Positions 1 to 36,778 of a DNA stretch of 36,778 bases are shown piece by piece. Positions within the stretch are counted from its first letter, which is position 1. Every line of letters begins with the position of its first letter. The position numbers and the translations under genes were made by a program. The stretch is from SAR116 cluster alpha proteobacterium HIMB100 (GTDB lineage Bacteria > Pseudomonadota > Alphaproteobacteria > Puniceispirillales > Puniceispirillaceae): positions 1 to 36,778 of the forward strand of contig AFXB01000005.1 in NCBI GenBank assembly GCA_000238815.2, read 5' to 3'. The notes beneath the pieces were generated by a model that worked only from the letters and a program-made list of their open reading frames with translations, made no database searches and was not told the DNA's origin.

Positions 1-71
1 TTATCACATCATGTGTATCTCATTGATATGTAAGCATTTCATGTGTTTGCATATGGAAGGTGATGCACAAA
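1..71 (+). repeat. 71-bp inverted repeat, left copy
   Basis: This is a perfect reverse complement of 1221-1291. It carries a plus-strand copy of the recombinase leader, including the GGAAGG ribosome-binding site, but no gene follows it. Its right edge touches the recombinase stop codon at 72-74. The repeat may extend left beyond the window. Confidence 0.9.
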
Positions 72-1220
72 TTACTCACATATCCTATCCATCCATCGCT
101 TAAGCACCTCTAAAGGGTAGCCATTGCCATAGGACTGGCCTACTCCAGCAGTTCTCCAGCCACCTATTGCATCAACAATATCAGATGGACACTCAACGGC
201 TCTTAGACGGTCTCTGAGGCTATGCCTGAAGCCATGAATGACATATTGGTTTGAGACATTCTCTTGCAGCCACTTATTCAATGCACCACTCGCAGAGTTT
301 GCATTAGCACCCTTCTCTGAGCAATATTTGGGGAAGGCGAAGATACTATCATCATTAGCGTCTAGAAGCCTCTTACAAGCCCACAGAGACGCTCCTACCA
401 ACGGAATGCAGCGTTCACTACCCTTTGTCTTTAAACCCCTCCACGGGTGAGGAATTAGCTTCACATGAGGAACAACATTATTGAGGATAATGTCTTCTTT
501 AAGTAGGCCAACAGCCTCCCCTAGCCTCATTCCACTATCGCTAATCAGAGCAATCAACCAGCGCAATTCGTCATCAGCGTCTCTGCATAGTCTCTGGGTA
601 AGCATTATATCACTTGGCGCTATTGGCTGACGCTTGGATACGCCTTCTTCGGCTGGGAAGTATGTTTTGGCAAACCCGTTCACACAATCTATGCCATTTT
701 CGGTTATTGCTATATTCACGATTGCCCTGACTGAAGAAAATACCCTCTTAACAGTCTTGATGCCCATACCTCTATCAATAAGCCAATCACGAAAGTTAGC
801 TGCATCTGATGAGGAATATGATGGGATAGGCCTATCACCTAACACCTTAATCACATAACCTACATTGCGATTAGCTGTCCTAATGAACACCTTGTCTTTA
901 CCAGCGCCTTTCAGCTTCAGGTATAAGTCTAACGCTTCATTAAGTGTTGTTACTCCTGCGTTGGAATCAGCACTCACATCCTTCAATACAGATATGGCAG
1001 GTATATCCATATCCTGCAGTCTTAACCCTAACCAATAGTCATCAAGGCGTTGGACAATTGATTTGCTAGCACGATGCGCTGTGGCAAATGATTTGGTCTT
1101 TAGACTGAAAGAAATACGATTAGAGGCATAATATTGCCTCACATCAATAGGAACACGCCTTACGAAATAATACACACCATCTCTTATATGCAGGTGCGGA
1201 GCATGATTTTTGTACATCAT
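72..1220 (-). CDS. Tyrosine recombinase/integrase (module 1)
   Basis: This is a site-specific tyrosine recombinase that presumably acts at the tRNA-Leu core next to its start. The N-terminal part (GVYYFVRRVP) resembles the DUF6538-type arm-binding region common in alphaproteobacterial integrases, and a core-binding domain follows. The catalytic residues are complete, numbered from the ATG at 1220: Arg232 (SGMRLGEA), Lys in LKTKG, His329 and Arg332 (HGFRHS), Trp355 in place of the second His (IGGW), and Tyr364 (SYGNGY). I chose the ATG at 1220 because GGAAGG lies about 10 nt upstream. GTG 1232 and ATG 1229 are in frame but too close to that site. The start therefore sits exactly at the edge of the 71-bp repeat. 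The protein is 382 aa, which is normal for a phage or island integrase, and it is very similar to the broken copy at 8577-9464. Confidence 0.9.
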   Translation of the reverse strand: MMYKNHAPHLHIRDGVYYFVRRVPIDVRQYYASNRISFSLKTKSFATAHRASKSIVQRLDDYWLGLRLQDMDIPAISVLKDVSADSNAGVTTLNEALDLYLKLKGAGKDKVFIRTANRNVGYVIKVLGDRPIPSYSSSDAANFRDWLIDRGMGIKTVKRVFSSVRAIVNIAITENGIDCVNGFAKTYFPAEEGVSKRQPIAPSDIMLTQRLCRDADDELRWLIALISDSGMRLGEAVGLLKEDIILNNVVPHVKLIPHPWRGLKTKGSERCIPLVGASLWACKRLLDANDDSIFAFPKYCSEKGANANSASGALNKWLQENVSNQYVIHGFRHSLRDRLRAVECPSDIVDAIGGWRTAGVGQSYGNGYPLEVLKRWMDRICE

Positions 1221-1291
1221 TTTGTGCATCACCTTCCATATGCAAACACATGAAATGCTTACATATCAATGAGATACACATGATGTGATAA
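1221..1291 (-). repeat. 71-bp inverted repeat, right copy (recombinase leader)
   Basis: This copy mirrors 1-71 without a mismatch. It holds the leader and GGAAGG ribosome-binding site of the recombinase gene and ends at the base before its likely ATG. One base (1292) separates it from the tRNA-derived core. It contains the motifs GATACACAT and TGTGATA, which are plausible recombinase arm sites. Confidence 0.9.
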
Positions 1292-1292
1292 G

Positions 1293-1313
1293 AGAAATGG
1301 TGCGGCTGAGAAG
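1293..1313 (-). other. att-like core 1 (copy of tRNA-Leu 3' end)
   Basis: The 21 bases are identical to the last 16 bases plus CCA region of the tRNA-Leu gene and its immediate flank (12435-12455), in the same orientation. The segment GGTGCGGCTGAGAAG is tRNA sequence. It is the junction between modules 1 and 2. Confidence 0.85.
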
Positions 1314-1594
1314 CGTTTACACCACCGTGTTAGCCTGTAATTCCTAACGATTCTGCCAAGTGGTTGGCGGCTTGGCAACCCAGAATGTATCCCCAATTGT
1401 ATCACCGCAGCTGCCCCTGCGGTGTTGCCGGGAACCTTCCCGCGAACACGCAAGGCTTCCTCAGATATATATCTTGGGGGTGCCTGGGGGCGTGCAAGGG
1501 CCACCCGGGGTGGTGGGGTATCTGCACGCAGATGGAACACAGACTGGTATGTTTTGAGTTATCTGTATGAGTAAGCTAGGTGGCAGGAAAAGTA
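1293..1594 (+). repeat. 302-bp terminal inverted repeat, left copy, with a chain of hairpins
   Basis: This is the reverse complement of 7627-7928 at 301 of 302 positions, with no indels. Inside are at least seven short palindromes: 1329-1333/1344-1348, 1354-1360/1371-1377 (TGCCAAG/CTTGGCA), 1403-1410/1417-1424 (CACCGCAG/CTGCGGTG), 1429-1434/1437-1442 (CGGGAA/TTCCCG), 1463-1474 (AGATATATATCT), 1501-1505/1509-1513 and 1520-1525/1528-1533 (ATCTGC/GCAGAT). Small ORFs here are not conserved-looking and I do not call them. The density of foldbacks suggests an origin, telomere-like end, extended att arm or structured RNA. Confidence 0.93.
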
Positions 1595-1633
1595 TCGAGC
1601 CGCGAAGTGCAACAGGTCATCAAGTAAGCGTTG

Positions 1634-2371
1634 CTAGTCTACCCTTAAAATGTTTTGACGAAAAAACAGTAATAAACTAATTATCGCAAACATATTAAAA
1701 ATTACTGAAGCTATTATAAGCAACTGTCGTCTAAAGTTTAGATAGGCAATTTCGGAATTTTGTCTCTTTAGCTCTAAAAACAACGTTAAATAATCATCAA
1801 AATAAGCAATGTTAATCTGGTCAATTTCATTCAATTTTCTATCGTTAGCATCAACTAAGCTCAGTTTTTCAATCGAGCTTTTTTTGGCAAAGTATTCTTT
1901 TTGAATTTTCATACAATTATCAATTTCGAACAGATAATTAGCGCAACGCAATATTAGTTTGTTTAGTTCAGCATTAATCAATTTTTCAGAATGTCTTAAG
2001 TCCTCAACGTATTCCTCTAGAAGTTTCTGATTTTCATCATCAGTCAGATATGGGGGTCTGCTCTCAAGCATCTTTTTCCCAAAATCAGTGTCTGGGTTCC
2101 AAGCGCGCCTACCTTTCAATATTGAGCGCTCTCGTTCAATTGCAGACATGTTCAAATCGAGCAGAGCGTTATTCAAGCCAAAATAAATATCCTTATGGTT
2201 TTGTATATTTGCACTCCAATAATCTAAGTTTTGAACAAGCTTGTAGTTTTGTCTTTCAACCAAATCCTGAGTATTTGAAATAAGCTTCTCTGTTTGGTAA
2301 GTTGCTTGGTCGGCAACTATGGAGACGAAACCACAAAACGCTGCCAAAATAATTGTGAGAGTTTTATCCAT
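1634..2371 (-). CDS. Membrane protein with two terminal helices and a helical ectodomain (unknown function)
   Basis: I do not recognise a family. The 245-aa product has a short hydrophobic N-terminus (residues about 4-20, possibly a weak anchor or signal), a long charged, mostly helical middle, and a strong membrane segment near the C-terminus (about residues 215-238, QLLIIASVIFNMFAIISLLLFF). This predicts a bitopic protein with an extracytoplasmic helical domain. Its start overlaps the 3' end of the upstream 275-aa gene by 8 bp (2364-2371), so the two are probably translationally coupled and work together. The protein has the same overall plan as its partner. It is the last gene before the left terminal repeat. 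Confidence 0.7.
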   Translation of the reverse strand: MDKTLTIILAAFCGFVSIVADQATYQTEKLISNTQDLVERQNYKLVQNLDYWSANIQNHKDIYFGLNNALLDLNMSAIERERSILKGRRAWNPDTDFGKKMLESRPPYLTDDENQKLLEEYVEDLRHSEKLINAELNKLILRCANYLFEIDNCMKIQKEYFAKKSSIEKLSLVDANDRKLNEIDQINIAYFDDYLTLFLELKRQNSEIAYLNFRRQLLIIASVIFNMFAIISLLLFFRQNILRVD

Positions 2372-3191
2372 TTGGCTTCCGCCTCTCTAACGCAAGTTCG
2401 AAAAGCTGGAAGGTGAGATAAATCACAAGTTGGGCTATAAAACCGATAAGAAAGGTATTTGATGACCACCAATTCAATTTTTTTAAATGTTGTCTTAATT
2501 CCAGAGTTTTCTCTCTTTCCGTTTCCATGATATTTGAGATGTTTTTGTAGGTAAAATTTGCGTATTCATTATACTTATAAAAAATTTCTGAGGTTACATC
2601 AAAAGCGTCATTGTAAATATCCCATACGGAATCTTTGGTATTATTTTGCTCTCCTTCAGCACTATTTCGCTCTCCAATTTTGGTCAAAAAATCGTCAATC
2701 AAAAGTTCTGTCTGTGCCCTGTAACCTCTAAAATATTCAACTTTTTTCAACGTTTCTGTAGCTTGCGTGGAACTGAACAAATCAAGCTTTATCAACATTT
2801 CATTGGCTTGGTCCAACCTCGAAAAAGCAAAAAAACTGTTTCGTCTTTTTGACTTCAGTTCACTTTCCCACCCGGACAACAAAGAGCCTTGATTAAAGTC
2901 CCCATAGTTAAAGTTCTGTGAGTCCAAGTATGTAAGCTTGAACAAAAAGTCTGCTTCTGTATTTAGGCGAACAGTCCTCAGAATAGAGAAGTTGGATTGG
3001 CTATTGTCTAGTTTTTCTCTGAGTTTCTCTATTTTAACCTCAAGAAAAGCGGTCAATAGGCTGAACAAAATTGCGCCGGCTGATAGGAAAATGGCGACAT
3101 CAATGATTTTCTTCTGGGTATTAGGGTTTCTGAAAATCAGACTGAGGTTGCTAAAATTCAATGTGCGAACAAATTTGAAGTTAACTATCAT
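2364..3191 (-). CDS. Membrane protein with two terminal helices and a helical ectodomain (unknown function)
   Basis: No family is recognised. The 275-aa protein has a membrane segment at about residues 30-50 (VAIFLSAGAILFSLLTAFL), a roughly 190-residue helical, partly coiled region rich in charged residues (starting VKIEKLREKLD), and a second membrane segment near residues 240-265 (FLIGFIAQLVIYLTFQLFE). The architecture matches the next gene, which it overlaps by 8 bp, suggesting a two-subunit membrane complex. A receptor-like ectodomain without a recognisable cytoplasmic signalling domain is one reading. The PrsW-like gene lies 65 bp upstream on the same strand. Confidence 0.7.
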   Translation of the reverse strand: MIVNFKFVRTLNFSNLSLIFRNPNTQKKIIDVAIFLSAGAILFSLLTAFLEVKIEKLREKLDNSQSNFSILRTVRLNTEADFLFKLTYLDSQNFNYGDFNQGSLLSGWESELKSKRRNSFFAFSRLDQANEMLIKLDLFSSTQATETLKKVEYFRGYRAQTELLIDDFLTKIGERNSAEGEQNNTKDSVWDIYNDAFDVTSEIFYKYNEYANFTYKNISNIMETEREKTLELRQHLKKLNWWSSNTFLIGFIAQLVIYLTFQLFELALERRKPNG

Positions 3192-3256
3192 CTGAGTGCA
3201 AAAACGAAGCTAGTTGAAGCAGATATTCCAGGTGTAAAACTTTGTTTCAATCTGGT

Positions 3257-3883
3257 CTAATCATGTTGTTCTTTTTTAGTCTTATTATACAAGTACCATG
3301 TGAGACAAATCACAGCTATCAAGAATTGCATGTAGTAATTTTCAAGAAAGTTATAAAAAGCATGGATAAGTGCTGGGACTAAAAATGAGATTATCAAATA
3401 CTTTCTGCGGTATGACAGAAAATATCTGCCAATGAAAAAACCCATTATTATTCCGCAACAAGCGTGAAGCGGAACTGCACTCACAGCTCGTGCAGCCGCT
3501 ACGGTGAATGAGGAGTATTCGCCGTTCCAGACATAGACGTATTCATAATTTTCAAATGTTGCAAAACCGAGTGAGACCAGTGTGCCATAAACTATAGCGT
3601 CCATCGGCTCGTCAAATTCCACCCTATCCCAAAGGAAAAGCCCTATAGCGAGAAACTTTAATGCCTCCTCTACAAAACCAGCAATGAAGGAATAATTTTC
3701 AGGCTCTGAAGTGCTGTCTATCAAAAGGTGATTCAGCTCACCCGAAGGCAGGCAAATTAAATAGCCCAGAACGAAAGCTGCTATCATAGTTCTAGGTGGT
3801 TCTTGAAATCGGTCTGAAGAAATGACGTAAGCTAAAATTGCTAGTGATGGAGATATCGTTAAAAGGAGAGTTTGAATTTCCAT
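3257..3883 (-). CDS. PrsW-family intramembrane metalloprotease-like protein
   Basis: The 208-aa polytopic membrane protein has the hallmarks of the PrsW family (CAAX-protease-like glutamyl superfamily). These are EExxK at residues 72-76 (VEEALKF), FEN at 110-112 (ATFENYEY), a conserved His at 140 within PLHACCG before a membrane helix, and a final His at 174 (ALIHAFYNF). These residues normally bind the metal or act in catalysis inside the membrane. Family members cleave membrane proteins such as anti-sigma factors. No anti-sigma factor is visible here, so the substrate is unknown; the two bitopic proteins downstream are obvious candidates. It lies between the polymerase gene and the coupled membrane-protein pair, all on the minus strand. 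Confidence 0.8.
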   Translation of the reverse strand: MEIQTLLLTISPSLAILAYVISSDRFQEPPRTMIAAFVLGYLICLPSGELNHLLIDSTSEPENYSFIAGFVEEALKFLAIGLFLWDRVEFDEPMDAIVYGTLVSLGFATFENYEYVYVWNGEYSSFTVAAARAVSAVPLHACCGIIMGFFIGRYFLSYRRKYLIISFLVPALIHAFYNFLENYYMQFLIAVICLTWYLYNKTKKEQHD

Positions 3884-3961
3884 TGTAAAACAACACTAAT
3901 ATTGGTTTTTGTTTGTTCCGTCAGGCGTCTGGTTAACTAGCCAATTTTGGTATATTTTGGT

Positions 3962-5386
3962 TTAATTAACCAAACATTTAACGCCAACTTCTTTAGAGAA
4001 GGCTAACTCAATTTGTTTGAGTACAACAGGCTCATCTTCCTTGCGGCAAATGAAACTATCATGAAGAGTTAGAACAGGTATTTGGTGGTGCACACAAGCT
4101 TCTATGACAGACATACAAATATTGCCCTCTTTGTACATAAAGTGGTTGCCACGCTCCTCATAAAACAGTGGCTGCAGGTCAGAGAAACTATTAAAGCAAT
4201 CATCTACAAGGTCAGTTGCCCAGCCCTTGTAAGATACCATGCCTGCAACTTCGACAATCCCTTCTTCACGCTGTTTGTCATACAACGAACTAACGGCTGA
4301 CTGCCTGCTCTTAGCGTTGAACAGCGTGCTTATACATCTTTTAACCAAATCGCGAGGCCAACTGGTAACACCCTCCCTTTGATAAATATCCTGATTTGAC
4401 TGCCGATACCAATCGATGCCTACTTCGGCATAAGCCATAGTGGGGTGACAACTCTTAATGTCCAGCTCAACGGTCGGTTCGCCATTAATCGTTATCTTTG
4501 ACCTTAGGTCTTCATTCAGCTGTTGATACCGCCCACCATACAAACGGCCATGAGACTGCCAGCTGTTATTATTGAACACCCTTCTGGTATGAATCAGGTC
4601 CGGTATCATATCGAGGAAACCGGGAATCATGACTCTCTGATTCATTATAAATCTGTTGTACTGAGCAAGAAGTTGCTGCTGTTTAGCTATTTCTTGGCTA
4701 GGTGTGTATGGGATGAGATGCCGCTGACCTTCTGCATCTTTTTCTGATTTAAGCTGAACTGTCTCTGTCTTTTCATGAAACCTCAAAAGGCCAAAGTGCC
4801 AGCCACATTGCTCGTCTAGGAAATGAGTTAGCTCATCAAACGCAACAATCCGGGGTAGATGGCTGTTATATCCGGCCTCCCTAGCGAAATTGCCGGGAAC
4901 ATGAACAATCAGGTCATGTCTCGCCAGCGCCTTGACCAGTTTCTCAAGCATAGAGAATGTGGTGCCAGATGGATTGTACTGTTCAGGAACGCTTTTCCCA
5001 CGGCGAAGACGGATAGAAATGAGCTGGCGTTTGTTTTGCTTTGCCGCCAGATAAAGATTACTCAGCAAACATACGAGCTGCTTGTCTGCTGGGCGGCTAA
5101 AAGTCTCGTCATGCAGCAGGTTTTTAATCCCCTCAACTGCCCGCTCCACCTCCTGTCCTGTTGCTGTAAGGCCATAATCGAACCCTCTTGCATCTCCCAG
5201 CAACCTAGCGAGGTGGATACGCCTATCATCAAGCAAATAGTCCTCTGCTGTTTTGCTTATGCCTAGCTGAGAATCTATCTGTTGTGATAGTCTAGCTGTT
5301 AGGGCAGCCATCTCTCTAAATTCAGTCGAATAGAGCCATTCCTGTGCTTTAGGACGCAGTTTATCGTACATGACTTCTTGTATCAT
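3962..5386 (-). CDS. Superfamily A (TV-Pol-like) DNA polymerase/primase-polymerase
   Basis: The C-terminal half has a palm-domain signature of family A polymerases and T7-like RNA polymerases. Residues are numbered from the TTG at 5395. Motif A is VELDIKSCHPTM with Asp312; a motif-B-like helix has Arg348, Lys352 and FNA 359-361; motif C is VLTLHDSFI with His445-Asp446. No 3'-5' exonuclease domain or standard PolA fingers are apparent, and the protein is only about 475 aa. This fits the transposon/virus TV-Pol family described from mobile elements and the Sputnik virophage better than Pol I, and that family has been proposed to prime and extend DNA. The N-terminal 250 residues are unrecognised. 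The start is uncertain: ATG 5386 is used, with TTG 5395 and ATG 5371 as alternatives. It is divergent from the plus-strand cargo genes. Confidence 0.7.
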   Translation of the reverse strand: MIQEVMYDKLRPKAQEWLYSTEFREMAALTARLSQQIDSQLGISKTAEDYLLDDRRIHLARLLGDARGFDYGLTATGQEVERAVEGIKNLLHDETFSRPADKQLVCLLSNLYLAAKQNKRQLISIRLRRGKSVPEQYNPSGTTFSMLEKLVKALARHDLIVHVPGNFAREAGYNSHLPRIVAFDELTHFLDEQCGWHFGLLRFHEKTETVQLKSEKDAEGQRHLIPYTPSQEIAKQQQLLAQYNRFIMNQRVMIPGFLDMIPDLIHTRRVFNNNSWQSHGRLYGGRYQQLNEDLRSKITINGEPTVELDIKSCHPTMAYAEVGIDWYRQSNQDIYQREGVTSWPRDLVKRCISTLFNAKSRQSAVSSLYDKQREEGIVEVAGMVSYKGWATDLVDDCFNSFSDLQPLFYEERGNHFMYKEGNICMSVIEACVHHQIPVLTLHDSFICRKEDEPVVLKQIELAFSKEVGVKCLVN

Positions 5387-5470
5387 AAAAGGCAATAAAA
5401 ATCAATAAATACATACATATAACAGATATTCGTCAATCATGGATTATGCTGTATCAGCTGGGATGAGGCG

Positions 5471-5499
5471 GTGTGGCCGTTACTTACTGTGCTACTTTT
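5471..5499 (+). repeat. 29-bp direct repeat, copy 1
   Basis: The sequence starting GTGTGGCCGTTACTTACTG is identical to 7605-7633. This copy lies in the divergent intergenic region between the polymerase gene and the plus-strand cargo genes. The other copy crosses the inner edge of the right terminal repeat. Confidence 0.85.
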
Positions 5500-5613
5500 G
5501 TGATTGGACAGAAGCGCGAACCTTTGGCACCATAAAAGCAGATTAATATGACCCCGTCTCAGATAAGGGATGGGCGAACATACAGCTCAATATTTTGATA
5601 CTTTTGGACTGAG

Positions 5614-5991
5614 ATGAGATTAGCTGCGCTAGGTAAAATGACAGCTTTAGCAATATTTCTGAGTGGTCAAGCGGCTGCCTATGATGCCCTATCTCAAAAA
5701 TGTATCATGCATCGCCACATCATTCTTGAAGATGATGCAATAAAAGAAGGCAAGTTAGACACTTTCGAAATGCGCGAAGAATCTGACGAACTGTATTTAG
5801 GTGGCTGGTATTTTGGTGGGGCATCTTTACCTTTGGATACTGTTGCAAACGACTACGCTAAAGCTAACGATGATGAAGGTAGAACTTTCATTTATTGGGC
5901 CGGCAGATTCCATTTTACGTTCATCTCGCACCGGCACGTAACCAGTATCTCTGGAGACTGCAAGCCAGTGCCGAGAATGAACCGGGGTTAG
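5614..5991 (+). CDS. Small exported protein of unknown function
   Basis: The 125-aa product has a likely Sec signal peptide: a basic N-terminus, a hydrophobic stretch to about residue 20, and an AAA cleavage region before YDALSQKC. The mature part is about 100 residues with Cys30 and one later Cys (SGDCKPV) that could form a disulfide. No family is recognised. An internal ATG at 5638 would also give a signal peptide. It is the first gene of the plus-strand run 5614-7500, followed after 22 bp by another small membrane-anchored protein. Confidence 0.6.
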   Translation: MRLAALGKMTALAIFLSGQAAAYDALSQKCIMHRHIILEDDAIKEGKLDTFEMREESDELYLGGWYFGGASLPLDTVANDYAKANDDEGRTFIYWAGRFHFTFISHRHVTSISGDCKPVPRMNRG

Positions 5992-6013
5992 CAAAGGTAT
6001 TGGTGAGGGTCAG

Positions 6014-6340
6014 ATGAGAGCATTTCAACCGTTTACGCTGGTGATTGGACTGATGGCAGTCTTGCTATTGACCTCATCAACATTCACACCAGAAATCGTC
6101 TATCTCAAGGCATCGAAGGCCCCAATTCGTATAAAGCCAGCACATAATTGGACCCAAGACGTACCCAACTCAGAACATGAAGATAAGTGCATATTCAATG
6201 AGTATAGGTGTCCAGAGAGGTTTTACTTTCAAATATCTCAATTGTTCGATGATTTTGAGGCGGATACATGCTCGCCGCCAATAAACATTCAGAGTCTGAG
6301 TCATGGACAAATACTATGTAAACTGAAAAAACAATCATGA
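6014..6340 (+). CDS. Small membrane-anchored or exported protein of unknown function
   Basis: The 108-aa protein has one N-terminal hydrophobic segment (about residues 7-22, FTLVIGLMAVLLLTSS) and a hydrophilic remainder with four cysteines (CIFNEYRC, DTC and LCK), which suggests a disulfide-containing periplasmic domain. GAGGG lies 7-8 nt before the ATG. The stop overlaps the next ATG by 4 bp (ATGA at 6337-6340), so it is coupled to that gene. No family recognised. Confidence 0.6.
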   Translation: MRAFQPFTLVIGLMAVLLLTSSTFTPEIVYLKASKAPIRIKPAHNWTQDVPNSEHEDKCIFNEYRCPERFYFQISQLFDDFEADTCSPPINIQSLSHGQILCKLKKQS

Positions 6341-6915
6341 ATGACAAGAGAAAAGAAAATATCCCGCAAGGCTTTTTAAATATCCGCGACATCCTCCTTA
6401 GGGAACATGGATGGCATGACAATATTGATGATGGGTACGTGGTCACTACAATAGAAGGAAGTGTTGTCCTCCTATCAAACAGTTGGGTTAACGATATACA
6501 CTTTGGGCGAAAATTAACGACCATCAAAAATGTGTTGAAACGAGGTCGTAAGATTTATTTCAGTCCTGAATTTTTAATTAAATCAGATAAGCCGCTATTT
6601 CAGTTGGAACTAGAAGGTGAAGATTTAGTTAAGAGAGCTTGGAGCCATGAGATGGCCACTTACTGTTGGCCATTAAGTGATTTATACGAAGCTGTTGGAA
6701 CAACGCTTGTCATCGAAAATTACTTTGTCCCGGATAGGGCTATTTATGTACGCGCACATAACGGCCCATTCAAAGGCAAAGAGTATAAATTTCCAGTCTT
6801 TTGTTTGCAATTGCCTGACGCCGTTTTCCTAGAACCTGAGAAGTTTCCAAAACTGAACACAAACCGGGAGAGGCTTCTTCACTTTTTCCGAGAAATAAGA
6901 AGTTTTGTAGAATGA
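6337..6915 (+). CDS. Soluble protein of unknown function
   Basis: The 192-aa product has no signal peptide or membrane segment, and I recognise no domain. It looks like a mixed alpha/beta cytoplasmic protein. Notable stretches are REHGWHDNIDDGYVV near the N-terminus and VYVRAHNGPFKGKEYKFPVF-like beta-rich sequence around residues 145-165. It starts inside the stop codon of the upstream gene and ends 12 bp before the next, so it sits in the middle of a compact four-gene unit with two exported proteins and one polytopic membrane protein. Confidence 0.6.
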   Translation: MNDKRKENIPQGFLNIRDILLREHGWHDNIDDGYVVTTIEGSVVLLSNSWVNDIHFGRKLTTIKNVLKRGRKIYFSPEFLIKSDKPLFQLELEGEDLVKRAWSHEMATYCWPLSDLYEAVGTTLVIENYFVPDRAIYVRAHNGPFKGKEYKFPVFCLQLPDAVFLEPEKFPKLNTNRERLLHFFREIRSFVE

Positions 6916-6927
6916 AAAGCCGAGCAA

Positions 6928-7500
6928 ATGCTATCTTTAATTCGCATAATTGAAAATTTGATGACTGGAAAATACGCTGTTTTTTGGCAGGTTATTGGTG
7001 CGTGCTTAACATTGTTTTTTCTTTGGTGGTTTTACGAGAGTGGCAATCTATCGTCGTTTCTCGATATGATGGTCTCAATAATTAAGTTGTGGCTTTCACT
7101 GTTTGGCGAAGTGCCTGAGATTTTAGCTGAGGGGAACGGTTTCTTTGGTACAGTTTTTTCGGTGGGTTTCGCGGGCTTTTATGTCTTGCTCCTAATAGCC
7201 GTTCCTATCTGGCTATCGTTTTGGGCATTTTTATTTATCGTGAGGCCCATAGCGACGATGTCTCTAATTTGGGAGAATGTTCATGAACCTATGTTATGGC
7301 TATTAAAGATAATTGCCTTCTTCCTGCTGATAGGTGGTGTAGGTGCTTTAGCAAACTTATTGGGCTTTACTGTGGAAACAGGCATCTGGTTAAGTGTTGT
7401 TATCTTTGGATTAGCAATATTAAATCAACTCAGCAGCGGATGGTTGATTGAAAAGGTTGCGCATTTCATTGTTAAAGTTTCAGCCAAGATACGCCGTTAA
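6928..7500 (+). CDS. Polytopic membrane protein of unknown function
   Basis: The 190-aa protein is very hydrophobic, with about four or five membrane segments: near residues 18-36 (FWQVIGACLTLFFLWWFY), 72-105 (a long stretch that may hold two), 122-145 and 152-172. The C-terminus is basic (KVSAKIRR), probably cytoplasmic. No family recognised. It is the last gene of the plus-strand run, and its stop lies about 125 bp from the right terminal repeat. No terminator hairpin with a T-tract is visible after it. Confidence 0.6.
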   Translation: MLSLIRIIENLMTGKYAVFWQVIGACLTLFFLWWFYESGNLSSFLDMMVSIIKLWLSLFGEVPEILAEGNGFFGTVFSVGFAGFYVLLLIAVPIWLSFWAFLFIVRPIATMSLIWENVHEPMLWLLKIIAFFLLIGGVGALANLLGFTVETGIWLSVVIFGLAILNQLSSGWLIEKVAHFIVKVSAKIRR

Positions 7501-7604
7501 TCACCTTCTCAATTTTATACCCAATCCCCCCAGCAACACTGCTAGCCCCCCCTGAGCAGTTCTGCTTCGCATACCTATCAAAACATACCCCCTTACCAAA
7601 GGCC

Positions 7605-7633
7605 GTGTGGCCGTTACTTACTGTGCTACTTTT
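7605..7633 (+). repeat. 29-bp direct repeat, copy 2
   Basis: This is identical to 5471-5499 and in the same orientation. Its last seven bases (7627-7633) overlap the inner end of the right 302-bp terminal repeat. Confidence 0.85.
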
Positions 7634-7928
7634 CCTGCCACCTAGCTTACTCATACAGATAACTCAAAACATACCAGTCTGTGTTCCATCTGCGTGCAGA
7701 TACCCCACCACCCCGGGTGGCCCTTGCACGCCCCTAGGCACCCCCAAGATATATATCTGAGGAAGCCTTGCGTGTTCGCGGGAAGGTTCCCGGCAACACC
7801 GCAGGGGCAGCTGCGGTGATACAATTGGGGATACATTCTGGGTTGCCAAGCCGCCAACCACTTGGCAGAATCGTTAGGAATTACAGGCTAACACGGTGGT
7901 GTAAACGCTTCTCAGCCGCACCATTTCT
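7627..7928 (-). repeat. 302-bp terminal inverted repeat, right copy
   Basis: This mirrors 1293-1594 with one difference (7735). All the hairpins of the left copy are present at mirrored positions. It ends in the tRNA-Leu core (7908-7928), beyond which lies the leader-like end of module 3. Confidence 0.93.
7908..7928 (+). other. att-like core 2, inverted copy of tRNA-Leu 3' end
   Basis: The 21 bases match 12435-12455 and 1293-1313 but lie in the opposite orientation. This core is shared by the right end of module 2 and the left end of module 3. Confidence 0.85.
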
Positions 7929-7989
7929 TCCCGTAAACCCCGCGGAATCCCTCGTGTTTAGCCTGATGGTTGGACAGGGGTGATACATT
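7908..7989 (+). repeat. Left inverted end of module 3 (orphan recombinase leader)
   Basis: This is an inverted copy of 12374-12455, 78 of 82 bases identical. The four differences cluster at 7966-7973, between GCCTG and CAGGGG. It includes the core, the leader and the AGGGG ribosome-binding site of the recombinase gene 11007-12383. The match stops at the first base of that gene's probable TTG start. No recombinase follows here. Confidence 0.85.
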
Positions 7990-8079
7990 AATTATGGCAA
8001 CTAATTAATTTAAAAAACCCTACAGCTTTAAATATCAAATGACTTATGTGGCCTAAAAGTGAAAATCTCAGCCTCTTAT

Positions 8080-8085
8080 TATAAT
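8080..8085 (+). promoter_or_regulatory. Possible -10 element (TATAAT)
   Basis: A perfect TATAAT lies about 18 bases before the ATG at 8103. No convincing -35 box is seen 17 bases upstream. A transcript starting near 8092 would favour ATG 8103 over ATG 8091. Confidence 0.35.
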
Positions 8086-8102
8086 GGTAGATGGAAAAGA
8101 TA

Positions 8103-8513
8103 ATGTTCAGGATAATAACTTTATTTGTTTTATTTATGTCTGGTAGTGCATTTGGAGCCGATAATTATGGGTTAAGAGAGCACTGCCAAGGCTTTGCCGA
8201 CAAAAATTTTGAAATGAGAACAACTGAAGATACACTCTGCCTGACTTATTTTAAGGCAATAGAGGACAGCGGTAGAGAGAAGTGCTTCGCTTTACAGTAC
8301 TTCGAAGAGAACGGTGGCTGGACAGAGGACCAGAAACGGCTTATCGCAAAATTCGCAATTGGAAATTCGAATAATCCAAACAGTTTGAAGGAATTAAACG
8401 CATCTATACAATATTACCTCAATTTGATGCAAAAAAAACCTGAGCAATGGGGAAATGCCCCAGTGACAGCTGTACGTCAATCACTACAGGCTATTTATCC
8501 CGGTTGTAGGTAA
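8103..8513 (+). CDS. Small exported protein, Rap1a/Tai-like
   Basis: The product (136 aa from ATG 8103, 140 aa from ATG 8091) has a clear signal peptide ending near SAFGA. The mature part has four Cys, with spacing and a C-terminal pattern (QKKPEQW...AVRQSLQAIYPGC) that resemble Rap1a/Tai-type periplasmic immunity proteins. In that family, a P-E-x-W-like segment precedes a helix and a final FPC-like Cys. I chose ATG 8103 because GGAAAAG precedes it and a TATAAT sits just upstream. Related single-domain proteins are common in alphaproteobacteria without a linked toxin, and no T6SS effector is visible here, so an immunity role is not shown. It is the only plus-strand gene in module 3. Confidence 0.55.
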   Translation: MFRIITLFVLFMSGSAFGADNYGLREHCQGFADKNFEMRTTEDTLCLTYFKAIEDSGREKCFALQYFEENGGWTEDQKRLIAKFAIGNSNNPNSLKELNASIQYYLNLMQKKPEQWGNAPVTAVRQSLQAIYPGCR

Positions 8514-8576
8514 ACGAAAAAATATGGGGTTTGAATAACCTAAAAACAGCTTATGCATTTTAAATGCACTTTTTTA

Positions 8577-9464
8577 CTATTCACTAAATGCATTGGGTAA
8601 CTTCGCCATGTAAGATATCAGTATATTTATTTGATATCCTTCTCCGTATTCCTGCCCAACACCAGCATTTGTCCAACCACCTATCTGGTCAATCATATCC
8701 GCAGGGCAATGTTCAGCTCTGAGCCGGTCTCTAATGCTGTGCCTAAACGAGTGAACCACGCATCCATCTGGCACAAACTCCTGAAGCCACTTGTTTAATG
8801 CACCACTGGCAGAATTAGCATTAGCAGTCTTCTTATTGCAGTATCTGGGAAAGGCAAAGATACTATCATTATTTGCCTCTATAAGCCTCTTACAAGCCCA
8901 CAGAGAAGCACCTACAAGAGGGATGTCTCTTTGACTGCCTCTTGTCTTTAAACGTCTCCATGGATGAGGAATGAGCCTTACATGAGACACATCATGTTCA
9001 AGGATAATGTCCTCTTTAAGCAGCCCTACAGCCTCTCCAAGTCTCATTCCTGTGTCTGATATAAGGGCTATCAGCCAGCGTATATCGTCATCCATTTCCA
9101 TGCACTTGGCTTGGATGGCTCTGATGTCTTCAATGGGAATGGGTTTACGTTTGGATACATTTTCTTCTTCAGGGAAGAACGTCTTGGAAAAGGCATTGGA
9201 ACAGTCATAATCATGTTCTGTAATGGCTTTGTTCACAATGGCTCGGACAGACGCAAAGACACGCTTCACTGTCCTTACAGTCATGCCTTGCTTTAAACAC
9301 CAGTCACGGAACTGTGCAGCCTGTGAGGATGAATAAGAGCCTATTGGTCTGTCACCTAAGAGAGTGATGACATAGTCAGTGTTACGAGTAGCTGTTCTGA
9401 TAAACACCTTGTCTTTACCACCAGCTTTTAGCCTTAAGTATAACTCACGTGCTTCATCTCTCGT
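8577..9464 (-). pseudogene. 5'-truncated tyrosine recombinase
   Basis: The frame runs from just after an in-frame TAG (9465-9467) and encodes DEARELYLRLKAGG onward, aligning with the module 1 recombinase from about its residue 98. The arm-binding region and about 100 N-terminal residues are missing. The remaining part keeps the core-binding and catalytic domains, including TGMRLGEA, LKTRGSQR, HSFRHS, IGGW and QEYGEGY. The only possible start in the conserved part is GTG 9407, with no good ribosome-binding site. A shortened product lacking arm binding could still be made, but loss of function is more likely. Positions 8672-8797 are identical to 11312-11437 in the intact recombinase of the same module. 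Confidence 0.75.
8672..8797 (-). repeat. 126-bp direct repeat inside recombinase gene, copy 1
   Basis: This is perfectly identical to 11312-11437, although the flanking parts of the two genes are clearly diverged. It encodes the segment from KWLQEFVPDG through the HSFRHS box to IGGW. The pattern indicates recent gene conversion or recombination between the two recombinase genes. Confidence 0.9.
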
Positions 9465-9545
9465 CTAGCATCTTGCGCAAAAAGGATTTTAAGCTACAAC
9501 ACAAATCCTAAAATGTTTTACGAGGTATAATCCATCGTTTATGGG

Positions 9546-10838
9546 CTAAATACCTGTGTCAGAAATAACGTAATACTTCCAGCCATTAAATTCTAACAAA
9601 CCCAAATTCTTTATATCATTTTCGGAAAAAAATCGATTTGGTGAGGAGCCGCCTTTGGGCTGATAAAATGGCTGAAAGAGTTGCTGAGGTAATTTTTTCA
9701 CAACTTCGCTTAAATGTTTTTTCGGAAAATGAGACAGGTCTTTTCTGCTTGTAGCGTTTCGCAAAGAACTAATTTTTTTATCCACATATCCTCCAACAAG
9801 ATGAATAGATTTTCCAGTAAACATGAAGAATAAAGTAATAGCTTCTTCACTTTTGAATGAAGATAAATAAACTTTAATGTTTGAGAAAAACTCTTCTTCA
9901 TTTGGTGTTGTTAACTCAATTTTACAAACATCATAGATTGACAAATCTGATAGCCATTTGCATGTCAGAAACTTTCCTATCTGTCTTAAATTAGCATTTA
10001 CCCAAAATAGTCTAAAACTAGTTGTATCAAAACATAGATACCGTTTGCCTCGCTCAAGAGTAATAGCGGAACTTTTTGAAGATTCTTTGTTTTTTCTTCG
10101 AAATTGTGTGAAGCTGTTCCACTGGTTGCTAATTTGCAATGTGCAATAATCGAACTCACCGGAATATGTTTGATATTCCTTATAGGTTACTCGTGCATAT
10201 TTTGCTAAGAACTCACTTTCTAGATTGTTTTTAGTTTCTGCTATTTCAACTCTAAGTTTGCTTTTGGATAGTGAGGAAGCGTCCAGCAGTTTTGATGTTT
10301 TCTGGTCTAGCTTCTTCATTTTCTTAGATAGGTCTAAATAATCAACTTCCAGTTTTTGATATTCTTTAATTAGACTTTCAAGATGCTGAACAGTGATAAA
10401 ATATGCATCTTCCAGAACCTGGTTTATTTTATTCTGTAATTTCCTGGCCTCTTTATTTGCAATCTTTAGTGAAACTGAGGCCTCGATATTAAGTTGGCCT
10501 TTGTTGGTAAAATTCTGACTGCCAAGAATGAGATTTTTTCCTGAAATCAACACCTTGGCATGAAGGTTTGGTAGATGAAACACCTTGATGCCTGACTTTA
10601 ACAAGTTTAAAAGTAATTCAAAGTCTAAGGATTTGCTGAGATAAGCTTCTGCTGTTACTGAGGTTATAAAAAATTTGTTTTCTGACTTGTTCGTTTCAAA
10701 AACTTTTTCAATAACAGAACCTGTCGCATACGGAGAAAAAATGAACAATTCGTCTTCTGGAGAAGTATTGCTTGCAACAGTGACCCATTCATCGACAACA
10801 TCTGAAAAAACAAATAAGTGTTGTTCGTTAACCGGCAT
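9546..10838 (-). CDS. PLD-like (HKD) domain protein, possible nuclease
   Basis: The 430-aa protein has an N-terminal phospholipase-D-like domain. One HKD motif, LHAKVLISGKNLILGSQNFT, places His93, Lys95, Ser107, Asn109 and Thr111 as expected, but the acidic residue four positions after Lys is replaced by Gly100. Glu119 follows in the usual acidic position. Single-HKD proteins normally dimerise, and many are nucleases (BfiI/NgoFVII-type restriction or repair). Residues about 145-215 are a predicted coiled coil, and the C-terminal 200 residues are unrecognised. There is no signal peptide, so it is cytoplasmic. It lies between two recombinase genes as typical cargo. A role in DNA defence is a guess. 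Confidence 0.65.
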   Translation of the reverse strand: MPVNEQHLFVFSDVVDEWVTVASNTSPEDELFIFSPYATGSVIEKVFETNKSENKFFITSVTAEAYLSKSLDFELLLNLLKSGIKVFHLPNLHAKVLISGKNLILGSQNFTNKGQLNIEASVSLKIANKEARKLQNKINQVLEDAYFITVQHLESLIKEYQKLEVDYLDLSKKMKKLDQKTSKLLDASSLSKSKLRVEIAETKNNLESEFLAKYARVTYKEYQTYSGEFDYCTLQISNQWNSFTQFRRKNKESSKSSAITLERGKRYLCFDTTSFRLFWVNANLRQIGKFLTCKWLSDLSIYDVCKIELTTPNEEEFFSNIKVYLSSFKSEEAITLFFMFTGKSIHLVGGYVDKKISSLRNATSRKDLSHFPKKHLSEVVKKLPQQLFQPFYQPKGGSSPNRFFSENDIKNLGLLEFNGWKYYVISDTGI

Positions 10839-11006
10839 AATAGAAGCTCAATCTCCAAATTAAAATGTTAGCTTCACATAAATATCACTTAACGACCTTT
10901 TGATGAAGCACCCTTTAATTTTTCTCAATAAGTGTTGGGGCTTATTTATATAAACTAATTGAGGCTGATTTTTTGGGCGGGGGTCTTGGTAATTCCGTTT
11001 TTAATC

Positions 11007-12383
11007 TCAAGGATATCTGAGGGCTATTTTATTTAGATGATTAGCCTTCAACTCCAAGTTGTACCCACTCCCATATAACATCGATGTAGACTGATTAGAG
11101 TGTCCCAGAATTGCTTCAATAATCTCTAGAGGGCATTCTACTTGTCTTAATCTGTCAGACATTGAGTGTCTCAGACAGTGTGTGGTTTTATAAAAGCCTC
11201 TTCCCTTATTATAGGTCTCTTCGCTGTAATCAAGGGTGAGGGATAAGAACACTTCCAGCATATTTCTAAGCTTGTGCCCATCTCCATAACCTTCTCCAAC
11301 TGACTTCTTTCTCCAACCACCTATCTGGTCAATCATATCCGCAGGGCAATGTTCAGCTCTGAGCCGGTCTCTAATGCTGTGCCTAAACGAGTGAACCACG
11401 CATCCATCTGGCACAAACTCCTGAAGCCACTTGTTTAGGGTGTTGCTGGCATAGTCAGCCTTACAGCCCTCAGCAGAGCAATATCGAGGAAAGGCAAACT
11501 CGTTTGTGGCATTTGCAACAACGCGATTTGCGGCCCACAGAGAGGTACCTACGAGCGGTATGTTTCTCTGACTACCCTTAGTCTTTAATCGCCGCCAGCG
11601 ATGCTCTGAGAGTCTTACAAAGGGTATCTCAGCATCTAAATGAACGTCAGAGATAGCCAGACCAGCTGCTTCTGCTAACCTCATGCCTGTATCAGACAAC
11701 AAGGCCACCAACCAGCGTATATCATCGTCTATTTCAAAACATACCTGCTGCATCATTCGTATGTTTTCTATGGGTATGGGTTTGCGAGTAACTGATGCAG
11801 AGCCATTACCGTAATTCATATTGGCGAACGGGTTGGCTGTTACCAATCCGTGTTCGCGGGCTGAATAGTTCCAGATAGCTCGTATGCACTCAAAGTTGCG
11901 TTTCACTGTTGCAGTGGTGACGCCCCTTCCCAGCAACCTATCTCGGAAAGCCAGTGCGTCAGCCCGGGTATATGCAGATATGAGTTTATCTCCTGCAATG
12001 GCGATAACCTCACCTGCGACCCGCTGGGTGAATACCATGAACCTCTTGTCATCCAGCCTTCCCTTCATCGTGCAGTAATCAGTGAGGGCAGCTGACAAGA
12101 CAGGGACAGTATGTTTTGGCTTGGATAAAAACAATGTTGCTCGGACATCATCTGGAATGGCAAACAGCTTGTCTGACCATTCCTTTTCCAACGCTGCTAC
12201 CAGCTGTGATGAAATCCTGATTGCTTGAAGCCTGTCACGCGTTCGCATGGATTTACGGATGAATTCCTTGCCGTAATGCCCAACCAGAGCTTTAGGAACG
12301 CGTTTCTGCAGGTAAAACATACCTCGCTTACGGATGAGGTAAGGTGCCGTAACCTTAGTCAATTGTATCCCCAAATGTATCAC
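11007..12383 (-). CDS. Tyrosine recombinase/integrase with duplicated catalytic C-terminus (module 3)
   Basis: The 458-aa recombinase starts 52 bp from the tRNA-Leu core, as expected for the integrase of a tRNA-targeted element. The N-terminus (YLIRKRGMFYLQKRVPKAL) is DUF6538-like. The catalytic residues are Arg235 (TGMRLAEA), the LKTKG lysine, then His331-Arg334 (HSFRHS), Trp357 and Tyr366. About 70 residues later the box-II segment recurs: His402-Arg405 (THCLRHS), LGHS and Tyr437 (SMLYGSGY). Usual relatives are about 380 aa, so the protein carries two copies of the C-terminal catalytic portion. A 126-bp stretch (11312-11437) is identical to the truncated recombinase. The start is GTG 12383 as listed; TTG 12374, with AGGGG 7 nt upstream, is better spaced. 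Confidence 0.88.
   Translation of the reverse strand: MIHLGIQLTKVTAPYLIRKRGMFYLQKRVPKALVGHYGKEFIRKSMRTRDRLQAIRISSQLVAALEKEWSDKLFAIPDDVRATLFLSKPKHTVPVLSAALTDYCTMKGRLDDKRFMVFTQRVAGEVIAIAGDKLISAYTRADALAFRDRLLGRGVTTATVKRNFECIRAIWNYSAREHGLVTANPFANMNYGNGSASVTRKPIPIENIRMMQQVCFEIDDDIRWLVALLSDTGMRLAEAAGLAISDVHLDAEIPFVRLSEHRWRRLKTKGSQRNIPLVGTSLWAANRVVANATNEFAFPRYCSAEGCKADYASNTLNKWLQEFVPDGCVVHSFRHSIRDRLRAEHCPADMIDQIGGWRKKSVGEGYGDGHKLRNMLEVFLSLTLDYSEETYNKGRGFYKTTHCLRHSMSDRLRQVECPLEIIEAILGHSNQSTSMLYGSGYNLELKANHLNKIALRYP
11312..11437 (-). repeat. 126-bp direct repeat inside recombinase gene, copy 2
   Basis: This is identical to 8672-8797. It lies in the first of the two C-terminal catalytic copies of the module 3 recombinase and may mark the segment acquired by recombination. 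Confidence 0.9.
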
Positions 12384-12455
12384 CCCTGTTAAACAAACAG
12401 GCTAAACACGAGGGATTCCGCGGGGTTTACGGGAAGAAATGGTGCGGCTGAGAAG
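12374..12455 (-). repeat. Right inverted end of module 3 (recombinase leader plus tRNA core)
   Basis: This is the inverted counterpart of 7908-7989 (78/82 identical). It contains the recombinase leader with AGGGG and the 21-bp core at 12435-12455, which is part of the tRNA-Leu gene. Confidence 0.85.
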
Positions 12456-12528
12456 ACTCGAACTTCCACGGGGTATTAGCCCCACAGCGACCTCAACGCT
12501 GCGCGTCTACCAATTCCGCCACAGCCGC
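12443..12528 (-). tRNA. tRNA-Leu (anticodon GAG)
   Basis: The acceptor stem pairs GCGGCTG (12522-12528) with CAGCCGC (12444-12450). The discriminator is A, and CCA is encoded at 12440-12442. The anticodon stem CAGCG/CGCTG encloses the loop TTGAGGT, giving GAG at 12492-12494, which reads CUC/CUU leucine codons. A long variable arm and the T-arm sequence TTCGAGT confirm a class II tRNA. The 3' end serves as the integration site, and the inserted module leaves an intact gene. Confidence 0.95.
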
Positions 12529-12552
12529 ATAAACCCATTTGGTCTGGCCGCT

Positions 12553-12581
12553 CTTATCCCATGAAATGCAGCCCAAGGCAA
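12553..12581 (-). promoter_or_regulatory. Candidate promoter for tRNA-Leu
   Basis: On the minus strand, TTGCCT (12576-12581) and GATAAG (12553-12558) are separated by 17 bases and lie 24 bases before the tRNA 5' end. The fit to sigma-70 consensus is moderate. Confidence 0.45.
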
Positions 12582-12629
12582 GACAAGAAAACAAGACAGG
12601 GTACGCGGGTCTGTGCTAGGCTGGCGGCC

Positions 12630-13337
12630 ATGAGACAGGTGCAAAATCATTCCCCCTTCTGGCAGCTGATCCCGCCCCCCTCGCCTTATGAAAGCGCGGT
12701 TCAGCAGATGGAAGCCCATGCCCGGGCCGTAATCGCGGGCACAGCACAAGAGGCTGTGTTCATGACCAGCCATGAAGCGGTCTATACCGCGGGCACATCA
12801 GCCAAGCGTGAAGAATTGCTCGCCCCCTCAGGCATGCCAGTGGTACAGACAGGGCGCGGCGGGCAATGGACCTGGCACGGGCCGGGCCAGCTGGTCCTCT
12901 GGCCGGTGCTGGATTTAAACCAGCGCCAGCGGGATGTACGGGCCTATATTTTTGCGCTGGAAGGCTGGATGATTGATGTGCTGGGCTGTTTTGGCGTGAC
13001 AGGGGAACGGCGGGACGGGCTGCCCGGTATCTGGGTCAGGCGCGGGGATGACGGCCGGCCTGACCGGCTGGATAAAATTGTGGCGGTGGGCGTGCGCATA
13101 TCAAAATGGGTGACGATGCATGGGGTCGCCCTGAACCATGAGCCGGATTTAACTCACTATGACGGGATTATCCCCTGCGGCGTGGACAGCACAGCAACAG
13201 ATGGGGGCGGCGTGACCAGCCTGGCTGACCTCGGCCTGATGATCTCACCAGAAGAGCTGGAAATGGCAGTCAAAGATTGTTTTCCGAACTGGTTCGGCAC
13301 CGGGGCGGCGATGGGGCGGGACATCACATCTGCGTGA
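12630..13337 (+). CDS. lipB: Octanoyltransferase LipB (lipoate biosynthesis)
   Basis: It transfers octanoyl groups from octanoyl-ACP to the lipoyl domains of 2-oxoacid dehydrogenases and the glycine cleavage H protein, the first step of de novo lipoylation in the cytoplasm. The family signatures are complete: TGRGGQWTWHGPGQLVLWP at about residues 74-92, Lys149 (DKIVAVGVR) and the catalytic Cys183 (IIPCGV), with THYDGI just before it. I start at ATG 12630 (235 aa). The frame is open back to 12561, but that extension has no family similarity and runs into the tRNA promoter region. It is convergent with the minus-strand cluster that ends at 13553. Confidence 0.93.
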   Translation: MRQVQNHSPFWQLIPPPSPYESAVQQMEAHARAVIAGTAQEAVFMTSHEAVYTAGTSAKREELLAPSGMPVVQTGRGGQWTWHGPGQLVLWPVLDLNQRQRDVRAYIFALEGWMIDVLGCFGVTGERRDGLPGIWVRRGDDGRPDRLDKIVAVGVRISKWVTMHGVALNHEPDLTHYDGIIPCGVDSTATDGGGVTSLADLGLMISPEELEMAVKDCFPNWFGTGAAMGRDITSA

Positions 13338-13552
13338 TAAGGGGGGATAGGAAGCCCCCTGCCCTTGACTCTGGTTTGAGGAAGAAATCATTATTCTGAT
13401 TGACGGTAAGAGATGGAAACGCGGAGCGTTGTTCTGGCTGAGAGACGCCGTTAACAGCAGGCGGTGGCGTACCTCCACCGACAGACGGACGATCATGATG
13501 ATGAGCATTGCTGAGTTCACAAGCTGGTGTCAGCAGAGGTTTCCTTAACCCC

Positions 13553-14053
13553 CTACCCCCACCGTTCAAGGTTTTCCAGAACCGGCAAAATCGCGGCCAT
13601 CGCCTGTTCGGCGTCTTGGGCCAGAATACCCGCATCATCACCCGCACCAGACAGGCCGGCCACAGGGCCTTCGTAATGCACAAGGGCATTACGGCGGTCG
13701 CGAAGCGTATCCAGACGCCGCCTTTCCCCCGCCGACAGGTACGACAGGCCAAACGGCCCGCCTTCATCATCCCCAAAACCCTCATCAACATTTAGATCAT
13801 CAAACGCCACATCAAACTGACCAGCCTCATGAACCGCCACATCAACCAGCGTGGCGCTGAGTATAATCACACTCACCCACATCTCCCCCCTGGCGGCGGT
13901 AATCAGTTCGGCCAGCAACCGGCGCCCATGCGGGCCGAGGGCCAGACGCGGCTGGTCCGCTTTCAGATCATACCCCAGGGATGAGAGCTGTTTCAGCGCG
14001 TCTGACGGCATCTGGCCTGCCCCCCTTTGCCCGCTATCGCCGGGCTTATTCAT
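13553..14053 (-). CDS. Small protein with HEPN-like RNALVH motif, coupled to pccA
   Basis: The 166-aa protein belongs to no family I can name with certainty. The helical C-terminal half has RRRLDTLRDRRNALVHYEG, where Arg121-Asn122...His126 matches the Rx4H motif of HEPN-domain proteins, some of which are RNases. A preceding helix (RRLLAELITAARGEMWVSVIILSATLVDVAVHE region, residues 44-76) fits the first HEPN helices. The motif is short, so the assignment is tentative and no catalytic role is claimed. Its ATG overlaps the pccA stop by 8 bp, so it is translated with pccA as the last gene of the cluster. A link to carboxylase function is possible but unproven. Confidence 0.6.
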   Translation of the reverse strand: MNKPGDSGQRGAGQMPSDALKQLSSLGYDLKADQPRLALGPHGRRLLAELITAARGEMWVSVIILSATLVDVAVHEAGQFDVAFDDLNVDEGFGDDEGGPFGLSYLSAGERRRLDTLRDRRNALVHYEGPVAGLSGAGDDAGILAQDAEQAMAAILPVLENLERWG

Positions 14054-16046
14054 CCGGCGTGATGGTCAGAATAATATCATCCACATTCAGGTTTGCGCCT
14101 GTTGCGGCCTCTATCGCCTCAACCGTGCCGGACATGCCCGCAGTGAGCACATTTTCCATCTTCATCGCTTCGATAATGGCGACATCCTGGCCCTGTTCAA
14201 CACGGTCCCCTGCCGCCACCATGACAGAGGTCAGCAAGCCCGGCATAGGTGTGGCCACCACATTATCCGCCAGGCCTGACTGTGGTTCAGGCATATATGG
14301 GATATAGGGGGCGGCATGAGCCGGATAGAGCCGCAGAGACAGGCTGTGTGCCCCGGCATGAAGGGTGAAATAATGATCATCCGCATCAATCTGGATCGCC
14401 ACCGGAATTTCATCAATGGTCCCGTCAAACAGGATGCCCGCCTTTGATACAGGCTGGTCCAGCGCGCCGGTAACGCGGACCACACGGTCGCCATTTATCA
14501 CCACCTGATCAGCCCCGCGCACTCGTGCCCAGTGCAGGTGAACAGGGGTGTCCTGTCCATTCAGGACGGCCACAAAGGACAGTTGCTCATGATCATCATA
14601 TTGCAGACGGGCCTGGCCCCGGCCATAAAAACAGGTCGCCAGCGCGGCCAGATTTTCACAGATTGTCGCCTCAGGGGCCTCTGCCACAAACGCATCGCCA
14701 TATTTTTCAGCAATAAAGCCTGTGGTGATATCACCATTACGGAAATCAGCATCTGATAAGATGGAGGAGAGGAACTGGCGGTTGGTCGCCACACCGGCAA
14801 CCTGATAATGGTCAAGCGCTAGACGCAGCTTGTCGATTGCCTCAGGCCGGGTCGGGGCAGTGGCAATCAGCTTAGCGATCATCGGATCATAAAACATGGA
14901 GATCATGCCGCCTTCCGCCACACCTGAATCTGCACGCACGCCCTCACCTGCCGGTGCACGGTAGCGCAGCAGCTGGCCGGTTGAGGGCAGAAACCCTCTG
15001 GCTGAATCCTCAGCATAGAGACGGGCCTCTATCGACCAGCCTTTTGGCGTGATATCCGCCTGTTGCATAGGCAGCTTTTCGCCTGCAGCCACACGCAGCA
15101 TCATTTCCACCAGATCAAGGCCATAGACTTCTTCTGTGACCGGATGTTCGACCTGCAGGCGGGTATTCATCTCCAGAAAGTAAAAATCCTGATCCGCGCC
15201 AACAATAAATTCAACTGTGCCCGCAGAACGATAATTCACCGCCTTGGCCAGCGCGACCGCCTGTTCACCCATGGCGCGGCGGGTCTCATCAGAGATAAAG
15301 CTGGACGGAGCTTCTTCGATAACCTTTTGATGGCGGCGCTGGACCGAACATTCACGTTCGCCCAGATAGACCGCGTGGCCATGCGTATCGGCCAGAACCT
15401 GAATTTCAATATGGCGCGGCTTCACCACGAATTTTTCAATAAAGACACGATCATCACCAAAAGCGTTGCGCGCTTCATTCATCGCTGCGCGCATCCCGTC
15501 TGCCATATCAGCCGCGCTTTCAATGACGCGCATACCCTTGCCGCCACCACCGGCAGATGCCTTGACCATGACCGGATAGCCGATCTTCTCTGCCTCTGCC
15601 ATAGCCTCATCAATATCGCTGACTGCGCCGTCTGTACCAGGAACGCAGGATACGCCCGCTGATTTGGCAAGCGCCTTTGATTCAATCTTGTCACCCATGA
15701 CCTGAATAGCGTGTACATCAGGGCCGACAAAGGTCAGGCCAGCGGCCTGAACCGCCTCAACAAAACCAGCATTTTCAGACAGAAATCCATAGCCTGGGTG
15801 AATGGCTTCAGCCCCTGTATCTTTGGCGGCCTGAATAATCCGGTCTGCCCGCAGATAGCTTTCACGTGACGGAGGCGGGCCGATATGCACCGCCTCATCC
15901 GCCAACAACACATGTGGGGCAGCGGCATCCGCATCAGAATAAACCGCAACCGTTGCAATGCCGAGGGCTTTGGCTGTGCGCATAACCCGGCAGGCAATCT
16001 CTCCGCGATTGGCAATCAGAAGTTTGGAAAACAGAGGCTTTGTCAT
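14046..16046 (-). CDS. pccA: Propionyl-CoA carboxylase alpha subunit (biotin carboxylase/BCCP)
   Basis: This is the biotin-containing subunit of propionyl-CoA carboxylase, which with PccB converts propionyl-CoA to methylmalonyl-CoA in propionate, odd-chain fatty acid and branched amino acid breakdown. The 666-aa protein has a biotin carboxylase N-domain (LIANRGEIACRV), an ATP-grasp loop GGGGKG at 166-171, the catalytic segment EMNTRLQVEHPVTE near 300, a middle BT-like linker, and a C-terminal biotinyl domain with EAMKMENV (biotinylated Lys about 629). The order and length match PccA rather than the shorter acetyl-CoA carboxylase AccC. pccB lies 36 bp upstream. Confidence 0.93.
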   Translation of the reverse strand: MTKPLFSKLLIANRGEIACRVMRTAKALGIATVAVYSDADAAAPHVLLADEAVHIGPPPSRESYLRADRIIQAAKDTGAEAIHPGYGFLSENAGFVEAVQAAGLTFVGPDVHAIQVMGDKIESKALAKSAGVSCVPGTDGAVSDIDEAMAEAEKIGYPVMVKASAGGGGKGMRVIESAADMADGMRAAMNEARNAFGDDRVFIEKFVVKPRHIEIQVLADTHGHAVYLGERECSVQRRHQKVIEEAPSSFISDETRRAMGEQAVALAKAVNYRSAGTVEFIVGADQDFYFLEMNTRLQVEHPVTEEVYGLDLVEMMLRVAAGEKLPMQQADITPKGWSIEARLYAEDSARGFLPSTGQLLRYRAPAGEGVRADSGVAEGGMISMFYDPMIAKLIATAPTRPEAIDKLRLALDHYQVAGVATNRQFLSSILSDADFRNGDITTGFIAEKYGDAFVAEAPEATICENLAALATCFYGRGQARLQYDDHEQLSFVAVLNGQDTPVHLHWARVRGADQVVINGDRVVRVTGALDQPVSKAGILFDGTIDEIPVAIQIDADDHYFTLHAGAHSLSLRLYPAHAAPYIPYMPEPQSGLADNVVATPMPGLLTSVMVAAGDRVEQGQDVAIIEAMKMENVLTAGMSGTVEAIEAATGANLNVDDIILTITPDE

Positions 16047-16082
16047 TGTCTTTTACTCTTCATCAAACATCAGGACAGGGCG

Positions 16083-17615
16083 TTACAGAGGCAGATTGTC
16101 ATGCTTGCGCGGCGGATTGGATAAATCCTTATCTTTCAGCATGGTCAGCGCACGGGCAATCCGGCGACGGCTGTTTCGTGGCATGATGATATCATCTAAA
16201 TAGCCGCGGCTGGCGGCCACAAACGGGTTAGCAAATTTCTGACGATATTCGGCTGTGGCCTCAGCCAGCTTTTCGGGATCCTTGGCGGCATCACGGAAAA
16301 TGATACGGGCGGCCCCTTCCGGACCCATCACCGCAATTTCAGCTGTTGGCCAGGCATAATTTACATCACCACGCAAATGTTTGGACGCCATCACATCATA
16401 AGCCCCGCCATAGGCTTTACGGGTAATCAGCGTGATTTTTGGCACCGTCGCTTCAGCATAGGCAAACAGCAATTTGGCCCCATGATTGATAATTCCGCCT
16501 TCTTCCTGGGCCTTGCCTGGCATAAAGCCCGGCACGTCAACCAGCGTAACAAGCGGAATATTAAACGCATCACAGAACCGCACAAACCGGGCTGCCTTGC
16601 GCGAGGCGTTGATATCAAGGCACCCTGCCAGCACCAAAGGCTGGTTTGCAACAATGCCTACAGACTGGCCATCTATGCGGCCAAAACAACAAATGATATT
16701 GCCAGCAAAATTTTCATGAATTTCGAAAATGTCACCGTCATCCACGATCTCGCGGACCACCTTTTTCATATCATATGGCATATTCGGATTATCCGGGATG
16801 ATGCCGTCCAGAACCGCAGAAGGACGATCCACCGGATCAGTTGTCTGCAAAACAGGGGCTTCTTCGCGGTTTGATAAGGGCAGGAAGCTCATCAGACGAC
16901 GAGTCTGCATCAACATATCCAGATCATTGGCGAACGCGCCATGAGCCACACCAGAGGTTTTGGTATGCTGGCTTGCCCCGCCTAATTCTTCGGCGGTTAA
17001 ATCTTCATGCGTTACTGTCTTGACCACATCAGGGCCAGTAACGAACATGTAAGATGAGCCTTCCACCATGAAAATAAAATCTGTAATCGCTGGCGAATAT
17101 ACCGCGCCGCCCGCACAAGGCCCCATTACAAGCGAAATTTGGGGAACCACGCCAGAGGCCAGAACATTACGCTGAAACACCTCTGCATAGCCGCCAAGAG
17201 ACGCCACACCTTCTTGGATCCGCGCGCCGCCTGAATCATTCAGACCGACCACAGGCACGCCTACTTTCAGTGCCTGATCCATAATTTTGCAGATTTTCGC
17301 AGCATGCGTTTCTGACAAGGAGCCACCCAGAACCGTAAAATCCTGAGAATAGACAAAGACAGGCCGTCCTGAAATGCGACCAAAACCCGTAACGACGCCA
17401 TCACCAGGAACTTTGCTGTCAGCCATACCAAAATCAGTACAGCGATGTTCAACAAACATATCCCATTCTTCAAATGAGCCCTCATCCAGAAGAACATGAA
17501 GCCGTTCTCTTGCGGTCAGCTTATGTTTTTCGTGTTGACGGTCGACACGTGCCGCTCCGCCACCAGCGCGTGCCTGTTCACGTCTTGCTTCAAGCTCATC
17601 CAAAATCGGCTTCAT
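16083..17615 (-). CDS. pccB: Propionyl-CoA carboxylase beta subunit (carboxyltransferase)
   Basis: This subunit transfers the carboxyl group from biotin on PccA to propionyl-CoA. The 510-aa protein shows both crotonase-like halves of acyl-CoA carboxylases: [28 protein letters not shown] and [12 protein letters not shown] (oxyanion region) in the first, and DVPGFMPG and [17 protein letters not shown] in the second. I start at ATG 17615, where GAGGGGGA lies just upstream and the sequence begins [11 protein letters not shown] as in the family. The frame extends 12 codons further without similarity. It sits between the ATP12 gene and pccA, so the cluster makes both carboxylase subunits. Confidence 0.94.
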
Positions 17616-17665
17616 TTTTTCCCCCTCACTACACCGAAATGCGGTCATCACTTTTGCCTATGGCA

Positions 17666-18364
17666 TTACTGATGGTTTAGCATATTCATAAATCTTTCAA
17701 CATCCTTTAATTCAGAACGGATCATCTGCTGCCGATGTGCCGCTTCTTCATCTGCTCCCCATAGGCTGTTCTGGTACAGCTCATCCAAAAAAGCGGTTTC
17801 AAATACATCATCTGCATTGACCACCCCTTCTTCAAACGCCAGCCCCAGCACCACAGAACCAGACAAGGTGGCCGCGCGATACAGACAGCCAAATCGGGCG
17901 TCACCCAGAGGGTTTAGTCTGTCCAGGATAATCTGTTCCACCGCTTTATCAGCTGTGAGGGGCATTAATCCGCTAGTTACTGGCAGTTTCAGTCCACAAG
18001 CCTCAGCAGCCCAGCTCAGCCAGGGGTCCCACTTTTCTGTCTGGCGCGCCGCAAGATCCAGATCCTCCTCACTGCGATAGCGCAAAACATCATCATGAAG
18101 GTAAGCGGCAAGTTCATTTGCCAAAGTTTGCCGCTGGGGGGTCACCCTGTCTGTCACGGTAACGGCCATAGAATAAAGAGGCATATCTTCGGGCTGAATA
18201 TCCTCATCAACAGCCTGCCATTCAGCCTGCACAGCTTCAGCCAATTCAGGAGTTGGCACAGTAATAATGGCTTTTTCCGGGCTGCGCACAGGTCTGCCAT
18301 CAAGGCATATCTGATAACCTGTGTCACTTTTCTTTACTGTCACATCTTTATAGAAGCGCTTCAT
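17666..18364 (-). CDS. ATP12-family F1-ATPase assembly chaperone
   Basis: The 232-aa protein matches the ATP12 family, which binds the F1-ATPase alpha subunit during assembly in mitochondria and in alphaproteobacteria. Typical features are the start KRFYKDVTV, LDGRPVRSPEKAIITVPT, a W-rich central segment (AEWQAVDEDI, EKWDPWLSWAAE) and the C-terminal acidic SLWGADEEAAHRQ. The family is largely confined to alphaproteobacteria among bacteria, which supports the taxonomic call. It lies 18 bp after the HAD phosphatase gene and 50 bp before pccB. Confidence 0.88.
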   Translation of the reverse strand: MKRFYKDVTVKKSDTGYQICLDGRPVRSPEKAIITVPTPELAEAVQAEWQAVDEDIQPEDMPLYSMAVTVTDRVTPQRQTLANELAAYLHDDVLRYRSEEDLDLAARQTEKWDPWLSWAAEACGLKLPVTSGLMPLTADKAVEQIILDRLNPLGDARFGCLYRAATLSGSVVLGLAFEEGVVNADDVFETAFLDELYQNSLWGADEEAAHRQQMIRSELKDVERFMNMLNHQ

Positions 18365-18382
18365 TTCCGCTATCCTGTTGTC

Positions 18383-19057
18383 TTAGGTAAACTGGTTCAA
18401 GACGATAGACGGAAGCTCGTCAAAAGAGCGCAGAATGTGAACCGCCCCCATTTGGGTAAGCCGGTCAGGGCTGTGATACCCCCAAGATACACCCACAAAA
18501 GCAATGCCCGCATTCGCAGCACAACCTGCATCAATTTCAGTATCGCCAACCAGAACCGTATTTGCCTGATCGACACCTGTTTCCCGCATCGCCAGCATTG
18601 CCATATCCGGGGCTGGCTTAACCGCACAATCATCTGCTGAAATGGTCACATCAACCCGCCTGTCCAGGCCATGCCGCGTGATGAGGCTATGCAAGCCAGT
18701 ACGACTTTTATTTGTGATAATGCCGGTCAGATAGCCTTGTGACTGAAGATCGCTCAGCACCTCTGCTGCGCCGTCAAACAGGGGGTCAAGAGGGGCCTGA
18801 CCGCCTAAATACTCATTGCGCGCGATCATGCGGTAAGCCTCTGCCAACTGGCCTGCCTTTACAGGATCGCCATCTGCATAAGAGAGTGCTGCATGAGAAA
18901 CACCATGCCCGATATTCCCGCGAATGAAATTGTCTTCTGGAACAGGCAGGTCACAGGCGGCACAGGCCTGTTTCATGAGCCGTATAATGGTTGCAGCGCT
19001 GTCACACAACGTGCCGTCAAAATCAAACAAAACCAGGCGTAGCGGCGTATCAGACAT
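18383..19057 (-). CDS. HAD hydrolase, phosphoglycolate-phosphatase-like
   Basis: The 224-aa haloacid-dehalogenase-superfamily enzyme has motif I FDFDGTLCDS with nucleophile Asp12 and Asp14, motif II ITNKS near residue 115, the motif III lysine in CAVKPAPDM, and motif IV VGDTEIDAG. The helical cap between residues 17 and 85 is that of subfamily IA, as in phosphoglycolate phosphatase (Gph) and related phosphatases. The true substrate cannot be read from sequence. In many alphaproteobacteria a HAD phosphatase sits between an RluA-family gene and ATP12, as it does here. The upstream pseudouridine synthase ends 48 bp away. Confidence 0.85.
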   Translation of the reverse strand: MSDTPLRLVLFDFDGTLCDSAATIIRLMKQACAACDLPVPEDNFIRGNIGHGVSHAALSYADGDPVKAGQLAEAYRMIARNEYLGGQAPLDPLFDGAAEVLSDLQSQGYLTGIITNKSRTGLHSLITRHGLDRRVDVTISADDCAVKPAPDMAMLAMRETGVDQANTVLVGDTEIDAGCAANAGIAFVGVSWGYHSPDRLTQMGAVHILRSFDELPSIVLNQFT

Positions 19058-19105
19058 AAAAACTCTGTTCCTTTCAGATAACAGCCTGGCTCGGCTGTGC
19101 CCGGC

Positions 19106-20065
19106 TCAGCTGTAAAAGCCAAAAAAGGGCATAGCATCTGGCAAGCTGCCTGCCAAGCCTGCCTGCTCTGCACTGGCCTGCAGATGGGCCGCCACAGGAG
19201 CAGATAAAATTGTGCCGTCAGCAAGGTTGAGAAACCGAGCATGCAAATGAAGCTGGCGGGCAAAGCCACCAATATGCGCAGCAGAACCGGCATATTTTCC
19301 ATCACCAAGGATAGGCGTACCCACAGCCGCCATATGTACACGCAATTGGTGCGTGCGTCCGGTCACAGGTCGAAGCGCCAAAAGGCTAACCGGACCTGCC
19401 TTATCCAAGCGCAGAAAATCTGTGACGGCGGTCTGGCCAGTATCCTGATCCACAATCATTTTTTCGGCCCCTTTCCCGCCGGCCTTTCTTAAAGGCGCAT
19501 TAATCCGCCCCTCTGCCCCCGGATCGCCGATCACAAGGGCAAGATAGGCCTTATTAATGGTCTTCTGGGCAAAACCTGCTGCCAGCTCGCGTGCTGCCCG
19601 GTCGTGACGTGCCAGCAACAACAAGCCTGATGTATCTTTGTCCAACCTGTGTACCAGCTTGGGTGACTGTCCTGGAAACGCCGCCCGCACCAGCCCATCA
19701 ATGTGGCGCGACGTACCGGATCCGCCCTGAACAGCAAGGCCAGCAGGTTTGTTCAGAGCCAACCAATCTGTATGCTCGGCAACCAACATGTTGGACAAAT
19801 GGCTATAGGCCGCTTGCTGATCCATCTGCGGAGCAGATGGTGATGGCGATGATCCGGCAGCAGTAGTTAAAAGATGTTCTGGGTAGGTGAGCTGTTGCCC
19901 AGGAAGAAGGCGGGTATTGGCCTTCGCCTTGGCCCCGTCAAGCCTGATCTTGCCCTGACGAAGCTGACGCTCCAGAAGACCTTGACCTATGGGTCCTGCA
20001 ACTTTGCGAAAGAATCTGTCCAGCCGCATGCCCTCAGCATCTTCTGGAACATTCACCTCTGTCAT
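19106..20065 (-). CDS. RluA-family (RluC-like) 23S rRNA pseudouridine synthase
   Basis: The 319-aa enzyme isomerises uridine to pseudouridine in RNA, most likely in the large ribosomal RNA. An N-terminal S4 RNA-binding domain (RLDRFFRKVAGPIGQGLLERQLRQG, residues about 14-60) precedes the catalytic domain with HRLDKDTSG at 139-147, where Asp142 is the nucleophile. Further signatures are LNKPAGLAVQGGSG and RTHQLRVHMAAVGTPILGD. The S4 domain and length fit RluC or RluD, and RluC is the usual assignment in this neighbourhood. The start overlaps the crcB stop by 4 bp. Confidence 0.88.
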   Translation of the reverse strand: MTEVNVPEDAEGMRLDRFFRKVAGPIGQGLLERQLRQGKIRLDGAKAKANTRLLPGQQLTYPEHLLTTAAGSSPSPSAPQMDQQAAYSHLSNMLVAEHTDWLALNKPAGLAVQGGSGTSRHIDGLVRAAFPGQSPKLVHRLDKDTSGLLLLARHDRAARELAAGFAQKTINKAYLALVIGDPGAEGRINAPLRKAGGKGAEKMIVDQDTGQTAVTDFLRLDKAGPVSLLALRPVTGRTHQLRVHMAAVGTPILGDGKYAGSAAHIGGFARQLHLHARFLNLADGTILSAPVAAHLQASAEQAGLAGSLPDAMPFFGFYS

Positions 20066-20451
20066 CCCTGCCCCGCCAACAAACGCACAACCAAAAACGC
20101 GGCATAAAATCCGGCAACAGATAATCCAACGGACAAAAACAAATAAGCCCCGCCTGCCAGCAGCTCTCCACGCTGGAAAAAGCTGTGCGCATCCAGAGCA
20201 AAGCTGGAAAATGTCGTCAACGCCCCCAAAAATCCGATCATCACAAACCCGCGAACAGGATCGCTTACCAGAGATGACGTTGCCAGTAATGCAGCCATGA
20301 CCCCCATCATGAGGCTACCAGCCACATTTACAAACAAAATGGCCACCCAGCCAGACTGGCCAAATGTGCCGGTGACCCACAAGCTGATTAGATAGCGGCT
20401 GATGGCCCCACAGGCACCACCAAGACCGACTGACAAGACCATCCATCCCAT
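20062..20451 (-). CDS. crcB: Fluoride channel CrcB/Fluc
   Basis: This small four-helix membrane protein exports fluoride as a dual-topology dimer. The 129-aa product has the family motifs GGACGAISRYL near the start, FVNVAGSLMMG (the conserved Asn) and GFLGALTTFSSFALD (the TTFS phenylalanine-box motif). I start at ATG 20451, five bases after the DUF429 stop. The frame stays open to 20682, but the extra 77 residues are a shadow of the DUF429 gene. The gene overlaps the pseudouridine synthase start by 4 bp. No fluoride riboswitch is visible before it, so it is expressed with the cluster. Confidence 0.9.
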   Translation of the reverse strand: MGWMVLSVGLGGACGAISRYLISLWVTGTFGQSGWVAILFVNVAGSLMMGVMAALLATSSLVSDPVRGFVMIGFLGALTTFSSFALDAHSFFQRGELLAGGAYLFLSVGLSVAGFYAAFLVVRLLAGQG

Positions 20452-20455
20452 GACT

Positions 20456-21361
20456 CTAGGGTTTAGCCGATTTAACGCCAAATATCCAGCCTTCTGCCCG
20501 CGCATCAGACGGCACTGACCACATATCCGGTTGCACAGCAAACCAGCGTAAAGCCGCCGCAGAAACAAGTGCATCTGCCTCATCATGATCTGGCCCGTTC
20601 GCCTGAAAATCAGCACAAACAGGCGCAGAACCGAAATGCGCAAGGGCCTGATTGATATTTTCACGCTGACCATGGGCCCCATTTACTGCATTGATCCCCG
20701 CGAGCGCAAAGTAATAGCTGGGAAAGATTTCAACCAGATGCAAAGATCGTGACGCTGTTTCACTGTTATCAAATGGCCAGATATAGGCCAAAGCTGACAA
20801 TTGATGTAACGCGCGCATGCCCGCAAGAGACCCCGTACCGACCCCGGCTGGCCCGACACAATTGAAAGTCGGGCTGGGACTTTTAACATTTTTGGCCAGC
20901 TTTTCGGTGAGCCGGCGCCGTGACACAAACGCCGCCCCTCGCCGTCTGCCAGGCGCATTATAATATGCGGCCAATTCCGGATGGTCCCAAATCCCGCCTC
21001 CATAAAAGTCAGGCCTGTCTTCATTTACCCTGTCAATTAACGCCCAGAGATCATGAGCTGTTTCCGGACTGTTCGTATAGCCCGGGAAATAGCCGCAATG
21101 AATGCTGTTTTCATCTGTTACCGGATAGGCAAACGCAAAATCAATTCCAGCCAAAACAGATTTATGCGCAGATTCATCGCGCAGATAATCAAGAATGGCC
21201 TGACGAGACCAGTAGCGACCCTCTGGCGGGGATATCCGTTCAGGTGCATCTTGGCCAGGCCCAGCGGCAAATACAGACAAACCTGGCTGGCGCGGACCTT
21301 TTGCCCCTGACCAGTCAATCCCTACAAACAGATCAAAACAAGGTTTATAGTCATCCGTCAT
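20456..21361 (-). CDS. DUF429-like protein with RNase H-type fold
   Basis: The 301-aa protein resembles DUF429/COG4923-type proteins predicted to have an RNase H-like fold. An early acidic strand, FVGIDWSGAKG (Asp20), is followed by GIDFAFAYP near residue 93 and a late acidic pair in DHDEADALVSAAALRW near residue 262, as expected for metal-binding positions. The biochemical role is not established. It overlaps the rarA stop by 4 bp (ATGA), so it is translationally coupled to a replication-repair ATPase, which hints at a nucleic-acid function. Confidence 0.7.
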   Translation of the reverse strand: MTDDYKPCFDLFVGIDWSGAKGPRQPGLSVFAAGPGQDAPERISPPEGRYWSRQAILDYLRDESAHKSVLAGIDFAFAYPVTDENSIHCGYFPGYTNSPETAHDLWALIDRVNEDRPDFYGGGIWDHPELAAYYNAPGRRRGAAFVSRRRLTEKLAKNVKSPSPTFNCVGPAGVGTGSLAGMRALHQLSALAYIWPFDNSETASRSLHLVEIFPSYYFALAGINAVNGAHGQRENINQALAHFGSAPVCADFQANGPDHDEADALVSAAALRWFAVQPDMWSVPSDARAEGWIFGVKSAKP

Positions 21362-22668
21362 TTGTCCGGCTCATCAGATCGGGATAAAGATTTAACATTG
21401 CGCAATCTGTCCCAATAGGCCAGACGTTTGGCGATTTCACGCTCAAACCCTCGTTCAACAGGTTGATAGAAAGTTTGTCTGGGCAAGTTGTCCGGAAAAC
21501 AATTTTGTGCAGAAAAGCCGTCAGGGTCGTCATGATCATACTGATAGCAAGCCCCATACTCCATCTCTTTCATCAGCGTTGTTGGTGCATTCAGGATATG
21601 TTTTGGCGGCGTTAATGTGCCTTTCTGTCTGGCGGTTTTCAATGCCGCTTTCCAAGCCACATAAGCTGCATTTGATTTCGGCGCTGTGGCCAGAAAAATC
21701 ACCAATTCAGCAATCGCAAGGTCTCCTTCCGGGGCGCCCAGCCGTTCAAATGACTGCCAGGCAGCGATCGCTTTTCCGACCGCTTCTGGAGCCGCAAGGC
21801 CGATATCTTCAGAGGCAAAACGTGTCAGCCGCCGCAGAATATAGCGTTGGTCCTCGCCAGCCAGAACCATACGCGCAAGCCAGTATAAGGCAGCGTCACA
21901 ATCAGATGCCCTTAATGATTTATGCAGAGCAGAAATGAGATTATAATGCTCATCCCCCGCCCGGTCATAATTCAGCGGACGCCGCGCCAAATGGCCAGCC
22001 AATTCGTCAGGCCCGAGAACAGGGTCAGGCGGAAGAGAAAATTCATGTAAAGACTCAACCAAATTCAACAGATATCGACCATCGCCATCCGCCATCACCG
22101 CCAAAGAATGCCTGGCATCATCATCAAGTGGCAAACTTGTCCCAAGGTACGTTTCTGCCCGGGTAAGTATCTCAAGTAACGCTTCTGTATCCAATGGGCG
22201 AAGAACAAGTACCTGAAGCCGGGATAACAGCGCACCATTTAATGAAAAAGAGGGGTTTTCAGTCGTCGCCCCCACCAGACGGATTATCCCTTTTTCAAGA
22301 ACAGGCAACAACGCATCCTGCTGGGCTTTGTTAAAACGGTGGATCTCATCAATGAACAATAAGGTTTGCTGACCAATCTGAAAGTCTTTCTCAGCAGCAG
22401 CAAAGACGCGCCGTAACTCGGCAACACCATCAAAGACAGCAGACATGGCGACAAATTTCTGTCCAGCCTGTTCACCCAGAATGCGGGCCAATGTGGTTTT
22501 ACCTGTACCGGGCGGGCCCCACAGCACAACAGAACCAGAGCCGCCCAGCCTGGCAGCCATCGCCGTTGTTACGTCTGGCTGACCAACGACATCCGCCAAC
22601 ATGCGCGGGCGCAACGCTTCAGCAAGTGGGGGCTTTGAAAACAGACTGTCTGACATATCGCCTGTCAT
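21358..22668 (-). CDS. rarA: Replication-associated recombination ATPase RarA (MgsA)
   Basis: This AAA+ ATPase acts at stalled or gapped replication forks and belongs to the clamp-loader-related RarA/WRNIP1 family. The 436-aa protein begins [17 protein letters not shown] and carries Walker [10 protein letters not shown] at 51-59, Walker B FIDEIHRF at 105-112, sensor 1 GATTENPSF and the C-terminal tetramerisation region with PKHILNAPT and YDHDDPDGF. Length and motifs match the family. ATG 22668 has AAGG about 8 bases upstream; ATG 22656 is an alternative. It is the first gene after the ribosomal cluster terminator. Confidence 0.93.
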
Positions 22669-22731
22669 AATGCCTTGTTTGCCAGTGGATATAAAGCTTT
22701 ATCCCTGCCTGGTGACACAAAACCAAGGCAC

Positions 22732-22758
22732 AAAAAAGGCTGCCTGAAACAGGCAGCC
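22732..22758 (-). terminator. Intrinsic terminator of the ribosomal protein cluster
   Basis: On the minus strand a 9-bp stem GGCTGCCTG/CAGGCAGCC with a 3-base loop is followed at once by six T residues (22732-22737). It lies 40 bp after rplQ and before rarA. Confidence 0.93.
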
Positions 22759-22797
22759 TAAAACCCATAAAAATGGACTTTGATTTTATCAGTGCAT

Positions 22798-23238
22798 TTA
22801 TGCTGATGCCGCAGCAGCCTGTTCTTCGACAGGTGTGTCATCAGACATTACCGGTCCTGAATCTTGACCACGTGCATTTTCATCACGGTCAACCAGTTCA
22901 ATAACAGCCATAGGCGCGGCATCACCATAACGGAAGCCAGCTTTAAGAACACGGGTGTAGCCGCCGTTACGCTCTGCATAACGTGCACCCAGAACATCAA
23001 ACAGCTTTGCTGTCATCGCATCATCACGCAGACGGGCATGTGCCTGACGACGGGCATGCAAATCGCCGCGCTTAGCCAGGGTAATCAGCCGGTCAACAAC
23101 ACCTCTCAGCTCTTTTGCCTTTGGCAGTGTTGTGACAATTTGTTCATGCTTAATCAGCGCCTGTGCCATATTCCGGAATAACATATTCCGGTGCTGTGAC
23201 GTCCGGTTCAGCTTTCTGCCAGAAGTACGATGCCGCAT
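22798..23238 (-). CDS. rplQ: 50S ribosomal protein L17
   Basis: This large-subunit protein surrounds the exit tunnel region. [17 protein letters not shown] is the classic L17 start, so I begin at ATG 23238 rather than the upstream in-frame codons to 23274. The conserved body ends at AVIELVDRD, followed by a 26-residue Ala/Glu-rich tail. It is the last gene of the alpha-operon part, 80 bp after rpoA. Confidence 0.95.
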
Positions 23239-23318
23239 ATTTGTCTCCATGGTTGCCGTTTGCGTATGTCGCAAAGGCTGTTCTTTCTGTTCAAATCAGG
23301 CCGACAGCCCGGTTATCT

Positions 23319-24335
23319 TTAAAATGGTTCATCCAGACGCTTAACAAGCTCTTCGATATTCTCAGGTGGCCAGCTTTCAATATCCATGCCCAGTTCAAGA
23401 TTCATGATCTTAAGCACTTCTTTTATCTCGTTCAGAGATTTACGCCCGAAATTGGGTGTACGCAACATTTCTGATTCTGTCTTCTGCACCAAATCGCCAA
23501 TATACACAATATTATCATTCTTCAGGCAGTTTGCAGACCGAACCGACAATTCAAGCTCGTCAACCTTACGCAGCAAGTTGCGGTTGAACGGGAATGGGTC
23601 CACAGCTGGATCAGCTGCATCGACCTTCGGCTCGTCAAAATTGATGAAGGGCTGAAGTTGATCCTGCAAAATACGAGCTGCATAAGCAACCGCATCTTCC
23701 GGCGTGATAGACCCGTCAGTTTCAATTGTCAGCAACAGGCGGTCATAATCGGTGATTTGGCCCACACGTTCATTTTCAACCTTATAGGCGACCTGGCGGA
23801 TAGGGCTGAAAATTGAATCAACAGGGATGAGGCCAATCGGCGCATCTTCTGACCGGTTCTGGTTTGCAGGAACATAGCCTTTGCCAGACGCGACGGTGAG
23901 TTCCATTGACAATGAACCGCCTTTATCCACATGGCACAACACATGGTCTGGGTTCATAATCTCGACACCTGCTGCCTCAGAGATCATGCCAGCTGTCACA
24001 ACAGCCGGACCATCTACCTGCAGGCGCAAACGCTTTTCGCCCTCAACAGACATTGACACGGCAATGCCTTTAACATTCAAAACAAGGTCGGTCACATCTT
24101 CACGCACACCAGCGACGGAAGAAAATTCGTGAACCACGCCCTGAACCTGAATAGCGGTAACAGCGGCCCCTTGCAGAGAGGACAATAAAATACGGCGCAA
24201 CCCGTTACCAAGCGTTGTCCCAAAGCCCCGCTCAAGAGGGCCAAGTGAGACCACAGCCTGGCGCGGATTATATTCAGACGGGCTGACAATAATTTTGTCC
24301 GGCTTTTGCAGCTCTTGCCAATTTTTTTCAATCAT
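23319..24335 (-). CDS. rpoA: RNA polymerase alpha subunit
   Basis: It assembles RNA polymerase and contacts UP elements and activators. The 338-aa protein has the N-terminal dimerisation domain ([22 protein letters not shown] near residue 31) and the C-terminal domain with helix-hairpin-helix [31 protein letters not shown] linker of about 25 residues around 235-260 joins them. Its position between rpsK and rplQ is canonical. Confidence 0.96.
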
Positions 24336-24424
24336 AGACAGATTTCCTTAGTTATTCCCGAGCATGAGGCGGGCTGAAAACAGCGCCGCTCCGGTGAATG
24401 AGCCCCCGCAAAACAAGAGCGGTA

Positions 24425-24820
24425 TTATACTCTGCGGCGTTTTCTTGGGCGGCATCCGTTATGAGGAATCGGTGTCACATCACGGATCGAGGTAACCGAA
24501 AAACCAACAGCCTGGAGCGCGCGCAAAGCTGATTCCCGGCCAGAGCCTGGGCCGCGCACTTCAACATCAATGCTCTTCATGCCATGTTCTGCTGCCTTTT
24601 TACCGGCATCTTCAGCAGCCATCTGCGCTGCAAAAGGTGTTGACTTCCGAGACCCTTTAAATCCAAGCGCACCAGCAGATGACCAGGCGATCGTGTTGCC
24701 CTGCACATCTGAGATGGTGATCATCGTGTTGTTGAAGGTCGAATTCACATGCGCAATACCATTGGTGATATTCTTGCGCTCGCGGCGACGGACCCGTGCT
24801 TGTGTTGGTTGCTTTGCCAT
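24425..24820 (-). CDS. rpsK: 30S ribosomal protein S11
   Basis: This platform protein of the small subunit is 131 aa. [22 protein letters not shown] and the C-terminal [12 protein letters not shown] are diagnostic of S11. It lies 22 bp after rpsM, with about 90 bp of non-coding sequence before rpoA. Confidence 0.96.
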
Positions 24821-24842
24821 ATCTCTTGCTCTTTACCGTTGC

Positions 24843-25211
24843 TTATTTCTTTTTACCGGCGATTGCCTTAGCTGGACCTTTACGTGTCCGGGCATTCGTG
24901 TGTGTACGCTGGCCACGAACCGGCAGATTGCGGCGATGACGCAAACCCCGCAAACACCCCAGATCCAGATACCGCTTGATATCCATTGATGTTTTCCGGC
25001 GTAAATCCCCTTCCACCAGATAATCAGCATCAATAATATCACGCAGCTTGGTCAGTTCATCTTCTGTCAGGTCGTTAATCCGACGTTCCTGAGCAATGCC
25101 TGCTTTATCACAGATGGATTTGGCACTGGTGGTGCCGATACCATGGATATATGTCAGCGCAATCTCTACACGTTTCTTGGTCGGTATATTAATACCAGCT
25201 ATTCGTGCCAC
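24843..25211 (-). CDS. rpsM: 30S ribosomal protein S13
   Basis: This protein of the small-subunit head contacts the P-site tRNA and L5. The 122-aa sequence [26 protein letters not shown] through [25 protein letters not shown] matches the family end to end. A 107-bp gap separates it from adk, with no rpmJ in it. Confidence 0.96.
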
Positions 25212-25318
25212 TGGCCTCTCCTTCGTCGTTTCGCGGCTACCTACCGCTGCTAAATCCCAACTAATGCTTTATTATCGAACATTCCCTTCAGCAAGTTCGA
25301 ACAATCAAAACCTAATTC

Positions 25319-25891
25319 TTATTCCCCATCCAAGCAGGCCTTGATGGCGCTGCTTACGTCCTCTACAGACTGCATACCATCCACGGTAACCAGCTGTCCT
25401 TTATTCTTATAATAGGGCAATACCGGGGCTGTGTTTTCGTGATAAACCCTCAGCCTCTGCGCAAGAACCTCGGCGTTATCGTCACTTCGTGCCCCGCTTG
25501 TTTCGGCAGCGCGTTTTTCAATACGCGCGAACAAAGCCTGTTCATCAACCTGTATTTCAATCACCCGGTCCAGTGTGATGCTCTGTTCAAGCAACATTGC
25601 ATCCAATGCTTCTGCCTGAGCGACAGTACGCGGGAATCCATCCAGAATGACGCCGGCTGCACAATCATCATCGCTCATACGCTCGCGGATCATGCCGATC
25701 ATAATGTCATCAGAAACCAGCTGGCCGGCATCCATAATTTTCTTTGCCTTCAAGCCGAGCTCTGTACCTGCGGCAATAGCAGACCGCAGCATGTCCCCTG
25801 TTGACAACTGAACAAGGCCACGTTCCCGAACCAGAACTTCTGCTTGTGTGCCTTTGCCAGCACCAGGAGGGCCGAAAAGAATGATGTTCAT
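25319..25891 (-). CDS. adk: Adenylate kinase
   Basis: This enzyme converts ATP + AMP to two ADP. The 190-aa protein has the P-loop GPPGAGKGTQ at residues 7-16, the NMP-binding GDMLR, and DGFPRTVAQAEAL. It is the short-lid form with no zinc-finger lid, as in many alphaproteobacteria. The start overlaps the secY stop by 4 bp, which couples the two. Confidence 0.95.
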   Translation of the reverse strand: MNIILFGPPGAGKGTQAEVLVRERGLVQLSTGDMLRSAIAAGTELGLKAKKIMDAGQLVSDDIMIGMIRERMSDDDCAAGVILDGFPRTVAQAEALDAMLLEQSITLDRVIEIQVDEQALFARIEKRAAETSGARSDDNAEVLAQRLRVYHENTAPVLPYYKNKGQLVTVDGMQSVEDVSSAIKACLDGE

Positions 25892-27222
25892 CTGTTCCGT
25901 CCCTTCAACCGTGTCTTTTTAATCAAGCCTTCGTACTGATGTGCCAGAAGATGAGATTGTATTTGAGAGACTGTATCCAAAGTCACAGTGACCACAATCA
26001 GCAATGACGTTCCGCCGAAATAAAATGGTATCGCATAACTGCTGATCAATATCTCTGGCAAGATACAAACAGCTGACAGATAGGCCGCACCGAGGACAGT
26101 CAGTCTTGTCAGGATGTAATCCAGGTAATCAGCCGTCGGCTGTCCAGGGCGGATGCCTGGGATATAGCCGCCGTTCCGGCGCAAATTTTCCGCTGTATCT
26201 TCAGGATTGAAGACAATCGCTGTGTAGAAAAAGGCGAAAAACACAATCAGCCCAATATACATTGCCAGATAAAGCGGCTGTCCGCGACCCAGCATTGCGT
26301 TCAACGCCACAAGCCAGTCGGCACCACCTGCCTGTCCGCCGGTAAGATTAATGATAGAGACAGGCATCAGCAGAAGCGAAGAGGCAAAGATAGGCGGAAT
26401 AACACCAGGCACGTTAATTTTCAGAGGCAAATGCTGAGCTTCACCACCGAACACCTTGTTGCCATGCTGCCGCTTTGGATATTGTACCAAAATCTTCCGC
26501 AAAGACCGTTCAATAAAGACGATAAAGGCGATAACAGCGATGGCCATAAAAAATACAGCGACAATCAAGAATGCTGACAACGCCCCTGTGCGGCCAAGCT
26601 CCAGCGTGCCAACCAGAGCACCTGGAACCTCAGCAACGATGCCGGAAAAGATGATCAAGGAAATCCCATTACCAACACCACGTGCGGTAATCTGTTCGCC
26701 CAGCCACATCAGGAACAAGGTGCCCCCGACCAGCGTGACAACAGTTGTCAAACGGAAGAATACACCAGGATCAGTGACAACAGTTCCAGCTGCCTCAAGG
26801 GCAACGGCGATACCATATCCCTGAACCGTTGCCAGCAACACGGTCAGATATCGTGTGTATTGATTGATCTGCTTTCGGCCGGCCTCGCCATCTTTTTTCA
26901 ACGCTTCAAGCGTCGGCACAACAGCTGTCATCAGCTGCATGATAATCGATGCTGTGATATATGGCATGATGTTCAGCGCGAAAATAGTCATCCGGCCCAG
27001 CGCACCGCCTGAGAACATGTCGAACATGCCCAGGATCCCGGTGGTCTGTTGACCAAAGACATCAGAGAGCGCAATCGGGTCGATTCCCGGCAATGGAATG
27101 AAGGTGCCCAAACGATAGACAATCAGCGCACCAACTGTAAACAGCAGACGCTTTTTCAGCTCATCTGCCTTTGACAGTGCCCCAAGGCCAAAGCCGGTAT
27201 TTGCCTGTGTCGACTGCGCCAT
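25888..27222 (-). CDS. secY: Protein translocase channel subunit SecY
   Basis: This is the ten-helix pore of the Sec translocon in the inner membrane. The 444-aa protein has the plug and second-helix region (IDPIALSDVFGQQTTGILGMFDMFSGGALGRMTIFALNIMPYI), VIFAGIV-like helix 5, VQYPKRQHGNKVFGG in loop C4 and GTSLLIVVTVTLDTVSQIQSHLLAHQYEG at the C-terminus. Its place in the spc region after rplO is standard. Confidence 0.96.
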   Translation of the reverse strand: MAQSTQANTGFGLGALSKADELKKRLLFTVGALIVYRLGTFIPLPGIDPIALSDVFGQQTTGILGMFDMFSGGALGRMTIFALNIMPYITASIIMQLMTAVVPTLEALKKDGEAGRKQINQYTRYLTVLLATVQGYGIAVALEAAGTVVTDPGVFFRLTTVVTLVGGTLFLMWLGEQITARGVGNGISLIIFSGIVAEVPGALVGTLELGRTGALSAFLIVAVFFMAIAVIAFIVFIERSLRKILVQYPKRQHGNKVFGGEAQHLPLKINVPGVIPPIFASSLLLMPVSIINLTGGQAGGADWLVALNAMLGRGQPLYLAMYIGLIVFFAFFYTAIVFNPEDTAENLRRNGGYIPGIRPGQPTADYLDYILTRLTVLGAAYLSAVCILPEILISSYAIPFYFGGTSLLIVVTVTLDTVSQIQSHLLAHQYEGLIKKTRLKGRNR

Positions 27223-27236
27223 CGTCGTGACTTACC

Positions 27237-27719
27237 TTATTCTTGTTCGCTCGAAGGCTGAGCAGCAGAGATCACAATCTTGCCGCCCGCCTTTTCAATT
27301 GCAGCCACCGCAGCCTTTGACGCGCCAGCAGCATGGATTTCTACCTTGTCCTTCAGTGCGCCATTTGCCAGCACACGCACACCGTCACGAGCCTTAGAAA
27401 TAACCCCTGCAGCAACCAATGCGGCTGCGTCAACAGGCCGTTTTTTGTCCAGATTTCCGGCATCCAGAGCGGTCTGAATCCGATCGAGGTCCACCTCAAC
27501 ATAATTTTTGCGGAAAATATTGTTGAAACCGCGCTTTGGTAAGCGGCGGTGAATGGGCATCTGTCCGCCTTCAAATCCGTTGATGGAAACACCCGAGCGG
27601 GCCTTTTGACCCTTATGACCTGAACCGGATGTTTTGCCCCGACCTGAGCCGATACCACGACCTACCCGCTTACGGTTCCGGGTTGCCCCATCCTGTTCTC
27701 TAATCGTGTTCAATTTCAT
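27237..27719 (-). CDS. rplO: 50S ribosomal protein L15
   Basis: This 160-aa large-subunit assembly protein begins [38 protein letters not shown], the glycine- and basic-rich L15 N-terminus that threads into 23S rRNA. It lies 14 bp before secY and 65 bp after rpmD. Confidence 0.95.
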
Positions 27720-27784
27720 TATCTTGACACTCCTGCCTGAACGGCTCTGCCCCTAACGGGCATGACCAGACGCACTTTATCACT

Positions 27785-27973
27785 TTAGGACGCAGATTCG
27801 ACGCGCACCAGATGTTTAACCTTATTGATCATGCCGCGAACAGCTGGTGTATCTTCCAGCTCACGCACACGACCGATTTTATTCAGCCCCAGACCGATTA
27901 ATGTCTTGCGCTGAGAGGCTTCACGGCCGATTGCACTGCGGACTTGAACAACTTTTACTGTTGACTTTGCCAT
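27785..27973 (-). CDS. rpmD: 50S ribosomal protein L30
   Basis: This 62-aa protein reads [34 protein letters not shown], characteristic of bacterial L30. I use ATG 27973, which has AAGGAAAG upstream; the longer frame begins with a GTG two codons earlier. It sits between rpsE and rplO. Confidence 0.94.
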
Positions 27974-27996
27974 GTTCACTTTCCTTTCAGCCCTGA

Positions 27997-28551
27997 CTAG
28001 GAAGCTTCAGCCTGGTCGGCAGCTTTACCTAAAACTTCTGCAACCTTCCGGCCACGCTTTGCAGCAACTGACCGAGGTGCCTGAATGGACTTAAGCGCGT
28101 CAAAAGTTGCTTTAATCATATTATGCGGGTTGGATGTCCCAATAGATTTTGCCACAACATCCTGAACACCAAGCGCTTCAAAAACAGCACGCATCGGACC
28201 GCCAGCAATAATACCTGTACCAGATGGTGCAGAGCGAAGCTGAACACGGCCTGCGCCATAGCGACCCAGGATATCGTGATGCAATGTCCGCCCGTCACGA
28301 AGAGGAATACGAACCATATCCCGCTTTGCATTTTCAGTTGCTTTGCGGATAGCCTCAGGCACTTCCTTGGCCTTACCTGTACCAAAACCAACTCGGCCTT
28401 TGCCGTCACCGACGACAACCAGAGCGGCGAAACCAAAACGGCGACCACCTTTGACCACTTTTGCGACCCGGTTGATGCCAACCAGCTTTTCAATCAGTTC
28501 AGGCTCATCTCTGAGGTTGCTCTGTTCTGCTCTGTCGTTATTGCGTGCCAT
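27997..28551 (-). CDS. rpsE: 30S ribosomal protein S5
   Basis: This small-subunit protein is involved in decoding accuracy and the mRNA entry tunnel. The 184-aa sequence has the N-terminal double-stranded RNA-binding domain ([33 protein letters not shown]) and [20 protein letters not shown] in the C-terminal domain. It ends with a basic Lys/Ala tail. It is 11 bp after rplR. Confidence 0.96.
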
Positions 28552-28562
28552 CGCTCGCTCCT

Positions 28563-28925
28563 CTAAAATTCAAGGCCGGCTTCGCGCGCGGCATCGGCAA
28601 GGGCCTTCACCCGGCCGTGATACATATACCCACCGCGGTCAAACACAACCGCCTTGACGCCTTTACCCGCAGCCCGCTCACCAATAGCTTTGCCAATGGC
28701 AGCTGCCGCAGCAATATCGGCACCGGTTTTACCGGCATTTCTGAAATCAGCTTCCAGTGATGACGCAGCAGCCAGAGTTGCCCCGGTCACATCATCAATC
28801 ACCTGCGCATAAATATGCCGTGACGATCTGTGCACAGACAGACGTGGCTGACCATTTGCGTTTTTCTTCAGGCTGGTCCGGTTGCGGACGCGGCGCCGTT
28901 CAAACATTTGTCTTGAGCTCAACAT
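28563..28925 (-). CDS. rplR: 50S ribosomal protein L18
   Basis: This 5S rRNA-binding protein is 120 aa. [35 protein letters not shown] and the end [17 protein letters not shown] are typical. It lies between rplF and rpsE with short gaps. Confidence 0.95.
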
Positions 28926-28937
28926 CTGACCTAATCC

Positions 28938-29471
28938 TTATTTCTTCTTGCCTTCTTTGCGGACAATATGCTCTTCAGCATATTTCACACCTTTGCCTTT
29001 AAAGGGCTCAGGTGGACGCTTGGCGCGAACCTCAGAAGCAAATTGACCCAGCAGCTGCTTATCTGCACCAGTGATCTCAATTTTAGTGTTATTTTCAACC
29101 TTCACTGTCAGACCAGCAGGGATATCCATTTCAACAGGATGGCTGTATCCAAGGCTCAGCTGAAGTTTATTACCCTGCATTGCGGCACGATAACCCACAC
29201 CATTGATTTCAAGATTGCGGGTAAAGCCTGTTGACACACCAACAACCATATTATTGATATTGGCCCGAACAGTTCCCCAGATAGACCGACCCTGAATGGT
29301 CTTTTCGCGAGGCGAAACTGTAACCACACCGTCACTTACCGCAACATCAACATTTGATGGCAGCGCCATGGCCAGCTCACCCTTGCTGCCCTTGGCAACA
29401 AGCCGGGCACCTTCGGTTGTAAGGTTAACACCATCAGGCAATTTAATCGGAGAATTTCCAACACGAGACAT
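28938..29471 (-). CDS. rplF: 50S ribosomal protein L6
   Basis: This protein lies near the GTPase-associated centre of the large subunit. The 177-aa protein begins MSRVGNSPIKLPDGV and ends with KRPPEPFKGKGVKYAEEHIVRKEGKKK, the conserved L6 C-terminal signature. It is 12 bp after rpsH. Confidence 0.96.
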   Translation of the reverse strand: MSRVGNSPIKLPDGVNLTTEGARLVAKGSKGELAMALPSNVDVAVSDGVVTVSPREKTIQGRSIWGTVRANINNMVVGVSTGFTRNLEINGVGYRAAMQGNKLQLSLGYSHPVEMDIPAGLTVKVENNTKIEITGADKQLLGQFASEVRAKRPPEPFKGKGVKYAEEHIVRKEGKKK

Positions 29472-29483
29472 CGAATTTCCCCC

Positions 29484-29882
29484 TTAAAATACCTGGCAAA
29501 GCACTTCGCCGCCTACATTGGCAACACGTGCTTCATTGTCAGACAAAACACCCTGAGGTGTAGACAGAACCGCAATACCCAGACCGTTATATACACGGGT
29601 AAGGTCTTTAATGCCACTGTACACGCGTCTACCTGGGGTAGATACCCGCTTGATTTCAGAAATCACAGGAAGACCTTCATGATATTTCAACTCAATCTTC
29701 AGCTCAGAAATACCGTTACGCACTTCAACAGAAGAATAATCACGGATATAGCCCTCGCGCTTCAGTACTTCTAACACATTTGCGCGCAGACGAGAGGACG
29801 GGCTGGACACGACAGCCTTGCGTGCTGACTGACCATTCCTGATCCGTGTAATCATATCTCCAAGAGGATCACTCATAGACAT
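29484..29882 (-). CDS. rpsH: 30S ribosomal protein S8
   Basis: This 16S rRNA-binding protein is 132 aa. [19 protein letters not shown] and the end [22 protein letters not shown] identify S8. GGAGAG six bases before ATG 29882 supports that start over ATG 29876. In E. coli S8 represses the spc operon; no equivalent RNA site was identified here. Confidence 0.95.
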
Positions 29883-29897
29883 TGCAATCTCTCCTTC

Positions 29898-30203
29898 TTA
29901 CCAGCTTGACTTTACAACGCCTGGGACCTGGCCGAATGAGGCCAAATCACGAAGCGCAATACGAGACATTTTTAATTTGCGATAATAGCCGCGTGGACGA
30001 CCAGTGACCAAACACCGATTGCGAACCCGGATGCGCGAGCTATCACGTGGCTCCTGAGCCAGCTTGCAAGACGCTGCAAACCGCTCTTCCATTGAGATGG
30101 TTTTATCACGCATCACAGCACGCAATGCATCACGGCGCGCACTCTTGGCAGCAACCTTCCGCAAGCGGCGATTATTTTTTTCAACAGCACTTTTCTTGGC
30201 CAT
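29898..30203 (-). CDS. rpsN: 30S ribosomal protein S14 (zinc-free form)
   Basis: This 101-aa protein of the small-subunit head has the C-minus form: only one Cys ([16 protein letters not shown]) and no paired CxxC motifs, so it does not bind zinc. It begins [15 protein letters not shown]-like and ends [11 protein letters not shown]. It lies between rplE and rpsH. Confidence 0.95.
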
Positions 30204-30232
30204 GTTTTATACCCTTTTCTATGTCTGCTGTT

Positions 30233-30778
30233 TTAAGCGTTTGCAAAGGGAAACTGAAAGCCACGAAGAAGTTCGCGCGCCTCATCATCCGATTTTGCAC
30301 TGGTGACAACGATGATATCCATACCGCGAACTTCATCGACTTTGTCATATTCAATTTCAGGAAACACAATCTGTTCTTTGATACCCAGCGCGTAATTCCC
30401 GCCGCCATCAAAGCTCTTCCCGTTTAAGCCGCGAAAGTCACGGACACGGGGCAGAGCAATCGTGATCAAACGATCCAGAAATTCGTACATGCGGTCTGAG
30501 CGCAAAGTCACTTTACACCCGATGGCCATTCCTTCGCGCAGCTTAAATGCCGCATTTGCCTTCTTCGCCCGTGTCACCACTGGCTTCTGGCCGGAAATGG
30601 CTGTCATGTCGTTGACAGCATGTTCAATTTTCTTGGAATCGCGGACGGCACTGCCGACACCCATATTGATCACAACCTTTTCAAGGCGCGGGACTTCGAA
30701 CATGTTACCATATCCGAACTTTTCAATAAGAGCCGGGCGAACAGCCGTCAGATAATGTTCTTCAAGACGCGTTTTCAT
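30233..30778 (-). CDS. rplE: 50S ribosomal protein L5
   Basis: This 5S rRNA-binding protein bridges the subunits to S13. The 181-aa protein has [41 protein letters not shown] and the C-terminal [24 protein letters not shown]. The start has GGAAG upstream and lies 17 bp after rplX. Confidence 0.96.
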
Positions 30779-30795
30779 CTCAGCTTCCTTTTCGT

Positions 30796-31110
30796 TTAAT
30801 CTATCGCCTTGCCCGATTTACGAGCAACACGCACTTTCTTGCCATCAGTCGTTTCGTAACCGACACGTGTGGCTGTATTTGTTTCAGGGTCAATCAGTGC
30901 AATGTTTGACACATGAATAGGGGCTTCCATCTGTTCAATCCCACCCGCATTTGCCTGCGTTGGACGACGATGACGGGTCACCATATTAATGCCTTGCACC
31001 TTTACCCGGTTATCGGCAGGGCGAACATCAATCACCTCGCCTGTGCGGCCTTTATCCTTGCCAGTCCGCACAATTACCTGGTCGCCTTTTTTAATTTTCA
31101 GCTTCGCCAT
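30796..31110 (-). CDS. rplX: 50S ribosomal protein L24
   Basis: This assembly-initiator protein is 104 aa. The KOW motif region [25 protein letters not shown] and [33 protein letters not shown] are diagnostic. It starts one base after the rplN stop. Confidence 0.95.
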
Positions 31111-31111
31111 T

Positions 31112-31480
31112 TTACAGCACCTCCGGAGCCAGAGATACGATCTTCATGAAATTACGAGACCGCAGCTCACGTGTCACAGGACCAAAGATCCGTGTGCCGA
31201 TAGGCTCATTCTGTTTATTCAGCAAAACAGCCGCGTTCTTGTCGAACCGGATAGCCGTGCCATCGTTACGTCTGATTTCCTTGGCTGTCCGCACGATAAC
31301 CGCGCGATAAACATCGCCTTTTTTCACTTTGCCGCGCGGGATAGCTTCTTTAACTGACACCACAATAATGTCACCCACACCTGCAATCTTGCGGCCTGTT
31401 CCCCCGAGGACCTTGATACACTGAACGCGGCGCGCACCAGAGTTATCGGCAACCTCAAGATTTGTCTGCATTTGAATCAT
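31112..31480 (-). CDS. rplN: 50S ribosomal protein L14
   Basis: This interface protein forms bridges to 16S rRNA. The 122-aa sequence [27 protein letters not shown] and [28 protein letters not shown] match L14 throughout. It lies between rpsQ and rplX. Confidence 0.96.
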
Positions 31481-31501
31481 AACAGTCCTCCTCTACGCCG
31501 C

Positions 31502-31744
31502 TTATTTCGCAGCGTCGTCATAGACGACCTCAAAGGATTTGTTCTTCGAAATCGGAGCACATTCGCGAATGCTTACTGTGTCCCCTGTCTTCGCCTTATT
31601 CTCTGCATCATGAGCAGCGAATTTCTTCGACGTGTTGATGAACTTCTTATAGACAGGATGCATAATCCGGCGTTCAACACGCACGATGACGGTCTTATCC
31701 GCCTTATCGCTGACAACAGTGCCCTGCATAATACGCTTTGGCAT
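31502..31744 (-). CDS. rpsQ: 30S ribosomal protein S17
   Basis: This primary 16S rRNA-binding protein is 80 aa. [25 protein letters not shown] and [21 protein letters not shown] are family signatures. It is 12 bp after rpmC. Confidence 0.95.
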
Positions 31745-31756
31745 AACTTCTACCTC

Positions 31757-31969
31757 TTAAGCTTCGCTGTTTGCGGCTGACATTTCGCCAAGCACCGTCT
31801 TGATCCGTGCAATCTCACGGCGAACAATGCGCACCCTGGAAGGATTTTCCATCTCCCCTGATGCTACCTTGAACCGCAGATTGAACTGCTCTTTTTTCAA
31901 TTCAACCAGCTTGGCCTTCAACTCATCGGCTGACTGGCTGCGGAATGTTTCTGCTTTCACAATCGACAT
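31757..31969 (-). CDS. rpmC: 50S ribosomal protein L29
   Basis: This small two-helix protein at the tunnel exit is 70 aa. It has [45 protein letters not shown], which is diagnostic of L29. It lies 23 bp after rplP. Confidence 0.94.
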
Positions 31970-31992
31970 CGCTCGAAATACTCCTTATCAGC

Positions 31993-32412
31993 CTATTCGC
32001 CTTCGCCAAGGCGGCGAACAATCTTTGTTTCGATCGGCAATTTGGCGGCAGCCAGCTTGAACGCTTCCTGCGCCATTTCCCATGACACACCATCCAGTTC
32101 AAACATGATCCGGCCAGGTGCCACTCTGGCTACCCAATATTCGGGCGAACCTTTACCCTTACCCATTCTGACCTCAGCGGGCTTTGAGGATACAGGCACA
32201 TCAGGAAACACCCGGATCCAAAGCCGACCTGCACGACGCAGGTGACGTGTGATGGCCCGACGTGCGGCCTCAATCTGACGCGCGGTAATCCGCTCTGGTG
32301 ACGTCGCTTTCAACCCGTAAGCACCAAAGTTAAGGCTTGTGCCTCCCTTTGCCAAGCCGTGAATACGGCCCTTATGCGCTTTACGGAATTTTGTACGTTT
32401 TGGCGATAGCAT
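31993..32412 (-). CDS. rplP: 50S ribosomal protein L16
   Basis: This protein lies near the A-site tRNA elbow and peptidyl transferase centre. The 139-aa protein begins [16 protein letters not shown] and has [28 protein letters not shown], the conserved loop region. It lies between rpsC and rpmC. Confidence 0.96.
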
Positions 32413-32432
32413 CGTAACTTACCCTCTCTCGC

Positions 32433-33128
32433 TTAGCCGTTCTGCCGCATTGACGGACCAGACTGCTGTTCAGCAAGGCGCTTATCCTGAGCCATTGGAT
32501 CATGCCCAATAACTTCACCTTTAAAAACCCAAACTTTGATGCCGATAGCACCATAGGTGGTCTGTGCAGTAGCTTCGCCGTAGTCAACCTCAGCACGCAG
32601 CGTGTGAAGCGGCACACGGCCTTCACGGTACCATTCTGTACGCGCAATTTCAGCACCACCCAGACGACCTGCACAATTTATCCGAACCCCTTGCGCACCC
32701 AAACGCATCGCAGACTGCACTGCACGCTTCATCGCGCGACGGAACCCTACCCGGCGCTCAAGCTGCTGAGCAATGTTCTCACCAATCAACTTGGCATCAA
32801 TCTCAGGCTTGCGAACCTCAACAATGTTCAGGCTCACTTCTGTGCCCACACGCTTTGTTAAATCAGCGCGCAGCTTTTCAATGTCCTGACCCTTCTTGCC
32901 GATAATCAAACCAGGGCGGCCAGCATAAATTGTTACGCGAGCCCGGCCCGCAGGACGTTCGATCACAACACGGCTGATCCCTGCCTGCTTGAGACGGTCC
33001 ATCAGATGGTTGCGCAGCTCAATATCCTTGTGCAACAGCTCACCATAATTGCGATCCGCATACCACCGTGAATCCCACGTTCTGTTAATCCCGACCCGCA
33101 GGCCGATTGGTTTTACTTTCTGACCCAT
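32433..33128 (-). CDS. rpsC: 30S ribosomal protein S3
   Basis: This mRNA-entry protein is 231 aa. It has [24 protein letters not shown], a KH domain with [18 protein letters not shown], and the C-terminal [31 protein letters not shown]. Its ATG immediately follows the rplV stop with no gap. Confidence 0.96.
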
Positions 33129-33509
33129 CTATGCCTGCTCCTCTTTCTCGGCAACAATAATGGTAAGATGTGAAAACGGCTTCAAAATACGTGCACCACG
33201 CCCGCGGGCGCGTGCTTTAAAGCGCTTCATAACCAGCCCCTTACCAACATGGGCCTCTTTAACCACCAAACGATCAACATCCAGCGAATGATTATTTTCT
33301 GCATTCGCAATCGCCGACTGCAGAACCTTTTTCACATCACCCGCAATCCGGCGACGCGAAAACGACAATGCAGCAATGGCCTTGTTTGCGTCCATGCCGC
33401 GGATCATCGCCGCAACAAGGTTCAGTTTCTGCGGGCTGACACGCAGATTCCGAAGCACAGCCTGTGCTTCATTATCTGCAACCCGACGTGGAGAAGATTG
33501 TTTACCCAT
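33129..33509 (-). CDS. rplV: 50S ribosomal protein L22
   Basis: This protein lines the exit tunnel through a long beta hairpin. The 126-aa sequence has [27 protein letters not shown], and the hairpin tip lies near [24 protein letters not shown]. It lies between rpsS and rpsC. Confidence 0.96.
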
Positions 33510-33519
33510 CTTACCCTAC

Positions 33520-33795
33520 CTATCGCTTTGATTTCTTATCTGCGGCGTGACCGTAATAGGTACGGGTCGGCGCAAATTCACCAAACTTATGCCCCACCAT
33601 ATCTTCAGATACGGCGACGGGGATATGTTTGCGGCCATTATACACACCAAAGGTCAACCCCACGAATTGTGGCAGGATCGTAGACCGGCGTGACCAGATT
33701 TTAATGACATCATTACGCCCAGACGCAGCGGCTTTTTCTGCTTTTTTCAGCAGATAACCATCTACAAAAGGGCCTTTCCATACTGAACGAGCCAT
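33520..33795 (-). CDS. rpsS: 30S ribosomal protein S19
   Basis: This head protein contacts S13. The 91-aa sequence [47 protein letters not shown] and [23 protein letters not shown] are canonical. It is 18 bp after rplB. Confidence 0.96.
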
Positions 33796-33813
33796 AGTCT
33801 TACTCTACTCCTA

Positions 33814-34638
33814 TTAAGGCTTGCGACGACGCACAATCAGACGATCTGTCTTCTTGTTATTGCGTGTCCGCTTTCCTTTGGTTGGCTTACCCCATGGGGT
33901 GACAGGATGACGACCACCTGAGGTCCGGCCTTCACCACCACCATGTGGGTGATCAATTGGGTTCATAACAACGCCGCGAACATGTGGACGCTTGCCCAAC
34001 CAGCGGCTGCGACCTGCTTTACCAATCTTGATGTTCTGCTGGTCTGAATTTGAAACAGCACCGATAGACGCCATACATTCAGAACGTACAAGGCGGACTT
34101 CACCAGATGCAAGCCGCAAAATAGCATGACCACGGTCACGTCCGACAAGCTGAACATATGTGCCTGCAGACCGCGCCAGCTGACCACCTTTGCCTGGCTT
34201 AAGCTCTACATTGTGAATCAATGTGCCGACTGGAATATTGTTCAGTGGCAGCGCATTACCCGGCTTAATATCAGCACCCGGGCCAGCTTCGACCCTGTCA
34301 CCAACGGCCAGACGCTGTGGTGCGATAATATATGACTGCTCACCATCTTCATAGGTGATCAGCGCAATGAACGCAGTCCGGTTTGGGTCATATTCGATAC
34401 GCTCTACCACAGCAGGGATGCCCTGTTTTGTGCGCTTGAAATCAATCAAGCGGTACCGGCGCTTATGGCCACCACCACGCTGCCATGATGTGATATGACC
34501 TGAGTTATTACGGCCACCTGACTTTGTCAAACCTTCGGTAAGCTTCTTAACAGGACCGCCCTTATGCAGAGCAGACTTGTCAACCAATACCAGATTACGC
34601 TGGGATGGTGTTGTGGGATTAAACGTCTTCAACGGCAT
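33814..34638 (-). CDS. rplB: 50S ribosomal protein L2
   Basis: This protein lies near the peptidyl transferase centre and is needed for subunit joining. The 274-aa protein has [22 protein letters not shown] and the conserved [31 protein letters not shown]. It lies between rplW and rpsS. Confidence 0.97.
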
Positions 34639-34643
34639 CTGTC

Positions 34644-34970
34644 TTAAGCTCCCATCATGTCAATCGCCTGACCATCGGCCAATGTGACGATTGCCTTTTT
34701 TATATCGCTCCGGCGGCCTTTACGACCTTTGAACATCTTCGTCTTGCCCTTTAACACTGATGTGTTAACGGCAGTCACTTTGACGTTAAACAGCATTTCA
34801 ACGGCTGCCTTGATTTCCGGTTTTGTTGCGGTCATCGCCACAACGAATGACACCTGGCCATGCTCACCCCCCATAGTGGACTTTTCTGTGACCAGAGGGC
34901 GGATGATTGTGTCATAAGCCTGAATTTGGCTTAGCTTTGTTTCTACGCGCTTGCGTGGGCGAATGCTCAT
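34644..34970 (-). CDS. rplW: 50S ribosomal protein L23
   Basis: This tunnel-exit docking site for trigger factor and SRP is 108 aa. [26 protein letters not shown] and [26 protein letters not shown] identify it. About 14 residues precede the family core. Its start overlaps the rplD stop by 4 bp. Confidence 0.95.
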
Positions 34971-35584
34971 TTTAGGCGCTCCTCAAGATAAGCGGCCGCA
35001 TCACGTGACAGCACCAGCACATCACGGCGGACCATATCATAAACATTTGCCCCCTGCTGAGGCAGAACATCAACAAATGGCAGATTTGAAGCCGCACGGC
35101 CAAAACCGGCATCAACGGTCTCGCCGCCCAGAATAAGCGCGTTTGTTGCGCCCAGCTTCTCCAGCTTTCCCTTCAAAGAAGAGGTCTTTGCATCAGCTGA
35201 CATTTCATCGAGAATAATCAGCTGCCCAGCGGCCATCTTTGCAGACAGCACAGAGCGCATCCCCAACTTGCGGATTTTCTTTGGCAGGCTGTGCTCATAG
35301 CCACGAACAACCGGCCCATGTACAACACCGCCGCCCCGGAACTGAGATACTGACCCGTTACCCGCACGGGCACGGCCTGTTCCCTTCTGCCGAAACATCT
35401 TCGCACCAGTCTTTGACACTTCACTGCGGCCCTTGACCTTGTGCGTACCTGCTCTGCGTTTGGCGAGCTGCCACTTTACAACGCGAGCGACAATATCTGC
35501 ACGCGGCTCAATACCAAAAACGGAATCAGCCAGCTCAATATCGCCCTTCTTGCGATTATCGATGGTCTTCACATCAACCTTCAT
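34967..35584 (-). CDS. rplD: 50S ribosomal protein L4
   Basis: This protein reaches the tunnel constriction through its central loop ([30 protein letters not shown]). The protein is 205 aa from ATG 35584, which starts [18 protein letters not shown]. The frame extends to 35701, but that part is a shadow of the rplC tail. The gene overlaps rplC by 11 bp. In E. coli L4 also autoregulates the S10 operon; I see no basis to claim that here. Confidence 0.95.
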
Positions 35585-36380
35585 CTGTCGTGCCCTTCTC
35601 ATCTTGCTTTGCAGCTGATTCAAGAGCATCTGCTGCTTCTGCATCATCTGACTGTGCGTCAACCACAGGCTGCTCATCAGCAGGAGCAGACGCCGCCTCA
35701 ACAGCTTCGCTCACCAGACCAGCAGGAAACGGCACGTCATCAGGACGTGCCTTTTTCACCGCATCAGACAGCAATACCCATCCATTCTTAGAGCCCGGGA
35801 TTGCACCATGAACCAGAATTAAATTTTCTTCATCATCAGTAGAGACGATTTCAAGATTCTGCGTGGTCACCCGAACAGCACCCATATGGCCAGCCATTTT
35901 CTTGCCCTTAAAGACCTTACCCGGGTCCTGACACTGGCCTGTTGAGCCATGTGAGCGATGCGAAATAGACACACCGTGTGATGCCCGTAAACCGCCAAAA
36001 TTATGGCGTTTCATCGCACCAGCAAAACCCTTACCCTGGGAGATACCCACAGCATCAACCCTCTGGCCAGCAATGAAGTGTGACACACCGAATGTTGCCC
36101 CTACTTCTACCATAGCATCTTCGCTCACGCGAAATTCGGCCAGCTTACGCTTTGGAAGGACAGATGCTTTTGCAAAATGCCCGCGAAGCGCTTTTGATAC
36201 ATTCTTTACCTTTGCTGAACCTGCACCCAGCTGAAGAGCTGTGTAGCCATCCCGTTCAGCTGTCTTTTGTGAGACAACCTGAACATCGTCCAGTTTGAGC
36301 ACTGTTACCGGAATATGCTCACCCGCGTCATTAAAGACACGCGTCATTCCGATTTTTCTTGCAATCACACCGCTACGCAT
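35574..36380 (-). CDS. rplC: 50S ribosomal protein L3 with long acidic C-terminal tail
   Basis: This early assembly protein near the peptidyl transferase centre has [76 protein letters not shown] and the domain end [16 protein letters not shown]. It is 268 aa against about 210 in E. coli. The last 55 residues are Ala/Glu/Asp-rich and low complexity. Longer L3 tails are seen in alphaproteobacteria. Confidence 0.95.
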
Positions 36381-36412
36381 AACGCTGTTCCTTCACTTAA
36401 TAAAATTCGTGT

Positions 36413-36721
36413 CTACAGTTTAATTTCCACATCAACGCCAGCAGCCAAATCAAGCTTCATAAGCGCATCAACAGTCTGTGGTGTTGGGTCAATAATGTCC
36501 AACAACCGCTTGTGAGTCCGCATTTCAAACTGCTCACGGCTCTTCTTATCAATGTGAGGAGAGCGCAATACAGTAAATCTGCTGATATTAGTAGGCAGAG
36601 GAATCGGGCCACGGACATTTGCCCCGGTACGCTTGGCCGTATTCACAATCTCGTTCGTAGACTGGTCGAGAATGCGGTGATCGAATGCCTTTAACCGAAT
36701 ACGAATATTCTGGTTTTCCAT
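36413..36721 (-). CDS. rpsJ: 30S ribosomal protein S10
   Basis: This head protein doubles as NusE in transcription antitermination. The 102-aa sequence [44 protein letters not shown] is canonical. It is the first gene of the ribosomal cluster; a terminator-like hairpin immediately upstream suggests the preceding gene (tuf in many alphaproteobacteria, outside the window) ends just beyond the edge. Confidence 0.96.
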
Positions 36722-36744
36722 GACTCTATTCCTTTTTCAATCAG

Positions 36745-36771
36745 CAAAAAGAGAGGCACAAGACCTCTCTT
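36745..36771 (-). terminator. Terminator-like hairpin upstream of rpsJ
   Basis: On the minus strand AGAGAGG (36764-36770) pairs with CCTCTCT (36750-36756) around a 7-base loop and is followed by five T. It probably ends or attenuates transcription from the gene beyond the window's right edge. Confidence 0.6.
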
Positions 36772-36778
36772 CAAAAAG

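Follow-up and report, generated by a model that had tools for sequence, protein, structure and literature searches.

Long inverted repeats as probable attachment-site arms of a tRNA-gene integrative element in SAR116

Organization of the tRNA-Leu locus

The window, a 36,778 nt stretch of contig AFXB01000005.1 from the SAR116 cluster bacterium HIMB100, contains a tRNA-Leu(gag) gene (12440-12528, reverse strand; ARAGORN, Rfam tRNA) that appears to be the integration target (attB) of a mobile element and to be regenerated by it. Reading away from this gene, the integrase half of the putative element contains core copy 1 (12435-12455, reverse), which is the tRNA 3' end plus five bases; D2 (12364-12434, reverse), the predicted P' arm of a first attachment site, attP1, bearing GATACA arm-type repeats at 12376-12381 and 12364-12369 that have a 12-bp period and overlap the int3 start codon; int3 itself (11007-12383, reverse), a 458 aa tyrosine integrase with a second catalytic-like stretch at its C-terminus; a weakly assigned PLD-like cargo protein (9546-10838, reverse), whose matches lie below curated cut-offs where these are given; a broken second integrase with an in-frame TAG (8577-9467, reverse), apparently a fossil; and D2' (7929-7989, forward), an inverted copy of part of D2 (12374-12434) with the first arm-type repeat only (7982-7987). 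Including the core, this inverted match covers 82 nt (7908-7989 versus 12374-12455) at 95.1% identity. The tRNA, core copy 1 and D2 together would constitute attL.

Beyond D2' lie core copy 2 (7907-7928, forward), inverted relative to copy 1 and flanked by X' and D2' as a candidate attP2; the right X arm (7627-7928, forward; 302 bp including the core), a presumptive P arm with GATACA at 7818-7823 and 7830-7835; a 477 aa polymerase-like protein (3962-5395, reverse); the left X arm (1293-1594, reverse; 302 bp including the core), an inverted copy of the right arm whose arm-type repeats fall, by mirror image, at 1398-1403 and 1386-1391; and core copy 3 (1293-1314), direct relative to copy 1. The unit is ordered tRNA, core, D2-integrase half-D2', inverted core, X-polymerase half-X', core, and its three cores are direct, inverted and direct, forming T/C/D, X/C/D and X/C (T, tRNA; C, core). 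Within the outermost 22 bp of X, 21 equal the tRNA-Leu 3' end plus five bases, a second copy of which is at the tRNA gene (12435-12455); a full-length copy of the 22 bp occurs on another contig of the same genome.

A second, tandem element appears to follow. Its P' arm, D1 (1221-1291, reverse), has the arm motif GATGCACA rather than GATACA, a motif also found in the near-identical D of another locus (L284), and precedes int1 (72-1232, reverse), a 386 aa DUF6538/Phage_integrase protein with a Pfam Phage_integrase match. D1' (1-71, forward) is an inverted copy of D1, and the contig ends where a core and the next X are expected; the resulting 71-bp perfect inverted repeat (1-71/1221-1291) stops one base short of the left X arm. 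The array runs off the contig, so the far flank beyond its last core is absent from it. On the other side a ribosomal-protein operon adjoins the element; a phage or gene transfer agent cluster was considered for the right part of the window and rejected, this being ordinary chromosome with ribosomal-protein genes.

The product of int3 matches that of int1 across residues 7-375, contains no stops and weakly resembles XerC/XerD models. Inspection by eye finds R, K, HxxR and Y in both, which we take to be the tyrosine recombinase motif, and int3 is accordingly predicted to encode an intact tyrosine recombinase beside the tRNA.

The preliminary description had the unit encoding its own polymerase, and a structure model agrees, with a predicted palm of the family A/T7 RNA polymerase fold at residues about 206-477 (Z 14.8 to apicoplast PolA, 14.1 to mitochondrial RNA polymerase and 13.6 to T7 RNA polymerase). 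PolA and T7-like scores are at most 1.2 Z apart. E310, D312, K352, H445 and D446 are invariant across 49 polymerase sequences and presumably belong to palm motifs A, B and C; model and residues together point to a family A-type palm with all three motifs. The protein has no Pfam match (E up to 0.1) and no NCBIfam match, matches PHROG 4756, of unknown function, and, searched as a profile against PDB sequences, yields nothing beyond a weak hit to a GntR winged helix (E 0.28). Its N-terminal part looks winged-helix-like, the best Foldseek E for that part alone being 0.023, with many MarR-like rows and none significant. Scans of viral contigs returned only four distant polymerase relatives (L206-L209), and a first scan of genome contigs, with the single protein as query, returned none.

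Probable inverted attachment sites at other tRNA genes

Of 50 tRNA sites occupied by an integrase, 20 have an inverted X/core/D arrangement, counted by the presence of the same D after the inverted core. These sites lie at Leu, Thr, Arg, Gly and Phe tRNA genes, mostly within the taxonomic order to which the window belongs (SAR116). The full series T/C/D, X/C/D, X/C, in which a single X sequence serves the second and third positions, is present at L009, L051 and L158; outer direct cores matching the tRNA 3' end are found in these three and in the window (with two mismatches in 16 at L051), and a third core was not found in the remaining 16 of the 20 units within the stretch examined. X arms are 189-1208 bp long, with 88.8-99.7% identity between copies (window, L009, L051, L057, L125, L158, G020), and the D arms bounding integrase halves measure roughly 60-95 bp. 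Relatives with a single attP and the same polymerase family have direct tRNA repeats (L124, L127, L131, L191, L192). On a tree of integrases (19 rows from double-attP units), the labels change 2 times, compared with 7.8 when shuffled.

Many of these relatives are single-cell genomes and several of their contigs end in an inverted repeat, as might be expected if the inverted copies were chimeras of assembly or amplification. That explanation is scarcely credible: the same site-specific layout recurs across many genomes at tRNA genes of five types, and its junctions fall at the tRNA core. The layout is also found inside two single-contig genomes, G037 and G020, so artefacts of single-cell amplification are not its sole source.

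Far ends were compared for three relatives at tRNA-Leu (L310, L312, L313) against integrase-free loci (L242, L245, L246). Sequence past X/C in L312 aligns to sequence past T/C in L245, where no integrase lies, over 1005 columns (85.7%), and to L242 over 484 columns (90.3%); L313 aligns to L245 over 659 columns (87.0%), and L310, whose insertion is a 1.2-kb remnant, over 88 columns (83.0%). These alignments start at the first or second base after the core. The far ends of L312 and L313 are on contigs other than those of their tRNA genes, the L312 core there has one mismatch, and the L312 X is unlike the central X of L102, from the same genome, such that another, tandem element may own it. The alignments are what insertion at a tRNA 3' end would leave, with target sequence resuming past the far core, but these ends may not come from one complete double-attP unit, which slightly lowers our confidence in the reading favored below. 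The far flank of L051 itself gave no empty-site match, the far end of the G020 island matched only itself among 50 loci with tRNA-Leu flanks, and the tRNA-Leu flank pattern called f4 occurs in 1 of 14 genomes, as a remnant.

Arms, palindromes and arm-type repeats

The two copies of X in the window (1293-1594 and 7627-7928) align over 302 nt without an indel at 99.669% identity, one mismatch, exactly as first described. The palindromes named in that description are likewise present: CACCGCAG/CTGCGGTG at 1403-1424, AGATATATATCT at 1463-1474 and ATCTGC/GCAGAT at 1520-1533. The arm is enriched in short palindromes: its stems of 5 bp or more, counted without overlap, number 6, whereas shuffled sequences average 2.06 and 1.5% of 200 shuffles attain that count.

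Such features had suggested linear-replicon telomeres, a hairpin origin, a structured RNA or serial foldbacks. Overall, the arm does not fold clearly better than shuffled sequence: z is -1.17 for the plus strand as DNA (13 of 100 shuffles equally good) and -0.80 for the plus strand as RNA (18 of 100), and X without its core gives -1.71 and -1.09 as RNA (60 shuffles). The exceptions are the minus strand of the window arm as RNA (z -2.42, 0 of 100 shuffles as good) and one strand of the L051 X (z -3.18), which together with the window palindromes are what a telomere or hairpin origin has in its favor. Palindrome enrichment was not seen in seven other X arms (0-4 stems versus shuffled means of 1.4-3.8), X arms lead into tRNA cores and then integrase P' arms, and the layout sits inside single-contig chromosomes and, in the window, beside a ribosomal-protein operon, all of which makes such a replicon end or origin very improbable. 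Among the relatives' loci compared, the window X has no match beyond its own genome, and a plasmid search with the repeat as query gave no match; X as a type of arm is nonetheless not single-copy or unrelated to element ends, as relatives carry theirs twice, inverted, at the ends of elements. What survives from the preliminary description is its listed alternative of an extended att arm, in that the repeats would be P arms adjoining the tRNA cores and the P' arms of the integrase; the readings as telomere, structured RNA or serial foldbacks find no support overall.

Arm-type sites of phage lambda are direct repeats. X carries two direct GATACA repeats 12 bp apart, and the same pair is present in D2. 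An exact pair with a 12-bp period is found in X of 18 of the 20 units when periods of 9-16 are allowed (L055 is one without it), and a GGTGC-like partner is missing from 3 of the 20 X ends. The mean number of 7-mers that X has in common with D is 7.3 within a unit and 2.2 between units, and in seven units 5-13 of the 19 foreign D arms have as many in common with X as the unit's own D. These exact scans were controlled by the spread over other periods and over other units' D rather than by shuffles.

Such likeness bears on whether two separate mobile units are present, a D-bounded integrase element and an X-bounded transposon with terminal inverted repeats that inserts at tRNA-like cores. Each half does have inverted repeats of its own, and G020 contains a double-attP unit (550264-555383) that is complete and in which no polymerase is recognisable. 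This pairing is improbable since the X arm motifs are closer on average to the D of the same unit than to others, which disfavors an independent transposon; moreover the same D follows the inverted core in each of the 20 units (a selection criterion here), and no transposase was found among the polymerase-half ORFs scanned, a part of those in the window and L009.

We favor, at a probability of about 80%, a reading in which the 302-bp repeats serve as P arms for two inverted X-core-D attPs belonging to one tyrosine-recombinase integrative element. At the level of sequence the structure of this element is well supported by its architecture, arm repeats and tRNA cores.

The two attPs differ in their P' arms. 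The core of attP1, the site beside the integrase start, has a pair of arm-type repeats to either side. In attP2 the X side also carries a pair, and the D' side carries one repeat in the window and one or none in relatives. Of the 19 units that allow scoring (L201 does not), 12 have an inverted D copy that stops just past the first P' arm repeat; no more than 6 of 9 letters of the second arm repeat are kept in D' in 19 of 20, and the first is also lost in five units. The looser D' scan fixed the period at 12 and had no shuffled control.

Orientation of the halves and relation to known systems

At 49 of 50 sites, and in 19 of the 20 double-attP units, the integrase faces away from its tRNA, and the absence of the second arm repeat from the inverted D' may explain this 49:1 bias. 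A promoter in X was rejected as the cause of this polarity: no matching -10 was established, and the window X is without a TTGAC[A/G] box. Such a box, directed to int, lies 82-85 nt before the core in 15 of the 20 X arms.

Polymerase orientation is divided 7 same to 7 opposite across different elements, in a scripted tally that omits L125, L129, L133 and L134 and includes L103, which is outside the 20; polymerases were sought up to 16 kb from the tRNA, and some may belong to a neighboring tandem element. In L126/L130 the polymerase block is inverted relative to its flanks, at 72-90% identity. A near-identical element in both orientations was not found among the comparison rows listed. Free flipping of both halves, in the manner of the 2-micron plasmid, is not seen in integrated elements, the integrase half being flipped at 1 of 50 sites.

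Host homologous recombination alone might keep the X copies identical and flip the polymerase half, the second attP being a by-product and the integrase having no role. At the lengths and identities given above X arms are long enough for RecA, and the 7:7 division of polymerases against 49:1 for integrase halves, with their short D arms, fits such an origin. Against it, D' ends right after the first P' repeat in 12 of 19 units, with the core and X arm repeats kept, and we regard host recombination alone as possible, if unlikely.

Under the double-attP reading, the excised circle would consist of an integrase half and a polymerase half between two inverted attPs. Integrase would join attP1 to the tRNA 3' end, giving T/C/D beside the tRNA, X'/C at the far end and, between them, an inverted attP2; with attP2 inverted, X would therefore be terminal on the polymerase half and D on the integrase half. 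Recombination between inverted X-core sites, by integrase or RecA, may then flip the polymerase half, as the 7:7 orientations suggest; both the circle and this flip are inferred. By analogy with the 2-micron plasmid, a flip in a replicating circle could lead to double rolling-circle amplification, perhaps by the encoded polymerase. Extended to its fullest, this would describe a widespread bacterial 2-micron-like family, in which integrase flips circle halves between inverted attPs during replication, amplification proceeds by the element's own, possibly self-initiating family A/T7-type polymerase, and attP2 with its short P' arm is blocked for integration yet flip-competent; we offer this as a tentative proposal that is rather more likely wrong than right.

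Like other tyrosine-recombinase elements at tRNA genes, this one has an integrase beside the tRNA, a core formed by the tRNA 3' end and repeats on both sides of the core, as in lambda attP with its core- and arm-type sites (PMC8371274); it differs in having two inverted attPs, the second with a shortened P' arm. This natural pair of attPs, differing in P' arm repeats, should be useful for separating the arm sites of integration from those of inversion. Tycheposons, according to PMC10872708, are marine bacterial integrative elements at tRNA genes with a tyrosine recombinase, and resemble the present element in host habitat, site and recombinase; the passages on them mention no inverted attP pair, and 'inverted repeat' occurs 0 times in the main text. 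None of the matches listed from open-access PubMed Central text reports an integrative element that carries an inverted pair of attPs. The integrase of pTN3-type elements of Thermococcus, which catalyzes integration and excision, also inverts DNA between att sites, similar to the inversion proposed here; in the abstract of PMC5495485 those inversions are genomic, and two inverted attPs in one element go unmentioned. The polymerase, on the evidence of its model, shares its palm fold with family A DNA polymerases and T7-like RNA polymerases, and unlike them lacks Pfam and NCBIfam matches and has a winged-helix-like N-terminal part without a significant match.

The overall layout resembles that of the yeast 2-micron plasmid, described in PMC3147054 as having 599-bp repeats with FRT, two isomers equal in amount and double rolling-circle replication. 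Like that FLP/FRT system, the present element has two halves, two inverted recombinase sites in long repeats and its own tyrosine recombinase, with the circle here a prediction; unlike it, this element is bacterial, integrates at tRNA genes and has arm repeats and its own polymerase, and its isomers and amplification are predictions. The layout could explain why some SAR116 contigs end in inverted repeats at tRNA genes, and it makes the bacterial evolution of 2-micron-like copy-number amplification a testable question.

The element at tRNA-Leu(gag)

The genome of strain HIMB100 (2.46 Mb) is assembled in 10 contigs, one of which, at 36,778 bases, is the entire window. Ten large ORFs in its right-hand two thirds, including biotin carboxylase, MgsA, rpoA, secY and ribosomal proteins, are ordinary chromosomal genes, so the element, which adjoins tRNA-Leu(gag) at 12440-12528, resides in the chromosome. 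Between 12440 and 36778, where the tRNA adjoins carboxylase genes, MgsA, rpoA, secY and ribosomal-protein genes, matches to locus L107 of a relative (G020) total 10.2 kb at 73-76%.

The inverted repeats described earlier as the termini of a polymerase-bearing element (X, 1293-1594 and 7627-7928; 302 nt, one mismatch) are present, and their outer ends consist of the 3' end of tRNA-Leu(gag) plus five bases, 21 bp in total, which we call the core. The window holds three copies of this core: at the tRNA (- strand), between the tRNA body and an arm we call D2; at 7908 (+ strand), between X and D2'; and at 1298 (- strand), between X and D1. D2 and D2', which match each other in inverted orientation (82 nt including the core, 95.1%), enclose the integrase of the main element (int3, 11007-12383), a broken integrase and a gene whose PLD-like match is weak; X and its inverted copy X' enclose the polymerase gene; and D1 and D1', perfect inverted copies of 71 nt, enclose int1 (72-1232), where the contig stops. 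The C-terminus of int3 (- strand) carries a second HxxR...Y-like catalytic stretch, as if the gene end were duplicated. A 34-bp direct repeat (97%) lies at 5466-5499, upstream of the polymerase start, and at 7600-7633, where the right X arm has its inner edge; it may be a binding site or may record movement of the arm.

The 477-aa protein of the repeat-flanked unit is indeed polymerase-like: its structure model (49 sequences, pLDDT 84.6) resembles family A DNA polymerases and T7-like RNA polymerases to a similar degree, and the region before the palm has a winged helix-like look, all matches there being non-significant. P0003, a relative of this polymerase in the same genome, is matched distantly by proteins in ten records of vibrio, pseudoalteromonas and shewanella phages, where they are annotated as hypothetical, as well as in three alphaproteobacterial plasmids. 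The preliminary description also saw the repeats as packed with hairpins. Short palindromes are enriched in the window's X, but not in seven other X arms; of the eight arms, only one strand of the arm at locus L051 folded convincingly better than shuffled sequence (z -3.18), and over the full 302 nt the - strand RNA of the window gave z -2.42. By these measures hairpins are not the common feature of X arms.

Anatomy of the attachment site

Judged by its sequence, X-core-D is an attP, and the integrase and core tests place the element among tRNA-gene integrative elements. A lambda-type attP, as outlined in excerpts of PMC8371274, likewise comprises a core with integrase sites on its flanks. In 18/20 units with the inverted layout, X carries a pair of direct repeats whose period is exactly 12 bp and which lie 92-119 nt before the core (one of the two exceptions is L281, where X was covered over only 75 nt). 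D has a similar pair 53-105 nt after the core: an exact scan of periods 9-16 gave period 12 in 11/20, another period in 4 and fewer than 6 nt in 5, while looser scanning at period 12 only, without a shuffled control, gave 7-9 of 9 matches in 19/20. The arm motif is element-specific and shared by X and D (GATACA in the window, GATGTACA in L009, GTAGACA in L158, GTCGTAG in L271); allowing one mismatch in up to nine letters, a script found the X repeat unit in its own D in 12/20. X shares a mean of 7.3 7-mers with its own D vs 2.2 with the D of other units, the own-D value being matched by no foreign D in 8 units, by one in 5, and by 5-13 of 19 in 7. At the left junction of the window, X (GATACA) abuts D1 (GATGCACA), a mismatch of motifs that assigns int1 to a second, tandem element.

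A TTGAC[A/G] box lies 82-85 nt before the core in X of 15/20 units (e.g. L057, L102, L119, L158, L277), the window's own X being without it; it points across the core to the integrase gene, which integration would separate from it. Shortly before the core, 17/20 units have at the X outer ends a GGTGC-like inverted partner of the tRNA GCACC, a loose motif (GGTGT and GGCGC included) scored without a shuffled control.

Recurrence and far ends

Polymerase relatives are present in 55/136 genomes of the order, most of them SAR116. In a scripted survey of collected loci (tRNA sites with an integrase within 2.2 kb downstream, n=50), 20/50 sites show an inverted core after which the same D recurs (at least 35 nt matched; the 'double-attP' layout), at tRNA-Leu, -Thr, -Arg, -Gly and -Phe; nine of the other 30 have at most 2.2 kb of downstream sequence, so that the layout could be missed in some. 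Five of the 30 repeat the tRNA end directly, the ordinary single-attP layout (L124, L127, L131, L191, L192), and the same scan found neither layout in the remaining 16, four of which have another complete tRNA of that type (L024 through L050, L053, L054, L098). Four double-attP units (window, L009, L051, L158) include a third core, directly oriented and next to the same X; in the other 16 none was found within the stretch examined. X arms span 189-1208 bp at 88.8-99.7% identity (self-comparison of the window, L009, L051, L057, L125, L158 and G020). The layout also exists in two single-contig genomes: at tRNA-Thr in G037, and at tRNA-Leu in G020, where six cores (one with a mismatch) form an array over 20 kb. 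The open-access PubMed Central literature searched yielded no description of an architecture with two inverted attPs. Contigs L008, L056, L057, L061 and the window start or end in inverted repeats of the kind described here; fragmented assemblies will therefore conceal the layout.

In three genomes (G055, G068, G042), the sequence following X and core matches, from base one or two, that following the tRNA-Leu core in integrase-free relatives. The match is consistent with insertion between direct cores, with the qualifications that the far ends of G055 and G068 lie on a different contig from the tRNA, that the far-end X of G068 differs from the one midway in L102 and the core there carries one mismatch relative to the others, that the G042 insertion is a 1.2-kb remnant, and that the compared flank itself resembles an old, decayed D. 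The far flank of L051, the sole complete unit with non-element sequence past the third core, had no match to integrase-free relatives.

At tRNA-Leu in a different family of the order (L284, genome G040), a D almost identical to the window's D1 suggests recent spread between families. At tRNA-Gly, L010 carries a caspase-like gene (11739-13304; EACC1-associated type, below cut-off) adjoining polymerase and integrase, with a similar second ORF downstream (14895-17072).

Unequal attPs and possible inversion of the polymerase half

The integrase is directed away from the tRNA at 49/50 sites and in 19/20 double-attP units; the sole site with an integrase directed at the tRNA (tRNA-Phe) is L201, from a Gammaproteobacteria MAG. 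The second repeat of D, which in the window overlaps the int3 start, retains at most 6 of 9 letters in D' in 19/20 units (L201 was not scorable). The first is whole in D' in 12 of 19, keeps 7 of 9 letters in two (L009, L051) and is lost in five (L055, L168, L271, L277, L281). The simplest account, we infer, is integration by attP1 alone, the site beside the integrase start with both P' repeats. On the tree of 28 labelled integrases the double-attP label changes 2 times vs 7.8 when shuffled, a figure to which near-copies contribute, so the label is concentrated in certain lineages and not dispersed.

The polymerase half was scored in the 14 double-attP units whose polymerase lies within 16 kb of the tRNA: its orientation is the same in 7 and opposite in 7, a few of these polymerases possibly belonging to a neighbouring element. 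Such a split is expected if Int or RecA can flip the polymerase half between the X arms, and the diverged pair L126 and L130 differ by a flip of this type.

Recombination between the outer direct cores would excise the element as a circle, whose two halves would be divided by two inverted X-core-D sites. The yeast 2-micron plasmid, in the account excerpted from PMC3147054, has this same plan of halves between two inverted sites, and there a flip during replication leads to double rolling-circle amplification. Flipping by RecA alone and a functionless second attP are the rival readings for the element; on our boldest reading, by analogy, double-attP elements might amplify through 2-micron-like flipping.
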